This document shows, piece by piece, positions 1 through 64,000 of a stretch of 64,000 nucleotides of DNA (position 1 is its first letter; every line of letters starts with the position of its first letter). The notes beneath the pieces were generated by a model. The model was not told the DNA's origin, ran no database searches, and was given only the letters and a program-made list of their open reading frames with translations. Source of the stretch: an uncultured Desulfobulbus sp. (GTDB lineage: Bacteria; Desulfobacterota; Desulfobulbia; Desulfobulbales; Desulfobulbaceae). The stretch spans positions 2,544,001 to 2,608,000 of the forward strand of contig NZ_OY760916.1 in NCBI RefSeq assembly GCF_963664075.1, written 5' to 3'. The position numbers and the translations under genes were made by a program.

Positions 1-1560
1 TCTGCGGCGGGGGCTGACACCTCTGCAGGCAATAATATCACCGCCCAGACGATCACCGTCACCAACGACGTAACTGGTGCCACGGCAAGCCTCAATGTGC
101 TCGCCGACATGTCTGCAGCTAATATTGCTGCCCTGGTGACCGCAAACGTCACCGCTGCAACAGGCTGGACAGCAACTGCCACGACGACCACGACCATCAG
201 CTCGTTACAGAACACTGGTGCTGTCAGCTTTGATTTAACTGGTAGCGTCGGCACTGCATCAATTAGTGCTACTATTGCGGCAACATCGGACTTAACCGCC
301 CTGAGTGACGCAATTAATCTGGAATCAACCAATACGGGTATTACTGCTACGGTCAGCGGCGGAACCATTACCCTTACCGATGCATCAGGCGCCGACATTA
401 AACTTGATGATTTTGCCAATACGGGAACAGGTACCGTAAGTTTAGGTTCGGTTTCACTGACCTCTGGCGGCGCTGTTGACTCCGCAACAATCGGCGGCAC
501 AGTCACCTTTAATGGCCCAGGAACGACAGGAGTAACGACCGGTGGTGCAGGTGCAACCATAACCGATACAACAACCCCGGCAACCTCCCCCTTAGGCATC
601 GAAACTGCGACCACCGCAGCGGCAGATACCTCAGCGGGAAACAATGTTGCAGCCCAGACCCTCACCATTGTCGGCCCTGATGATACCCAAGATGTAGATG
701 TCGCAACAAACGATACCGCCTATACCATCGCCCACAACGTCAACCTGGAAACATCCTTAACAGGTGTGACCGCCGAGGCACGAACAACAGCCACGATCTC
801 AAATTTGGTCAGTGACGGTACCATCAGCTTCGAGCTCACCGGAAGCAATGCTAACGCGATTGAATTCAGCGCAACGGTTACCGCTGATGACCTGACAGCC
901 CTTGCCTCAGCAATTAATGATAAATCTGGCAACACGGGCATTCTTGCGACCATAAGCGGCGACCTGAGAAGTATCACGCTGGTTCAGGCAGAAGGTTACG
1001 ACATCCAAGTAGCCAATTACACCCACAGCAGTGATCTAGCAGCTGATACAATCACCATCACAGGCAACGAGGGCGATGGGATTGCGCTGGCTGGTGATAC
1101 AGGCAGCACCACAGATTCGACTGTTATCGGTGGAGAAGTTACCTTTTACAGCACAGGATCGTTTAATGTGCAAAGTACTGTGGATGGGGGCCTTGGGTCC
1201 GTCTTTAACAGTAGTGCAGGAGTAGCTAACGCCAGTAACCTGAACACAATCGATACTATCGATATTTCAACCGTTGACGGTGCCACCGAGGCCATCAAAG
1301 CCATAGATGGCGCTATCAGTCAGATCGATGATTTGCGAGGTTTGTTGGGTGCAATTCAAAATCGCTTTGAATCAACTATCTCCAACCTGATGAATGTTTC
1401 TGAAAACCTCTCCGCTGCCCGAAGTCGTATTTTGGACGCGGATATCGCCCAGGAAACATCGATCATGACCAAAAATAACATCCTCCAACAGGCTGGTGTC
1501 TCCATCCTCACCCAGGCCAACCAGACCCCGCAATTGGCGCTGCAGTTACTGCAGGGATAA
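1..1560 (+). CDS. fliC: Flagellin, C-terminal part (start lies before the window)
   Basis: The reading frame is open from base 1, so the N-terminal D0/D1 coiled coil is outside the window. The last 90 or so residues carry the conserved flagellin C-terminus ([24 protein letters not shown], ending in a QLALQLLQG-type tail) that forms the filament core. The rest is a low-complexity Thr/Ala/Gly surface domain made of two diverged tandem modules of about 200 residues. Each module begins with an ADTSAGNN-like motif (near bases 13 and 624) and ends with an IGG-V-F motif (near bases 493 and 1126). A single copy of the same module occurs in the next flagellin. It ends in TAA and is followed by a GC-rich stem-loop. 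Product is exported through the flagellar type III apparatus and polymerised under the FliD cap. Confidence 0.93.
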   Translation, partial: SAAGADTSAGNNITAQTITVTNDVTGATASLNVLADMSAANIAALVTANVTAATGWTATATTTTTISSLQNTGAVSFDLTGSVGTASISATIAATSDLTALSDAINLESTNTGITATVSGGTITLTDASGADIKLDDFANTGTGTVSLGSVSLTSGGAVDSATIGGTVTFNGPGTTGVTTGGAGATITDTTTPATSPLGIETATTAAADTSAGNNVAAQTLTIVGPDDTQDVDVATNDTAYTIAHNVNLETSLTGVTAEARTTATISNLVSDGTISFELTGSNANAIEFSATVTADDLTALASAINDKSGNTGILATISGDLRSITLVQAEGYDIQVANYTHSSDLAADTITITGNEGDGIALAGDTGSTTDSTVIGGEVTFYSTGSFNVQSTVDGGLGSVFNSSAGVANASNLNTIDTIDISTVDGATEAIKAIDGAISQIDDLRGLLGAIQNRFESTISNLMNVSENLSAARSRILDADIAQETSIMTKNNILQQAGVSILTQANQTPQLALQLLQG

Positions 1561-1581
1561 TTGAGAGTAGATTATTTCAGT

Positions 1582-1601
1582 GGGGCTCAACAAAGAGCCC
1601 C
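1582..1601 (+). terminator. Stem-loop after the first flagellin
   Basis: A perfect 7-bp stem (GGGGCTC/GAGCCCC) with a 6-base loop begins 21 bases after the flagellin stop. It has no T-run, so it may stabilise the flagellin mRNA 3' end or be a weak terminator; the strong terminator lies further on at 1838. Confidence 0.5.
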
Positions 1602-1623
1602 TCACTCAACACAGGACAGCGCC

Positions 1624-1827
1624 ATGAAAATCGTTATGTTTCAGTATAATCGGGAAGCCTCGGCTATTCTCAGCCAAAATGCGTTGGGACAAGCGAAGAT
1701 CTCGCAAAAAAGACTGCAGGAATCACCACTCCCCCAGAGCTACAACGATCGGTTCCTCTGGGAGGGAGCGACCTCGTTTACAACACCACCTCAAGGCGAA
1801 TACATCATTCCTGGCAACTGGCAGTAA
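1624..1827 (+). CDS. Small protein of unknown function between two flagellins
   Basis: This encodes about 67 residues starting MKIVMFQYNREAS and ending IIPGNWQ. I do not recognise the family. A weak AGGA ribosome-binding site sits about 8 bases before the ATG, and a strong rho-independent terminator follows directly, as expected for a real terminal gene of the flagellin transcript. The protein has no signal peptide or membrane segment and is moderately charged. The frame is also open further upstream from a TTG touching the flagellin stop, but that start has no binding site. A flagellum-related role is only guilt by position; it could also be a chance frame. Confidence 0.45.
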   Translation: MKIVMFQYNREASAILSQNALGQAKISQKRLQESPLPQSYNDRFLWEGATSFTTPPQGEYIIPGNWQ

Positions 1828-1837
1828 GCAATCAAGC

Positions 1838-1880
1838 AAAGCCCCGGCTAAAAAAATTCAACCGGGGCTTTGTTGTTTTA
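1838..1880 (+). terminator. Rho-independent terminator
   Basis: A 10-bp stem AAAGCCCCGG (1838-1847) pairs with CCGGGGCTTT (1862-1871), followed by TGTTGTTTT. It ends the first flagellin/small-ORF transcript and separates it from the next flagellin. Confidence 0.85.
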
Positions 1881-2148
1881 TGAACTCCCCTTCTCAAAAA
1901 AAAACATTCGTTTTTAAAAATAAACCTAAAGTTCTTCTCTCAACCGTTCGATAAGCATGGTGAAGGCAAGGGAAATCATGACGATGCCCCTTTATTTCTC
2001 ACCAAATTTCAAGAAAATATTTTGCACGGAGGCGCTGATCGGCGAAAATAGATTTAAGCAGTGCATCGCAGTTTTTTTAAAGCAGTACCATAAAACGGCA
2101 AGGATGCCGTACATAGACAGAGCCTAAACATATTCAAGGAGGAATATC

Positions 2149-4335
2149 ATGGCACTTACAATTAACACAAACGTAGCCTCTCTCAATGCGCAGCGTAACT
2201 TAGGTGCAACCCAGAACTCGCTGGCAAAATCAATGCAACGTCTCTCTTCCGGTCTGCGAATCAACTCCGCAAAGGATGACGCAGCTGGTCTCGCCATTTC
2301 CGACCGTATGACCTCTCAAATCCGCGGTCTGAATCAGGCGGTTCGTAACTCCAACGACGGTATCTCTCTTGCACAGACCGCTGAAGGTGCGATGCAGGAA
2401 AGTACCAATATCCTCCAACGTATGCGTGAGTTGGCCGTTCAGTCTGCCAACGACACCAACAGCGAATCCGATCGTGTCTCCCTCCAGGCAGAGGTTAATC
2501 AGCTTAAACAGGAGCTGACCCGAATTGCCGAAACCACGACATTCAACGGTAAGAACTTGTTAGATGGTACTCTGACCTCAGCCCAGTTCCAGGTTGGCGC
2601 CAACTCTAACGAAACCATCTCTTTTTCCATCAACTCCGCAAAAGCAGTTGACCTGGGAAATAACTCCCTGGAATCTGTCAACACCACTTACGGTGTTGAA
2701 GTTGCTACCAATGTAAAAACATTTAGTGCCAGTGGCACAGAAATGGGTGTTGTCAATGCCCATGCAACGAACAACGGTCTCACTGGTGAGACAATTACTG
2801 TTCGAGACGCAGCAGGCACTGCCGTTCAGAGCTATACAGCAGGTGCTAATGCAGAAGCAGACACTATTGCTAGCAACCTCGATTCGATGACGGGTGTATC
2901 TGCTACGGCTACAAACGAAGTTGAAATTAAAGGTACTGCAGACGCAGGTACAGGAACGCTTGTCATTGACAGTAATGGTACATCAGTAACCATTGCCAAT
3001 ACTGTGAATACCGCAAGTGCAAGTGATTTATTAACAGCAATAACGGGTAACGGTAACTATGCAACAGCTGGATTTACTGCACGCCTCAACGATGCCGGTG
3101 ACGGAGTTATCCTCAGCAACACTACAGGTAAAGACTTTTCTTTTACCTCTAATGATGCTGGCGATTCATATACCGTAACCTCCACTTTGAGTTCAAAAAC
3201 TGGTACCGTTTCTAACGCTTCAGCAACGGTCTCCGGTCAGGTTAACATAGAATTAGATCCTTCATTTACCGCCGAATCCTCACTGGCTACCGGAGCAGGT
3301 TACTTCTCTGACGTTGCAGCAAATACTGCTGTGACCACAGTTAAAGAAGGTCTCTCTGACACCTCAGGTGGCAATAACACCGGTGCTCAGACTCTGACCA
3401 TCGTTGGTCCTGCAGGTGCTGAAGCAGTGAGTGTTTCCGCTGGTGACAGTGCCAATGCCATTGCTGATCTGGTCAATGATAAGTCTGCCTCCACAGGTGT
3501 GACTGCTCAAGCGCTCACTACAGCCACGATCAGCGATCTGAGCGCTGATGGATCGGTGAGTTTCACACTCCAGGGCACCAACGATACAGCTGTCAACATT
3601 AACGCTACCGTTACCAGGAGCAACCTGGCCTCACTGTCCCAGGCAATCAACGACCAGGCTGGTAATACCGGTATTACCGCCACGCTCTCTGCAGACAACA
3701 AGAGCATTGAGTTGACCCAGTCTGAAGGCCATGACATCAAACTGGGTGACTTTACCCATAGTGCAGCCGGTGTTGCCGGAACCACGGCCACCGTCAACAT
3801 TACCGGTAATGAAGGAACGGCAACAAAACTCACCGATGTGGCCGGTGCGACCACCGCTGCGGAGACTGCTGCCAACGCTGCCAACAACGACTCCACCGTT
3901 ATTGGTGGTCAGGTCTCATTCTCCAGCTCCGGTGATTTCAACATCGCCAGTAACATCACCGATGCTCAGGGCTCTCTGTTCGACAACTCTGTTGCTGGCA
4001 GCGCCAACGTCAGTTCCCTGAGTTCGATCAACGAGGTTGACATTACCACCGTTGAAGGTGCTGCTTCTGCCATTGACGCCATTGACGGCGCCCTGATGCA
4101 GATCGACAACATGCGTGGTGAGCTCGGTGCTATCCAGAACCGATTCGAGTCCACCATCTCTAACCTGAGTAACGTATCAGAGAACCTCTCCTCGGCTCGC
4201 TCTCGTATCCTCGATGCGGACATTGCCCAGGAAACCTCGGATATGACCAAGCAGAACATCCTTGCCCAGGCTGGTGTTTCCATCCTGGCACAGGCGAACC
4301 AGAGCCCGCAGTTGGCCCTGAGCCTGCTCGGTTAA
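2149..4335 (+). CDS. fliC: Flagellin, complete, with large variable domain
   Basis: This is the main filament subunit, secreted by the flagellar export machine. The start is fixed by an excellent AGGAGG site and the canonical N-terminus [18 protein letters not shown]. Residues 1 to about 165 are the conserved N-terminal D0/D1 region ([18 protein letters not shown] is visible); the last 90 or so residues are the conserved C-terminus with [14 protein letters not shown]. The roughly 470 residues between are a Thr/Ala/Ser/Asp-rich surface domain. Its second half (near bases 3345-3980) is homologous to the module duplicated in the preceding flagellin. At 728 residues it is much longer than the common 270-500. 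The conserved ends point to polymerisation through D0/D1 and exposure of the middle. A terminator follows directly, so it is probably transcribed alone. Confidence 0.97.
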
Positions 4336-4346
4336 TCGCTCTTCTT

Positions 4347-4391
4347 CCTGAAGGGGCTTAGAAAAGCCCCTTCAGGCTTTTGATATTTTTC
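4347..4391 (+). terminator. Strong rho-independent terminator after flagellin
   Basis: The stem CCTGAAGGGGCTT/AAGCCCCTTCAGG (4347-4376, short A-rich loop) is followed by a T-rich stretch ending in TTTTT. Confidence 0.92.
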
Positions 4392-4410
4392 TCTACACGG
4401 AGGTAAGCAG

Positions 4411-4758
4411 ATGAATATCGAGGCAATAGGCAGTGCAGTCGCCAGCCCCCCACGAACCGACGAAGCCAGTCAACAGGTTGATACCCAGCGCCAAGCTACC
4501 CAGGAAGCTGCACCCAGCTCATCGAAAGCGGAAAGTAAGGTGCAAACCGAAGAGCTCTTAAGCCAGATCAAGGCACTGACAGAAGATGGACTCTACAGCG
4601 TTCGTTTTGAACAAGGAAAAGAGGTTGAAGAATTGGTGGTAAAGATTGTGGACTCAAAAACCGATGAAGTGATACGGCAAATTCCGCCGGAAGAACTACT
4701 CAAACTCACCCAGCGCTTGAACGATTTAAAAGGGAATATAGTCGATACGTCAACTTGA
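4411..4758 (+). CDS. flaG: FlaG family flagellar protein
   Basis: This is a 115-residue protein with a Gln/Ala/Ser-rich, probably disordered N-terminal half (residues 1-50) and a conserved FlaG-like C-terminal half. The latter carries the typical pattern of a short beta segment (SVRFEQGKEVEELVVKIVD) followed by TDEVIRQIPPEELL. FlaG proteins influence filament length and assembly. The gene has a GGAGG site before its ATG and sits between the flagellin terminator and fliD, 24 bases upstream of fliD; that is the usual flaG-fliD-fliS order. Confidence 0.92.
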   Translation: MNIEAIGSAVASPPRTDEASQQVDTQRQATQEAAPSSSKAESKVQTEELLSQIKALTEDGLYSVRFEQGKEVEELVVKIVDSKTDEVIRQIPPEELLKLTQRLNDLKGNIVDTST

Positions 4759-4782
4759 CCCCATGAAGAGGAGACCAGGGCC

Positions 4783-6147
4783 ATGACGATTCAATTTGGC
4801 GGACTCGCAACAGGATTGAACACCAGTACCATCATTGAGCAGTTGATGGAGATAGAGCGGACCCCAATCACCCGTCTGGAAGCGGATCAGACCTGGCTGA
4901 ACAGTCGTCTTGAGGCCTACCAGGAACTGGATACACGGTTAAAGTCCTTTTCCGATGGCATTAAAGACCTCAATTACTCTTCAACCCTGCTGCAGCGATC
5001 CGTTAAACAGAGTTCAGAGAGTTATCTTTCTGCCTCGGCAAACGCCAATGCCGTAACCGGTGCCAGCTATCAGGTTGAGGTTGTCAGTCTGGCGCAGGTG
5101 CAGAAGTCTGTTTCTGAAACCGGCTACGCGGATACAAGCAGCGCACTCTTTGGCAGTGGCACCCTGACCATCAATGTCGATGGCACCGATCATCAGATCA
5201 CAATCAACGATGAGAACAACTCGCTTGCTGGAATTGTCAAAGCAATCAATGAAGCAGATATAGGCCTATCTGCAGGTATTATCAACACAGGGACCGATAC
5301 TGATCCCTATCGACTCTCTCTAACCGGAGAAAATGTTGCCACCGCATTTACCCTTGATGCAAGCGGACTAGTTGGTGGAGAAGCGCTGTCCATCGGCACA
5401 CCTGTACAAGCGGCGAGCCAGGCACATATTCGAGTGGATACTGTTGATATTTATAGTGATTCCAATACGCTTTCAGAGGCGATTCCAGGTGTTACCCTGG
5501 ATCTTGTCAAAGCTGAAGAGGGAACAACAACAACCCTCAATGTAAACGTCGACAAGGAGAATATCAAAACCGCTATCAGTGCCTTTGCCGAAGGATACAA
5601 CGAAGTCATCAGTTTTATTACCGAGCAGTCAGCTTATGGCGGGACAGAAAGCGGGGTTCTTGGGGGTGATGCCAGCATCAATGCTGTCAAACGACGTTTG
5701 CAGAACTTGCTTACGGAAACGACAGCAAACTCTGGCATTTTCAAAGCCATGTCGCAACTGGGTTTTGAAACCCAAAAAGATGGAACCATTGAACTCAATG
5801 AGACAACACTGAACAATGCCATCAATAATAATCTAGATGACATAGCAACCTTGCTCGCCGGTGAGGATGGGGTCACAGGGATAGCAACCAAGTTTAAAAA
5901 TTATCTCTATGACATGACCAATTCCGGGACAGGACTCTACAAGACCAAAAAAGAATCCATAGAGACTAATCTCGGAAAAATAGAAGAGCAAATTACAACA
6001 ACAGAAGCTCGACTGGAAATGCGGCAAAAAACGCTTGAGTCCCAGTTTAGCGCTATGGAAACGCTGGTAAGCAGCCTGAACTCGCAATCGGACTACCTGA
6101 CTCAGCAAATGGAAAATCTGAGCAACATGATGAGCGGGGGGAAATAA
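4783..6147 (+). CDS. fliD: Flagellar filament capping protein FliD
   Basis: FliD (HAP2) forms the cap at the filament tip and promotes folding and insertion of exported flagellin. The 454-residue product has the FliD N-terminal motif (FGGLATGLNTSTIIEQLM) and a central flagellin-hook IN segment (ITINDENNSLAGIVKAINEA). The C-terminal FliD_C coiled coil includes YLTQQMENL. Length is normal for the family. A GAGGAGA site precedes the ATG. The stop overlaps the fliS start by one base (TAATG), so translation is probably coupled. Confidence 0.97.
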   Translation: MTIQFGGLATGLNTSTIIEQLMEIERTPITRLEADQTWLNSRLEAYQELDTRLKSFSDGIKDLNYSSTLLQRSVKQSSESYLSASANANAVTGASYQVEVVSLAQVQKSVSETGYADTSSALFGSGTLTINVDGTDHQITINDENNSLAGIVKAINEADIGLSAGIINTGTDTDPYRLSLTGENVATAFTLDASGLVGGEALSIGTPVQAASQAHIRVDTVDIYSDSNTLSEAIPGVTLDLVKAEEGTTTTLNVNVDKENIKTAISAFAEGYNEVISFITEQSAYGGTESGVLGGDASINAVKRRLQNLLTETTANSGIFKAMSQLGFETQKDGTIELNETTLNNAINNNLDDIATLLAGEDGVTGIATKFKNYLYDMTNSGTGLYKTKKESIETNLGKIEEQITTTEARLEMRQKTLESQFSAMETLVSSLNSQSDYLTQQMENLSNMMSGGK

Positions 6148-6593
6148 TGAACGGATATGTGAACCAATACCTGACCAACACGGTCAACTCGGCCTCACCC
6201 GAGCAACTGATGCTGATGCTCTATGACGGAGCTATCAGATTTGTCGCCCAGGGCATTCAGGCCATCGAGGGCGGCATCATCGATAAGCGTGCGTATTACA
6301 TTAACAAAGCCTCTGCTATTATCTCAGAATTTGCCGCCACTTTAGACCACAGCCAAAACACCCAGCTCGCTGAGGATTTGGATGCGCTTTATAGCTATAT
6401 GCTCAAACGATTGCTGGAGGGAAATCTGAAAAATGATGCCAATGCGCTGCAAGAAGTAAAAGACATGCTTGCAGATTTGCGAGCAACTTGGGCCCAGGCC
6501 ATTGATCTCAACAAACAGGAAATGCGTGAAGCTGCTGGTATCGAGCCGACCGGCCCTGGTGCCAATTACAAACCTCTGACAGCGGCAATGTAA
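6147..6593 (+). CDS. fliS: Flagellar export chaperone FliS
   Basis: FliS binds the C-terminus of newly made flagellin in the cytosol and keeps it unfolded until export. The 148-residue all-helical product shows the typical N-terminus (NQYLTNTVNSASPEQLMLML-type, then YDGAIRFV) and the usual KA..I...L..TLD pattern in helix 2. It overlaps fliD by one base and is followed after one base by the FliT-like gene, so fliD, fliS and fliT-like form one translationally packed unit. Confidence 0.96.
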   Translation: MNGYVNQYLTNTVNSASPEQLMLMLYDGAIRFVAQGIQAIEGGIIDKRAYYINKASAIISEFAATLDHSQNTQLAEDLDALYSYMLKRLLEGNLKNDANALQEVKDMLADLRATWAQAIDLNKQEMREAAGIEPTGPGANYKPLTAAM

Positions 6594-6594
6594 T

Positions 6595-6993
6595 ATGAAT
6601 GCGCAAATTATTGAACAATCTCTCGCAGATTACCAGGCTATAGCGGAGCACCTGAATATCATTGAGCGAGCAATGCGTGGGCAGGACAGCAAAGTCATTA
6701 TTGCGCTCAGTCAACAGTTAATTCAGCTGCAGGAGCAGGTAAAGAGCAACGACAACACGATACTGGAGATGGTACATACCACTCCCGAGCTGCGCAGGGA
6801 TCCACATATCCTTGAACTCATAGAGCTGATGCGTGCAATCCACCAGCAGAACGAACGGGTTACCCGTCAGTTACGCTCAATATTGGTCATTCATCGTGAA
6901 GAATTAGTGAAGTTAAAAAAAGGGAATACGGTTTTACGGGGCTATCGGCCTGCTACCCAGCATACGGGCAAACGGATTTCCATCTCCAATTAA
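6595..6993 (+). CDS. FliT/FlgN-like flagellar chaperone
   Basis: This is a 132-residue, mostly helical, Gln/Leu-rich protein with no signal peptide. Its position directly after fliS (one base gap) and its helical pattern with a C-terminal LRGYRPA-type tail fit the FliT or FlgN class of small export chaperones. The family is too diverged to assign by eye, so the call rests largely on context. FliT proteins bind FliD; FlgN proteins bind FlgK and FlgL, and a clearer FlgN is encoded at 19497. Confidence 0.7.
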   Translation: MNAQIIEQSLADYQAIAEHLNIIERAMRGQDSKVIIALSQQLIQLQEQVKSNDNTILEMVHTTPELRRDPHILELIELMRAIHQQNERVTRQLRSILVIHREELVKLKKGNTVLRGYRPATQHTGKRISISN

Positions 6994-7137
6994 GAGCTTC
7001 TTCTTTCACGCAACTGTAAAACAGAGAACAAATCAGGGCCACCCAATCGCTAAAGGTGCGAAAAAATTCTTCCTTTCTTGGAAAGCTTATGGCAATCTAC
7101 ATACAACATCGAGCTTAATCCTAGAAAGGGTAATCAC

Positions 7138-7830
7138 TTGTCCTCACAAAAAAGTTTCTTACCGCAAGTAAAAGAAGGTTCTGCACTGAGAGTGGCTATT
7201 CCCCTCAAGGGGAATGCTGAAAAAGTGCGATTTCCCTGTTTCTTTGACGAGGCAACACCACCCAAATTTTCTTTGCGTTTTCCTCTGGATACTTTGGACT
7301 TTGCCCAGGTCGATACTGAGCGTCCGTGCACCCTCATGATAGATCTCCCCGAACAGACAGTGGCGATCGACGCTGATATGGACCGTTATGATCCACCATG
7401 CATTTTGCACTGTATAGAAAAAGACTCAACAACCCACACCCAAACACGAAACTATTTCAGGGTTGATGCGACAGCACGCGTTGCAGCTTCTTCGGTTGTG
7501 CCAGAAAATATGGCACGCGAAGGAGAAAGCTGGCGCATGCTTGGCGACACTATAGATTTGAGTGGCAGTGGCCTGCTGTGCGCGTTTAGCGATCCTTTGG
7601 AAAAAGGGACCCAGGTTCGCATAGAACTCACCCTTCCCAGCCAGAGCATGGATGTCATCAATGCTCTGGGCCATGTTGTACGTTGTCGAAAAATTGAAGA
7701 AGGGCTCTATCACGCCGCCTTGCATTTTGATCTGATCGACTCAGAGAGTCAGGATAAAATCATGGCCTGTTGTTTTGAACTTCAACGCCGATACTTACGC
7801 ATGCGTGTTAGTTTAGAACGTCCACTTTAG
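7138..7830 (+). CDS. YcgR-like PilZ domain protein
   Basis: This is a predicted cytoplasmic c-di-GMP receptor. The C-terminal half has both PilZ signatures: RNYFR (RxxxR) near residue 105 and DLSGSG (DxSxxG) near residue 140. The N-terminal half resembles the YcgR-N/PilZN beta domain. The likely start is TTG at 7138, seven bases after AGAAAGGG; an in-frame TTG at 7078 has no comparable site. In other bacteria YcgR acts as a flagellar brake when c-di-GMP is bound. Position between fliS/fliT-like and fliK, next to a paralogue, suggests control of motility. Stop codon is TAG. Confidence 0.88.
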   Translation: MSSQKSFLPQVKEGSALRVAIPLKGNAEKVRFPCFFDEATPPKFSLRFPLDTLDFAQVDTERPCTLMIDLPEQTVAIDADMDRYDPPCILHCIEKDSTTHTQTRNYFRVDATARVAASSVVPENMAREGESWRMLGDTIDLSGSGLLCAFSDPLEKGTQVRIELTLPSQSMDVINALGHVVRCRKIEEGLYHAALHFDLIDSESQDKIMACCFELQRRYLRMRVSLERPL

Positions 7831-7876
7831 TTGGCATATTTACCTATAACTCATTATCCCAAAGAAGATCATTACC

Positions 7877-8554
7877 GTGGCGAGCATAGTAACCTTACTT
7901 GATAAAATAAAAGATCACGCGACGACCATTGTCGATATTCCGGCAAAAGAGGGAGAGGATTATCGTTGCAAAGCCATATTGCGCAAAAAAGACGATACAG
8001 CGATTGAACTGGTTTTTCCACCCAACTCCTGGGAGCAGGAAAATCTCTCGCTCGGAGCTAACTGCAATCTGGCCGTGGAACACCAAGGAGAATCACTCAA
8101 TCTCATTGCGCGGCTTGATAAAGTCAGTGACGCACGCCGTCTCCTCTTTACCGCTCGCGAACCTGTCTCCCCTGAATCGTTACGCGATTATTTCCGTGTT
8201 TTGCTTAATACTCAAATAGAGGCCAGTTATATTGCCGGACCTCGAGAAGTGAATGCAAAAACCTGGAAAATGCTGGGAACAACCATTGATTTGAGCGGCA
8301 GCGGTGTACTTGCAGTCTTTGCTGAAAAGCCTTCTACACGCCACAATATACAGTTGGTGATCACCATGCCAGACGATGAGCCATCCGTCGTCTGCCTGGC
8401 TGAAATTGTCCGCACCTACCGCTTAAGAAAAAACCGCTATCAGGTGGCCTTTCACTTTGAAGTGATCAGCCAGAAAGCACGTGATCAGGTAATTTCTATC
8501 TGCTTCCAGGAACAACGCCGTCAACTACGCGAAAATGTACAAACTGAGGAGTAA
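7877..8554 (+). CDS. YcgR-like PilZ domain protein, paralogue
   Basis: A 225-residue paralogue of the preceding gene with the same two-part layout: an N-terminal YcgR-like beta domain and a C-terminal PilZ domain with RDYFR and DLSGSG. Both c-di-GMP-binding motifs are intact. The GTG start has only a modest purine-rich site (AAAGAAG). The two genes probably arose by tandem duplication, followed by clear divergence outside the ligand motifs. The role is likely c-di-GMP-dependent modulation of flagellar function; separate partners for the two copies are possible but not shown. Confidence 0.87.
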   Translation: MASIVTLLDKIKDHATTIVDIPAKEGEDYRCKAILRKKDDTAIELVFPPNSWEQENLSLGANCNLAVEHQGESLNLIARLDKVSDARRLLFTAREPVSPESLRDYFRVLLNTQIEASYIAGPREVNAKTWKMLGTTIDLSGSGVLAVFAEKPSTRHNIQLVITMPDDEPSVVCLAEIVRTYRLRKNRYQVAFHFEVISQKARDQVISICFQEQRRQLRENVQTEE

Positions 8555-8647
8555 AGGCCGAAGTCCTTTTTTTTCTGTGTACATTATAGAAAGGCTGTAC
8601 AAGACGCTTTCTCCTTTGCCGAAACAAGCATAGCTCAATGAGGAACC

Positions 8648-10138
8648 GTGGCTATCACTCCTCTGATTCCAGAGATCCAAGCCCTTTCACCAACCAGTAA
8701 ACTTGAGAGTCAACTCCAGCGCCCTGCTTCCGGGTTTACCCTCGGCCAGCTCGTGCAGGCCTCAGTTGGCTCAAAAGATGCATCGACCAATGTACTCACC
8801 TTGCACATCGGTGAGAAACACATCCCCGTAGAAACAATAGCAAATTTTAAACCTGGTCAAAACCTGACCCTTGAGGTAACCGCCCTAACCCCGCAACTGC
8901 AGTTGAAGGTTGCTGACCAGAACCAGATCAATGAACTTAATCAGCGTATAGCTTCTTCGCTGCATACTATCCTTCGTCAGGGAGAATCGCTCAGTGAGTT
9001 GGCAAATCTTACCCAACACACGCAACTTCCTCAACTCAGCACAGACTCACAGCAGGTCTTGCAACAGCTGCAGATACACCTGTTGAGCGACAAGCCCACC
9101 CCCTCAGGCCTTGCATCAATCATCACCCAGATAGCAAGTCTTCTCTCTGAAGCAGAAGCGACTTCTACGAGCAGCCAAAATCAAACCATCGGAGCTCTTT
9201 TAGGAGCAATACAAGCATTGCCTGAAGCCCCCTTGGTAACACGCCAAGAGGCTGCAGCCCTGGCAAAAATATTTATCCCAACAGGAGCAGACAACGGATC
9301 CCCGGGCATGCAGGGGAATCTCGAGAGTTCAATTCTGTTCTCTAAGCAAGGGGCTGCAAGCCTCGCACAGAACGACGCAATGCGCCAACTGCTAAGTTTA
9401 CCCGAGGCATTACAAACAGCCCTTCGTCCACTAGTCGAACTGTACACCTCAGGGAAAAACTTCTCACAGCCCTTGGTTCAATTGACATTTTTTCTCCTCC
9501 AGGCGGCGCAGACACACACACACCATGCCCCCCCTCCTGTTACTGGACAGCAACTCCAGCAATCCCTTGAACTACTGGGGACAAACATGGAACGACTCTT
9601 GTCTCAAGGAAAGAGTCAGGAGGCTGCCCATACACTCAAGTTTGCACTGTTGGAACTCACAAGTCAGAGTCCTGCACCTTCTCTTCAGCAGACCGTTGAT
9701 GAAGCTCTGCACACCATCCAATTTTCACAACTCGTTCAGATGCGCTTAGGGTTCGAGTCTATTTTTTTTATGCCGCTCCCTTTCCCCTTTCTTCAGTCAG
9801 GTTTTTTACTTATTGACCATAAAAATCAAAAAGATAGGCAGGAAAACCAACAAAAAAACCGACAACAACATGAACTGAGCTTATATCTGCAGCTCGAAGG
9901 CCTGGGCAATCTCAACATTACAGTGCACCAGGAAGATAATAAGATCAACCTGACCTTCTATTCCCAGGATGCCTCACGTGCGCAGTTCATAGGTTATCAT
10001 AAGCAAGAATTAACAACACTACTCAGCACAGGCACCCTTTATTCGGCTCAGTTTCTGGTTGGTGCGCAAGAACCGATTAAGATACTCATAGAAAAAATGC
10101 TCCATGCCCCCACCGGGATGGTCAATATCAGTGTTTAA
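8648..10138 (+). CDS. fliK: FliK-like flagellar hook-length control protein
   Basis: The 496-residue product starts at GTG after GAGGA. It has a long Gln/Ser/Thr/Leu-rich N-terminal and central part, typical of the molecular-ruler portion of FliK. The compact C-terminal domain (about residues 405-496) shows the Flg_hook pattern of alternating beta strands (LQLEGLGNLNITVHQE, then INLTFYSQD). FliK is exported during hook building and switches the export gate from hook to filament substrates. In related genomes fliK usually precedes flgD and flgE. Here flgD is absent and flgE resumes about 6.4 kb later, after an insertion-rich stretch. Confidence 0.8.
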   Translation: MAITPLIPEIQALSPTSKLESQLQRPASGFTLGQLVQASVGSKDASTNVLTLHIGEKHIPVETIANFKPGQNLTLEVTALTPQLQLKVADQNQINELNQRIASSLHTILRQGESLSELANLTQHTQLPQLSTDSQQVLQQLQIHLLSDKPTPSGLASIITQIASLLSEAEATSTSSQNQTIGALLGAIQALPEAPLVTRQEAAALAKIFIPTGADNGSPGMQGNLESSILFSKQGAASLAQNDAMRQLLSLPEALQTALRPLVELYTSGKNFSQPLVQLTFFLLQAAQTHTHHAPPPVTGQQLQQSLELLGTNMERLLSQGKSQEAAHTLKFALLELTSQSPAPSLQQTVDEALHTIQFSQLVQMRLGFESIFFMPLPFPFLQSGFLLIDHKNQKDRQENQQKNRQQHELSLYLQLEGLGNLNITVHQEDNKINLTFYSQDASRAQFIGYHKQELTTLLSTGTLYSAQFLVGAQEPIKILIEKMLHAPTGMVNISV

Positions 10139-10166
10139 TGATCATCTCTATCAGAATTAAGCCTGC

Positions 10167-11045
10167 TTACTGATCCCCAATATACACCGGTCGAATGCTG
10201 GATACGTCTTGGTCTAGGGCAACATCAATACTGTTAAGCATCTGTGTCGTATCTCGCGGCAATTTCCCCTGAATAGCAATGTAGTTGGTATAGTGGTCGC
10301 TGGATATTTCTGTTTGAATCCTCAGCTCTTCAATGAGAGTCCGCGTTTCTCGCAAGACCTCGTGTGGCCCAAGCATCTGAAATTGACCGGAGAGTATATC
10401 ATCGAGCAATGGTGTATTTTTCTTCGGAAGTAAAGTCCGCAAACGAACAACGTTTGGCACTATGGCATTCAACGCTGTTGCCGTTGCCTGCGCATGGGAA
10501 TGACTGCGCTCTCTGCCCCCTATGCCAAGCAAAACATACAAACTCAACTCAATCCCCGAAGCCATGACGACCTATCCAGCTTCTATCTGTTGCTGACGGG
10601 AAACTCCTTTTCGTATCGCCCTCAGCACCTCATCATCACCCGATTCAAGCCCAACATGAATACGAGACAACCCCGCATGGGCAAGCTGTTGCATTTCTGC
10701 CAGCCCTTTTCTGAGAATATACTGTGCAGAACCGTAGACGGTGATTCTCTGTAAATTGGGAAAGGTTTGATATGCATACTTGCATATTTTACTGAGGGCA
10801 TCGGTTTGCATGGCAATACTATTTCCGGCCGGAAAGAATAACGTGGTCACCCAAGGACCATACTCTTTTGCGGCCCAAGCCATATCTTCACAGATATCCT
10901 GGGGGGATCGAATTTTAAACGGTGGGCCATCCTTGTAGACCATGCAAAAGCTGCATTTATTGTGCGGGCATCCCACCGTAGCCTGTACTAGCAGAGAATC
11001 CGCCTCACTTGGGGGACGATAAATCGGTCCTTCGTAATGAAGCAT
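10167..11045 (-). pseudogene. Radical SAM protein interrupted by an in-frame TAG
   Basis: Two collinear frames on the - strand form one radical SAM protein of about 290 residues. The 5' part begins at ATG 11045 (MLHYEGPIYRPPSEA) and has the cluster-binding motif CPHNKCSFC. It ends with QQIEAG at a TAG codon (10572-10574). The same frame then continues as VVMASGIELSLYVLLGIGG to 10167, with no missing sequence. Family members usually have Lys or Arg at the stop position, so a nonsense mutation is the simplest reading. An in-frame ATG at 10565 could restart the C-terminal part. No obvious ribosome site precedes 11045; an in-frame TTG lies at 11096. The specific substrate is unknown. Confidence 0.82.
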
Positions 11046-11319
11046 AGAAAAAGTTTTATAATTTTTAGGATCGACGTGGCTAGAATATTTTCCCAACTAT
11101 CACAGAAAGTTAGATGTTTAGCGTAAGCACTGTAAGCAAAACAAATCTTTCTGAGTTCACATGCAGATCTTTGAGCTGGCATTTATTGAAATAGCCATAG
11201 GTATATTACTCTATTTGTGATTAGCTACACCTAGATATTCGCTGATGTATTGCATGACGTAGTCTGCACTGACCAGAATTCAGGTTTACGAACTAAAATA
11301 AAAAAAATCACACAAGGCA

Positions 11320-11790
11320 ATGCTCTACGCGTTTTCAAATCGTTTCACGGACAAGAACAGTAAATATCCTCGTCGAATCTTGTCCTGTAAGGTACTGCAT
11401 GGCAAGGTCAAAATTGTTTGTCGAAACTGTGAAAAAAGTTGGTACATCCCCGCACCACACGGAATCGCCGAAAAACTAGTACGTTGTAAATGTGGGTGTT
11501 CGACCTTTATCCAATTCGATCGTCGTGTCCATCCCAGAGAACCTGTTTGCCGATTAGGCGCCCTTATATTCCCCCAAAATTACAACATACAGGTCTACCT
11601 TCGCGATGCATCCACCTGCGGCATCAGCTTTATCTGCACAGACAGAGACAGTCTTCTGTTGACCAAGGGCCTAAGCCTCAAAATTAAATATCGCACGGAT
11701 GATGGCGATGAAGTTACACGTACAATAACCATAAGAAATCAAAGAAAAAATCGCATAGGAGCGGAATTTCTAGGTCTTCCTCTCTTCTAA
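11320..11790 (+). CDS. Zinc-ribbon plus PilZ domain protein
   Basis: A 156-residue protein with two parts. Residues about 35-65 hold two cysteine pairs (CRNC and CKCGC) in a zinc-ribbon arrangement. Residues about 70-156 look like a PilZ domain, with RVHPR (RxxxR) and DASTCG (DxSxxG) in the expected order and beta-strand pattern. The c-di-GMP motif is therefore complete. There is no signal peptide, so the protein should be cytoplasmic. It is on the opposite strand to both neighbours and forms a single-gene unit. The zinc ribbon may mediate protein or nucleic-acid contacts, but that is not shown. Confidence 0.72.
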   Translation: MLYAFSNRFTDKNSKYPRRILSCKVLHGKVKIVCRNCEKSWYIPAPHGIAEKLVRCKCGCSTFIQFDRRVHPREPVCRLGALIFPQNYNIQVYLRDASTCGISFICTDRDSLLLTKGLSLKIKYRTDDGDEVTRTITIRNQRKNRIGAEFLGLPLF

Positions 11791-11887
11791 GTAATTTCAC
11801 TCCTCCTCTTTCGCACAATACAGCTCCAGAAGATCACACCTAAAACAACGTAACTCTCACCGTCGCTCAGCTGAAAAATAAAAAAAA

Positions 11888-11926
11888 CCCCTTTGCCATG
11901 TAAAAGGATGAAAAATGGCAAAGGGG
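11888..11926 (-). terminator. Minus-strand rho-independent terminator
   Basis: A perfect 12-bp stem (CCCCTTTGCCAT/ATGGCAAAGGGG) is followed on the - strand by a run of eight T residues. It is a likely second or fall-back terminator for the - strand gene upstream. Confidence 0.8.
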
Positions 11927-12070
11927 TCATATGGGTACGTTTTGCAGAACGTGAAGATATAATACCCTATGTTTTTTTATTAGTAAATATTTCTCTATAA
12001 ATTTTTCTCTATTTGGCTCTTTTTTCCCCTAGGCCCAAAAAATCTTGAAAATTTAGTCAAATAATTACAA

Positions 12071-12159
12071 ATGATTACCAAACCAACCACAAAGAACTCA
12101 TGGGATAAAAAAATTTTGTTCCCAGCAAACCTCCAGCTGAGCATTGACGGTAATCGTAT
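12071..12159 (+). repeat. Dispersed repeat copy A (short inverted-repeat element)
   Basis: The ends ATGATTACCA and CGGTAATCGT are near inverted copies. The right end carries the motif CAGCTGAGCATTGACGGTAA, which recurs in variant form at 33265-33290, 33425-33450 and (inverted) 52051-52080. It could be a non-autonomous mobile element or an RNA structural element placed before terminators. Confidence 0.5.
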
Positions 12160-12167
12160 AAAAAAAA

Positions 12168-12203
12168 GCCCCCACCGTCGTTTGAGGGAGTGACAGTGGG
12201 GGC
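12168..12203 (-). terminator. Minus-strand rho-independent terminator
   Basis: An 8-bp GC-rich stem GCCCCCAC/GTGGGGGC with a 20-base loop is followed on the - strand by eight T residues. It is placed about 180 bases after the stop of the glycosyltransferase-like gene. Confidence 0.8.
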
Positions 12204-12383
12204 AGCATGTGAAGGTCCAGGGAAATGGACTTGATTAATATTATAGGTAATATTACCTAGTGTCAAATGCTTGCTGATAATTTTACATTCTTTACAAAGG
12301 ATAACTTTGGGGAGCATATCGACAGGTATTTTTAAGCCACTTGCTAACGCAATCGCCCAAAAATACTCAATAATGCAAGGCGT

Positions 12384-13652
12384 TTATAAAATTTTCCCAA
12401 CTAGATTTTTACAGGCTACCGTGAAATCCATTCCTACATTTCCCAAAGATTTGGGATATTGGCCCAATAAGGGAAATGGATTGCATGCGCCAAAATTAAA
12501 ATGACTATCATGGCAGTAATAGCTTTGCTTGATGATTGGCCAAAGGTAATGGCGAAGAAAACGTTGATCGATGGTTCGTTCCTTGCCATGGTTATCATAG
12601 TAGTCGACAATCAACTCCGTTAACTGAGGAATTGCACCGCAAACACCACCCCACATTCCCGCATGGATCAATTCCGTATGTGAGGCATAATCGCGCATAA
12701 TGTGAAAATGTTTTCCTGATTGAATCCACTCGTCGACCGCCACTCGCTCCTGACAGTTTAAAATACAATCGCAATCACGAATAAGGTATCGCTCTACTGT
12801 AGGATCTGCAGCTACGAAAAATCGCCAGAATAAACCAAAAAATGGCAGCGTATTTTGTTGTAACATTCGAACATCAGCACCAAGAGCAATCAATTTTTCC
12901 GTAGTTTTTTTGGGAACAGTGGTATCACAGTAAAAACGGCAACTCCAACCGGGATAAATTATTTGTGCTGCAATTGCATTGAGGATTGCTCCTTCATTAT
13001 ATTGGGGATTATTTCCCCAAAGACTAAATGCAATGACATTTCGCCCAGGCTCTTCAGGAGAAAATGAGGGTACAGGTGTGTTGATTGTGTATTGGTCACC
13101 GACAATCGCGTACACCTTTGAAAGATTCTCCTCTTGCATTGCCTCCCTATCTTTCAGTTCAAGTGCTCTATTTCCATAAAGAACGATGTTATCCGGTTTA
13201 TTGAGCAAAGCATTTACATGTGCAAGCGCATCACAGTTATTAGAATTTTGTGGCGATAATTTGTAGGCTTCCAGATAAAATTTTTCAGCGAGATGATAGT
13301 CACCTTTGAGCATATGATAAAGCCCGGTACGCATTACAAACTGATCGTTGTTTGGAATTATCAAACGTAACTGCTCTATCATCTCTAGAGCGGTTGTCAG
13401 GTCATGCGCAGAATACGCACATGATTCCGCCTCCAGGTAATCATCAATAAGAACTTGTTCCCCTGACGCCTTTGACAATGAGATACATTTCAAAGCATAC
13501 CAGGTTGCATCGGTAAATAGTGATTGCTGAAAGAGCTGCCTACGAAACTGCCTGTGAAGCTCAACCTCTTCAAGATGGGAGTTTTCTTGCGTGAAAAGAG
13601 TAAACGTATCAACACAGGGTTGAGTAGTCTTCCGTTTATCAGCAGTATTCAT
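12384..13652 (-). CDS. TPR-containing, glycosyltransferase-like protein
   Basis: A 422-residue protein. Residues about 70-185 look like two or three TPR helices (LTTALEMIEQLRLIIPNNDQF, then DYHLAEKFYLEAYKLSPQN). Residues about 205-400 resemble a GT-A-like glycosyltransferase fold. A Rossmann-like start (VIAFSLWG) is followed by an RDCDC acidic motif near residue 292 in the usual DxD position, and a WGGVCGAIP segment follows. There is no signal peptide, so it is probably cytoplasmic. Location in a flagellar region hints at flagellin or surface glycosylation, but this is inference. The start codon lies only 8 bases from an IS end and lacks a clear ribosome site, so the native promoter and possibly some N-terminal residues may have been lost. 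Confidence 0.6.
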   Translation of the reverse strand: MNTADKRKTTQPCVDTFTLFTQENSHLEEVELHRQFRRQLFQQSLFTDATWYALKCISLSKASGEQVLIDDYLEAESCAYSAHDLTTALEMIEQLRLIIPNNDQFVMRTGLYHMLKGDYHLAEKFYLEAYKLSPQNSNNCDALAHVNALLNKPDNIVLYGNRALELKDREAMQEENLSKVYAIVGDQYTINTPVPSFSPEEPGRNVIAFSLWGNNPQYNEGAILNAIAAQIIYPGWSCRFYCDTTVPKKTTEKLIALGADVRMLQQNTLPFFGLFWRFFVAADPTVERYLIRDCDCILNCQERVAVDEWIQSGKHFHIMRDYASHTELIHAGMWGGVCGAIPQLTELIVDYYDNHGKERTIDQRFLRHYLWPIIKQSYYCHDSHFNFGACNPFPLLGQYPKSLGNVGMDFTVACKNLVGKIL

Positions 13653-13660
13653 AATTCCAA

Positions 13661-15070
13661 AGAGTTATGCTTGAAAGTGGTGTTTGAGGGAGCGCTAAAA
13701 GAAAAATGACATATCCTGTTGGAAACAGTTCGCCAAAACTTACTTCCAACAAAAAAGGATACGTCATGAGTGAGAGTAAAATTATTCCCCTGAAAAAGCC
13801 AGGGGAGATTTCTGAGGATCCGTTAACTGATTTGCTTCGTTCCGGTGCACGCCAGTTGATTGCGTAGGCTGTCGAAGCCGAACTGGATGCATTCCTCCAG
13901 CAATATGCTGCATGCACCGATGCAAGTGGTCGTCGCCAGGTAGTTCGCAATGGCTACTTACCAGAAAGGAAAATTCAGACCGGTGTTGGCCCCGTGAGTG
14001 TCAGGGTGCCGAAAGTTCGGGACAAACGGGGGAAAGGCGTCAAATTTAACTCGGGACTCTTGCCTCCCTATCTTCGAAAGACCAAGAGCATTGAGGAAAT
14101 GCTGCCCTGGCTTTACCTCAAAGGGATATCTACCGGTGATTTTCAGGAAGCCCTACAAGCTCTTCTTGGCAAGGAAGCCTCGGGGGTGTCGTCAGCCACG
14201 ATCAGTCGTTGCAAGCGTGCTTGGGAAGCAGAGCATGAACAGTGGAGTCGGCGCAGGTTTGAGAACAAGAGGTATGTGTATATCTGGGCAGATGGCGTGT
14301 ATTTTAATATCCGCAGCGATGAGACCAGACAATGCATCCTTGTGATTATTGGCGTGACGGAGCAAGGCAGGAAAGAGTTTGTTGCCATCGAAGATGGATA
14401 CCGGGAATCTGAGCAGAGTTGGACTGAATTACTAGTACGCGTCAAAGAACAAGGACTCATTCACTCCCCTGAGTTGGCTATTGGTGACGGTGCCTTAGGA
14501 TTCTGGAAATCGTTGCACAAGATTTTCCCACAAACAAAACATCAACGATGCTGGGTACATAAAACAGCCAACGTGCTCAACAAGCTGCCGAAAATGGTTC
14601 AACCAAAGGTCAAGCAGGCGTTGCACGAGATATGGATGTCGCCGACAAAGAAGGACGCCTTTGAGGCCTTCGAAACAACCATCCAGGCTTATTCGGGAAA
14701 ATATCCCAAGGCTATGGAATGCCTGGAGAAGGATAAAGAACAATTACTCGCTTTCTATGATTTTCCAGCTCCACATTGGCAACACATTCGGACATCTAAT
14801 CCAATTGAATCAACCTTTGCCACGGTACGGCTAAGAACAGATAAAACCCGAGGATGTGTTGCCCGCCGAACAATCTTGGCGATGGTCTATAAACTGGGAA
14901 TGAGTGCAGGAAAAAAGTGGCAAAGGCTAAGAGGATTCAAGCTTCTAGCTGAGATTATCTGGGGCGTTAAGTTCAAGGATGGGGAGCCTGTCACCTCTTT
15001 AACAGAAGGCGAACTGAACAGGGCCGTCATTTGAGAGCTATTCTTAAACACCAGACTTGACCATAACTCT
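13661..15070 (+). mobile_element. IS256-family insertion sequence, about 1.4 kb
   Basis: The element is bounded by imperfect inverted repeats: AGAGTTATGCTTGAAAGTGG at the left, and at the right the reverse complement of AGAGTTATGGTCAAGTCTGG, both running into TGTTTAAG/TGTTTGAG. One transposase frame fills it. The 8-bp flanks differ (AATTCCAA versus GTTTTTTT), so no target duplication survives. A gene on each side appears truncated or abuts the element, which suggests an IS-mediated deletion. Confidence 0.82.
13766..15034 (+). pseudogene. IS256-family transposase with in-frame TAG
   Basis: From ATG 13766 (MSESKIIPLKKPGEISEDP) the frame runs to a TAG at 13865-13867, then continues in the same frame to 15034. 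The Gln expected in the family's LIAQAVEAEL-type segment is replaced by the stop, a single C-to-T change from CAG. The remaining part is a mutator-type DDE transposase of the normal length, with YIWADGVYFNIR (first Asp), an AIGDGALGFW-like segment (second Asp) and NPIESTFATVRLRT (Glu). Translation could restart at GTG 13994, but this would lack the N-terminal DNA-binding region. Probably inactive. Confidence 0.82.
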
Positions 15071-15078
15071 GTTTTTTT

Positions 15079-15847
15079 GCTGCTGGTTTCAATCCGCAAT
15101 CATCGGTAAACAATCTTCAGCTCTTGGCTATTCTGAAACATTTTCAGGAACAAGCGCAAAAAAGATCTGGAAACGCTGCCAACAAAGACCGAAAAAACCT
15201 TTCTGCCGCCTGGAATTGGGGGAGAGATTATATCGGGTTGCCGTATGAAAATCCTTTTCAGCGAACCACCAAACAAGGTGAGGTCCGTCATGAAAGGCGA
15301 ATTCCTACCCTTTCCGAATTTTGGAAGGTGTATGAGAAAACCACAGAGCTCCAGGATAAGCGAATGCTGCTGTGCTATCTCTACTCAGGGGCTCGTCGGG
15401 CTGAATTTTTTCAACTCCGCTGGCAGGATGTTGATTTCATCAACGGACGTATTCGGCTACACTGGAAAAAGAATCGGCTCGGCACCTTGAACGCGGCCTG
15501 GATCGCCATGACTGACGAAGCCATGGAAGCCCTGCGGGACCAACACCGTGCAACAGGAAGTTGCAAATGGGTATTTGTGGAGCCAGGCACAGCCCTGCCC
15601 TATCAAGTACCGCACGCAATGGATGCGGCGTTTATGCAAGCGGGCCGGAGTGGAAAGATTTGGTTTTCATGGAATACGCCATTTGTGCGCGTCGATCTTG
15701 GCGAGTAAAGGCGTACCGCTGGTAGATATACAAGATCATCTGCGGCACGAGAATATTTCGACCACAGAAAGGTATATCCATAAAATAAAAAAAAAACCGG
15801 TCAGTGATCAATGCACTAACCGGGTTACAACCTATTCTGTCGGATGA
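15079..15847 (+). pseudogene. Tyrosine recombinase (phage-type integrase), degraded
   Basis: This is a site-specific recombinase remnant. The open frame begins right at the IS256 right end, without a proper N-terminus. It contains the first catalytic Arg (SGARRAEFF). Near base 15605 the frame shifts; one extra base in CTATCAAGTACC would explain it. The continuation in the other frame carries HGIRHLCASIL (the HxxR box), LRHENISTTERYIH (second His and the Tyr nucleophile) and a normal C-terminus ending at 15847. It lies 70 bases from the 3' end of tRNA-Glu, the usual place for a tRNA-targeting integrase. Truncation plus frameshift make it non-functional. Confidence 0.85.
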
Positions 15848-15916
15848 AAGCCCCCAAAGGGCCCCCACTTCAAACTCGACAGATATGATAACAATCACCA
15901 AGTGATTGAAATTACT

Positions 15917-15992
15917 TGGTGACCCCAAGGGGACTCGAACCCCTGTTCCCGGCGTGAGAGGCCGGTGTCCTAGGCCACTAGACGATGGGGCC
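15917..15992 (-). tRNA. tRNA-Glu (anticodon CTC)
   Basis: On the - strand the sequence folds as a complete cloverleaf. The acceptor starts GGCCCCA, the anticodon stem is CCGGC/GCCGG with loop CTCTCAC (anticodon CTC), and the T arm contains GGTTCGAGTCC. The CCA end is encoded at 15917-15919. It borders the degraded integrase, so its 3' end is a plausible old attachment site. Confidence 0.96.
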
Positions 15993-16509
15993 ATGTCGTG
16001 TGGAACGTGGCTATTATATCGAGATACACCCTACTTGTCAAGAAAACTTTTCTGATAGAATACACATTTTAGACCTTCTCTCCTCATTTTCAGCGTCGCA
16101 CGATTTCACACGTAATGGTTGCGTGAAACACCTTTCCAGCAACACACTGATATCACTAACTAAAACTCAAACTCCTCTCTCGTTCAAGTTTTAGCTTTGT
16201 CCACTGAGCATGCTTTCCATCACACACATTGTTACACCATTGACCAAGCTTCTAATTTTGCAACATTCTTCGTACTCAACGTTACGATATCACGATAAAA
16301 ATCAACACCACTCCCTGTCGATAACCTAGCAAAGAGCCCTGTACCAATTGCTCAGGAAGAGCAAAACAGTGCTTTTAGAAACTGTTCTCTCCAGGATGGG
16401 GAGTGTTGCTGCAAGGACGCACTCAAAAGCCGATATATTGCTCTCTGGGGCGGATACGCATTAATCCGGTTCCGTGAAACAAATATGGCGACCTGTTCAG
16501 GGGACACAC
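15993..16509. other. Intergenic region upstream of flgE
   Basis: About 520 bases without a credible gene. It must hold the upstream signals of the flgE-flgN-flgK-flgL group, but I see no clear sigma-28 or sigma-54 promoter. A structured-looking stretch at 16320-16470 contains several short hairpins but does not match the c-di-GMP riboswitch core. Confidence 0.5.
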
Positions 16510-16789
16510 ATGGGACTTTCAACCGCACTCTATACTGCTATCACCGGGCTTCAGGGAACCTCGCAGGCTATGACTGTCACCGGCAACAATATTGCCAACA
16601 GTTCAACGGTGGGTTTTAAATCAAGCTCTACGCTCTTTTCCGATCTTCTTTCCGCGAATATCGCAAGCTCGAGTGGGAACTCTCAAGGTTGGCCGAGGAG
16701 CACAAGTTCAGACCGTTCAAACCAACTACAGCCAAGGTGGCTTTGAATCCACTGAAAGTTCCACTGATATCGCGATTGAAGGAGATGGC

Positions 16790-18481
16790 GTAACTACTCA
16801 CCCCTATTCTTCGGCATCAGGCAGAGTTCCTGCCAGTGCCAACTGGATAGCGACAAGAGGATTGATCCCCTGGCTTGCCATGGTCTGCAGGTAACTTGAA
16901 ATCCTGCAGTAAGCCTGGGCATATTGTTTACGTCGAAAACAACCGGATATTTTCTGTTTTACCTTAGCCATGCGAAGATCCCTTTCCGCTCTGTTGTTGG
17001 TGAACGGTACATGTGGTTCTTTGGCAAAAAGCAAGACTGCCGCCTCATGCTTTTGTAATCGCTCCCAAAGATTGTGCGCATCGGATTTGGCTATCCTGCC
17101 GCGCTTCCCTTGGGGTTTTGGAGGGATCTTGGGCAACTCCTTGCTGCCACGCGTAAGGATATTACGGTAGCGCTTCTGCAGGTTGGCATACTCCCGTTCG
17201 GTAAGACATTTTTCCGGACGTTGAGCCACCGTACGACACGTTTGCTGGAGCACCGCTTTTAGATTGCGGGCCCACCGGTATTGGTTAGAGTCAACGACAA
17301 ACGTCAACTCTCGCAAAAGGTGCGAGCCGCAAAGTCCGTGACCGCAATGGTCGTAGGATAAATATGATGCCCAGCAATCATGGATGATCACCCCGCCATA
17401 CCGAGGGATGATATTCAATCCTTCGATTGCCTCCTTGCCCCGCTTTCGATGCAGTACTTTCAGGGTTGTTTCGCCGGAAGAATAGACGTGAATCCAGTGA
17501 TTCTTCCCTTCAACCCGAAACGAGGTTTCATCCACATGCAGGGATGGAGCCTGCAGCAGCCTATCAATAGCTCTGGATTCCCATGCTTCGAGTGATTGGT
17601 ACAAGCGCAAAACAAATTTGAGCAGGCTGGCCTCGGAGATTACGCTACCGATCATGGCTGCTATCTGTTTTTGAACCCGGTTTAAAGCGACCATCTGGCT
17701 GATAACCAAATGAATGGCAAACGCTTTAAGCCCATTGCCGTACTGCAGCTTACCCGGCATATCGTCAGGGAAACGCCCTTTGACCGTGGCCTCACAATTA
17801 GGACATTGCTTTATTTCTGCGTCAATATGTTCGACAACTTTTTCAAAAACGATGTCGATTTTTGTCCGACGTTCATGCCCCTGGCATGCAACGTTTTCCA
17901 GCACCATTCCGCAGGTATCACACACCTCGACCTGAGCAGTGGTGACTGATTCTTTGACGCGTGTATTACCAACACGCCCATTGACGTGTTTTCCCTTGCC
18001 GGTAGTGGTGCAGTGCTTGGTCGCAGTTTCGTCTTTCTCGGTTTGCGAAGAAGGAATGCTCGAGTTTTTGTTTCCCTTGCGCGTTGTCTTCTCAAGAAAG
18101 ATAGAGAGTATCAACTCGACGACAACCAACAGACTGTTGAACAGGACCCGTATCTCAGAGGAGACTTTACCGTCGGAACAAAGCTGTTCAAATTCCTGTT
18201 TGAGGAGATCGACTTCTTCGCGAACCCTTATTTTATTTACTGTTCCCATGGGTTTACTATACCATGGCTTTTTTCGACCTCCTGTGCGCCCATGAGTTGA
18301 ACGATTGAACGCTATCGCATCTGTTTGCTATCGGAACGCAATATTGGAACGATTTAGAGACGACCAGGCGCGTTGATGGGCATTTTTGTTGGCATCCCTG
18401 GCTATTGAAAAAAAATCCGGCAAAAACCTGTCAAGTTATTTATTTGGATTTGAGCTTTTTTTAGAGGGTGTGAGTAGTTAC
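16790..18481 (-). mobile_element. IS66-family (ISBst12-like) insertion sequence in flgE
   Basis: The element is 1,692 bp long. Its ends are inverted repeats starting GTAACTACTCAC on both sides. It is flanked by a perfect 8-bp direct repeat GAGATGGC (16782-16789 and 18482-18489), the target duplication expected for IS66 elements. Only one gene is present, without the small accessory tnpA/tnpB genes of larger IS66 elements. Intact ends, intact transposase and a perfect duplication indicate a recent insertion. Confidence 0.95.
16804..18249 (-). CDS. IS66-family transposase (TnpC type)
   Basis: A 481-residue transposase with an N-terminal helical segment, a Lys/Thr-rich linker, a zinc-binding region with CDTCG and CPNCE pairs (residues about 115-160), and a DDE catalytic domain. 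Acidic residues lie in LHVDETSFR (first Asp), IIHDCWASY (second Asp) and FTNNRAERDLRMAKVKQK (Glu). The C-terminus is a normal IS66 tail. No stop or frameshift is visible, so it is probably active. Confidence 0.95.
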   Translation of the reverse strand: MGTVNKIRVREEVDLLKQEFEQLCSDGKVSSEIRVLFNSLLVVVELILSIFLEKTTRKGNKNSSIPSSQTEKDETATKHCTTTGKGKHVNGRVGNTRVKESVTTAQVEVCDTCGMVLENVACQGHERRTKIDIVFEKVVEHIDAEIKQCPNCEATVKGRFPDDMPGKLQYGNGLKAFAIHLVISQMVALNRVQKQIAAMIGSVISEASLLKFVLRLYQSLEAWESRAIDRLLQAPSLHVDETSFRVEGKNHWIHVYSSGETTLKVLHRKRGKEAIEGLNIIPRYGGVIIHDCWASYLSYDHCGHGLCGSHLLRELTFVVDSNQYRWARNLKAVLQQTCRTVAQRPEKCLTEREYANLQKRYRNILTRGSKELPKIPPKPQGKRGRIAKSDAHNLWERLQKHEAAVLLFAKEPHVPFTNNRAERDLRMAKVKQKISGCFRRKQYAQAYCRISSYLQTMASQGINPLVAIQLALAGTLPDAEE

Positions 18482-19496
18482 GAGATGGCTATTTTATCGT
18501 AACTGATCCACTCAACGATGGAAGCCTATACACCCGCAACGGTAACTTCAGTTTTGACGAAAACGGCTATCTGGTGACAGCCGATGGTTTACGGGTTCAA
18601 GGGGCAACCTATAACAGCAGCGGCGTGCTGACAAGCGGCAGCCTGAGCGACATCCAGGTCGACATGGTCTCACAGATTGAGGCTAAAACAACGGAAAATG
18701 TTGAGCTTCAAACCAATCTCGACTCGAATTCTGACATCCTCAACGGCGGTGTTTTTAATATCACCACCCCTGAAGAAACTTCCCACTACGACACGACTTC
18801 AACCATTTGCGATTCACTGGGAACATCACACCTGCTTACATGTTACTTCACCAAAGTAAGTAATCAGATCTGGGACTGGAACCTGACGGTTGACGGTGGA
18901 GATCTCACAGGAGGTACAAGCGGCGTACTGGAAAATGTCGGTACCGGCACACTTACCTTTGACACAGACGGCAATTTGGTTACAGGCGGAACAGGAACGA
19001 CCACAGCAGGTATTCTCACCTGGGACAATGGCTCCGATCAAACCCAGCTTGTCACCTACACCTTCGACACAACTCAGTATGACAGTGACTCCACTGTATT
19101 TTCCCAGGACCAGGATGGGTACTCATCCGGTGAAGTAACCGATGTGGATATATCCTCAGACGGCACTGTAAGCGCCGTATATTCAAACGGTGAAACCTTA
19201 CCAGTCGCCATGATATCCCTGGCAACCTTTATCAACGACGATGGTCTGGATGCTGTGGGGAGCAGCCTCTTTTCTGAAACCAGCGAATCCGGCACGCCCA
19301 CCCTTGGATACCCCGGCCCCTCACAGGGGACACTGATTACCCAAGCCCTGGAACTTTCCAATGTTGACCTGGCAACCGAATTCGTTGACCTCATTACCAT
19401 TCAAAACGCCTATTCGGCATCTTCCAAGGTCATTACAACGACAAACGAGATGTTGGATGAACTGGTTAATCTCATTCGTTAACAGGAGCCGCAGCT

Positions 19497-19847
19497 ATGA
19501 AAAATGATACGCTAAAACAGAGCCTGCAGGCATTCAACGACCTTCTTGTCCGTGAGCGACGAGCAATTGCCCATCTGCGCATGAGCCAGCTGCACGAACT
19601 TCAACATGAAAAAATTGAGTTAATGAAAGTGCTCAACCAGCAAGAAGATGCGGTTGATGAAGAAGAAAAAGCAGTTATTGAGTCTATCAAAAAAAACAAT
19701 GAGCGTAATCGCATGCTCCTTGAATCTGGCCTCAAACTGGTGAAACGGCTGCAGGATAATACCTTTCGGCGCACTCTGACCTATGCTCCTCTTGGGCGCT
19801 CAATGCAAATCGGTGTTGGACCTCGGGTACTCAACCGGAGTGTATAG
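19497..19847 (+). CDS. flgN: FlgN-type flagellar chaperone
   Basis: A 116-residue helical, charged protein with the FlgN-like coiled-coil pattern. FlgN proteins bind the hook-filament junction proteins FlgK and FlgL in the cytosol and deliver them to the export gate. It starts 14 bases after flgE with an AGGAG site and ends 2 bases before flgK, fixing its place in a flgE-flgN-flgK-flgL unit. Sequence identity is weak by eye, as is usual for the family; context is strong. Confidence 0.85.
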   Translation: MKNDTLKQSLQAFNDLLVRERRAIAHLRMSQLHELQHEKIELMKVLNQQEDAVDEEEKAVIESIKKNNERNRMLLESGLKLVKRLQDNTFRRTLTYAPLGRSMQIGVGPRVLNRSV

Positions 19848-19849
19848 CC

Positions 19850-21067
19850 ATGGCTAACCTGATCACCTCTCTCTATACCGGCGCATCCGGCATTTATGCT
19901 AGCCAGTCTGCTGTGCAGATAACGGGTAACAACATCACCAATGCCAGCACCGAGGGGTATACTCGCCAGGGCACCAATGTTATCAGCAACACGCCCTTAA
20001 CCCAGAGCGGGCTCACCTATGGCACAGGCAGTTCTGTTAACTCCATTGACCGTAGCAACGATACCTTTATCATCAAACAGCTGCTCGCCCAGGAAGCAAC
20101 CTATGGTGAGTACGATGGTGCCAGCACTCCCCTTTCAGATATCGAACAAGTGCTCGACATCAGCGATACCAGCTTATCAAGTGATATTGACAGTTTTTTT
20201 GATGCCTGGGAAGAGCTAAGCACCAATCCGGCAGGGACAACAGAACGACAGCAGGTGATTCAGGAGGCAGCTAACCTGGCAGAACATTTTCAACAGATCG
20301 ACCAGCAGCTGGGCGATGTGGTGGAATCTATCAACACCAGCATTGAATCCATCATCCCTGATCTCAATGACAACCTGCAGCAGATTGCCAATCTGAACCA
20401 GTCGATTATGCAGGCGGAGCTGTCAGGTGGAGATGCCAATACGATGCGCGATGAACGTGACCTTTTGGTACAGGAGATAAGCGAAACCTGCGGAGCCTCC
20501 ATGTACACAGATAACAATGACATGCTCTGCCTTCAGCTCGAAAATGGCCTGCCCCTGGTCACCGGCAATGTAGCGTCAACACTTTCAACTGCAACTGTCA
20601 GTGGCCTTACTGAAATTACCCTGACCACAGGAAACACCAGCTTTAATCTTGATCATGAAGATTTCAGCGGTGAGTTAAAAGGCCTGCTTTCGGTGCGGGA
20701 TGTGACTATTCCCGAATTTGATGATCCATCATTGATTGCAGCGGGGACCACCGGCGCAACTGCTGACAACAGCCTCTGTCTGGATATTGCTGCCCTGCGT
20801 GAAACCACCAGCATCAACGGATCAACCTACACAGAGGAATATTCGCGAATTGCCGCCAATGCAGGTCTTCAGGTGGTCAGTAATGAGCAACGCTTAACCG
20901 CAAGTACCGAATCCATGGATGAGCTCAGCGCAAAACGCGACTCGCTCTCCGGCGTTTCTACGGATGAAGAAATGGTTCTCCTCATTCAGTACCAGGCTGG
21001 TTATGAGGCAGCGTCCAACTACATTGGCATCGTCAAAGACATGCTCGATACCTTGTTGCAGATGTAA
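19850..21067 (+). CDS. flgK: Flagellar hook-associated protein FlgK, shorter than usual
   Basis: FlgK (HAP1) forms the junction between hook and filament. The N-terminus has the rod/hook family signature (SLYTGASGIYASQSAVQITG, then NNITNASTEGYTRQ). The C-terminal helix has YQAGYEAASNYI and a normal end. At 405 residues it is short. Between LLSVRD near residue 285 and DPSLIAAGTTGA near residue 300, the segment with the VN..H..G motif usually found in FlgK is missing without a frameshift. This looks like an in-frame deletion of several dozen residues in the variable domain. The ends needed for polymerisation remain. Confidence 0.93.
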   Translation: MANLITSLYTGASGIYASQSAVQITGNNITNASTEGYTRQGTNVISNTPLTQSGLTYGTGSSVNSIDRSNDTFIIKQLLAQEATYGEYDGASTPLSDIEQVLDISDTSLSSDIDSFFDAWEELSTNPAGTTERQQVIQEAANLAEHFQQIDQQLGDVVESINTSIESIIPDLNDNLQQIANLNQSIMQAELSGGDANTMRDERDLLVQEISETCGASMYTDNNDMLCLQLENGLPLVTGNVASTLSTATVSGLTEITLTTGNTSFNLDHEDFSGELKGLLSVRDVTIPEFDDPSLIAAGTTGATADNSLCLDIAALRETTSINGSTYTEEYSRIAANAGLQVVSNEQRLTASTESMDELSAKRDSLSGVSTDEEMVLLIQYQAGYEAASNYIGIVKDMLDTLLQM

Positions 21068-21084
21068 TTAAAAAGGAGCCCGAC

Positions 21085-21963
21085 ATGATCATAACACGCG
21101 ACACCACCACTTACAGAAATCTGCAGTCAAATCTAAGTTCAACCTCCTCGACCATCAATGAGCTGTACATCAAAACATCGACCGGCATCGATATAGACAA
21201 AGCCTCGGAAAACCCGTCATCCGTGGGGACAATCATTAACTGCCGTACTGATATAGTCAAGAGTGAACGGTACGTTCAAAATTGCAACAATGTAACCGAT
21301 AATCTCTCCACCTCTGAAATCTATCTCAATTCACTAGAGGAGCTCATGGTTCGGGCTAAAGAGATTGCCAGCACTGGAGCCAACTACAGCATGTCAGACA
21401 GTGACCGGCAAACACTGGCCGATGAGGTCGCGCAACTACAGGAAGAGCTACTTGATTTAGCGAACACCCAGGTCGATGGCAAGTACCTCTTTGCCGGTTA
21501 TGCTGACCAGACTCTCCCCTTTTCTGGCTCTCCGGTTACCTATAGCGGCATAAATGACCACATCATGATTGAAGTCAATCCTGGATCTACAGTTGCAAAA
21601 AACATAACCGGTGAAGAATTGTTCATGAGCCCGGTCAACCTGTTCACCGCCCTGGAAAACCTGGAAACCGCCCTCTCCAGCGGTACGACCAGTGCTATTT
21701 CCAATACCCTGACAACGCTTGAAGACGGGGCAGAACAGGTACGTACCAAACAAAGTACCCTGGGCAACACCATTTCACGGATGGACGATATGATCAGCAT
21801 GCATGAAAACGCTTTACTGATAATAGAGTCCACCCTTTCCAGTCATCAAGATGCGGACCTGACCAGCATCTTATCGGAAATCGCTGAGATGGAGACAGCC
21901 TTGGAGGCCACCATGCAGGTCACGGCCCGTGTCTCCTCCCTGAGCTTACTTGACTACCTTTGA
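21085..21963 (+). CDS. flgL: Flagellar hook-associated protein FlgL
   Basis: FlgL (HAP3) is the second junction protein, next to the filament. The 292-residue product has the flagellin-like N-terminal region (TYRNLQSNLSSTSSTINELY, then IKTSTGIDIDKASENPS), a DLANTQVDGKYLFAG motif, and a C-terminal coiled coil. Length is normal. A good AAGGAG site precedes the ATG. It is the last gene of the flgE-flgN-flgK-flgL group. Confidence 0.95.
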   Translation: MIITRDTTTYRNLQSNLSSTSSTINELYIKTSTGIDIDKASENPSSVGTIINCRTDIVKSERYVQNCNNVTDNLSTSEIYLNSLEELMVRAKEIASTGANYSMSDSDRQTLADEVAQLQEELLDLANTQVDGKYLFAGYADQTLPFSGSPVTYSGINDHIMIEVNPGSTVAKNITGEELFMSPVNLFTALENLETALSSGTTSAISNTLTTLEDGAEQVRTKQSTLGNTISRMDDMISMHENALLIIESTLSSHQDADLTSILSEIAEMETALEATMQVTARVSSLSLLDYL

Positions 21964-22468
21964 AAGCAGCATTTGCTCGCACTACCAGGGAAGCATTAAA
22001 CGTCCCCAGTAGCCCACGTAACCGTTGTCTCCCAACGGACTCGAGCTGATACAAAAACGTAATTCAAACATCCCCCCCTCTTCTTCATCTAATAAAGCAA
22101 TCACCCTGATCAAAAATTCAGAATTTCAATATCTTTACCTACATTTTCCTCTTCCCTCAGCGGGCTTCAGCTGGTAGGGTGATGAAGAACAAACGAATAA
22201 AAGGGTCAAAACGATACAGCTACAAAATTCTTTATCGGGATTATTCAGCATAAGAACATCTCTTCATTTCCGCTGGTATTCCAACCAATTATACAGCTGG
22301 ATGTTTTGTGTGTCAGGAGGAGACACTTCCCTTGTCGTTTTTCTTTCTTTTCGCCACCTTTACATTCATTTTTTACACAATTCGTCTTCTTGAATAGGTT
22401 TCGTGCCCTTCACTTCTCCTTGCTGCATACATGCAAAAAGGAGAAAAAACTCTGTCGTGGAGATCAAG
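21964..22468. other. Intergenic stretch, no clear feature
   Basis: About 500 AT-rich bases between flgL and the GGDEF-EAL gene. I see no gene, no strong terminator and no clear promoter. The 3' part should contain the promoter of the next gene. Confidence 0.4.
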
Positions 22469-24229
22469 ATGGCACATAAAAAGGTTTCTATTCACTCCGA
22501 GACCAATGTATCTGGTTTGCTTGCCCAAATAGTCAACAACTCTCCGGTGGCTACCTTTGTCATCAATAAGGCACACGAGGTTATCCACTGGAACCGGGCC
22601 TGCGTGATGATCACCGGTGTGTCTGAAAAACAGCTCATCGGAACAACTCAATCGTGGAAGCCTTTCTACGACCATCATCGTCCAGTTATGGCCGACTTGA
22701 TCGTTGATGATCAGATGGATCAACTTTCCACCTACTATTCGGAAAAATATCATCCCTCAACAACCATCGAGGGGGCCTGGGAAGCTGAGGATTTTTTCCC
22801 TCACTTTCCAAGTGGCGGCAAATGGCTCGCTTTTACCGCAACTGCGCTTAAAGACGAAAAAACTGGGGCTACCATCGGTGCCATCGAAACACTTCGCGAC
22901 ATCACCGCGCAAAAAATATATCAGCAACAATTGGAGCACCAGGCCAACTATGATCCGCTCACAGGACTCGCTAATCGCCACCTGCTCCACACCCGCCTGG
23001 ACCTTGCCATCAGCCAGGCTAAAAGAGATCGCCTCCTGCTGGGAGTTCTCTTTCTAGACCTCGACAATTTCAAACAGATAAATGACACCTTAGGCCACGA
23101 TGCGGGCGATGATGTCATTCGTGAATTTGGCAGTCGCCTCAAGAGCTCTGTACGTGACCTGGATACCGTTGCCCGTATTGCTGGCGATGAATATGTGGTT
23201 CTTTTGTATGCACCGCAGAACCTCGTTCAGGTGACGACGATTGTTCGGCGTCTATTAGATACGATCAACCATAAGTTTATCGTACGCAACCGTGAAATCT
23301 ATATAGGAGCCAGTGTGGGCATTGCTCTCTATCCCAAAGATGGCCCGGAGAGCCAAACGCTTTTAAGTAACGCTGATGCAGCCATGTACCGTGCCAAACA
23401 GCACGACAAGGGCAGTTTTCGTTTTTACACTGAAGATCTCAATAAAGATGCGATCCAATGGCTGGAGTTAAAACAAGAGCTGCACCACGCCCTCACCTCC
23501 GGTCAATTTGAGTTGTATTACCAACCCCAGTATTCAATACAGGAAAAACGGATTACAGGGGCTGAAGCCCTACTGCGCTGGAACCACCCCACACGCGGTA
23601 TTCTTCATCCAGAATTATTTGTTACGCTGGCCGAAGAAACCGGACTGATTGTGCCCATTGGCAACTGGATTATAAAGACCGCCATCGCCGATGCTCAGCA
23701 ATGGCAGCAAGCCTATGGTCAGCCGCTTCGACTTTCGATCAACATTTCTGCCCGCCAGTTCCGCTATGATGATCTCGGTGAGTTACTGGACCAGGCCATC
23801 ACCCAAACCGGTTTTCACCCACTGAACTTGGAACTTGAACTCACCGAAAGTCTGGTTATGGACAACCCGAAGGAGTCCAACAAACGACTGCTGAAGCTCA
23901 AGGAAAAAGGATTTTCTCTAGCCATGGACGATTTTGGCACTGGTTATTCCAGTCTGGCCTATCTGAACTATTTCCCCTTTGACATGATAAAAATTGATCA
24001 GTCATTTATTCATCAGCTGGGAAAATCAGATGAAGCCGACGCAATTGTTCGCGCCATGCTGCACTTGGCCAAAGCATTACAACTGCGGGTCGTGGCCGAG
24101 GGAGTTGAAAATCAGCACCAACGCACATTTTTAGAAGAGGAAGGTTGTGAGGAAATTCAGGGGTACTGGTTTAGTCACCCCTTGCGAGCCGGTGAATTTC
24201 TTACGTTGCTGCAGACACAGCCGGCATAA
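22469..24229 (+). CDS. PAS-GGDEF-EAL c-di-GMP turnover protein
   Basis: This cytoplasmic protein (586 residues, no membrane segments) has a PAS sensor domain (residues about 15-155), a GGDEF domain with the active-site variant AGDEY near residue 238, and an EAL domain with GAEALLRW near residue 362. Phosphodiesterase residues such as LELELTESL, DDFGTGYSSL and IKIDQSF are kept. It can therefore probably hydrolyse c-di-GMP. AGDEF-type cyclases are often active, so synthesis is also possible. The ATG at 22469 has a GGAG site; the frame extends 22 codons upstream without one. Beside PilZ-rich flagellar genes it is a natural local c-di-GMP controller. Confidence 0.93.
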   Translation: MAHKKVSIHSETNVSGLLAQIVNNSPVATFVINKAHEVIHWNRACVMITGVSEKQLIGTTQSWKPFYDHHRPVMADLIVDDQMDQLSTYYSEKYHPSTTIEGAWEAEDFFPHFPSGGKWLAFTATALKDEKTGATIGAIETLRDITAQKIYQQQLEHQANYDPLTGLANRHLLHTRLDLAISQAKRDRLLLGVLFLDLDNFKQINDTLGHDAGDDVIREFGSRLKSSVRDLDTVARIAGDEYVVLLYAPQNLVQVTTIVRRLLDTINHKFIVRNREIYIGASVGIALYPKDGPESQTLLSNADAAMYRAKQHDKGSFRFYTEDLNKDAIQWLELKQELHHALTSGQFELYYQPQYSIQEKRITGAEALLRWNHPTRGILHPELFVTLAEETGLIVPIGNWIIKTAIADAQQWQQAYGQPLRLSINISARQFRYDDLGELLDQAITQTGFHPLNLELELTESLVMDNPKESNKRLLKLKEKGFSLAMDDFGTGYSSLAYLNYFPFDMIKIDQSFIHQLGKSDEADAIVRAMLHLAKALQLRVVAEGVENQHQRTFLEEEGCEEIQGYWFSHPLRAGEFLTLLQTQPA

Positions 24230-24357
24230 TTTTATTTTTTGCAAGAATTCCCAGAATGCAACAAGGAGCGGGCCTTGCCCGCGACCACATCTCTTGCCAG
24301 CATGCGGGGAAAGCCCTTAACACCACTCCCCCTAGTGATGCGAGCACCAGAAAAAAA

Positions 24358-24388
24358 GGGAGCACCCTCTAAGGCTGCTCCCTTTTTT
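24358..24388. terminator. Bidirectional terminator between convergent genes
   Basis: The stem GGGAGCA/TGCTCCC is flanked by seven A residues on the left and six T residues on the right. It can end both the GGDEF-EAL transcript (+) and the hydrolase transcript (-). Confidence 0.85.
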
Positions 24389-24423
24389 ACGCCCAATCTC
24401 CAGGCATGCTGCTGCGAACCGTT

Positions 24424-25344
24424 TTACTTAATATCAGCCGCCTTGCGCATCACCTTGTGGATCGCCTCTTTAAGAGCCTTATTGAAGGCATTGGCATTAT
24501 CGAGCATCATAAAATGATCGCCGCCAGGCACAACGATTGCCTCAAAATTGCCTATATGCCGACGATTTGCCTCATAATCAATGGGCCACATATCTCCGTT
24601 GACACAGACCACCGGCACATGCACCCCATCAAAGATTTTGGCGACAGTGCCTCGAACATATTCAAATAGATATCCCTCAAGGGTCTGTATGGCAACCGCT
24701 GGTGGTGCTGCCGCCATATCGTCAAGGACCCAGGTCTTAATCTCAGGATTGGCATCGGGACGAAACATGGTGCTGACAAACTCACGGCTTTCTTCCTGAA
24801 AATTATCGAGCATGGGGGCAAGCATCGCCTCCGCTTCCTGACGGTTCAAAGAATATTCAACATTTTCAAGGGAATCCACCCCAATGATTCCCAGCACTTT
24901 CTCCGGCATCATGTGAGCAGTAAGGCCAACAATTTCTCCACCCATGGAATGACCGATAAGAATATTGGTGGAGCTGCCAACCGCATCGACAACAGCGGCA
25001 ACATCGTCTGCAAACGCACGAATGGAGTAGCAACTCCGCGTCATGCCAGAATGACCATGACCAGCAAGATCAAGGACAACCACCCGATAGTTTTGCGCAA
25101 ACTGGCTTACCTGATTGTGCCAGTAGCGCGAATCTCCGTTCCAGCCGTGAACGAAAACAAGTGTGGGCTCACCAGCTCCGTACACCTGGTAGGAAATGGG
25201 AGTATTATCTTGAGAGTAGGTAATTTGGGGTAACTGCATAGAGGCCAAAGCCGGTAAAGCCAGCAAGAGCAGCAGTACTCCTATTGATACCGCATACAAC
25301 AGCTTCCACCCTATTGCGCCTTGAATCTGTGTAGTTTTGTTCAT
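24424..25344 (-). CDS. Alpha/beta hydrolase with N-terminal signal or anchor
   Basis: A 306-residue hydrolase with an N-terminal hydrophobic segment (residues about 12-35, ending ALPALAS), which probably exports it to the periplasm or anchors it. The alpha/beta fold is clear: oxyanion segment FVHGWNGDS, LDLAGHGHSG, nucleophile elbow GHSMGG, and a C-terminal PGGDHFMML that supplies the His. A good AAGGAG site precedes ATG 25344. The substrate cannot be told from sequence; esterase or lactonase-like activity is likely. Confidence 0.88.
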   Translation of the reverse strand: MNKTTQIQGAIGWKLLYAVSIGVLLLLLALPALASMQLPQITYSQDNTPISYQVYGAGEPTLVFVHGWNGDSRYWHNQVSQFAQNYRVVVLDLAGHGHSGMTRSCYSIRAFADDVAAVVDAVGSSTNILIGHSMGGEIVGLTAHMMPEKVLGIIGVDSLENVEYSLNRQEAEAMLAPMLDNFQEESREFVSTMFRPDANPEIKTWVLDDMAAAPPAVAIQTLEGYLFEYVRGTVAKIFDGVHVPVVCVNGDMWPIDYEANRRHIGNFEAIVVPGGDHFMMLDNANAFNKALKEAIHKVMRKAADIK

Positions 25345-25406
25345 CGTACACTCCTTTGGTAGAGAATGATGAATGGGCTATTTTTGCATCTTGTTAAAAA
25401 ACTGAA

Positions 25407-26048
25407 TCAGGAACTTGAATCGGTCAACGCCAATCGAATTCCAAGGCCTATAAAAATCGACCCCAGGAGACGGTCGAGCCACTGCGACATTTTAGGATGG
25501 TGGCGAAAGTAGCCTGTGGTGCGGGCAGCAGCCAGCACAAACGATGCATCGACCACAACGGCCACAACAATCACCAACAACCCCAGAATCAGAAGCTGCA
25601 TGGAGACCGAGCCATGCCCCGGCCGAACAAACTGAGGTAAAAAGGCCATAAAAAAAATTGCCACCTTGGGATTGAGCACATCGATAAATACACCCTGGCG
25701 AAAGGCCTGCCAGGGACGCAGCGTTTTGGGAGATTTTCCCAGCATATCGAAACGGGTACCCCCCGAACGCAGGGCTGAAATTCCCAGATAGAGCAGATAG
25801 CAGGCTCCTGCATATTTAACCAGGCTAAAGGCCACGGCCGAGGTGGCCAGCAGAGCGGAAAGGCCAAAAGCTGCCGCCGCCACATGCACCAGGGCGCCGG
25901 TTGAAACACCAGCAGCTGAGGCCAAACCGACTTTTTTTCCCTGGGCGACAGTACGTGAAAGCACGAAGAGCAGATCCGGACCTGGGGCAATATTCAACGC
26001 AAATGCTGCGGAAAAAAACACACACCAGTAACTTATATCATTCATCAT
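25407..26048 (-). CDS. LysE/RhtB family amino-acid exporter
   Basis: A 213-residue inner-membrane protein with six predicted hydrophobic segments. The RhtB signature near the start (APGPDLLFVLSRTVAQGKK) and LNPKVAIFFMAFLPQF are both typical. Family members export amino acids such as lysine, threonine or homoserine. Its 5' end overlaps the 3' end of the DUF4824-like gene by 11 bases, so it is probably cotranscribed with it. Confidence 0.92.
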   Translation of the reverse strand: MMNDISYWCVFFSAAFALNIAPGPDLLFVLSRTVAQGKKVGLASAAGVSTGALVHVAAAAFGLSALLATSAVAFSLVKYAGACYLLYLGISALRSGGTRFDMLGKSPKTLRPWQAFRQGVFIDVLNPKVAIFFMAFLPQFVRPGHGSVSMQLLILGLLVIVVAVVVDASFVLAAARTTGYFRHHPKMSQWLDRLLGSIFIGLGIRLALTDSSS

Positions 26049-26919
26049 TGGCCTCGATCTTCTCTTTTGGTTGCTCTGTCGGTTTTAGAGCACGAATTGT
26101 TTGTACATTGGGCTCATAGCGGCTGCCATAGGTAACTTCAACCTCGTATCGTGGCAGCTGGATCGACCCATTTTTCTTTTTTTCGCCTCGCAAAATACGC
26201 TCAAGCTGACGCCGTTGCCCTAAGGAAAGATGTATTTTTGCCGGCTGTAACCCTTCAATATGCCCACGCGCCCAATAACGCTTATTCTCACGCTGATAGT
26301 AGAGCCGAATCAGGCCACGAGTGATAATATAGCGTTCTGGGTCTTTATACGATGACACTAATTCTTTGGGATCGAGCCCGGCATCTACGACAAAAAGCCG
26401 GGATAATTCTTCCTTTTCTTTACGGATACGTTTTCGCGCCTGGTAGCGGTCTGTTGGCGAGGATGTTTCACCAGAGGGGTCGTGCTGTTGTCCCTCCAGC
26501 TCAGCCAGATCGCGCTCGGCCCGACGTATGGCTTCGTGGTAGGCAGGACCGTTGAACTCTACAACCAGGTAGACCTCACGTGCGCCTCCTTGGTTGAACA
26601 GTGTATCGCCTACGGGCTTCCCATCGACAAAAACAAAGCCCAACTCTTCGAGTTTTTTTCCTCGCAGCCACGAAGGAGAGCTGCTCGTACCTCGTCTACC
26701 TCGCCCCCCTAGACTTCGCCAGTTGATGCGTAGGTCTACACCGCTGTTTTCCAAGGCCAACCACTTCACCTTGGTGAGTTCGCGCTCACTGAGCCACATA
26801 TGGGACACAGGTTCGCTCGTGCGGTTTTCGGCTACGCCGGAAAGCATCGCCCAGTTGACCACGGCCAACAGGGCAAAAGCAACAGCAAAAATAATGCGGG
26901 TGATAAAGGCTCGACTCAT
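26038..26919 (-). CDS. DUF4824-like membrane-anchored protein
   Basis: A 293-residue protein with one N-terminal membrane segment (residues about 8-28) and a large, charged periplasmic domain. An LSERELTK motif and a Gly/Arg/Ser-rich loop follow the anchor. It resembles the DUF4824 proteins commonly paired with a DUF2157 membrane protein, which is what precedes it here with a 4-base overlap. The function of these pairs is unknown. Confidence 0.62.
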   Translation of the reverse strand: MSRAFITRIIFAVAFALLAVVNWAMLSGVAENRTSEPVSHMWLSERELTKVKWLALENSGVDLRINWRSLGGRGRRGTSSSPSWLRGKKLEELGFVFVDGKPVGDTLFNQGGAREVYLVVEFNGPAYHEAIRRAERDLAELEGQQHDPSGETSSPTDRYQARKRIRKEKEELSRLFVVDAGLDPKELVSSYKDPERYIITRGLIRLYYQRENKRYWARGHIEGLQPAKIHLSLGQRRQLERILRGEKKKNGSIQLPRYEVEVTYGSRYEPNVQTIRALKPTEQPKEKIEANDE

Positions 26920-27992
26920 AGGGCAGCCTCCGCTTTACGACGTACCGAAACCATGCGCAAACGCTTGAGCACCACCAGCATCAACAAGGCTGTCAGGCCA
27001 ATCAGTAAAAAAAACTGGTATTTGGGTAACCAGTCCCACCACCAATCATAGAACTTGGTATAAAGAAAAAGGGTGAAAAAAGTATTGGCAGTGTTGACCA
27101 TCTCAGGCCAACCAAACAAGATACCAAGTGCAATCATTGCTCCGGCAATAATAAAACCAACCACCTGATAGAACATTTCGATCAGATCCACCCCGTAATC
27201 GACATAACTTGCCTGCCCATAATTAGCGAGAATCAGTACCGGTAAGAAAAAGAGCAACAGGGCAAACACTCGGTACAAAGCTGCAAATTTGGGATACCAG
27301 CGATGGGGAATAAGCGAGATTACAAACAGTCCGAGTGCCACCGGAAAAAAATTCTCTGGCCGCTCACCAAAAGAGACCCAATAACTCCCGCACCAGGTGG
27401 CGGTTTGAGCTGAGAGAAATCCAGCAAAACTTAGAATACCCATACTTTGCATGAACCGGCTCTGGACAGCATAGGCCAAAAGAAAAGCCAATCCAGACCA
27501 GATCAGCATGGCCAAAGGGCTGGGTGTCACATTAAAAATCTGCCCCAGCATGGAAAGATTCAAAACAAAACAGACAAAGGTGATCAGCGCAAACAGCTTG
27601 GCGAAATATCCTGATTTTTCCAGCCAGGCCGTAAGCATGGTCAGCACCAGTGCCACAAAGGGCATGGATACCAGCATAGTCACCTGAGTTTTAAGCGTAA
27701 GGAATCCCCAGTACTGGTAATAAAAGAAAAAAACAGAGGCGGCCAACCCCATGGCACCAATTGAGGAGGTTATCCCCATCCCGAGGCTGAGTTGCTTTTG
27801 CCGATTGGTAGTATCGATATCAAACCCTGCCGAGAGCTTGCTCAATAAACGCCTGTGGTAGCGACGCACCCCCTGTTCTTGAAGTGGTTCCAGGGTCAAC
27901 ACCTGTTCTTTACGCAGGATTTCAAGCTCTGCACGAAAGGCGTCTATCTGATCTGCGCGTTGCTGTGCCTCTGTTTTATTTCCTATCTGCAT
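26916..27992 (-). CDS. DUF2157-like polytopic membrane protein
   Basis: A 358-residue protein with a cytoplasmic, charged N-terminus (residues 1-75) and about ten hydrophobic segments. Strings of aromatic residues (YYQYWGF, YDWWWDW) lie at membrane edges. It looks like the DUF2157 family. It forms an operon with the DUF4824-like gene (4-base overlap) and probably with the LysE-type exporter. It may build a membrane complex with the anchored partner; no biochemical role is known to me. Confidence 0.62.
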   Translation of the reverse strand: MQIGNKTEAQQRADQIDAFRAELEILRKEQVLTLEPLQEQGVRRYHRRLLSKLSAGFDIDTTNRQKQLSLGMGITSSIGAMGLAASVFFFYYQYWGFLTLKTQVTMLVSMPFVALVLTMLTAWLEKSGYFAKLFALITFVCFVLNLSMLGQIFNVTPSPLAMLIWSGLAFLLAYAVQSRFMQSMGILSFAGFLSAQTATWCGSYWVSFGERPENFFPVALGLFVISLIPHRWYPKFAALYRVFALLLFFLPVLILANYGQASYVDYGVDLIEMFYQVVGFIIAGAMIALGILFGWPEMVNTANTFFTLFLYTKFYDWWWDWLPKYQFFLLIGLTALLMLVVLKRLRMVSVRRKAEAAL

Positions 27993-28054
27993 GCACTCTC
28001 CTTGTGCAGGACAAAACGGACCCCATGGGGGCTCAGCCCCACCGAGTTGGGTAC

Positions 28055-28717
28055 TTACCCCTTTAAGAAACGTTGAAATGCCTGAGAGATATCTTTAATT
28101 TGTTGCGGACAGACCGCATGTTCCATGGGGTAGGTACGATACTCAAAGGTATAGTTGTGCCCTTTGAGAAACTCTGCAGCACGAAGGCTCAGAGCTTGGG
28201 GGACCACCGGATCATACACACCGTGATGAATTTCTATGGGAATCTCCTCATTGGCAGCACTTAAGGCAATGGAATCGCTGGTAGCAAAGTAGGTCGACAT
28301 GGCGATCAGCCCTCCCAGGGGTTTGGCATGACTCAAAGCAACCTGATAGGCAACAGCACCTCCCTGGGAAAAACCAGCCAGAATGATCCGGCGGCTGTCA
28401 ATGCCGCGCTCAAGCTCTCGGTCGATAAATTTGTTAATGGCATCAGCCGAGATCAGGAGCTGGGCCGCATCCACCTTGCGATCGATATCCATCACCAGGA
28501 TGTCAAACCAGGCAGGCATGACAAAGCCGTTATTGACCGTCACCGCCCGGGAGGGAGCATGGGGAAAGATAAATCGAATGCCCAGCTCAGGAGGTAGATT
28601 CAGCTCGGGAACAATAGGGGCAAAATCGGATCCATCGGCTCCAAGACCATGAAGCCAGATGATTGCCGCATCCGGATTGGAGCGTGTTTCGTGTTCAATA
28701 GCAGGTAAAAGAGTCAT
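28055..28717 (-). CDS. Carboxylesterase (phospholipase/carboxylesterase family)
   Basis: This 220-residue cytoplasmic alpha/beta hydrolase matches the EstB-like acyl-thioesterase/carboxylesterase family. It has IIWLHGLGADGSDF (oxyanion region), FPHAPSRAVTVNNG, AGFSQGG with the Ser nucleophile, GVYDPVVP with the Asp, and the C-terminal His in PMEHAVCPQQI. The ATG at 28717 has a strong GGAGG site; the frame extends upstream to 28783 but without one. It probably hydrolyses short-chain or thio-esters. Confidence 0.93.
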   Translation of the reverse strand: MTLLPAIEHETRSNPDAAIIWLHGLGADGSDFAPIVPELNLPPELGIRFIFPHAPSRAVTVNNGFVMPAWFDILVMDIDRKVDAAQLLISADAINKFIDRELERGIDSRRIILAGFSQGGAVAYQVALSHAKPLGGLIAMSTYFATSDSIALSAANEEIPIEIHHGVYDPVVPQALSLRAAEFLKGHNYTFEYRTYPMEHAVCPQQIKDISQAFQRFLKG

Positions 28718-29255
28718 AAAAACCTCCGTACACGTGAGGGAGAGGAAGAGAAACGGGCCATCAAACCTTGAATCCGCAATCAAAACCCACTATAGCATGA
28801 CATCTTTCAAATGCCTAGTAATGCAGATAAAAACAATAGCTCAAGGCTCAAGCGTATACCCTACCCCATAGACGAAACGTATTCAGTTGCCAGGTGATGA
28901 AAGCTGCCCTAGCCAGCCTGTTTTTGTGATAATTAAGTGCACCAATATCTGCCAGAGATAATTGGTAAAGGTCATCACCTAAACGGTTAAGATACGGTAT
29001 TTCCCCATGCAAAACTTCTATGGTCTTTGTATTGAGAGGACGTAGACCGTCTGCACGGATTCTACCTGCCCCTGCAGCACGGTATGTGGTGTGCGCAACT
29101 CGCGGGACATATTTACCACACACAACGCAGTGAACAGCAATCTTTGGGGCTGCTCAGTCATACAATGACCAAAGAAGGTTAACTTCATCCGTGGACCCGA
29201 GGGAACAGCTGCCTGCTGCCTCCCAGGCAAACTCACATCCTCACCTGTTAAGGAA
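28718..29255. other. Intergenic stretch without a supported gene
   Basis: A minus-strand frame at 28848-29123 encodes about 90 residues with a tail (ARAAFITWQLNTFRLWGRV) that is reminiscent of a transposase C-terminus. It has no ribosome site and I cannot place it. No other clear signal is visible. Confidence 0.35.
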
Positions 29256-29550
29256 ATGACAATGTTCTCACTTGCATCAACATTGAAAACAACTCTCGCC
29301 CTGCTCGTTTTTACAGGCATCACTTCGCTGGCCAGCGCCAACGAAATAGGGCTACCACCGGAAGGAAATGGGCTTCTTCATGGCCCCCCCACCAGAATTT
29401 TACCAGGCTTGCAAAGATAAGGCAGCCGGGGATAAGGTCACCTTGAAAACACCACACGGTGACACCATAGAAGCCGCGTGTGAGGTCAAGGACAGTCGCC
29501 TGGTTGCCCATCCACTCAATCCGCCGCCTAAACCTCCGGAACGCCAGTAA
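29256..29550 (+). pseudogene. Small secreted protein, frameshifted
   Basis: From ATG 29256 (or 29262) the frame gives a good signal peptide (TLALLVFTGITSLASA) and NEIGLPPEGN, then runs into a stop. The plausible mature part is in another frame: MGFFMAPPPEFYQACKDKAA, then VTLKTPHGDTIEAACEVKD and a PPPKPPERQ tail ending at 29550. Removing one A in GGAAATGGGC near 29369 joins them. The joined product would be a periplasmic protein of about 97 residues with a conserved-looking PPEFYQAC motif and two Cys. Either a pseudogene or a sequence error; function unknown. Confidence 0.7.
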
Positions 29551-29974
29551 ACGCTGAGAACTCGATGGAGCCCTGGCCCGGCCAGGAAGCCCTTGGGGCT
29601 CCACAACGATGCTCCAAGCATAGGCGCACGCGTTGCTCGTAAGACATCACTGTGTTGAACAACCTATTTTGGTACTCAACTGCTGTCCCCCACAACGGGA
29701 TCCCTTGGTCGCCACCAGCGATCCCCGCTCAGCAGAAACACGTTGGTTGTTTGTGAGGAACGCCCCCCAACATGGCCGAACACGCTGCTGCACTTTGGTG
29801 GTCAACAGAAAAAAACGTATCGTTCCCCCTAGGCAGAACGGCTATTCTGTCCTAGAGTATTGATGTTTTGCTAAATTCTGCCTGAATATGTAAATCTATG
29901 CTCCGGATCTGACGAGCTTTCTTTACTCATCATTGGGCCAGTTCGTGCTGACCGTTTCTCTTTAATGCAGGTTC
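29551..29974. other. Intergenic region upstream of the efflux operon
   Basis: About 420 bases with one GC-rich stem-loop near 29571-29604 (GGAGCCC/GGGGCTCC around a TGGCC/GGCCA inner stem) and no convincing gene. The promoter of macA-macB should lie in the 3' part. Confidence 0.45.
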
Positions 29975-31237
29975 ATGTCCAAGGCAGGGCATGCCTGTTT
30001 TCAATACCACTTTAGGCTTATGCAGACCTTGAAAAAAAAATCACACTGGCGCTGGCTTCTTCCCCTTACCCTAGTGGTTCTGATCGGTAGTGCCGCATAC
30101 TGGTTTTTCACCAGGGACACAGCACAGACCGGGACGATGACCGCACCGGTTATACGGGGCAATATCGAGACCACGGTCCTGGCTTCGGGAGAGATTGAGG
30201 CCAGCAACCTGGTCAGTGTGGGAGCACAGGTTTCGGGACAGCTCAAATCACTTAAAGTTGAGCTGGGTGACCGGGTCAAAACCGGTGAGCTGGTTGCGGA
30301 GATCGACAGCCTCCCCCAGCAAAATACCCTGCGCAATAAAAAGGCTGCGCTCAGCGCCGTCCAGGCAGAAAAAAAGGCCAAGCTGGCTTCGCTTACCCTG
30401 GCTGAACTCAGCTTCAAACGGCAAAAAAAGATGCTGCGAGGCGATGCCTCTTCAAAAGAAGATTATGAGACGGCTGAGGCCAATCTCAAAGTGCTCAAGG
30501 CAGAAATCGAGTCGCTCGATGCCCAGATAGAACAAGCGCGTATTGCTGTAGATACGGCAGAGATTGATCTCGGATACACCAAGATCACCTCCCCCATCAA
30601 CGGCGTTGTTGTGGCCATTGTCACCAAAGAAGGTCAGACCGTGAACGCCAACCAGACCACCCCCACCATCATCAAGGTCGCTAACCTGGAACGTATTACC
30701 GTCAAGGTTGAGATCTCCGAGGCGGATGTGGTCAAGGTCCAGCCGGGACAGCGGGTCTACTTCACCATTCTTGGTGAACCGGACAATCAAATTTCCACCA
30801 CGCTCAAATACATCGAGCCCGCACCGGAATCCATTGCAGACACCAGTTCCAGTTCCTCAAGTTCCTCCTCCAGTTCATCCAGTGTGGCCATTTATTACAT
30901 GGGCGTCCTAGAAGTCCCTAACCCTGAGGGTAAGCTGCGCATCTCCATGACCACGCAAGTGAATATTGTTTTGGCTGAAGCCAAGGATGTGCTGGTCATT
31001 CCCTCTGCCGCCCTGGGGATGAAGAACCGTCAGGGAAAATACCTGGTCAAAATCAGCGACGGGCCGGAAACAATCCATGAGCAATGGGTGAGCATCGGCC
31101 TCAACAACAATGTACAGGCGGAAGTGCTGGACGGCCTCAAAGAGGGGCAACAGGTCGTCATCGGTGATACACTCAGCACCACCACCTCCTCCTCAACGGG
31201 CAGGCGCAGACACGGTCCTCCCCCAGGGATGTTGTAA
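29975..31237 (+). CDS. macA: MacA-like periplasmic adaptor of a tripartite efflux pump
   Basis: This membrane-fusion protein links the MacB ABC transporter to an outer-membrane channel. It has an N-terminal membrane anchor ([20 protein letters not shown]), a biotinyl-lipoyl/barrel-sandwich half ([20 protein letters not shown]), a coiled-coil hairpin (residues about 120-200) and the beta-barrel with the MacA-type VPNPEGKLR segment. A run of 13 serines, encoded by mixed TCN/AGT codons, is inserted near residue 290 before [12 protein letters not shown]; it is unusual for the family. ATG 30020 ([10 protein letters not shown]) is an alternative and perhaps better start. The stop overlaps macB by one base. 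Confidence 0.92.
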
Positions 31238-33198
31238 TGAGTACTGCAAACATCCCGCTTATTGAACTGACCGATGTCTGCCGGGATTATCCCTCGGGCG
31301 ATGAGCAACTCACAGTCCTGGATGCCATCAACCTGCGTATTGAATCCGGGGAGATGGTCGCCATTGTGGGCACTTCGGGCTCAGGCAAATCCACCTTGAT
31401 GAATATCATCGGTTGTCTGGATCGGCCGAGCCGAGGCACTTATCGGGTCAATGGCCAGGAAACCGGAGCGCTGGAGCCGGATGAGCTGGCCTATCTGCGG
31501 CGAGAGTATTTTGGTTTTATTTTTCAGCGCTACCATCTTCTGGGTAATCTGAATGCCCTGGCCAACGTCGAAATACCTGCTATTTATGCAGGTATGGACA
31601 GCCACTCTCGCCTGGATCGCGCAGCAAAGCTTCTCGCACGGCTTAATATGGCAGATCGGCTGGAGCATGTACCGGGTCAACTCTCAGGTGGGCAGCAACA
31701 GCGGGTCTCCATCGCCCGGGCACTGATGAACGGCGGCTCCGTTATCCTGGCCGATGAGCCCACCGGCGCCCTTGACTCCAAAAGCGGCAAAGAGGTCATC
31801 AACGTTCTCAAGGAGCTGAACCGGGATGGGCATACGGTCATACTGGTCACCCACGATATGCAGGTGGCGCAACATGCCCGGCGTATCATTGAGTTACGCG
31901 ACGGGGTCATTACAGATGATAGAACCGTTAGGTCAAACCACAGCCAGACCACCATGCCTGTCAAGCAGGACCATCCCCTCTCTGCCTGGCGTGCCCAGTG
32001 GGATCGATTCACAGAGGCCTTTCGCATGGCCGTGCTGGCTATGACCTCGCACCGGTTGCGCACCCTGCTCACCATGCTCGGCATTATTATAGGCATTGCC
32101 TCGGTGGTGTCGGTGGTGGCACTGGGCCAGGGATCCAGGCAGCGAATCTTAAAAGATATCAGCTCGATGGGCACCAACACCATCAACATCTATCCAGGCA
32201 AGGATTTTGGCGACATGCGCTCGGGCAAGGTGCAGACCTTGATCCCACGCGATGCCGAGGCCCTGGCCCAACAACCCTATGTGGATACAGTGACGCCACG
32301 GGTGAGCACCTCGGTGACGCTGATCTACCGGAACATCAGCGTTACAGCTCAGGTCCAGGGTGTGGGGGAAGATTACTTTCGCGTTAAAGGAGTTGAGATC
32401 GCCCAGGGCCAACGATTCGACCGCACCAGCGTACGGGCAACCGCTCAGGATGTGGTTATAGACGACAATACCCGCAGCGCCCTCTTCAGCAACTCTTCAG
32501 AGCCGATTCTTGGCCAGGTGATTATGCTGGGCACCATGCCCTGTCGCATCATCGGGGTGACCAAGAAACAGGACAGTAATTTTGGCGACAGCGATAGCCT
32601 TAACGTCTGGGTTCCTTACACCACGGCCATGACCCGCCTGACCGGGGACCAATTTCTCAAATCGATTATTGTTCGAGTAGCGGATAATGTCAGCACCAAT
32701 GTTGCTGAGCAGAGTGTGGTCAAACTCTTAAGCCAACGCCACGGAACCAAGGATTTTTTTGTGTCCAACCTGGATGCTATCCGCCAGACCATTGAAAAAA
32801 CCACTCAGACCATGACCCTGCTCATCTCCTCCATAGCCCTGATTTCCCTTGTGGTCGGCGGCATCGGCGTAATGAACATCATGTTGGTCTCCGTGACCGA
32901 GCGCACCCAGGAAATCGGCGTACGTATGGCGGTGGGAGCGCGGCACTCGGATATTATGCAGCAATTTCTCATTGAGGCGGTGTTGGTCTGTTTGCTTGGA
33001 GGCTTGTTGGGGGTCAGCCTGGCCTTGGGGGTTGGACTTGCGGTCAAGCTCTCAGGCAGCAGCTTTCAGATGGTCTACTCAACCACGGCCATTGTTTCCG
33101 CCTTTCTCTGTTCCACCTTTATCGGCGTGCTCTTTGGATTTCTTCCTGCCCGCAATGCCGCCAAGCTTGATCCGGTGGTAGCGTTGGCGCGGGAGTAA
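31237..33198 (+). CDS. macB: MacB-like ABC transporter (ATPase plus permease)
   Basis: A 653-residue fusion of an N-terminal ATPase (Walker [10 protein letters not shown], signature LSGGQQQR, Walker [15 protein letters not shown]-loop VTHD) with a permease. The permease has a first membrane helix near residue 280, a large periplasmic MacB core domain (residues about 300-510) and three C-terminal helices ([20 protein letters not shown] is the typical FtsX/MacB segment). It drives export of drugs, peptides or siderophore-like compounds through MacA and an outer-membrane factor. Cotranscribed with macA. Confidence 0.95.
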
Positions 33199-33246
33199 TC
33201 CGTGACGACGGATGGTTACTGACAGATAAAGACTGGTCGTAAAAAT

Positions 33247-33450
33247 ATATGATTACCAACAAAGCTCAGCTGAGCGTCAATGGAATCACCAAAAAAATTT
33301 TAAGAACCTGTTCATGTTGGGGTTCGTGCCTCACCGCCAACCTACCTGACTTCTGGAATGCAGGGTAGGTTGGTGGTGACGAAGGAACCCCAACACGGGG
33401 CATCAGCTCTCGCTGCAGAAGACCAAGCTGACGTTCGATGGTAATCATAT
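33247..33450. repeat. MITE-like inverted-repeat element (copy B) with nested palindrome
   Basis: The ends ATATGATTACCA and TGGTAATCATAT are perfect 12-base inverted repeats. The similarity extends to about 28 bases with some mismatches and includes a CAGCT motif. The 204-bp interval has no gene. The right-end motif recurs at 12134-12160 and 52051-52080. A separate 81-bp palindrome is nested inside (33315-33395). It lies between macB and the outer-membrane factor gene. Confidence 0.65.
33315..33395. repeat. REP-like palindrome
   Basis: Two 32-base arms (33315-33346 and 33364-33395) are inverted copies with 28 of 32 bases paired, around a 17-base loop. The right arm contains GGTAGGTTGGTGGTGA and ends AACCCCAACA. 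The same arm occurs at 47947-47978 with 28 of 32 identical bases. The pattern resembles REP sequences of bacterial genomes that are mobilised by RAYT (TnpA-REP) transposases; no such transposase is in the window. Confidence 0.7.
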
Positions 33451-33524
33451 AAAAAAAATCCGGCCAGCACGACCTTGTTCCCTCACTTATTACATCACCT
33501 GTTGTTTCGGTATCCGATAATATT

Positions 33525-34898
33525 ATGAAAAGACTGTCTGCAACCCTATCTCTGCTTACCTGCACAGGCCTGCTTCTTGGCGGCTGTGGCCTTAAGACAC
33601 CCTACACCCGCCCGGATCTGGATATCCCAACCACCTGGAGCCAATCCCTGCAAGTACAGCTAGTACAGGGAGAAAACTGGTGGCACCATTTTCACGACCC
33701 CAACCTGAACCGGCTCATTGACGAGGTGCTCAAACACAACGCAGACCTGGCCGTCGCCGCCCTGCAACTCAAAAAAGCGCGGTTGCAGGCGCAGTTGGCT
33801 GAAAGCGATCGGCTCCCTGGTGTTTCTGCGGGAGGTTCGGCACAGATCAGCCGAAGTTTGGGCAGCGACAGTGGTGAGAGCAAATCTTTCAGCGCCTCTG
33901 GTGACGTGGCCTATGAGATCGACCTCTGGAATAAACTGGGAAGAACTGCGGATGCAGCCCGCTGGGAAGCACTGGCCACAGAACAGGATAAAGAGAGTAC
34001 GGCTCTTTCGCTGGTAGCGACAACGGCCTCACTCTACTGGCAGATCGGCTATCTCAATCAGCACATTGCACTCAGTCAAGAGAGTATCAACTACGCACGT
34101 AAAACCCTGAACCTAGTACAGCTGCAAAAGGCAGCGGGTGCGGCCACCGGGCTGGAGGTGCTTGAGGCTAGGCGTAGCCTCTATAGCCAGGAGGCAAGCC
34201 ACACCCAACTGGTGCAGCAGCAGGTAGAGGCGAGAAACGCGCTGGCGGTTTTATTGAGTGGCCCACCAAGTCGCCTGCAAATAGATGAACGCACCAGCTT
34301 GGACAATATTGCCCTGCCTGGTGTGGATGCTGGAATCCCGGCAGAACTGCTTGCCCGACGCCCGGACCTGCGTGCGGCCGAAGCCCGCCTGCGCTCCACC
34401 CTGGCCACAACCGATGCCACCCGCGCTAGCTACTACCCCAACATCAACTTGAGTGGCTCCTACGGCGGCAGCAGCGAACAGCTCTCCCGCCTGCTCAGTA
34501 ACCCCGTAGCTGCGCTTGGCGCCTCACTCGCCCTGCCCTTTGTCGAGTTTCGGGATATGCAGCGCAACATCAAAATCTCGGAAAACGAGTACCAGCAGGC
34601 CATCATCGAATTCCGCCAGAGCCTCTACACAGCACTAAGCGAGGTAGAAAACACCTTATCTGCCCGCAAACAGTACCGCCTGCAAGCGGACAAACTGCAA
34701 GCAAGCCTAGATGCAGCCCGCCAAACCGAGGAAATCTACCGAATTCGCTACAGATCCGGAGCCACCACCCTGCAGAACTGGATAGATGCCCAGGAAAACC
34801 GGCGCCAGGCTGAGATCAACCTGGCGGAGAATTTGTATAACCAGCTCTACAACCATGTTGAGCTGGTGAAGGCTTTGGGTGGGGATTGGTCAATATAA
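33525..34898 (+). CDS. Outer-membrane efflux lipoprotein (NodT/TolC type)
   Basis: A 457-residue outer-membrane factor. The N-terminus is a lipoprotein signal with lipobox LLGGC (Cys near residue 22), followed by the family start LKTPYTRPDLDIPTTW. The body has the duplicated helical-barrel pattern of outer-membrane channels, with DLWNKLGRTADAARWE in the first repeat and RRPDLRAAEARLRS in the second. It completes the MacA-MacB pump. The 326-base gap to macB is filled by a repeat element, which may have separated the genes. Confidence 0.94.
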   Translation: MKRLSATLSLLTCTGLLLGGCGLKTPYTRPDLDIPTTWSQSLQVQLVQGENWWHHFHDPNLNRLIDEVLKHNADLAVAALQLKKARLQAQLAESDRLPGVSAGGSAQISRSLGSDSGESKSFSASGDVAYEIDLWNKLGRTADAARWEALATEQDKESTALSLVATTASLYWQIGYLNQHIALSQESINYARKTLNLVQLQKAAGAATGLEVLEARRSLYSQEASHTQLVQQQVEARNALAVLLSGPPSRLQIDERTSLDNIALPGVDAGIPAELLARRPDLRAAEARLRSTLATTDATRASYYPNINLSGSYGGSSEQLSRLLSNPVAALGASLALPFVEFRDMQRNIKISENEYQQAIIEFRQSLYTALSEVENTLSARKQYRLQADKLQASLDAARQTEEIYRIRYRSGATTLQNWIDAQENRRQAEINLAENLYNQLYNHVELVKALGGDWSI

Positions 34899-34988
34899 TC
34901 AACCACCCACTAACGAGAGCATGAAGTCAGGAGGAGAAATCACAACAGAGCCAGCCCATCCATCCGTTATCAAATAATGTTTTTTTAT

Positions 34989-37900
34989 TCAGTCTTGTAT
35001 ACAACGAATGCTGAAACCATTAGTACGATACACACTTCCCATGACAGCTTCGTCGCTTGTGAAGCGTAACCTCCAGCTTGCTATGCCCCCCACAGTACTT
35101 GACCAGTAATAACCGCCAGTCCCTTCATTGCGAATTACGCCATCCGTTCGGGAACGTACTCCTGCAGCAACAAATTTGAGCGGAGAGGCATATGCGCCAA
35201 AAGAATCGTCGCTCGACCATGCAGCTTTTTCGGCTATAAGTTCTGTCTTGGTCGGCAATCTAAACCCAGCCGGACAGGGATTATTGACACCCGTCACCCC
35301 TTGCCAAAGGTTAGTATTCTGTGGTTTTATCCAGTCGTATGGATAACCTGAAGTTGCTATAAAATTTTGATGATCTGGTACGTCTTTATCACTCAATGTG
35401 GAAGTTGTTCCGCTATCACGTTTTTCATGACCATCGGAACCACGCCCCCACTGGTATAGATCACCGTATGCGTTTGAATCATTGGAACTCGTGGCCCCCC
35501 GCGAGGCACCCAGATTACGGTCCATCCAAACTTTGCCAGTTGTAGATACAACTGTTTTTATTGATTTAACGGGTGTAGATTCCTCAAACAACAACATAGA
35601 AAGCCATGGCAGAGAATTTTCCCCCTGAACTCTGATAGTCTTGGTATATGTATTATCCAGCTCGTCACTTTCCGATACAACTTCAGTGGCATCGGCGACA
35701 ATCTTGATTTCATGCAAACCTGGAGAGAGACTTCCAATAGAAAAATCTTTCACATATCCATAGGAGCCTACCTGCTGTGAGATTTCACTCCAGCGTTTTT
35801 TCTTCACTCCATCTACATAGAGATCGTTATAAAACGTCGTGTCTATATCTAAATCCCCATAATTAATGACAGCCCAATCTACATAGAGCGTGTCAGTCGT
35901 TAAAAGAGGAACTGTATCTATAGAGGTACCTGTTATATTTGAAACTACAATCTTATCACCCCAGCTTGTAGGCTTATAGGGGGTTACATTAGCGGCAGCT
36001 TTGATCATCACGCTGAACGTATCGCTCATACCGCCATAACTCACGGTGATCGTTACGGCCTGGTCAGAAGAGACGGCCTTGCCCGTCAAGAGACCACTAC
36101 TGCTGATCGTGGCATAACTGCTGGAGCTTACACCCCAACTGGCTGAACTGGTCACGGCTTTGCTGGTACCATCGCTATATTGAGCGGTACACGTATATTG
36201 AGCGGTATTACCTTCAATGATCTCGGGGCCACCACTAATGGTCACAGAATTTAAAATCGCGGGAGATGCATACGTTACCGTTAGAGTGTCCGTATCAGTA
36301 TTTCCAGCCGCATCGTAGGCCTTTACCGTTACCATATTTGTTCCACTGGAAAGGCTTATCCCAGATTGGCTCCAGGATTTCGTCCCGCTGCAAGTACCAC
36401 TGCTTCCGGTCCTGCTGTTACTCCAGTCTACCTTTGTGATCCCAACATTGTCTGACGCACTCCCGCTTATGCTTATGGAGCTACTGCTGGTTGCAAAGCT
36501 CGAGCTCGTGGTCGGTGACGTGATCGATACCGAAGGTGAGGTTGTATCTGTGTAAACATCCGAAATTTTAACTGACAGAGAGAACTCCTGCATAACTGCA
36601 GCAGCACCATTTTCACCACCATCAGCAACCCATACGGAAATAACAAAATCGCCAGTATCCGTAGGCGTCCAAGTAATCAATCCATTTTCGTCAATATCCA
36701 TTCCAGCTGGTGCATTTAACAAAAGATAATCAAGTTCTTCGTCATCTGGATCTTCAACAAGAACCTGATATTGCCAAGGCACACCATACTCAGCCGAATC
36801 TTCTGATGGAGGCGTAGAGAGGATAGATGGTTCGACGTTAGAAGGCAAAATTGTAAAGGTTTCTGTTGCAGAATTACTCTGCCCCAGATCGTCAGTTACG
36901 GTCAGGCGAACTGAACATTCAGTTTGGGAGGAGACATTGGGCAGCATCGCTTGAACAGCAAAATTGTTTGCAGATACAAAATCAATATTTTCGCCACTTG
37001 TTTGTTCCCACAAATAATTTATAATTCTGCGGCCTGAACCTGCCGTTGAGCTCGAACCATTTAGCCAAATATATCGATCTCCATGTTCCTGATCGATAGG
37101 TTGGATTACAGCTGTTGGCAAGTTCGGCTTGGCCAGTCCCCCAAAAATCTTAACAATACCGTTTTCGACACCATCTTTATCTCCAGTTCCATTGTCAGTT
37201 AATTGAATTCCCGTCCATCCTTCATTTAGTTCCGTAACAGATGTGCTGTTCAAATATGTTTCATTATTATCCAGCCATCTCCAGACTTCATTCAATTCCA
37301 GGTCAGATCCATAACGAATGTAAATCTTTTCAGTATCGCCGGAGGGCACAGTCATCTCCAGGTTAAAAAATCCCCATTGGTAAATATACTCACCATCTTC
37401 AGTTTCTCCGAAAAGAGGCATATACCCTAAAAGACCATCTTGCCCGACTCTTAGGGTGAAATCTGAGTCACACGCGATGATTATTTCTGTGCCTACCTCC
37501 GGCAAATTAAGACCGGTATGTGATGACAGCATTGCTGCGGCTTCTTCGGTAAAAACGAATCGTACAACATTAGAAGCCTGGCTGGGATTGCTAACAACGG
37601 TTACACCGTCAGGTAGCGTGACAGGTTCTGTGCCTTCAATTGAATCCGGTACTCCATCAGAATCCGAGTCATATTTAAACCGGATATCATTTGGAAAATC
37701 GTCTGAGTTGTCACCGATTAAATCTCCATCAGAGTCGGCCCATTCAGAATTGTCATCTTTGAATTTATCCAGGGTAAGTCCTGTCGTACTATCCTGGGCA
37801 TCTTTTCCGGAATTCCAATAGTCCGGATGATTGTCGCCATCAGAATCAACACTGGCTGCCGTATCATTCGAAAAATCATCTTCCGTATCAGTTACACCAT

Positions 37901-40721
37901 CTCGGTCTGAATCAGGCAGAACTGTAATCCTGGCAAAAACCCAATAAGTTGAATCGTTTTCACCGTCCATTTCAAAAACAAAAGGATAGGTCCCAGCAGT
38001 ATCGCCGCGCACATCAATTTTCATGCCGGTACTCAAATCATCTTCGTCTGTAACAGTAAGCCCATCGAACTCCTTACCGATTACCGGATTTTTATCAACA
38101 AGCCATTCAAGGAGTTTATCAAAATTATTACATCTAGCACCGACGTTTACATTAAAGCTTACTGTCTGTCCTTCTAATATTGTAGGGTTGTTCGGCGCAA
38201 CAACTGCTCCAGGGACTCCAAAACCGACATAAAGCCATGCAAGTTCACCATCCTCGTCAAGTCCTTTCCCTTGATATTCAATAATACCATTCCCATTATG
38301 AAAAAGATACTTATACCCTTTCTCCATCGCATCACTGCCCATCCACGTATCTTCCCAGTCACCCTTTCTAACAATTATATCACCAACATTTCGCTCTGAA
38401 TCAGGCCCTGCTGCGAAGTAATATCCTCCCACATACCCCCATCCGTAACCACCAACACTATTGATGAATCTTGAATACGATGTTAAATTTAAAGTTGAAT
38501 TCCATTTCAAAGCTACAGTCTCATTTAATTCCGTGACCTGGTATGTTTTATAATGAAGAGGATAACCACCCACCTGAAGCGTCGTGCCACTCGAATTATC
38601 GCTCCAGTCCTCATCTCCTGAGGTGCCAGAGACACTGACCGTCAATTCATATTTCCCCTCTGACAATGAAGAAGACGGAATTGTGCACGACTTACTGTAG
38701 GTTGAAGATGCTCCACTGGCTAATGAAGCGTGTGTAATCGAGGCCATTTGAGTAGAAGAACCGCCAAGCTTTGTCAGCGTGATTATAACTTTCGGCGTTT
38801 CCGTATATTCCCCTTGGTTGGAGATTGTATAGTACACTGTAATAGAATCGCCTGGGTCTGGGTTGCCGCTACTTATGTTTAGCCCTGTGACCGCCAAGTC
38901 GTGTCCCTCTCCTTCAATGGGTAAAACATTGATGGTGATGGAATCGGGGGATAGATCTTGGCCACTATTATCTGAGGCAGTAAGGGTTACCGTATTAACG
39001 CCAACGATATTAAACTGGTGAGACACCGCCCCCCCTTCTGCGCTTCCACCATCGCTAAAATTCCAAGAGTAGGAAATTTGATCCTTTTCAGGATCATTAC
39101 CAGTTGCGCTAAAGGTGACATACGAACCTCTCGAAACAGATGTACCGGATTCGGGAGAGGCAATATAACCCTCTGGGGGGGAATTCACCCGTTCACATGG
39201 TATTGTGTATATTTTTTCCACCATATCAACAACGACATTCTCGTTAAGCCTCATGATATGATTTCTAAAAATTATAGATTCAAAACTCCAGACATTTTTC
39301 AGGAGGTAATCTTTATAGTCTTTATAGGTAACTTCATCACCGATAGGTGTAAAACTTTCTATAAGACAACCTGTCAACCAGGCTATTTTCTGAGAGAGTG
39401 TGGCATCTTCTACAAAAACTGAATAAGCATATTTATATGAAGCATAAGCAAAGTAATCACTTAGGTAAATCATCTCCTTGAAAGAGGTTATCCTTGGATT
39501 AGAAGTCAAGGCAGGGGCATCTCCAACACCTGCTGTAAAAACCTCATCGATCATATCGTATAAATCTTGATGAAGGTTAATTATCGCAACTAAGTGTTTT
39601 GTTTTTTTACTAAAGTCCCAATATTCGTAAGCTCCACTGACGACAGCACTCACTCCAGCCCCAACCAATTTAGACCAATAAGGAGATGATTTCATTACCG
39701 CTTGAACCGCACATGTTGATAACTCCTTAATACCGAGCACCGCACCGCCGATTACAGCGGTATTTATAGCCTCCTTTAACGCATTTATTATTGCTTCAGG
39801 GTTATCGGTTAACATTTCATAAACATTATTGGCAGCGGCTGTAACGGCCGGGTCTAAATGTGTTTCCGAGCATTCTATAAAATCTAATAATGCAGCTAAC
39901 CGTTGCTGGACTAGAATTTGTGCAACCGCCGCCTCGTAGAACACTTGTTTTTTTGTTGCATCACTAAATGATTCTGCCACATCTAATGTTAATTTTGCAA
40001 TATCAGCAATTAAACCTAGCCTACTAAGTAGCTTTGCTCTATCAGTGTATCCCAGGGATTCATATACTTGATCCAATGTTTCGTTTGTTAATGGAGAGTA
40101 AGTAGAATCCCAAACTGCTGCAGTGTAATGGATAGCCGCGAACGTGCTTAGAATAGACGAGGCATCCCCAAAAACTACCCCACCCGTGTCAATTAAGATG
40201 TCTGTTAATGTTATTCCTTTCGTATCAATAAGTAAATATGTTTCGATATCTGTAACAGCATCAAGTAAAATAGCAGTATATACTGCAACTCTTTCATCAA
40301 GTTCGTCTAAATTACTTTCAAGAAAATATTCTGATAAACCTTCAGGGTAAAAAAGGACCTCGCCATCTTCAGTGTTGAGAATTTTTTTAACACCCATGTC
40401 CATAGGCGAGGTTATGCCGTACTTGCAGGTAATAATCTCTGATAAGATAGGCTTAGCATCACACCAAGAGAGTTCATCACCATTCTCATTGAACAGGGTG
40501 ATTTGGTCTGTTGCTAGCGACACGCCATACTCGCCGCTTTCTGCTATTGGAAAAACCTTTGATTGACTCGTAAAAATAGACTCTGGAGCTGAAATTGTAT
40601 ATGTTTTGTTATTTAAAATTATTTTTGCATCCTGGGAATGTGCTATCGTGCACAATAAAAATTGAATAAGCAAAATATAACCAATAACTTTATTCCATTT
40701 ATTTGTGAAATTTAACATCAA
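34989..40721 (-). CDS. Giant multi-domain secreted protein ending in a FISUMP domain
   Basis: A 1,910-residue surface or extracellular protein with a signal peptide (GYILLIQFLLCTIAHSQ). Approximate order: a unique helical region (90-500); PKD domain (510-600); CARDB-like domain (605-715); a unique beta region (720-930); calcium-binding thrombospondin-3-type repeats rich in DSDGD/DSDSDGVPD (935-1030); a choice-of-anchor-U-like domain (1030-1195); PKD/Ig-like domains (1198-1390); an Ig-like domain starting SPSVSITSPT (1395-1480); a BIG2 domain (1490-1575); a second CARDB (1577-1697); and a C-terminal FISUMP domain (1727-1910; GKVWMDRNLGASR, CPAGFRLPTKTEL, GGYYWSSTV, FSIRCIQD). It is likely an adhesin or substrate-binding protein. 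An IS1380-type element lies 56 bases upstream of its start. Confidence 0.85.
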   Translation of the reverse strand: MMLNFTNKWNKVIGYILLIQFLLCTIAHSQDAKIILNNKTYTISAPESIFTSQSKVFPIAESGEYGVSLATDQITLFNENGDELSWCDAKPILSEIITCKYGITSPMDMGVKKILNTEDGEVLFYPEGLSEYFLESNLDELDERVAVYTAILLDAVTDIETYLLIDTKGITLTDILIDTGGVVFGDASSILSTFAAIHYTAAVWDSTYSPLTNETLDQVYESLGYTDRAKLLSRLGLIADIAKLTLDVAESFSDATKKQVFYEAAVAQILVQQRLAALLDFIECSETHLDPAVTAAANNVYEMLTDNPEAIINALKEAINTAVIGGAVLGIKELSTCAVQAVMKSSPYWSKLVGAGVSAVVSGAYEYWDFSKKTKHLVAIINLHQDLYDMIDEVFTAGVGDAPALTSNPRITSFKEMIYLSDYFAYASYKYAYSVFVEDATLSQKIAWLTGCLIESFTPIGDEVTYKDYKDYLLKNVWSFESIIFRNHIMRLNENVVVDMVEKIYTIPCERVNSPPEGYIASPESGTSVSRGSYVTFSATGNDPEKDQISYSWNFSDGGSAEGGAVSHQFNIVGVNTVTLTASDNSGQDLSPDSITINVLPIEGEGHDLAVTGLNISSGNPDPGDSITVYYTISNQGEYTETPKVIITLTKLGGSSTQMASITHASLASGASSTYSKSCTIPSSSLSEGKYELTVSVSGTSGDEDWSDNSSGTTLQVGGYPLHYKTYQVTELNETVALKWNSTLNLTSYSRFINSVGGYGWGYVGGYYFAAGPDSERNVGDIIVRKGDWEDTWMGSDAMEKGYKYLFHNGNGIIEYQGKGLDEDGELAWLYVGFGVPGAVVAPNNPTILEGQTVSFNVNVGARCNNFDKLLEWLVDKNPVIGKEFDGLTVTDEDDLSTGMKIDVRGDTAGTYPFVFEMDGENDSTYWVFARITVLPDSDRDGVTDTEDDFSNDTAASVDSDGDNHPDYWNSGKDAQDSTTGLTLDKFKDDNSEWADSDGDLIGDNSDDFPNDIRFKYDSDSDGVPDSIEGTEPVTLPDGVTVVSNPSQASNVVRFVFTEEAAAMLSSHTGLNLPEVGTEIIIACDSDFTLRVGQDGLLGYMPLFGETEDGEYIYQWGFFNLEMTVPSGDTEKIYIRYGSDLELNEVWRWLDNNETYLNSTSVTELNEGWTGIQLTDNGTGDKDGVENGIVKIFGGLAKPNLPTAVIQPIDQEHGDRYIWLNGSSSTAGSGRRIINYLWEQTSGENIDFVSANNFAVQAMLPNVSSQTECSVRLTVTDDLGQSNSATETFTILPSNVEPSILSTPPSEDSAEYGVPWQYQVLVEDPDDEELDYLLLNAPAGMDIDENGLITWTPTDTGDFVISVWVADGGENGAAAVMQEFSLSVKISDVYTDTTSPSVSITSPTTSSSFATSSSSISISGSASDNVGITKVDWSNSRTGSSGTCSGTKSWSQSGISLSSGTNMVTVKAYDAAGNTDTDTLTVTYASPAILNSVTISGGPEIIEGNTAQYTCTAQYSDGTSKAVTSSASWGVSSSSYATISSSGLLTGKAVSSDQAVTITVSYGGMSDTFSVMIKAAANVTPYKPTSWGDKIVVSNITGTSIDTVPLLTTDTLYVDWAVINYGDLDIDTTFYNDLYVDGVKKKRWSEISQQVGSYGYVKDFSIGSLSPGLHEIKIVADATEVVSESDELDNTYTKTIRVQGENSLPWLSMLLFEESTPVKSIKTVVSTTGKVWMDRNLGASRGATSSNDSNAYGDLYQWGRGSDGHEKRDSGTTSTLSDKDVPDHQNFIATSGYPYDWIKPQNTNLWQGVTGVNNPCPAGFRLPTKTELIAEKAAWSSDDSFGAYASPLKFVAAGVRSRTDGVIRNEGTGGYYWSSTVGGIASWRLRFTSDEAVMGSVYRTNGFSIRCIQD

Positions 40722-40777
40722 GACAATCCTTTTGTTCAGAGTGATAAAGAATAATAGGGGTCATCTACAATTAATAC

Positions 40778-42421
40778 CTGAATCCGTGACGCCCTCGGAC
40801 AGACCACCGCGTTTAGGTCTGTCGGGTGCGATTGCCATCCTAGCCGGCTGATGCTGTTGTTTATACGCCGTACGCTACGGCTATTTTAGCGTCTTGTTCA
40901 TTGAAAATTCCTCAAATTGGCATAGCGAAGACGCATCTGTATTGTATCACTTTGAATTAATTATAAATTTTAGCTACGCAGCCGTGACCAGGCGAGCATG
41001 CACAAAGCTGAATGCACTGAAGGCTGGGCAATGCCGACTAAAGCGTAATCTCAATCGCCTGCCAGTGGAGATCAGTCGCCCTGCCAGATACATCAATTCC
41101 TGGATTACGGTTCGCAGTCTTCTTCGTTTGGCTGAATGCCTCACCGGTCCGAAAGGTGCGATTAGGCCTGCCTGTCCGATAAACCGAAGGATGTTGTAGG
41201 CAAAAGCCCCTAACGTCATTACCAGGGCGTTGGTGGAAAACTTGCCGCTCGGGAGCCGTTCGAGATCCAAATTGGTCTTGAACTCGCTATGGAATTGTTC
41301 CGAGGTTGCATGCTGGCGATAGAGTTCAATCACATCTTCTGCTGCTACCGCAAGGTCGGTCCACCAGCCTTCAAGGGTAATATCGGGGGTGAGAAGAAAC
41401 TGACCCGTTTCATCGATGGTCCGTTCGGTTACACGAACGATGCGCTTTAAGGTATAGGCGGTGCCTTTGACTGCTTTCTGCTCCTCCACGATAATGGTGC
41501 AAACACGTTTCCCTGTTCTGGGCGTCTTCACTTCGCCCTGGGCAAATACCTTGTCGCGCCAGGCTATGGGGTCGTTCTGCCTGGGGTTCCACTTGACGAT
41601 GTAATGTGTATTTTCGGCGTCTTCCAAGGCGACCATGGTATCGAGGGCATCGTTGCCTGAATCTGCACGCACGAGCAGAGGCTGCTTGGTTAGCTCTCTT
41701 GCGTTGGTAATCACACGCTTGATGAAATCAACAAATCCATTTTGGCTATGCTGGCTTCCAGGTCGCAGTTCCAGTTCGAGACACCAGCCCTCTTTGCCGA
41801 GATAGGCTGCCACGGGAGCATAACCATCGTAGTTTTTGTAGGTACGGCTCACACCTTCTTTCTTGGTCTTGGAATTATCCTGGGGGAAAACATCTACATC
41901 CAAAGGAATAAAACCGCTCCGGTAACCGAAAATTGGGGCTTCAAGTCGTTTGAGCATGGTTCGCGAACAACGATTAATTGTCGGAATAAGACGAGTCCCG
42001 GACTCATCGAGACGCTGCCGCAACCGCTCGACCGAAGGAATACGGACAATGCCAAGGGCGTGCTTGAAATAGTCGTCCTCTCGCATTGAAGCAATGGCCT
42101 GATAATCACTCTTCCCCAGACAAAGCAGGCCAAGATAGCTGCGAAGCACATCGATCTCGGCAATGCGGTCACTCCCCTTGGCTAAGCGGCCGGCATGGCG
42201 ACCAAGGTCGCTGTGCCGGTTGATACAGGCACCGACCAGGGCCAGGCCGGTGTGGCTGGTGTAAAATTCTTCGTTGCTTTGCTCGAGGATAAATCGCTTC
42301 ATGTTTTTACCTGTCGGGTGAATTTTTGTGACAGGTGTATGTTGCAATATTTTTATCGAAAAATCAACAATTTAGCTGTTAAGTTGTTGCAGTTTCATTG
42401 TTGAATTGTCACGGATTAAGG
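40778..42421 (-). mobile_element. IS1380-family insertion sequence, about 1.64 kb
   Basis: The ends CCTGAATCCGTGAC (40778-40791) and GTCACGGATTAAGG (42408-42421) are near-perfect inverted repeats. A 6-bp direct repeat TTAATA flanks them (40772-40777 and 42422-42427). Between the left end and the transposase stop lies a GGACAGACC/GGTCTGTC hairpin. The element is intact and sits just upstream of the giant secreted-protein gene, where it may have replaced or altered its promoter. Confidence 0.88.
40974..42302 (-). CDS. IS1380-family transposase
   Basis: A 442-residue DDE transposase with no internal stop. Catalytic-site segments are FIPLDVDVFPQD (first Asp), LLVRADSGND (second Asp) and ATSEQFHSEFKTNLDLERL (Glu), in the order and spacing of IS1380 enzymes. 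The C-terminal LGAFAYNILRFIGQ is typical. ATG 42302 (MKRFILEQSNEEFY) is chosen because family members start there; the frame extends 15 codons further upstream. Confidence 0.94.
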   Translation of the reverse strand: MKRFILEQSNEEFYTSHTGLALVGACINRHSDLGRHAGRLAKGSDRIAEIDVLRSYLGLLCLGKSDYQAIASMREDDYFKHALGIVRIPSVERLRQRLDESGTRLIPTINRCSRTMLKRLEAPIFGYRSGFIPLDVDVFPQDNSKTKKEGVSRTYKNYDGYAPVAAYLGKEGWCLELELRPGSQHSQNGFVDFIKRVITNARELTKQPLLVRADSGNDALDTMVALEDAENTHYIVKWNPRQNDPIAWRDKVFAQGEVKTPRTGKRVCTIIVEEQKAVKGTAYTLKRIVRVTERTIDETGQFLLTPDITLEGWWTDLAVAAEDVIELYRQHATSEQFHSEFKTNLDLERLPSGKFSTNALVMTLGAFAYNILRFIGQAGLIAPFGPVRHSAKRRRLRTVIQELMYLAGRLISTGRRLRLRFSRHCPAFSAFSFVHARLVTAA

Positions 42422-42427
42422 TTAATA

Positions 42428-43150
42428 GACTAAAAATCGACATCATCAATTCCAACAATATTGATCCCCACTCAACGGAGGGGCATCCGATACTTATGGC
42501 AAAGTGGCCTCGTCACACTTCAGGTACACGTCAGTATGGGAAATTAGCCCATACCAAACTTGCTGGCTTCGTAAAAAGTCGAAACGCTGAAAATCGTCTA
42601 TCGAAAAATCAGCATGTTACGAAGCTCGAAACATCGTTCTCGGGACTTTTCACGAGAACGACATCCATGATTAGTATAGTCAAGGGGAAAACGGAGATTT
42701 CCCGTATCCCCCTGGTATTAAGCCAATTCAGCTTTGCCGCTGACCTGATCCTGCCTCTGCTTCGTTGGGAGCGGAGGCAGGAGGGACGTTCCGAGAATGG
42801 GCCAGAGTGTAGCTCGTCGGAGGAACGGCCCTCCGGCTGGAGCGGGTGCAAGCTCGGTGTAATACCTAGAGATTTTCAATCACTCACCGCAATCCGATCT
42901 TTTTCATCCTGTTCCATGGGCCAACGTGATCACGCGACCAGACATCCATTTGCTGCATTCGAGGCCGGATACGGTTCATGTTCTCCCTCTATCCTCTTTG
43001 ACCTCGGCAGAAGATTGAGTTTGGGTCAACCCACCGGCCTCGAAACAATTTTATCGCAGTATCGCAAAATTCGCTTACAGAGTCGTTCTCGGCGAGGACC
43101 GACGGGAAGATCGTGGTTTTGGTAGAGCGTATGTTGTGCGTATAATTCTT
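42428..43150. other. Non-coding mosaic between two insertion sequences
   Basis: About 720 bases between the IS1380-type element and the IS110 transposase. It contains a 68-bp repeat shared with 54063-54130 and a hairpin at about 42751-42783 (CCTGCCTC/GAGGCAGG). A long open frame here shows no recognisable protein features. It looks like stacked remnants of mobile DNA. Confidence 0.5.
42483..42550. repeat. 68-bp dispersed repeat, copy 1
   Basis: Begins GCATCCGATACTTATGGCAA and ends TAGCCC. It aligns without gaps to 54063-54130 at about 80 percent identity, and similarity stops at both ends. At the second locus it begins exactly where a reverse-transcriptase frame breaks off, so it may be the end of an unrecognised mobile element. 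Confidence 0.7.
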
Positions 43151-44181
43151 CTAAGCTGCTTTTTGTTCCTCACGGAAAACGAAGTCGGTTTGGCTTTTGT
43201 CAACTGACATCATGTACGCCACCAGCCTTCTGGCCACGGCAAGCGTTGCCCTGTTTCGGTTGCCTTTGCCCAGTTCCCGTTGATGTACGGCTGCGAGTTG
43301 AGGATTCCAACGCGGTGCCAGTTTCGCGGCCTCGACCAAGATGGTCTGGAGGTTTTTGTTGCGTTTCTTGGAAATCGGCCCTCGCTGTTCCTTACCAGCG
43401 GATTCCCGTTGTGCACTGCACAGGCCACAATAACTGATTGCTTGGCGAATAGAGCTGAATCGTGACGGAGGCCCGACCTCAAGTACCCAGGTCAGCGCAG
43501 TAACCTCGCCAACTCCAGGAATAATCATCAATCGACCAACCCTTTCCTGGATTAAAGGATTTGTGCGCAAGGCCTGAAGTAGCCGTTTTTGAAAAGTTTG
43601 GAACATCTCAAATCCGCTACGGCTTAGCATGAGTAACTCCTTAACCGAAGATGGGACCTCATCAAGTCGATCCAATAACTCATGAAAATATTTTTTGCCT
43701 CGAAGGCGCTTTTTATTGTAGCCCGCTCCAACCTCCATCAGTAGACCGGACATTTTGTTGTGCATTCTGACCGCTGTTCGTAACAGGTGGTTGCGATATC
43801 GCAGAACCCGCCGCAGTTCCCTGATTTCTTGCGGAAGCATGGTGCATTCCGGTAAGAGGTTGACCCGCAGGAGATCGGCAATTCTTTCCGCATCGGCCCG
43901 ATCGTTTTTTTCTTGGCAGCGGTGATAGCTCTGAGCATCTCAGGATGGGCCACTTTTAACTCAACGGCATAAGGTGCAAGAAAATCGTAGACCCAGCCAG
44001 TGAACATCGTGGCCTCCATCGCACCAATCCAAGGGCCAGGTAAGCCTTTTGCCCATGTTTTCAACGATGTTCTGTCAGAGGCTACCATTCCTTGCTCAAT
44101 GAGTCGACCATCGATGGTTTTGATGCAGTAGGCAATCATCTTCTTGTGAAGATCCAGTCCGATAAAGTACCATCTATTCAT
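43151..44181 (-). pseudogene. IS110-family transposase, frameshifted in an A-run
   Basis: The N-terminal part starts at ATG 44181 (MNRWYFIGLDLHKKMIAYCI) after a perfect AAGGAGG site. It has the DEDD-type residues of IS110 enzymes (GLDLHKK, GAMEATMFTGWVYDFL). Near 43908-43914 the frame breaks at a run of seven A residues (- strand). One more A would continue it as KKNDRADAERIADLL, in the frame that runs to 43151. That second part has the IS110 C-terminal transposase_20 region (LMIIPGVGEVTALT, SISYCGL-like AISYCGLCSAQRES) with the Ser nucleophile. IS110 enzymes are normally one frame, so this is a probable inactivating deletion; programmed or transcriptional slippage on the A-run is possible. 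Confidence 0.85.
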
Positions 44182-44363
44182 AGAAACCTCCTTGTGGCGT
44201 ATTTTGGGCGAGCTGGTTCTCGACCCAACAGTTGCTAATAGCATTATACCCACATGGAGGTTTCTCCCGTTTCAGGGACTTATGCATTCAAACAATTGTA
44301 TCGTGTATCATTTTAGAAAGTGCCGTGCAAACCTCTTAACTCAATCAGCATACCATATTGCTT

Positions 44364-46388
44364 ATGCCATCACGAATTGCAGGTAAACAACAGGTGTACC
44401 GTACATATATTGTCCTTCTGTTCTGCATGCTTTGTTGGGGTTCCGCCGGTTCTGCCGCGACCTATTACGTCTCAAGTGCAGTGGGCAACGATGACAATAG
44501 CGGCACCGCGCCCGACACGCCGCTGCAAACCATTCATGCTGTCAATACATTGACGCTGGCGCCCGGCGATACGGTGCGCTTCCGAAACGGCGACGTCTGG
44601 CAGGAAGAGATGCTCAAAATCACACATTCCGGAACCAGTGACAGCCCCATTACCTACGGCAGCTATTCCCAGGGCAGCAGCGTCGCCCCCTGTATCAGTG
44701 GCAGCAGACCGATAGTTGGCTGGACAGAGTATGCCGCAAATATCTATATGGCTGAGCTGAGTACTGGCGTAAATGCTGGAAATTTCCCTTATGGAATCAA
44801 TCAACTTTTCAACGGGGATCGACGCCTTCCCATGGGCCGCTGGCCAAATATCGAGGCCAACGACGACGGTGGCTACTCAACAATAGACGCAGCAGCTGCT
44901 ACCAATCAACTCACAGACAATGAGCTCCCCCCTGTTGACTGGACCGGTGGCATTACCCATATCAAGGGGATGCGCTGGTATATACTGAATCGTGAGATAG
45001 CCAGCAGTTCCGGGACAACTCTGCACCTCACCAATGCTGCCGAATGCTGGAACAGTTCATGTAGTGGATGGGGGTATTTCATCAACAATCATCTCAACAC
45101 CCTCGATACCGAGGGAGAATGGTTCTACGATGGATCGACCTCTCGTGTCTACCTGTACAGCTCTCTGGGAACACCCGCAAACGGGGCTCTTGAAGGTTCT
45201 GTGGTTATGACCGATGACGACCGAAGCTGGGGACTCGTCCTGCTCGGCCAGGATCTTGCCGACCATGTCCATGATGTGGTCATTGAAAATTTACAGCTCA
45301 AAAACGGGTATCGTCATGGCATTGCCACTCCGACAAATTACAGAAACTACGAGCCCTCCAACATAACCATCCAAAACAACACGATTAAAGATGTTGACGG
45401 CATTGGCATCAACCTGGCGGCGTGGGTCTATAGCGCACTTGATGGTGCAGATGGCTGGCGAGGTGGACACAACATGCACGTGCTCAGCAACTTGATCGAT
45501 GGCGCCAACCATATGGGCCTCAACCTCTATGCGAAAAACTCTACGATCTCCCACAATACCATCCAAAACATAGGCCTGGTGGCCAATCTGAATGCATCGG
45601 GACTTGGCTGTGGTGAAGGCAGTAGAGGCAGCTGTACGGAATCGGGGGACGGGGTCCGTATCAAAACGGGGAACAGTGACGATTCCGGCTACGGCAATGT
45701 TTTCTCAAACAATGTGTTACACAAAATCGCCTATAACGGGGTGGATGTTTTTGGACACTCAAACACTCTGAGCGCAAACATCATCACACAGGCCTGCTAC
45801 ACAAAAGGCGATTGCGGCGGGGTTCGCACCTACGGCAGCGGCAGTCTCTCCACAACCCCGGTTTACGATCTAATCCTGGAGCATAACTTCATTACCGATA
45901 CAATCGGTAACACTGATGGTGCCCTTACGACCTATGATCCCCTTTTCGGCATGGGACTGTATATCGATCATTATTCACGGGATGTTATCGCGACCAACAA
46001 CACCATCATCAACGCCACCTTTCACGGCATTCTCTACCAGAATTCCACCGGCAGCATTCGGGAGAATACACTCTACAACAATGCATCCGGAACCATGTAC
46101 GCCGGGCAGGTCTATTTCAGCGGGAGCGACACGCTAATAAGCGATCTTGAGGGAAATGTTCTCTACGGACTGCAGGAGAATGCATGGACCATGGGGATGA
46201 GCAGCCAATCTCAGCTGGCTGCTTCAGAGAACAACGTTTTCTTTAACCCCTATCAGGCCAACCATATCTATGCCGGATCCGTCATGACCTTTGCCGGGTG
46301 GCAAAACATGAGTGGCATGGATGCACAATCGTCCACGAATTGTGGTTTAGCCTCAGCAGTGACCAATCACCTCGTTCGGTGGTCATGA
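44364..46388 (+). CDS. Secreted parallel beta-helix protein, C-terminus frameshifted
   Basis: The protein has a signal peptide (YIVLLFCMLCWGSAGSA) and then YYVSSAVGNDDNSGT-TPLQTI, the usual start of right-handed parallel beta-helix polysaccharide-acting or surface proteins. Residues about 300-590 contain many N-rich helix turns (ITIQNNTIKDV, HNTIQNIG, ATNNTIIN). The frame ends at 46388 shortly after MDAQSSTN. The usual C-terminal module (WFSLSSDQSPRS, GIRDYLDLKQHPV, PFSSAVLID) continues in another frame up to about 46564. Removing two bases (TG) in AATTGTGGTTT near 46342 would join them. It begins just downstream of the IS110 remnant. Alternative start is TTG 44358. Confidence 0.78.
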   Translation: MPSRIAGKQQVYRTYIVLLFCMLCWGSAGSAATYYVSSAVGNDDNSGTAPDTPLQTIHAVNTLTLAPGDTVRFRNGDVWQEEMLKITHSGTSDSPITYGSYSQGSSVAPCISGSRPIVGWTEYAANIYMAELSTGVNAGNFPYGINQLFNGDRRLPMGRWPNIEANDDGGYSTIDAAAATNQLTDNELPPVDWTGGITHIKGMRWYILNREIASSSGTTLHLTNAAECWNSSCSGWGYFINNHLNTLDTEGEWFYDGSTSRVYLYSSLGTPANGALEGSVVMTDDDRSWGLVLLGQDLADHVHDVVIENLQLKNGYRHGIATPTNYRNYEPSNITIQNNTIKDVDGIGINLAAWVYSALDGADGWRGGHNMHVLSNLIDGANHMGLNLYAKNSTISHNTIQNIGLVANLNASGLGCGEGSRGSCTESGDGVRIKTGNSDDSGYGNVFSNNVLHKIAYNGVDVFGHSNTLSANIITQACYTKGDCGGVRTYGSGSLSTTPVYDLILEHNFITDTIGNTDGALTTYDPLFGMGLYIDHYSRDVIATNNTIINATFHGILYQNSTGSIRENTLYNNASGTMYAGQVYFSGSDTLISDLEGNVLYGLQENAWTMGMSSQSQLAASENNVFFNPYQANHIYAGSVMTFAGWQNMSGMDAQSSTNCGLASAVTNHLVRWS

Positions 46389-46810
46389 CCAATACAACAG
46401 CCGCAAGCCAACCAGCTGCCCTGGGCATACGAGACTATCTTGACCTGAAGCAACATCCCGTTTCCAGGCCCTTTGTGCTGGCACCGTTTTCCAGTGCGGT
46501 GTTGATTGATAAGGGAGGAAGGATATCTCTTGAGCCTATCCTTTTTTTACTTGAGAATGAGTAAGAAAATTTGCACAGAACCTCAGCTACCAATGGGAAC
46601 AGCGAGATCCCTCAGATGCCACGGCATGGCATCGATGTTGCGGCCACAGCGAAGGTATCATGTATCCTCCGGAAAGTATCTCGAACAGAGAGAGATCTCG
46701 TTGCTTTCAAGGTGAGCATTGGGAGTAATCACAGAAAATTGTGAGCATAACGCTGAAATTGGGTAGGTAAGCGCAAACTCCGAAAAAAATCATTTCTGGA
46801 TAGGCACGAG

Positions 46811-47260
46811 TTAGCCCATCATCTTCTCAATCCGCTGCTCAATATCACCGCGCGGTGCCGCTCCCACCAGCTGATCGACCACCTCACCGTTTTTCATGAA
46901 AAGTAACGTGGGAACACCACGAATCTGAAAACGAGCTGCCGTCATCTGTTGGCTGGAGGTGTCCATTTTAAAGACCAGCAATTTGCCGGTGTACTCCTGA
47001 GCAAGGGCCTCGATGGTCGGTGCTATCATCTGACAAGGGCCGCAGGTCGGCGAATAAAAATCAAGCAATACAGGCAACTTTGACTGCTCCACCAGCGCAT
47101 TAAAGCCACCATCGGTGAGGCTGTTCACCTTACCGGAAACAGGTGCCCCATCAAGGGATGTTCCGCATTTACCACACTTGGGGATCAGGTGCTGTTTATC
47201 TTCAGGAATCCGGTTCTTTGCCCCGCACTGGGGACAGACAATCACTGTATTCATAGTCAC
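46811..47260 (-). CDS. trxC: Thioredoxin 2 (zinc-finger thioredoxin)
   Basis: A 149-residue thioredoxin with an N-terminal zinc-binding extension (CPQCGAKNRI and CGKCGTSL, residues about 9-33) and a thioredoxin domain with the active site SPTCGPCQMIAP and cis-Pro segment IRGVPTLLFMKNG. It reduces disulfides in cytosolic proteins. Length and the two CxxC pairs match TrxC. Start may be ATG 47260 or the in-frame ATG 47254. It stands alone on the - strand. Confidence 0.96.
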   Translation of the reverse strand: MTMNTVIVCPQCGAKNRIPEDKQHLIPKCGKCGTSLDGAPVSGKVNSLTDGGFNALVEQSKLPVLLDFYSPTCGPCQMIAPTIEALAQEYTGKLLVFKMDTSSQQMTAARFQIRGVPTLLFMKNGEVVDQLVGAAPRGDIEQRIEKMMG

Positions 47261-47547
47261 CTCACAGCATATTCATTGGATGAATGGTGAACTTTTCATG
47301 CGTGTCAATACATGATGTTTGCTTTCAAAATTCTGTAGGTATTATAAGAAGCCGCTTACCATTTGACTAGTCTTTGCCTCTTGTTTTTGTTTGGAAAAAC
47401 CATGATTTTCACCCAAAAATCATAGGGATTTCATGAGGTAAAACCAAACTTTCAAGACAAGTGCTAATCCATGCTTATTGTGTGGAAAAGGGAAAAGGAT
47501 GACTTTAATCCGTTGTTACTTTCCCAATACACACATGAGGTACATTT

Positions 47548-47844
47548 ATGGATAAATTGAATAAGCATGCTCTCCTATATACATATACCTGGCATCACTA
47601 CCCTGAAAATGACCCCAAAGTGTCAGGTCCTCCAGACACAACCCTCTTCAATAAACATGAGGGTGAAGAGGTTTTGTACCTGATTGATTACCTCAGCGAA
47701 CACATCGCCTGGAGCGTGGAAGAATTTGCCTCCAAGGTGGAAAGACTCATACATGATCACATGCCTGAACACGAGATGAGCCAGGTAGAGGTGGTGGCGT
47801 GGATTAAGGAAAATTGGAAACTCCCTCTCGCCGCAGCTGCCTGA
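47548..47844 (+). CDS. Small hypothetical protein, 98 residues
   Basis: A good GAGG site precedes ATG 47548. The product is acidic and helical, starts MDKLNKHALLYTYTWHHYPE and has a His/Glu-rich middle (LIHDHMPEHEMSQVEVVAWI). There is no signal peptide or membrane segment. I do not recognise it. The clean start, coding-like composition and following REP/terminator region suggest a real gene. Confidence 0.65.
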   Translation: MDKLNKHALLYTYTWHHYPENDPKVSGPPDTTLFNKHEGEEVLYLIDYLSEHIAWSVEEFASKVERLIHDHMPEHEMSQVEVVAWIKENWKLPLAAAA

Positions 47845-47897
47845 CAGAAATGTGATTTCTATAAAAGCCCCCCCACTCTACGGTTAAAAGTCGCAAG

Positions 47898-47978
47898 TGT
47901 TGGCGGGCGCCCTTCACTTCTGCCAGCCATCACTTCCTGGAAGTATGGTAGGTTGGAGGTGAGGAACGAACCCCAACA
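47898..47978. repeat. REP-like palindrome, second copy with one degenerate arm
   Basis: The right arm (47947-47978) reads GGTAGGTTGGAGGTGAGGAA and on to AACCCCAACA, 28 of 32 bases identical to the arm at 33364-33395. The left arm (from 47898, TGTTGGCGGG) is only partly complementary. Confidence 0.65.
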
Positions 47979-47990
47979 TCAAAAACAAAA

Positions 47991-48029
47991 AAAGGGTGGC
48001 ACCTCAGTTAGATAGAGGCTCCACCCTTT
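47991..48029. terminator. Bidirectional terminator
   Basis: The stem AAAGGGTGG/CCACCCTTT is extended by an inner CCTC/GAGG pair, with A-rich sequence on the left and T residues on the right. It lies between convergent small genes (47548-47844, + and 48075-48272, -) and can serve both. Confidence 0.8.
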
Positions 48030-48074
48030 TCAATGTGCACGCCAGACGGTGGACCCGTCATAGGAGTCACAAAT

Positions 48075-48272
48075 TCAGTTTTCTACAGCAATGAGCGATA
48101 CGCCAAGCTCCTTTTCAATCTCCTGAACTTTTTTCAATTCAGCATCTGTGAGCAAGGTGGTATTGACATTATGGCATTTGTAGGCAAGGAAGGTCTTGCC
48201 AAGATCTTTTTCCAGGGCGCTGATTTTGTCCAAAACAGGCTTGTCGACATTGTTTGCGAGTGAACACAGCAT
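48075..48272 (-). CDS. Small hypothetical protein, 65 residues
   Basis: A clear AAGGAG site precedes ATG 48272, and a terminator follows. The product starts MLCSLANNVDKPVLDKISAL and is a charged, two-helix-like polypeptide with a Cys-His pair (AYKCHNVN). No family recognised. Start, site and terminator make it a likely real short gene, transcribed alone. Confidence 0.68.
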   Translation of the reverse strand: MLCSLANNVDKPVLDKISALEKDLGKTFLAYKCHNVNTTLLTDAELKKVQEIEKELGVSLIAVEN

Positions 48273-48440
48273 AATGGTACTCCTTTTCAGTAAAATTCTT
48301 CAACCAGGGGCATGGTTAAAGAATATACCCTGAAAACGTTTGTATCAATGGGAGTAGTTTAACGGGTTAATGACGGGAAAAAACCGTCGCCAAGTACTGC
48401 TTTTCCTCCCTTGGAGAGAACAACGACACCTCGAAAAGTT

Positions 48441-49328
48441 TCAATCCTGCATACTTGCAAGGAAGGTCTGCAGATTGGTTCCGGTTTTATTGAGGCCCAG
48501 TTTACGTCGAAGGTTCCTGCGATGAAAATTGATGGTGGTAATGCTTAAGTGCATGCGATCGGCAATGTCCTGGCTGGTCTTCCCCTCTCGAATAAGAGCG
48601 GCGACCTCAATCTCCTGGGGCGTCAGCTCCGAGGCGATAGCTGCCATACGTTGCAGAAATGGCTTGGTTAGCTCCGCAAGCCGTGTCTGCAGGGTTATCA
48701 GTAAATCTCGGGACAGTGGCGAGACATCCTGCGCTGCAAGCTGCTCAACGACCGGGACAATCAGCTGGCGTACATTAGCCAGCACCTTGCGCTCCATATC
48801 CTGCTGATCCGCCTCCCGTTGTTTTAGCAGTACTTTTAATGCGGTATTTGCCTCTTCGAGCTTTCCTTTCTCTGCCTGCAGCGCCTGAGCATAGAGTCGT
48901 CCCTCTTCTTCCGCAAGTTTCAGCCGGGTAATATTTTCATGGCTGACGACCACCCGCACCGGGTCCGTATCCACGGCCCGCGTCACCTTCATGGAAAACC
49001 AGCGCTGTTCCTGGGGTGAGTGGCAGGGGTAATCTAAAATGAACTCCTCAATATCACCTGCAATAACAGCTCGAATCCCTTGGGCCACCTCACTTGATTC
49101 ACCTGCGGTATCCTCACTGGATTTTTCACAGATCTCTAAATAATTGATTTTGAGCTGCTCTGGCCGCACGCGGAGCTCATTCTGATGGGCAAAATTTCGC
49201 CAGGCGTTATTGGTCTCTAAAATAAAACCATCGCTATCGAGAATAGCCACATGGGCGGAAATCGAGTTTAAAATCGTATGGGCAAAGTGATACCCATCGT
49301 CAAGAGTCTGTCCTTCATGAGAGGTCAT
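48441..49328 (-). CDS. PAS domain, LuxR-type transcriptional regulator
   Basis: A 295-residue cytoplasmic regulator. Residues about 12-140 form a PAS domain (HVAILDSDGFILETNNAWRN), followed by a coiled coil (residues about 145-195) and a C-terminal LuxR helix-turn-helix (LTPQEIEVAALIREGKTSQD, then IADRMHLSITTINFHRRNLR). It lacks a receiver domain, so the PAS domain is the likely signal input. ATG 49328 overlaps the end of the RNase H gene by 14 bases, so the two are probably translated together. The frame extends upstream to 49442 inside the RNase H gene, which is less likely. Confidence 0.88.
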   Translation of the reverse strand: MTSHEGQTLDDGYHFAHTILNSISAHVAILDSDGFILETNNAWRNFAHQNELRVRPEQLKINYLEICEKSSEDTAGESSEVAQGIRAVIAGDIEEFILDYPCHSPQEQRWFSMKVTRAVDTDPVRVVVSHENITRLKLAEEEGRLYAQALQAEKGKLEEANTALKVLLKQREADQQDMERKVLANVRQLIVPVVEQLAAQDVSPLSRDLLITLQTRLAELTKPFLQRMAAIASELTPQEIEVAALIREGKTSQDIADRMHLSITTINFHRRNLRRKLGLNKTGTNLQTFLASMQD

Positions 49329-50160
49329 TTTGTGCATCCACCTTGAAGAGCGTATTTGGTGAACAGATATCATCCAATGGAGAGTGGCGGGCAACTGATT
49401 TTGCCAGTTGATGGCAGAGATCATGCGCTTCATTGCCAGCATGCCCCTTAACCCATTTAAATTCGATACACTTATTCTTAATCAGTGCAGAAGCCTGCTG
49501 CCAGTAGGGTGCATAGCATACCTCCCGTCCATAAGCGGTTTGCCAGTTATTGTGCCGCCAGAAATGAACCCACTGGACCAGACCGCGAATAACATAGCGG
49601 CTGTCCGTGTGCACCTGAATACAGTCTTCAGCCATCAGGCGGCGCAGCCCTTCAATAAGCCCCCTCAGCTCCATCAAATTACTGGAACTTCCCGGTACAG
49701 AACAGGCGTAGAACTCTCGCCCTCCTTCCCTGTTCTCAACAAACCCTGCAAATCCGGATTGTAAGGTTTCATGATTTGCCGAGCCATCAGCGAAGAGTTT
49801 CGGAGTGTCATCAAAGCCGGTTGCACTAAGACGGATTGAACACCTTCCCTCGCGCTGATCCAATCGAATGTACTGAGAAAAATGTACATTTTTGAGAAAA
49901 AAGAAATCTTCAAGAAAAACACAGTTGATACGCTGGCCAAGGTGCAGTTTTCCGTCAAGAGCCGAACGAAGTATTTTCTGGAGTTGATACCAATTTTTGC
50001 TGATCCCCTGGCCAAGAGAATTCTCCAGACGCAAAGAAACCGCACCATTCAAGCGAGAGTACTCAAGCTGATTTTCCTCATCCCCCTGCCTAACCGTACA
50101 GCTCAGCCGTTCATCGTTAATCGTATCAACCTGAAGGGTAAAAACAAATGGTTTCATCAA
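49315..50160 (-). CDS. RNase HI-like protein with a novel N-terminal extension
   Basis: Residues about 125-265 are an RNase HI domain with all catalytic residues: FADGSANH (Asp), NLMELRGLIEGL (Glu), VHTDSRYVI (Asp) and GHAGNEAHDLCHQLA (His and final Asp). It also has the basic-protrusion-like WRHNNWQTAYG segment. The enzyme cuts RNA in RNA-DNA hybrids. Residues 1-124 are an extension I do not recognise; it is not the small hybrid-binding HBD seen in eukaryotic RNase H1. It may target the enzyme to a substrate. The downstream PAS-LuxR gene overlaps its 3' end, and a lipoprotein hydrolase gene lies 21 bases upstream. Confidence 0.87.
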   Translation of the reverse strand: MMKPFVFTLQVDTINDERLSCTVRQGDEENQLEYSRLNGAVSLRLENSLGQGISKNWYQLQKILRSALDGKLHLGQRINCVFLEDFFFLKNVHFSQYIRLDQREGRCSIRLSATGFDDTPKLFADGSANHETLQSGFAGFVENREGGREFYACSVPGSSSNLMELRGLIEGLRRLMAEDCIQVHTDSRYVIRGLVQWVHFWRHNNWQTAYGREVCYAPYWQQASALIKNKCIEFKWVKGHAGNEAHDLCHQLAKSVARHSPLDDICSPNTLFKVDAQNDLS

Positions 50161-50181
50161 GCAAAAAATTCAACCGAGACA

Positions 50182-51534
50182 TTACCGGTCAAGAGTTTCC
50201 ATTGAGCAAGACTGATCCACAAAGCAGTTGATTGCCCCCATCATAAATGCATAGTCTGGGTTAAATGTGCCCCGTCGAAAATATTTTTGGTCAAGCTTGC
50301 CCCTGCTCTCAAGCAGTTGTTTGTTTTCACCATACACCGCAGCAGCATTATCCTGCTGGCACTGTTTAAAGTCTACTTGGGTTGTATCGGAATCATATTC
50401 CTTACAGTGATGGTAGTTACCGTGTACCCCATAATGTCGATCAAGGGGAGAAACCGGCAGAGCGGTATGGGCCATATTCACGGTTTTATATTCCGGAGCA
50501 AAATTCCGAGGCTCTCGTTTAATGATATCTTCACAGACAAGCTCGGGATTCCCTTGAACCTCCTTGTTCTTTGCTGGATCAATGGATGTATACCAGATCA
50601 GCTTTTTTCTCTGTAATGCCTCGGCTGAACAGAAAAATTCTCTGGCAGCCTTGGCATCTATGGTCGTATCATCTGCGCTGACCGCCATCAACATAGGGAC
50701 ATTAGGAATATAGTCTGTCTCATCCATGTGCTCAGTCAGGAGGTAAAACTCAGCCCCGGCATTCAATGAAAACGATTCATAGCGGGCGGCATCCCTCTCG
50801 GGGAAAATACTTGACCAGTTCTTCACGTGACGAAGCCAGGGTGTCAAAAAGGCTAGCTTGGTGTTTGCTTTGATAGCTGTCGACAAAAGTACCACTCCGG
50901 CAACACCATCCGTCCTGTTGTGCGTATCAGCAGGGTGCCTTTTCAAATAATCAAGTATGAGCGAGGTTCCCGTGGAAAAACCGATCAGATAGAGCTCGGT
51001 CCTCCCCTTCTCTTCCTGAAAACTTTCGATTCCATAGTCGATGATCCCCTGCCACTGGCTATATTGCATCTCAAGCGTATCGCCGACCACGGTCCCGTGT
51101 CCGGGCAGCAAGACTGCTCGTATCAACGCACAGGGATAGGCTGCCTGCAACGAGTCAGCAATACTTTTCATCAGATAGGGCGAATCAGTCAATCCATGGA
51201 TTAACAGAAAGCCTCTGTGGCTCTGCGCTGCATTGCTTTGACACTGTTGCTGGTCAGAGGGAAAACGTTGAAAGGGCGAGCGCATGGCTGCGGCCTGAGC
51301 GGTGGATTCGCCTTTTAGATAAGCTCCTTCCCCCCGGACCGTTCTGAGCACCTCTTCGATCTTACGTTGACTTCTGTTAACGTAGGTCGAAAAGTCAGTT
51401 CCTTTGGGAGGAACATCAGTGGCCTTGCCTGTGGGCTCAAGATATTTTGGGGAGTTGCCGCAGGCGGAAAGCAACAAGAGGGTACCCACAAACAGAACAA
51501 TGGGCATAATCATCCTTGGAAACATCATCGTCAC
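50182..51534 (-). CDS. Lipoprotein alpha/beta hydrolase
   Basis: A 450-residue protein with a lipoprotein signal (IVLFVGTLLLLSAC, lipobox LLSAC) that should anchor it to a membrane facing the periplasm. The hydrolase core has FLLIHGLTDSPY (oxyanion region), LLPGHGT, the nucleophile elbow GFSTG near residue 188, and an acidic segment VSADDTTID near 280. A C-terminal MAHTALP may supply the His. It resembles monoacylglycerol-lipase-like enzymes with many inserted loops. Likely an esterase or lipase; substrate unknown. Confidence 0.85.
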   Translation of the reverse strand: MTMMFPRMIMPIVLFVGTLLLLSACGNSPKYLEPTGKATDVPPKGTDFSTYVNRSQRKIEEVLRTVRGEGAYLKGESTAQAAAMRSPFQRFPSDQQQCQSNAAQSHRGFLLIHGLTDSPYLMKSIADSLQAAYPCALIRAVLLPGHGTVVGDTLEMQYSQWQGIIDYGIESFQEEKGRTELYLIGFSTGTSLILDYLKRHPADTHNRTDGVAGVVLLSTAIKANTKLAFLTPWLRHVKNWSSIFPERDAARYESFSLNAGAEFYLLTEHMDETDYIPNVPMLMAVSADDTTIDAKAAREFFCSAEALQRKKLIWYTSIDPAKNKEVQGNPELVCEDIIKREPRNFAPEYKTVNMAHTALPVSPLDRHYGVHGNYHHCKEYDSDTTQVDFKQCQQDNAAAVYGENKQLLESRGKLDQKYFRRGTFNPDYAFMMGAINCFVDQSCSMETLDR

Positions 51535-51736
51535 TCCCTCATTCGTTTAGGAACAAAATATTTTTATGTAAAAAAGCAGAGGAACTCTCATGATATACGA
51601 AGTGTTTTTCTATGTCATGCCAGGCTGAGAATGACATTGAAGCGAACTCCTCCGTGCTCAATGGAGTTTGATATGGTATGTAAGCGCCCTTTCGGTGCAC
51701 TCCCCCCGAAATCCATCCAGCACCACTCAGGGCAGG

Positions 51737-52024
51737 ATGGACACTGAACGATCTATTATCCCTTCATTGAAAGGACATTTATTTATTCAAACGATCGCAA
51801 GGTCATATCTAGCTCGCAGGAGAAAAAGAGATTTGAAAAACACACAGCAACCAGAACAACGGATTGCGTCCCCTCGGCTTCTTTGTGCCGACTGTGGTTC
51901 TCCTTATTTATTACAGAATCGACGATCGAGTATCTGCTCGAAATGTGAAACCAAAATGCAGGCATCTGGGGACAAATGGAAAAGGGCAATATCAGCGACG
52001 CTGAGCGGGCATTTAACAAGGTAA
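51737..52024 (+). CDS. Possible small zinc-ribbon protein
   Basis: The frame from ATG 51737 gives 95 residues: a basic N-terminal part (YLARRRKRDLK) and a four-cysteine ribbon (CADCGSPYLL, then SICSKCETKM). The ribosome site is weak (GGCAGG close to the ATG). The paired CxxC motifs are the only support; it could be a chance frame or a remnant. Confidence 0.4.
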   Translation: MDTERSIIPSLKGHLFIQTIARSYLARRRKRDLKNTQQPEQRIASPRLLCADCGSPYLLQNRRSSICSKCETKMQASGDKWKRAISATLSGHLTR

Positions 52025-52050
52025 CTTTCTAAGAGACGAATATTTTTTAA

Positions 52051-52080
52051 ATTTTGGTGATTACCTTCAATGCTCAGCTT
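52051..52080 (-). repeat. Dispersed repeat copy C (single end)
   Basis: On the - strand it reads AAGCTGAGCATTGAAGGTAA and on to TCACC, matching the right-end motif of the elements at 12071-12159 and 33247-33450. A matching second end is not evident here. Confidence 0.55.
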
Positions 52081-52508
52081 GTAAAAATGAGATCTCTCCC
52101 GCTGGTCGAGATGACTGCGGGGAGGTGCAAAACCCCCTCGCTGTGGCCACAACACCAATGGCATCCCGAACGCATGTGAAAAATCTCTTTGTTTTGTATA
52201 CACCAGATGAAATTCAGCGCTAATCATAATTTTTTTAATGATCGAGGAGAAGGGGTGCCCCCTGACATCGCAGCAACCAAAGATTGGGGAAACTGAACCA
52301 TCTCCGAATACCAAAAGTGCCTAGCTATCCTTGCTAATTTAGCGTTAAAGAAAAGGTAATTGGCCAGTATGAAACTGGCCATCTAAGGTGGTTGACGTTT
52401 GATTATTTAAGTTCGGGTCTAGAGAGCTGATTATTGCACTGGAGGGTGAGGTAAACCTAGGGGCACCCCAGTCCCCCCGTGGGGGCCTGAAGAACGTCCC
52501 CACCTCTT

Positions 52509-53651
52509 TCATTCTGCTCTCTCAACAGGCCGCTGCGCATCTACCTGGATAAACCTAGGCAGCTTCATGCCCTCCTGCACATTCTCTTTTCGCCACTTAT
52601 AATCATCCACAAACTTCATTTTAACGCCACTCACCATTCTTTGCAGAGCCAAGTGCTTTTCGGACAAGGTCTGCAAAGGAACCACTATCAAGGTTGTTCC
52701 CGGAGGTAAGCTGCGCGCTGTAACAACGGCGGCTACCTTTGATACCGGGCAATCATCCGAAACAAAGGTGACCACCTTTTTGCCAGATAGTTCCTGCAAT
52801 GCTGCTTGATTGCCGTTACGATCTCTCAATGTTAGGCTGGGCGGAAAAGCAGGTATAGGTCTTTCATCTCCTGGGCAATAGGCAACATCACTGAAGTTCT
52901 CCATGATCTTGTAGGCAAGGGTCACCATGCTCCTGTCGTAATAGAGGGAGACACAGTAATTCAGTATCTCACCCTGTGGGATATGAGGCTTAAGGATCTC
53001 AAACCAACTTTGTACGCCGTCCATGATGGCTTTCTGATATCGCATCCGGATGTCGGTAGCCGGTGCACCAGGGGCATGGTAATCGACATACTCGTGCATC
53101 ATAAAGTATTGGGCAATCAATCGCCTGATCATATCGGAGCGCGAAAGGTCATGATAATGCGAACGGACAAAAGCATGAACCTTTTCCTTCATGGTCTGTA
53201 ACTCATCCACTGTGTGAATGGTTCCCGTTGATGAAAGCAGTTGCTTGGCCTCTATCATCAGATCAGCAAAATCGTGCTGTTTTTTCCCTGGGGACCCGCC
53301 TGTCAGAAGCGTATAGAAGTAGACATTCTCCGGACTCCAGGTAAAAGTAGGCTTCGTCGCAGGGTCTTGTATGTTCAAGGCAAAAGGCTGCTCTCCGAGA
53401 ATGAGCGGATATTGTTGCCCGTTTTCAAAAACCAGGAGTGCCAACCCCTCATAGGATGTATCAACCAGGGCAGTTCTGTAAGTAGTCAACATACCCTCAA
53501 AGATAGTCTGTTGATCCAGCCCGGAATACCCTATAACCACAACCTTCATGGGAGTTGAGGCATGGATTGTGAACTCTGCCCGGCAAGGATAAGTGCTAGC
53601 AGCAACAATGACAAGAAACGAGATCACGGAGAGGATGATTTTATTTCGCAT
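52509..53651 (-). CDS. Exported protein with thioredoxin-like C-terminal domain
   Basis: A roughly 380-residue protein with a signal peptide (IILSVISFLVIVAASTYPCRA). The middle (residues about 50-270) is mixed alpha/beta and unrecognised. The last 100 residues look like a thioredoxin fold: strand KVVTFVSDDCPVSKVAAVV with a CPVS in place of CxxC, then VVPLQTL, and a late KLPRFIQVD resembling the cis-Pro strand. With one Cys it is unlikely to be a normal disulfide reductase. ATG 53651 is chosen because the signal peptide starts there; the frame extends to 53693. The tail RPVERAE after VD may be altered by a nearby rearrangement. Confidence 0.62.
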   Translation of the reverse strand: MRNKIILSVISFLVIVAASTYPCRAEFTIHASTPMKVVVIGYSGLDQQTIFEGMLTTYRTALVDTSYEGLALLVFENGQQYPLILGEQPFALNIQDPATKPTFTWSPENVYFYTLLTGGSPGKKQHDFADLMIEAKQLLSSTGTIHTVDELQTMKEKVHAFVRSHYHDLSRSDMIRRLIAQYFMMHEYVDYHAPGAPATDIRMRYQKAIMDGVQSWFEILKPHIPQGEILNYCVSLYYDRSMVTLAYKIMENFSDVAYCPGDERPIPAFPPSLTLRDRNGNQAALQELSGKKVVTFVSDDCPVSKVAAVVTARSLPPGTTLIVVPLQTLSEKHLALQRMVSGVKMKFVDDYKWRKENVQEGMKLPRFIQVDAQRPVERAE

Positions 53652-53667
53652 TACAAAAATTTCATAA

Positions 53668-54117
53668 GTGGACATGCTCAGGATACGTACCACCTGGTAT
53701 GAAGAAGGGTATACATTTGCCCTCTGGGAACCGGCAAGCCTCCGAATTATCCAGGAGAGCTATCCGTTGTTCCAAGAGCAACTGGAACTCTTCATCAGCA
53801 GTTACTGCACGCATGTCAAAGAACATGGCGGGCTGAAAGAGGCAGTACGCTCAGTATACCAGATGGTGCAGCAATTACCCTATATAGCCAGTTTCGACAT
53901 TCGGCACTATTACCAATCCATTGACCATAAGGTTTGCCTGAATTTACTGAAATCTGCGGGTATTCCTGCTGATTTTCACGAACTGGTTCAGGATTTTTTA
54001 GCTCTGCCGGATAAAGAGAGGAAAGGCACTGGAATGGTGGCTGGCTGTACTCTCTCACGGGTGCATCCGATACTTATGGCAAATTGCTCTCGTTACACTT
54101 CATGTAGCGCTCAGTAA
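53668..54117 (+). pseudogene. Reverse transcriptase fragment
   Basis: The N-terminal part of an RT-like protein, diverging from the - strand neighbour. Recognisable RT segments are YIASFDIRHYYQSIDH (motif A-like region with the catalytic Asp) and GTGMVAGCTLS (motif B-like). After that point, near 54058, the sequence changes into a 68-bp dispersed repeat and the frame ends. The YADD box and C-terminal part are absent. It is not close to the group II intron RT at 55658. Non-functional remnant. Confidence 0.72.
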
Positions 54118-54130
54118 GGAAAAGTAGCCC
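54063..54130. repeat. 68-bp dispersed repeat, copy 2
   Basis: Aligns without gaps to 42483-42550. It begins at the break point of the RT fragment. See copy 1. Confidence 0.7.
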
Positions 54131-54331
54131 CGATATATGGCGAAAAGAGTCAAATATATCAAAGTGGCTCAATCCTTGAGACAACGGACACTGAAGCCGT
54201 GAGCGCGGGGTTGCTGGGCCATACCGCTATCAAATTATTTGACGGGAGTCAAAAAATGCCATCAAACATTGATTAAAGTCTGAACTTGTCCAAATGTCGC
54301 GCTGCTACACTTCGACACCTACCCCCCGCAA

Positions 54332-55609
54332 CTATTTGTCTCGGGTGCCTAACACACATATTTTTAATTTCGATTTAAACGAACCAGCTTCATCATTACT
54401 CGACCAAGTCGCTACTTCCTCTTCAAATTCCACTCTGGTGGGTAACCTAAAACCGACGGGACAGGGATTGTTGGCACCGGATAAACCTTGCCACAAATCA
54501 TCGTTTTGTGGTGACCTCCAATCTAAATTATTACTTGATGAAATTATGGATTGTCCATGGCCAGGATCATCTGAAGTACTCAGTGTAGTGGTTGTCTCGC
54601 TGTCACGTTTCTCATGACCATCCGTGCCACGTCCCCACTGGTAAAGGTCGCCGTAGGCTGCTTCATCATCATAACTTTGTGCAACACGGGAAGTTCCAAG
54701 ATTTCGGTCCATCCACACCTGGCCGGTTATCGAGGTAACGGTTCCATCACCATTCGATTCATCGCCTTCCTCAGTGTCCTCTTCGTCGGGTTCATCATCT
54801 ACTGTGGATTCCTGGAGCAACAATGTGATCACCGGTTGAAAAACGGCAGCACTCTCAGGAATGATAGGCGAATCAGGATCTTCTTCAACGTCCGGCGTAA
54901 AATTCATCCAGGTCAAGGCCCTTGTTCGCGCACTCCCATCACCGGAAACACCCTGAAATTTGACCATTCCGACGCCTTGAGCCCGCCATTCATCCCATGT
55001 TTGGTTCATTACGCCTGTCGCAATGAACCGTAGATGCAGGCAATCATGAAATGTCCCAGCAGGAACAGTTACATCCACCACCTCCAACAGAGACACCTGC
55101 ATGTTCACATTTCCAATTAAACTTCCATTGAGGTAGGCTGGTGCCGAATCATAATTAACCTCCTCCTGTGTAATGATTTCACCAAAATTCAGCCCCCCAT
55201 CCACACGAATAGACTCTCCACCATCATCATGCCCCCACAGATGGATGCCTCCGGTTGTCGTGAAATATTCATCCCATTGGTCGCTTGAGATAAATGCATG
55301 ATCATCACTTGCTGTGCCATAGTCATTTTGAAAATCGATGACAGTCGCAGAATAGGGAGTGGCAGAGGCCCCATCCGTGTACGAGGTAATTGCTTTTTGA
55401 GTTGAGACTATTTGAATCCTTGTGTCACTGGACATGCCGTCCCAATCAGTACCTGAGTATATCCATGTAGTTCCAACCGTCACATAGGCCCTAAACTCAG
55501 ACAACGTATACATCTGTCCCGCAAAAACAGATGTGTAACTGGAACCACAGATGAGACCTATCAAAGAGAAAATACAGATGATGTTTCTAATAGCTGAACT
55601 CCATGCCAT
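54332..55609 (-). CDS. Secreted protein with truncated FISUMP domain
   Basis: A 425-residue protein with a signal peptide (IICIFSLIGLICGSSYTSVFAG). Residues 30-250 form a beta-rich domain I do not recognise (SEFRAYVTVGTTWIYSGTDW; VDVTVPAGTFHDCLHLRF). An acidic linker follows (DDEPDEEDTEEGDE), then a FISUMP domain (GQVWMDRNLGTSR, CPVGFRLPTRVEF). The domain stops after FKSKLK; the expected YYWSS and FSVRC-like end is replaced by a short unrelated tail. It is a paralogue, over its C-terminal part, of the 1,910-residue protein at 34989-40721. A rearrangement probably removed its end. Confidence 0.75.
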   Translation of the reverse strand: MAWSSAIRNIICIFSLIGLICGSSYTSVFAGQMYTLSEFRAYVTVGTTWIYSGTDWDGMSSDTRIQIVSTQKAITSYTDGASATPYSATVIDFQNDYGTASDDHAFISSDQWDEYFTTTGGIHLWGHDDGGESIRVDGGLNFGEIITQEEVNYDSAPAYLNGSLIGNVNMQVSLLEVVDVTVPAGTFHDCLHLRFIATGVMNQTWDEWRAQGVGMVKFQGVSGDGSARTRALTWMNFTPDVEEDPDSPIIPESAAVFQPVITLLLQESTVDDEPDEEDTEEGDESNGDGTVTSITGQVWMDRNLGTSRVAQSYDDEAAYGDLYQWGRGTDGHEKRDSETTTTLSTSDDPGHGQSIISSSNNLDWRSPQNDDLWQGLSGANNPCPVGFRLPTRVEFEEEVATWSSNDEAGSFKSKLKICVLGTRDK

Positions 55610-55657
55610 GATACTCCCTCCACAATGTTTTTATGGGGATAGAGGTGGTTTAATTCC

Positions 55658-56500
55658 TCAATCCAGGACAAGCTTTCCCCCAGAGTCTAAGTTACAAATC
55701 TCGCAAATAGGTAGAGTGTTCTGCGAGTGAATCATAACCCCGAGACATTTCACTCCAAACCAACTGTGGCAAATATGCGTTTTCTCACGATTCACAGTGA
55801 GTAATAACTCAACCTCCAGATAGCGGCTTGCCTGTTCCAAAGCATTTTGCGCACCACTTTTTGAACAGCACAGGATCAGAATATCATCCGCATAACGGAC
55901 GATGCGGTGGCCTCGTTCCTTCATAAACTGATCAAAGGCGTCAAGGTACACGTTCGCAATCAATGGGCTGATCACTCCTCCTTGAGGACTACCAACTTCA
56001 CTGGCTTGCCAACCTTCTCCTGTCATTACCCCGCTTTTCAATATCAACCGCAACAGACCAAGAATACTCCCATCCTTCACCCGCTGGGAGAATGCGTTCA
56101 GGATAAGGGCGTGGTCAAGCGTATCGAAACACTTGGACAGATCCATATCCACGACCCATTTCCGATCGTACCTGCGGATGAACATACTCGCTTTGGTGAT
56201 TGCCTGATGGCAACTCCGCCCAGGGCGGTACCCATAGCTTGATGGATGAAAACCAGGATCAAATATAGGCTGAAGGATGTCCAGCAGGGCCTGCTGAACC
56301 ACTCGGTCGCGGACTGCGGGGATACCAAGCAGACACGTCCCACCATTGCCCTTCGGGATCTCAACCCGACGGACTGGCTGAGGACGGTAGCTCTTGCTCC
56401 GCAACTCCGCCAGAAGCATATCAGTATGTACTGAGAGATCTGCAGCAAAGTCTTGGATGGACTGACCATCTATTCCGGCAGCTCCTTTCGCCGACTTCAC
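55658..56500 (-). pseudogene. Group II intron reverse transcriptase, C-terminally truncated
   Basis: A 280-residue LtrA-type RT: KGAAGIDGQSIQDF, RRVEIPKGNGGTCLLGIPAV, SSYGYRPGRSCHQAI, VVDMDLSKCFDTLDH (catalytic Asp), GSPQGGVISPLIANVYLD and the RYADDILIL box. It diverges after VKCLGVMIHSQ and lacks the maturase X domain and the C-terminal endonuclease region, so it covers about two thirds of a normal protein. The frame is also open upstream of ATG/GTG 56500 (AFAKVKSAKG), so a few N-terminal residues may belong to it. Inactive intron remnant. Confidence 0.85.
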
Positions 56501-56850
56501 CTTCGCAAATGCTTTCCGCTTGGGTTCCCCCCTGCGAAACGCGCGCCGGGCTGACTACGCCAAACAACAGTGTAAGGCTTCCCCGGTTAAGGCGAACTCC
56601 CGGTGAACGATGCCATCCTCAAACACCACACGGAACTGACCAGGTATCGGGCTTCGCGCTATTTTGCACGCTTACCCTTCCGTTTGGCCGAATCAGGTTC
56701 GCTTTCGCTATGGACCGTTCACTTCCTATCGCTTCCTTCAGACCCTGCCGTTACCAGCAACGCCCTTGCGATTCGGATTGTCTTCCCCCTGGTCGGGGTG
56801 ACGCCTGCGGAACGCAGGCTGGGTTTGCCCGCCATGCCGGGCAAACAAAA
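56501..56850. other. Probable 5' part of the group II intron and flank
   Basis: About 350 GC-rich bases upstream of the RT on the - strand, with many short complementary segments as expected for intron RNA. I could not delimit intron domains or ends. A hairpin GTTTGCCCG/CGGGCAAAC lies at 56823-56846. Confidence 0.45.
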
Positions 56851-56882
56851 AAGGGTTTCAAGCAAAAATGCTTGAAACCCTT
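56851..56882 (-). terminator. Terminator of tRNA-Pro
   Basis: A perfect 14-bp stem AAGGGTTTCAAGCA/TGCTTGAAACCCTT is followed on the - strand by TTTT. It lies 10 bases after the tRNA-Pro 3' end. Confidence 0.88.
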
Positions 56883-56891
56883 ATATAAACA

Positions 56892-56968
56892 TGGTCGGGA
56901 AGAGAGGATTCGAACCTCCGACCCCAGCGTCCCGAACGCTGTGCTCTACCAGGCTGAGCCACTTCCCG
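56892..56968 (-). tRNA. tRNA-Pro (anticodon CGG)
   Basis: On the - strand the sequence CGGGAAGTGGCTCAGCCTGG begins a full cloverleaf. The anticodon stem is CAGCG/CGCTG with loop TTCGGGA (anticodon CGG), the T arm is GGTTCGAATCC, and the CCA end is encoded (56892-56894). Confidence 0.96.
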
Positions 56969-57128
56969 AACCGAATGTGTATGTACCTTTGCGGCTTGGC
57001 ACCGTCAAGTGCGGTGCTCCATTTATCATGGTTTGTTCTTTGTGTCCAGCTCTTTTCGCACTGCTATTCAACTTTCCTTAAACGGACACCAAAAACAGAC
57101 TGTTGAAAAACACAACCACAAAAAAAAA

Positions 57129-57153
57129 CAGCTGACCACAAAAAGGTCAGCTG
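57129..57153 (-). terminator. Terminator of the HU gene
   Basis: The 9-bp stem CAGCTGACC/GGTCAGCTG is followed on the - strand by TGTTTTTTTTTG. It lies 28 bases after the HU stop. Confidence 0.88.
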
Positions 57154-57180
57154 CGTACCTGCTATAACTTCTCGCCCGCG

Positions 57181-57453
57181 TTAATTAACAGCGTCGGTAA
57201 GTTTGCTGCCTGGTTTGAACTTGGCAATTGTTTTGGCGGGTATGTTAATCAATTCACCGGTACGCGGATTCTTAGCTTTACGCTCGGTGCGTTTGACAGT
57301 GGAAAATGTACCGAATCCGACCAAGGTAACCTTATCACCTTCGGCAAGCGCAGCAGTCACAGCCATGAGCATACCGTTCAAAGCTTTTTCAGCTGCGGCT
57401 TTGCTGATATCTGCCGCTTCCGCCATGGAGTCTACCAGTTCCTTTTTGTTCAT
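57181..57453 (-). CDS. hup: DNA-binding protein HU
   Basis: A 90-residue histone-like protein that bends and compacts DNA as a dimer. MNKKELVDSMAEAADISKAA, TLVGFGTFS and NPRTGELINIPAKTIAKFKP are the HU family hallmarks, the last forming the DNA-binding arm with the intercalating Pro. ATG 57453 has a GGGAGG site; the frame extends 12 codons upstream without one. A TTGACA-like -35 box lies on the - strand at 57557-57562 but its -10 is weak. Confidence 0.97.
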   Translation of the reverse strand: MNKKELVDSMAEAADISKAAAEKALNGMLMAVTAALAEGDKVTLVGFGTFSTVKRTERKAKNPRTGELINIPAKTIAKFKPGSKLTDAVN

Positions 57454-57857
57454 TCTTCCCTCCCAGAGTTTTAACCATAGCCAGGACAATCAGGCTCTCA
57501 TTCCCGACGCGGCATCTTTTGACAACGTCGGAACTTAAATAAAAAAAGAAATCTTTGTCAAAGGAAAAAAAAGTCGTCAACTCCTCTAAATCACAGCTCT
57601 ACAAGGCGTTCGCACCATGGCACAATCTTTGCTGAGCCTCTCCTTTCAAAAGAGCAAATAGGCACGCCACATAGTCGATTCGCGTAACGAACTCTGGTCG
57701 TTGTTATACCAGTATCCGACACAGTTGCAAACGTTGTTTCAGTACAAGCAAAAGAAACTTACGCGTCAGCCTGTCTTAAAGAAATTTGCCTGAAAACAAG
57801 CCTCCTTTTTGCTCCGCCAGCTAAGGATCACATAACAAACGATTCAACCAAAACTCT
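57454..57857. other. Intergenic region with a sigma-54-like site
   Basis: About 400 bases between HU and the hemerythrin-PilZ gene. It holds the HU promoter on the - strand and a near-consensus sigma-54 site on the + strand (57618-57633). No protein gene follows that site; a CTGG/CCAG hairpin lies at about 57701-57718. A small RNA is possible. Confidence 0.5.
57618..57633 (+). promoter_or_regulatory. Sigma-54-type promoter element
   Basis: TGGCAC-AATCT-TTGCT matches the -24/-12 consensus with the invariant GG and GC exactly 10 bases apart. It is outside any gene. What it would transcribe (+ strand, 57645 onward) is unknown. Confidence 0.55.
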
Positions 57858-58631
57858 TTAATAATTTCTCAGATTAACGGCCCCGTAGAGCTCCATCAAA
57901 AATTTCTCTGTCGCCGGAGACAGATTAACAAATTCTGCCCCCACCGAAGTATCGCTAACATTGGCGACTCGGATTTTTTCCTTCATCTTAAAATGTTTAC
58001 CAAGGGTGCACCCAAGAACAAGAAGGTCACCAGGCTGATGTGCATGATGGGCTAAAAAACGCAGTCCCCCTAAACTGATATCGACCACTTCTACCTGCGA
58101 GCTTTTTAAACTCGAGGTATTGTAACAGCTGGCCACAATCGAAGAGTTGGTAATTTTTTTATGTGGAATCCGTTTATGCCGCCTACGCTCCTCATGCGGG
58201 TAGGGATATGCATCAACAGACTTCGTCTCTGCCGTGAGCTCACCATTGGCAATCTGGGTAAAGAGAGGCTTGTCATGTTCACTTATGTGGCGAACAAACC
58301 ACGTTTCCAGAAATTCATCCACTGTGGACCCGCAGCTGGTGCCATTGCGAAAACCAAGGCGAAACTTATGAAATCTTTTAACAAGATTGTAATGTTCCAA
58401 GCTATGTGACTGAACATCCCGATGGGAAGCAATAAGTTCCTCTTCAGCCTCAAAGTGACGAAACACATAGTTCTCAAGTACGTCAAAAAGTGTATCAACC
58501 ACTTTTTTGTCTGCTCTTGCGGCCGAGGCTTTTCCAAGATCCCCAAGTAAATCAAAAATAATTTTATGCTGATTATCTATCAGTCCAATCCCTACGGAGA
58601 GATTGTCATCCCATTTATTTACAGAACGCAT
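57858..58631 (-). CDS. Bacteriohemerythrin fused to a PilZ domain
   Basis: A 257-residue cytoplasmic protein. Residues 1-130 are a hemerythrin domain with the di-iron ligands in place: IDNQHKIIF, FRHFEAEEELI, HSLEHYNLV and HISEHD. Residues about 148-250 are a PilZ domain with RRHKR (RxxxR) and DISLGG (DxSxxG). Hemerythrins bind O2 reversibly and PilZ domains bind c-di-GMP, so it may couple oxygen to c-di-GMP output, or carry O2 under c-di-GMP control. It is a single-gene unit. In an anaerobe such a link to motility or aerotaxis would make sense. Confidence 0.92.
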   Translation of the reverse strand: MRSVNKWDDNLSVGIGLIDNQHKIIFDLLGDLGKASAARADKKVVDTLFDVLENYVFRHFEAEEELIASHRDVQSHSLEHYNLVKRFHKFRLGFRNGTSCGSTVDEFLETWFVRHISEHDKPLFTQIANGELTAETKSVDAYPYPHEERRRHKRIPHKKITNSSIVASCYNTSSLKSSQVEVVDISLGGLRFLAHHAHQPGDLLVLGCTLGKHFKMKEKIRVANVSDTSVGAEFVNLSPATEKFLMELYGAVNLRNY

Positions 58632-58821
58632 ACGGTGTCCAAAGAAGAAGGAACTAGAGTGTCAAAACGTATGATCTTTCAACAGTGTCAATAAAACGGC
58701 ACTTCACTAGGGTATCGAATTAATGACCAGTAGACAAGAGTCCCTCCTAATTTTGTTCACAAAGAATGGAGATTGCCCCCGGACTGCCACATAACAACGA
58801 AACTGACGCACTGATGAATGC

Positions 58822-61017
58822 TCACTGACTCAGGACTCTCTCTAGCTCTCTTTGCAAATTGTGTAACTGAAAAGGCTTAACCAAACGACCTTTAAAACCA
58901 TACTCTCCATAGGCAGCCATAATGGGATCAGTCGAATATCCACTGGCCACTATGACCTTTGCCTCCGGATCCATCTTCAACAGTTGACTGACAGCCTCCT
59001 CTCCACCCATATGACCTGGAATGGTGAGATCCATGATAACACAAGCAAAAGGGCTCTTTTGTTCCTGAGCCTGCTTGTAGGCCTCTAACGCCAACTCTCC
59101 ATTTTCAACCCCCAATACTTCGTAGCCGAGCATAGCCAGCATATCGCCAGCGACTTCGCGCACAATTCGCTCATCGTCCATAACAAGCACACGCCCCTTG
59201 TCCAAAGCTTCGACCCATTGCTGGGGTGGTACTGGCTCCTCTACGCATTGGCCACCTTTATCTGCAGGAAGCAAAAGGGTAAAAGTGGTTCCTTTTTCAG
59301 GGGTTGATTCAAAATTAACCCGCCCCTTATGCCGAATGACAACAGAGTGTACAATGGCTAGCCCTAATCCATTACCGTTCTCTTTGGTTGTAAAATATGG
59401 TTCAAATATACGATCTTTATGCTCCTCCGGTATGCCAACGCCCTCATCACGGAGAATGATTTGCACAAAATCCCCCTTGCGCGGCAAATTTTCCGACAGG
59501 AGAGAGGGAAAATTCTCTGCTGTAATAAAGAGATATCCCCCCTCAGGCATGGCCTGTTTAGCATTGATAATCAAATTGGCCAACACATGAGAGATTTGGC
59601 CTCGATCGGCGCGAATTGGCCAGAGATTCCCAGCTAAATCGACCTCGGCCTTCACATTGGAACCACTCAAATTGAGCTCAACTGCGTCCAGCACCAATTG
59701 TTTGAGAGAAAAAGTTTCTAAAAGAGGCTCGCCTCCTTTGGCAAAGGTCAAAAGCTGTTTAGTCAGGTGGGTTGCCCGGTCCAAGGCCTGATGAGCGGTT
59801 TCTATATATTTATAGGATGGATGCTCTGGCGCGAGAGTCATTTTGGCCAGCTCCATTCCACCAAAAACGCCCATGAGAATGTTATTAAAATCATGGGCAA
59901 TACCACCGGCAAGTGTGCCTACACTTTCAAGCCGTTGCAGCTTTGTCCGTTCTTCGTCTATTTTCCTGCGCTCAGTAATATCCGGGAACATGACCAAACC
60001 AGCCAGCAGTTCCCCACTGCTACTACAAATAGGAATCCCTTCCACGAGGACATGGCGAATTCGGCCAGCCAGATCCTCAACAAGCAACTCCATCCCTTGA
60101 ATTCGCTCCCCTTTGAGAGTAGCAAAGATGGGGACCTCATCCTGCTGCAACTCTTTTCCATCGGGGGTCATACATTTCCAGCACTGCTTGATGGCATGCA
60201 AATTCTTCAGCAAATACTGCTCCTTGACTCCTCCTAGGAAATCCAGGCAAGCCTGATTAATCAGACGAACGCAGCCGTCTTCCGAAGTGGCCATAAGCAT
60301 GGGGATGTGTGACTGCTCCACCACTGCAGTAAGCAGTGCATTGGCCTGCTCCATCTCATCTCGCAACCGGTACTGTTCAGTCACATCACGAAAAACCAGC
60401 ACCACACCTGAGATTTCCCCTGCCCTATCTTGAATGGGAGCTGCGGAGTCAGCAATCTGGTATTCTTCCCCACTTTGAGCGATAAGCACCGTGTGATTGG
60501 CAAGGCCTATGGCCTGCTTGCTTGTCAAAACATATTCAACGGGGTCAAATGCTGGCAAACGCGTCTGTGCGTGTACGATCTTGAACACCGTGGAAAAAGG
60601 CTCTCCCCTCGCTTGCTCAATGCTCCACCCTGTCAGTTCCTGAGCAACAGGGTTCATACGGGTTACACACCCTTGGGTGTCGGTTGCGATTACGCCATCC
60701 CCGATAGAATTGAGCGTGATACGAAGATTTTCTGCAGTTTCCTCAGCACGGTACTGTAACTCTTGCTGACGTTGAAGAAACATCCCCACAACCACACCGG
60801 AAAAAAGCAGCGTCACGAAATAACTGAGCCGCATGAGCATTTCATGAGGATCACGAAACGGGAGTAAAATATCCCAAAAATCTTCCTGTCCCTGAGCAAG
60901 CCAGAGATATTCAAACAGGGTATCGATACACCACAACATCACCGCAAGCGAAATTGCCGTTAAATTAATCCCCCATGCGATCCGGGGAGGCTTGCCCGGA
61001 CGCGTCGCTTGTTTCAC
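58822..61017 (-). CDS. Hybrid sensor histidine kinase with PAS domains and receiver
   Basis: A 731-residue inner-membrane protein with two membrane helices (residues about 17-35 and 62-82), two PAS domains (about 95-215 and 220-345), a HisKA domain with the phospho-acceptor His in GGIAHDFNNILMG near 370, an HATPase domain (N box LINAKQAMPEGG, G box DEGVGIPEEH), and a C-terminal receiver (VMDDERIVRE; phospho-acceptor Asp in VIMDLTIPG near 662; VKPF). The GTG start overlaps the stop of the MASE1 gene (GTGA), which implies coupled translation and a joint sensor. No DNA-binding output is present, so a separate response regulator is expected elsewhere. Confidence 0.93.
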   Translation of the reverse strand: MKQATRPGKPPRIAWGINLTAISLAVMLWCIDTLFEYLWLAQGQEDFWDILLPFRDPHEMLMRLSYFVTLLFSGVVVGMFLQRQQELQYRAEETAENLRITLNSIGDGVIATDTQGCVTRMNPVAQELTGWSIEQARGEPFSTVFKIVHAQTRLPAFDPVEYVLTSKQAIGLANHTVLIAQSGEEYQIADSAAPIQDRAGEISGVVLVFRDVTEQYRLRDEMEQANALLTAVVEQSHIPMLMATSEDGCVRLINQACLDFLGGVKEQYLLKNLHAIKQCWKCMTPDGKELQQDEVPIFATLKGERIQGMELLVEDLAGRIRHVLVEGIPICSSSGELLAGLVMFPDITERRKIDEERTKLQRLESVGTLAGGIAHDFNNILMGVFGGMELAKMTLAPEHPSYKYIETAHQALDRATHLTKQLLTFAKGGEPLLETFSLKQLVLDAVELNLSGSNVKAEVDLAGNLWPIRADRGQISHVLANLIINAKQAMPEGGYLFITAENFPSLLSENLPRKGDFVQIILRDEGVGIPEEHKDRIFEPYFTTKENGNGLGLAIVHSVVIRHKGRVNFESTPEKGTTFTLLLPADKGGQCVEEPVPPQQWVEALDKGRVLVMDDERIVREVAGDMLAMLGYEVLGVENGELALEAYKQAQEQKSPFACVIMDLTIPGHMGGEEAVSQLLKMDPEAKVIVASGYSTDPIMAAYGEYGFKGRLVKPFQLHNLQRELERVLSQ

Positions 61018-61592
61018 CGTCCTGACTCCTTAATCGCCAGCCCAGCCAGAATCGGTAAACCAAAGAGCAATATCCCTGTCGCATGGGCTATCACCCATTT
61101 CAACCAACCAATGAAAAACTGACCATAGGGAACCAAACCCAATAACCATTTACAACTCATACCGCCGCTGGCAGAAATCACAGGAGGAATAATCAGCGAG
61201 ACAAAAAAACAGATCAACACACTTGAACCCCCAAAACGCATTTTTCTCATCATGTAGTGTCGAACAATAAGCCCCCCTGTTAGCGCCCCCATACAGTTTG
61301 AGAGCCCCACGCACATGGAATAGGCCATGGGCGCCCCCAAGACTGAGGCATTTGCCACGATGGTTCCGATAAAGATGCCAGGTCCGCTTTGCCAGCGCCG
61401 GAGGACAGCAAAAACCAGGGCAAGACCAGCTGGAAGCGAAACCGGCATGGGCATGATTCCCCAAGAGTTAAAACAGGCAAACGCAATTGCCGCCAGCAGC
61501 CAATAGGCAGCAACAACAGCTATTGTTTCAAGCGTCAATCGACCAATAGAAAGCGAATGCCCCCAAAAGGCTTTAGCCAGCTTCGTTTCCAT
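61014..61592 (-). CDS. Stand-alone MASE1-like membrane sensor
   Basis: A 192-residue protein made of about six hydrophobic segments with the MASE1 pattern (MPVSLPAGLALVFAVLRRWQ; GIFIGTIVAN; HATGILLFGLPIL). MASE1 is normally the N-terminal sensory part of kinases or cyclases; here it is a separate gene whose end overlaps the kinase start by 4 bases. ATG 61592 has an excellent GGGGGGAG-type site; the frame extends upstream to 61643. It probably works as the membrane input module of the downstream kinase. Confidence 0.85.
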   Translation of the reverse strand: METKLAKAFWGHSLSIGRLTLETIAVVAAYWLLAAIAFACFNSWGIMPMPVSLPAGLALVFAVLRRWQSGPGIFIGTIVANASVLGAPMAYSMCVGLSNCMGALTGGLIVRHYMMRKMRFGGSSVLICFFVSLIIPPVISASGGMSCKWLLGLVPYGQFFIGWLKWVIAHATGILLFGLPILAGLAIKESGR

Positions 61593-61963
61593 GTCTCCCC
61601 CCTTCAGATCAAGGCCACACACCAAGATAATCAAATTTCTCAAAAAGAGTATAACGCAGCACGCTTGCCCGGTAAAAGAGAATCCTCATAAGAATAGGAT
61701 ATAACGCAATTTTATACCCATTAATGGAATACGATTTCATATATTGCTAGAAAAAGATGACGTCGATTCCACCTGATGGTATGGTGACGTATCATAAGGG
61801 AAATGCCTGCATCCCTAAGCGTTCAGGAGAGAACGGTCGTGCTAGAGAGTCGTTCTACACATCCAAATACGCATTCCGATAAAACAATCAGATGTAATGA
61901 TCGCAATCATTCACACACCCTATATTGCTGCCTCAACAGGTTTCAAAACATGACAGGATTCCA
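61593..61963. other. Divergent intergenic region
   Basis: About 370 bases between the MASE1 gene (-) and the corrinoid adenosyltransferase gene (+). I looked for a cobalamin riboswitch before the latter and saw no convincing B12-box. No other clear feature. Confidence 0.45.
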
Positions 61964-62485
61964 ATGACACAAGGTTTATTAATGATCAACACCGGCAACG
62001 GTAAAGGAAAGACGACGGCAGCGCTGGGCATGGCCATGCGAGCGGCTGGCCATGGTCTCCCTGTATGTATCATTCAGTTTATCAAAGGAAGCTGGCATTA
62101 TGGAGAACTCGATGGGATTCAAGCCTTTGATGGGCTCATAGAACTGCACGTGATGGGGAAAGGGTTTACCTGGAAATCAGATAATATGGCTGAAGATATC
62201 CGCCTGGCGCAAGAGGCTTGGAAAGTTGCCGCAGATATTATCGATTCCGGCAAGTACCACACGGTCATCCTTGATGAGTTCACCTACCTTTTTCATTACA
62301 AAATGCTTAATATTCACGACTGCCTGGAGCGCTTAAAAAAGCGTCCACCAGAACAGCATGTCGTGATCACCGGTCGCTATGCCCCTGAAGAGCTCCTGGA
62401 AATTGCAGATCTGGTTACGGAGATGCGAGAGGTTAAACACCCATTGAAAGGGGGAATCAAAGCACAAAAAGGTATCGAATTTTAA
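61964..62485 (+). CDS. cobO: Corrinoid adenosyltransferase (CobO/BtuR type)
   Basis: A 173-residue cytosolic enzyme that transfers the adenosyl group of ATP to cob(I)alamin or cobyrinate diamide, making the coenzyme form of B12. It has the P-loop INTGNGKGKTTAALGMAMRA, IIQFIKGSW, VILDEFTYLF and PPEQHVVITGRYAPEELLEI with a normal EIADLVTEM tail. ATG 61964 follows an AGGA site; the frame extends 13 codons upstream. It stands alone, away from other cobalamin genes. Confidence 0.95.
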   Translation: MTQGLLMINTGNGKGKTTAALGMAMRAAGHGLPVCIIQFIKGSWHYGELDGIQAFDGLIELHVMGKGFTWKSDNMAEDIRLAQEAWKVAADIIDSGKYHTVILDEFTYLFHYKMLNIHDCLERLKKRPPEQHVVITGRYAPEELLEIADLVTEMREVKHPLKGGIKAQKGIEF

Positions 62486-62679
62486 GACACATCATGGGCG
62501 AGATATTACAGTCGATGATTTTCGGTGTCAATACACGACCAATCCAGAGACCTGTCCCCCCTCTTGCCCCCCTGGCAAGTCTAGGGTATAAAGGAATAAT
62601 TTTTTGCATACACAACCCCGACGCCGAGCAACCGACCATGCATCTCCGTTGTTCCGGGTAATCTTTTGTTGAGGAATCT

Positions 62680-63444
62680 ATGCGCCGTCTACTTATTGCC
62701 CTGCCATTACTTCCCCTTTGCATTGCACCCACCAGCCCCGGCTGGAGCAAATCCAAAATGACACCGGTTGAAAAGAACGTTCAACGCCTTCTCAAAACTA
62801 AATCATGTCCTGGGTGCGACCTGAGTGGAGCTGACCTGCGCCAGTGTCGCCTGACAAAAGCCAAATTAAATGGGGCAAATTTGAGTGGAGCCCAATTAAA
62901 TCTTGCAGATCTCAGTGGAGCGAACCTCCAACAGGCGATCCTTTTCGAGACAGACCTCTCCGGTGCGGACCTCTCGTTTGCAGACCTCAATGGGGCTGAA
63001 TTTCGAGGTACTATCTTTGAAGGGGCACACTTCAAGCACACCCAACTTAAGGGCCAATCGGTCAATCGGCTTATTCACACCGAACATTCGCAGCTGGAAG
63101 TATATGAATTTGCACCTCCAAAAGAACTGTTAATCGCCCTGAAAACTCCCTCTGCTTCTTCTGCTTCTTCTGCTCCATCCGTGGCATCCGCTTCACCCGT
63201 TCCATCCGTTCCATCCGAGGCCGCTCCCCGCCCCCCACTTCGCCAGCAGGTTACGCAACAACCACAGTATGCCAAAGCAGCTATAAAGCCCGCACCGGCG
63301 AGAAAACACAGCCCTCTTAAACTCAAAGCAACCAGGATAGCCATGGAGCCACTGGCAGAGTTTACTGCGCCTGCCGCTGGAGTGTCCGATCCCAAAAAGA
63401 TTGCTGCCCTGGAAAAAGAACGCAAGCAACAGAAAAGAAATTAA
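62680..63444 (+). CDS. Exported pentapeptide-repeat protein
   Basis: A 254-residue protein with a signal peptide (LLIALPLLPLCIAPTSPGWS). After KTKSCPGCDLSGADL (a CxxC just before the first repeat) come about 15 pentapeptide repeats of the A(D/N)LSG type (residues about 47-115), which form a right-handed beta-helix. The C-terminal half is low-complexity, Ser/Ala/Pro-rich (residues about 150-190) and then basic. It is probably periplasmic or surface-attached; the function is unknown. Confidence 0.85.
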   Translation: MRRLLIALPLLPLCIAPTSPGWSKSKMTPVEKNVQRLLKTKSCPGCDLSGADLRQCRLTKAKLNGANLSGAQLNLADLSGANLQQAILFETDLSGADLSFADLNGAEFRGTIFEGAHFKHTQLKGQSVNRLIHTEHSQLEVYEFAPPKELLIALKTPSASSASSAPSVASASPVPSVPSEAAPRPPLRQQVTQQPQYAKAAIKPAPARKHSPLKLKATRIAMEPLAEFTAPAAGVSDPKKIAALEKERKQQKRN

Positions 63445-63758
63445 CCTCTTTGTAAACAGGATCCTCCAAAGCCATTCAACGTGTAACCAAATACGAGGAT
63501 CAAGCCGAGCACCTGCCTGAAAAACGAAAAGAATTTGCGCGGGCAAGGCCCTGTTCTCTTGACAGGAACTGCGTTTTTCTGTATAGAACGGAGTTCCATT
63601 TTTTAATCATTCACGGTACTCCGTGTATTTTAACGTATGAAAAATGGGCTTCAGACACCATTGATGCACGAAGCTCAATGTGCCGCTCCTCGCTTTTCCA
63701 GAGGTCGGCATTATCAGATATGCTTTTATATGCTTATTTAAGGGAGTAAGAAAACCAC
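63445..63758. other. Intergenic region upstream of rpsT
   Basis: About 310 bases with a strong sigma-70 promoter (63559-63587) and no gene. The sequence GGAACT...AGTTCC followed by ATTTTTT overlaps the promoter and could end the preceding transcript. Confidence 0.5.
63559..63587 (+). promoter_or_regulatory. Sigma-70 promoter for rpsT
   Basis: TTGACA (63559-63564) and TATAGA (63582-63587) are separated by exactly 17 bases. It lies about 170 bases before the rpsT start, which leaves a long leader, as is common for ribosomal-protein genes. Confidence 0.75.
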
Positions 63759-64000
63759 ATGGCAAATCACAAGTCCGCAGTAAAAAGAGACCGTCAGTCT
63801 AAAGTTCGTCGTTTGCGCAACCGTATGAACAAATCGACTATGAAAACCGCTGTACGCGAGGTCGAGATCGCCCTGGCAGCCGGCTCTGAGGAGCAGGCAA
63901 AAACTGCTCTGCAGACTGCAATTCCGGTCATCTACAAAACTGCGACCAAAGGTGCAATCCACAAAAAGAATGCTGCTCGCAAAGTTTCCCGTCTGACCAA
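63759..64000 (+). CDS. rpsT: 30S ribosomal protein S20 (3' end outside the window)
   Basis: The product begins MANHKSAVKRDRQSKVRRLR, the typical S20 start, and continues with NRMNKSTMKTAVREVE and GAIHKKNAARKVSRL. S20 binds 16S rRNA in the 30S subunit. About 80 residues are visible; the usual length is near 87, so only the last few codons are missing. A GGGAG site precedes the ATG. Confidence 0.97.
   Translation, partial: MANHKSAVKRDRQSKVRRLRNRMNKSTMKTAVREVEIALAAGSEEQAKTALQTAIPVIYKTATKGAIHKKNAARKVSRLT

Follow-up and report, generated by a model that had tools for sequence, protein, structure and literature searches.

A hook gene paralogue interrupted by a frame shift and an IS66-family element, probably part of a decaying accessory flagellar set in Desulfobulbus

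Second hook genes occur in several bacteria, with distinct genetic settings. Excerpts of a study of Rhodobacter describe a second flagellar system (fla2) that carries flgE2, flgK2 and flgL2 beside the main set, has basal genes of its own (flgB2, fliF2, fliI2 and fliP2) and makes a separate structure (PMC6180460). A secondary flagellar system is also named for Shewanella putrefaciens in the excerpted text of PMC8203827. In Bdellovibrio bacteriovorus, two genes are annotated as flgE (Bd0530 and Bd3395), and insertion mutants of both were without lytic halos, according to extracts of the report (PMC2277423). The locus analysed here resembles that of Bdellovibrio in the presence of more than one flgE-type gene; it differs in that Bd0530 is listed as a basal-body rod protein, and the same extracts describe no hook-to-cap set (PMC2277423). 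Second hook and junction genes are common to Rhodobacter fla2 and the present locus, whereas fla2 has its own basal genes and the genome studied here has a single FlhA. Compared with the standard hook and hook-associated proteins FlgE, FlgK, FlgL and FliD, the set described below has the same domain make-up and the same order flgE-flgN-flgK-flgL, but it is an additional set that has its own regulator, and the four genomes tested hold a single export gate each. Among the matches listed for second hooks or extra flgE genes in the open-licence literature, the titles and opening lines of abstracts name no such set in Desulfobulbales.

The locus lies in a stretch of 64,000 nucleotides (the window; G000:C1:2544001-2608000) of the one-contig, 4,775,109-base genome of an uncultured Desulfobulbus sp. 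The flgE-type gene at 16510-19482 is an flgE paralogue (flgE2) in three pieces, comprising two frames and then the remainder past an insertion. The first frame (16510..16686, plus strand) is 80-98% identical to all six intact FlgE2 proteins of relatives, with a PF00460 match on 16510-16743. The second frame, which reads on as far as the insertion (16676..16789, plus strand), is 49-87% identical to the same six, the lowest values stemming from alignments that start further upstream. These two spans overlap because the shift point is no finer resolved: comparison with the six intact proteins places a net +1 shift between about 16676 and 16692. The 3' part (18490..19482, plus strand) is open, and PF07559, PF06429 and PF22692 match on 18484-19479, where the FlgE D1, D2 and C-terminal domains are present. 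The N-terminal rod-type domain, D1, D2 and C-terminal domain are thus all in the window gene, in pieces; the same four stand in one chain in the FlgE2 proteins of genome G014 and of Desulfobulbus sp. GS12 51. The frame break that the initial annotation had put near 16686 is borne out by these comparisons. A programmed frameshift was rejected, since this stretch of flgE2 is a single frame in six relatives.

The insertion is an IS66-family element of 1,692 bp (16790..18481, plus strand) whose ends share their first 12 bases. It is flanked by two perfectly matching copies of the 8-bp target duplication GAGATGGC, at 16782..16789 on the left and 18482..18489 on the right (both plus strand), and encodes a 481-aa transposase (16804..18249, minus strand) with a PF03050 (DDE_Tnp_IS66) match at E 4.9e-39; the IS66-type insertion with a perfect duplication was thus also read correctly from the start. 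The genome holds 22 full copies at 97-100% identity, the window copy included, and one 78-bp piece. The transposase is open at 481 aa in all 20 copies examined, and perfect 8-bp duplications flank 14 of these 20, with six lacking them. Three other copies differ from the window copy by only two bases each, which indicates that the element moved recently. Canonical IS66 members carry the accessory genes tnpA and tnpB, and a single-gene subgroup is without them. The window element may belong to that single-transposase subgroup, ISBst12. The transposase is the sole gene recognised in it (small ORFs lay outside the family search). With its IS66 transposase domain, 8-bp target duplication and matching ends it has the features of the family, with no notable difference seen. 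The perfect duplication and the open transposase would suit a reversible switch of flgE2, but the separate frame shift and the loss in flgK2 described below would outlast excision, and this reading is very improbable.

A search of the genome for the rod/hook C-terminal domain returned eight genes. An intact main flgE of 633 codons, with all four FlgE domains, lies at G000:C1:2518150-2520051, about 40 kb upstream of flgE2, in a flagellar cluster that runs into the window. When this cluster was compared with that of G014, 51 ORF pairs were matched at E 1e-12, and each partner in the window strain was a single open frame; the pairs aligned over almost their full length, with the exception of FliK, where the alignment covers the C-terminal part alone. 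Two of the 51 pairs are small ORFs overlapping real genes, and G014 frames without a match would go unlisted. Within these 51 pairs, no broken gene was found. The end of the cluster (1..10138, plus strand) comprises two flagellins, FlaG, FliD, FliS, two PilZ proteins and a FliK-like protein, all open; the first flagellin starts before the window, and the FliK-like protein falls below its Pfam cut-off. Pfam matches support the names FlgE, FlhA, FlgK, FlgL, FlgN, CsrA, FliW, flagellins, FlaG, FliD and FliS, while most other names in the main cluster are putative assignments from gene order. Two further flagellin genes, of 586 and 272 aa, lie outside the cluster (G000:C1:4302568 and 2627457; L116 and L117). 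A lone 127-aa protein with both rod-type domains is encoded far from it (L013 7336-7719, minus strand), and short rod-type matches stand alone in relatives as well.

These results change the meaning of the broken gene. The initial annotation had named the search for a second flgE beforehand as its own counter-test, and that search found the intact gene upstream. The lesions that it saw in a hook gene stand, but the broken copy is the second flgE and not the sole one. Of the two options it offered, a spare locus agrees with the genome, and a non-motile strain does not follow from an intact main flgE in a cluster without a broken gene; judged from the genome sequence, the main flagellum of the window strain should be unaffected. 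The alternative that the strain has no other functional hook gene, so that cells without this one would lack both hook and filament and be non-motile, could draw on the two independent lesions and on variation in motility between D. propionicus strains, mentioned in excerpts of PMC3608642. Against the complete 633-aa FlgE with its four domains, in a cluster where no broken gene was found, it is very improbable.

The gene flgE2 is the first of flgE2-flgN2-flgK2-flgL2 in the window. The second, flgN2 (19497..19847, plus strand), is an open export chaperone paralogue; PF05130 is below cut-off, and orthologues 43-83% identical occupy the same place in relatives. It is followed by flgK2 (19850..21067, plus strand) and flgL2 (21085..21963, plus strand), the latter open at 292 aa and over the TIGR02550 cut-off; the longest flgL2 frame has the same length in four of the six intact relatives and 296 aa in the other two. 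The whole gene order, with all frames open, occurs in six relatives: Desulfobulbus sp. GS12 51 (L019, G037), D. elongatus (L020, G038), Desulfogranum japonicum (L023, G036), G014, G097 and G114. These carriers span Desulfobulbus, Desulfogranum and another genus of the order. Carriage is patchy: FlgE2 is found at 70% identity or more in four of 23 same-genus genomes (the strain's own included, several incomplete), and FlgL2 at 63% or more in five of 116 genomes drawn from the order, a list from which G014 is absent. Two weak candidates for FlgL2 carriage, G070 and G106 (40% and 36%), were dropped after their matches proved to be main-set flgL. The FlgE2 proteins form one clade of seven rows apart from 22 other FlgE, with support 100/100. 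The FlgE2 proteins of G014 and G114 (329.5 and 336.2 bits) miss the cut-off of 400 of the NCBIfam FlgE equivalog NF004238, as does the main FlgE of the window strain (313.5 bits); the cut-off of the FlgE/F/G subfamily TIGR03506 (70.25) is exceeded by all four proteins tested, among them the 3' part of the window flgE2. Next to the module lies a gene for a PAS-GGDEF-EAL protein (22403..24229, plus strand), assigned to c-di-GMP turnover from its domain matches, and the same gene stands beside the module in G014 and D. rhabdoformis.

Each of the six genomes with the whole set also has a second cap gene, fliD2, followed by a gene for a regulator with an OmpR-type winged helix. In G037, G038 and G114 this pair lies near the module; in G014 it is found away from it, and G036 and G097 carry it on a different contig. 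The winged-helix domain PF00486 is present in all four regulator copies tested, and the regulator is 63-76% identical in the five genomes other than that of the query. A protein search of the window strain's genome found no such regulator, the match with the best E-value being 30% identical, and four module-less genomes gave either no match or one of at most 31%. FliD_C genes number two in all four other carriers tested, one in the window strain and one in both module-less genomes tested. The single FliD_C gene, together with the lack of a close regulator match, suggests that the window strain has lost fliD2 and its regulator; fliD2 was not found in one FliD_C profile search, which a short remnant could have escaped, as could a remnant of the regulator. 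The initial annotation had taken intact flagellins, fliD and fliS as a sign of recent loss, an argument that fails because those genes belong to the main cluster. Flagellin genes number two to four in all five carriers tested and one in all four other genomes (one of these a partial match), after FlgL-like matches were set aside by length and score; genome size and kinship confound this contrast.

FlhA is single in all four carriers tested (G000, that of the window strain, G009, G011 and G014, where G009 and G011 were taken as the same genomes as G037 and G038 on the basis of identical contig numbers and coordinates), and a complete second flagellar system was rejected on this ground. A single export gate and the conservation of the set in relatives argue for an accessory hook, junction and cap set rather than a second flagellum. 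With good confidence, flgE2 can be read as the hook paralogue of such a set, whole in several relatives and decaying in the window strain, where the main flagellum should be spared. Family membership points to FlgE2 forming a hook, as opposed to mixing with the main hook subunits or having another role, and the set as a whole probably serves to form an additional outer structure on the same basal body as the main flagellum.

The decay extends beyond the two lesions in flgE2 that had been reported correctly, a further one in the neighbouring flgK2 having been overlooked. The window flgK2 encodes 405 aa against 463-465 aa in all six intact relatives, with an in-frame loss of 60 codons after residue 290 (window 20719/20720; 58-60 residues fewer). 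This removes the end of the FlgK helical domain: the FlgK_D1 profile is matched at 1-199 of 233, whereas FlgK2 of G014 and the main FlgK both match it in full (1-233). The window FlgK2 is over the TIGR02492 cut-off, but in two stretches. The set as a whole, as its sequence stands, cannot be expected to work in the window strain. In D. rhabdoformis (L021, a draft), the nearest named relative by FlgK2, the flgK2 frame breaks at about 1560-1600. The gene is damaged at the same point in these two lineages, by in-frame loss in one and a frame break in the other, which may reflect a shared weak spot or a shared first event. The first 122 bases or so of the D. rhabdoformis contig, within flgE2, are foreign DNA; related DNA is present in eight of 22 genomes searched, which points to a mobile element, though the foreign start may perhaps be an assembly edge, and Rfam gave no match for it. 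The accessory set thus seems damaged in D. rhabdoformis too; the excerpted literature contained no statement on the motility of this species.

Substitutions in the module still bear the mark of purifying selection, if only as a rough estimate. Between the window strain and G014, the four module genes have pN/pS values of 0.13-0.18 and eight main genes values of 0.05-0.18, and the last 64 codons of flgE2 show 30 synonymous and no nonsynonymous differences from D. rhabdoformis, synonymous sites being near saturation and the figures correspondingly rough. A long-dead pseudogene was rejected, given pN/pS values like those of main genes and no sign of long relaxed selection. Since pN/pS is still low, the loss appears recent on an evolutionary scale, and in that sense alone does the earlier proposal of recent loss hold; nothing points to laboratory culture, and no support was seen for a switch to sessile life. 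The pattern may be read as a stepwise loss of genes that had long been in use. An error of assembly, of which single-base differences are a common kind, might account for the flgE2 frame shift, and the IS66 insertion would then be the sole real lesion and a single recent event. The 51 ORF pairs compared in the adjacent main cluster include no broken frame, and with flgK2 shortened and neither fliD2 nor its regulator found, the loss is not a single event in any case, so this account is unlikely. The same small probability attaches to the module being a leftover, without present function, of a complete second flagellar system of lateral type after ancestral loss of its basal body. The separate FlgE2 clade would fit such an origin, as would the flgE2, flgK2 and flgL2 of Rhodobacter fla2 in the excerpts of PMC6180460 and, in G097, a second flgD directly before flgE2 (L138 140-976); G114 has a broken, degenerate flgD remnant (L137 8965-9414). 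Useless leftovers would, however, be expected to break, whereas all frames are open in six genomes, selection figures resemble those of main genes, and the regulator is co-inherited.

A conserved leader precedes flgE2 (16391..16420, plus strand), with two GGA hairpins that resemble CsrA sites. The pattern CCAGGAYGG...GCANGGAYGC occurs before flgE2 in all seven genomes compared, ending 82-121 nt before the start codon, with a GGA-to-GGA spacing of 19-22 nt (21 nt in five genomes). It has one match in the window and none in 100 shuffles, and is present in 21 of 141 loci, all 21 preceding an flgE2 start (overlapping copies of the same places included); a scan of viral contigs gave 47 stretches, taken as background. 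Every sequence pairs in helix 1, and at two of its pairs both bases vary, though 73 of 500 column shuffles reach the score and covariation alone is weak. In single-sequence folds of five leaders the first GGA is in a loop, and the second hairpin does not appear in all. Rfam gave no match for the leader, and a regular-expression search for sigma-54 and sigma-28 sites in the five leaders located found nothing common. The genome encodes CsrA (PF02599) and FliW (PF02623). According to extracts of PMC4894983, the CsrA-bound flaA leader of Campylobacter jejuni has two stem-loops with ANGGA in the loops and 21 nt between the GGA motifs. Its layout is similar to that of the flgE2 leader (two GGA hairpins, 21 versus 19-22 nt); it differs in covering the flagellin ribosome-binding site, whereas the putative flgE2 site ends well short of the hook gene start (PMC4894983). 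The leader may thus place flgE2 under CsrA control, with a DNA operator as the alternative.

In relatives, FlgE2, FlgK2, FlgL2 and FliD2 would be exported through the shared gate and would assemble into a hook, hook-filament junction and cap alternative to the main ones while using the same basal body; the set's own winged-helix regulator and the leader of the flgE2 mRNA would control the switch. The window strain is probably losing the set piece by piece: the IS66-family element supplied one flgE2 lesion, and the flgE2 frame shift, the in-frame shortening of flgK2 and the seeming lack of fliD2 and the regulator would be the other losses. A wider proposal is more tentative, and somewhat less likely to hold than to fail: that a single basal body carries two interchangeable outer flagella in some Desulfobulbales, the accessory one formed by FlgE2, FlgK2, FlgL2 and FliD2 with a chaperone, a regulator and a CsrA-type leader of its own, in some a neighbouring c-di-GMP enzyme and perhaps a second flagellin, and that the window strain is losing this set. 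With a second hook-to-cap set kept by several sulfate reducers, and one export gate in those tested, one basal body could carry two kinds of outer flagellum. The broken hook then becomes a natural experiment, in which the window strain and apparently D. rhabdoformis are dropping the set; in the relatives retaining it, the set is small and could be deleted.

An integrase remnant (window 15091-15992) lies beside tRNA-Glu(ctc), about 500 bp before flgE2, and in G014 an open 360-aa integrase stands beside tRNA-Glu(ctc) next to flgE2; the presence of an integrase at this tRNA gene near flgE2 in both genomes suggests an insertion hot spot. Adjoining the remnant is a Mutator/IS256-type transposase (window 13994-15034), matched from profile position 76 on only. 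A gene at window 10167-11096 (minus strand), presumably a radical-SAM gene as named from its sequence, has one in-frame stop, and its G014 orthologue is open. Farther downstream, near tRNA-Pro, the window contains a match to Group II intron D1-D4-3 (RF02001; 56592-56760, minus strand).
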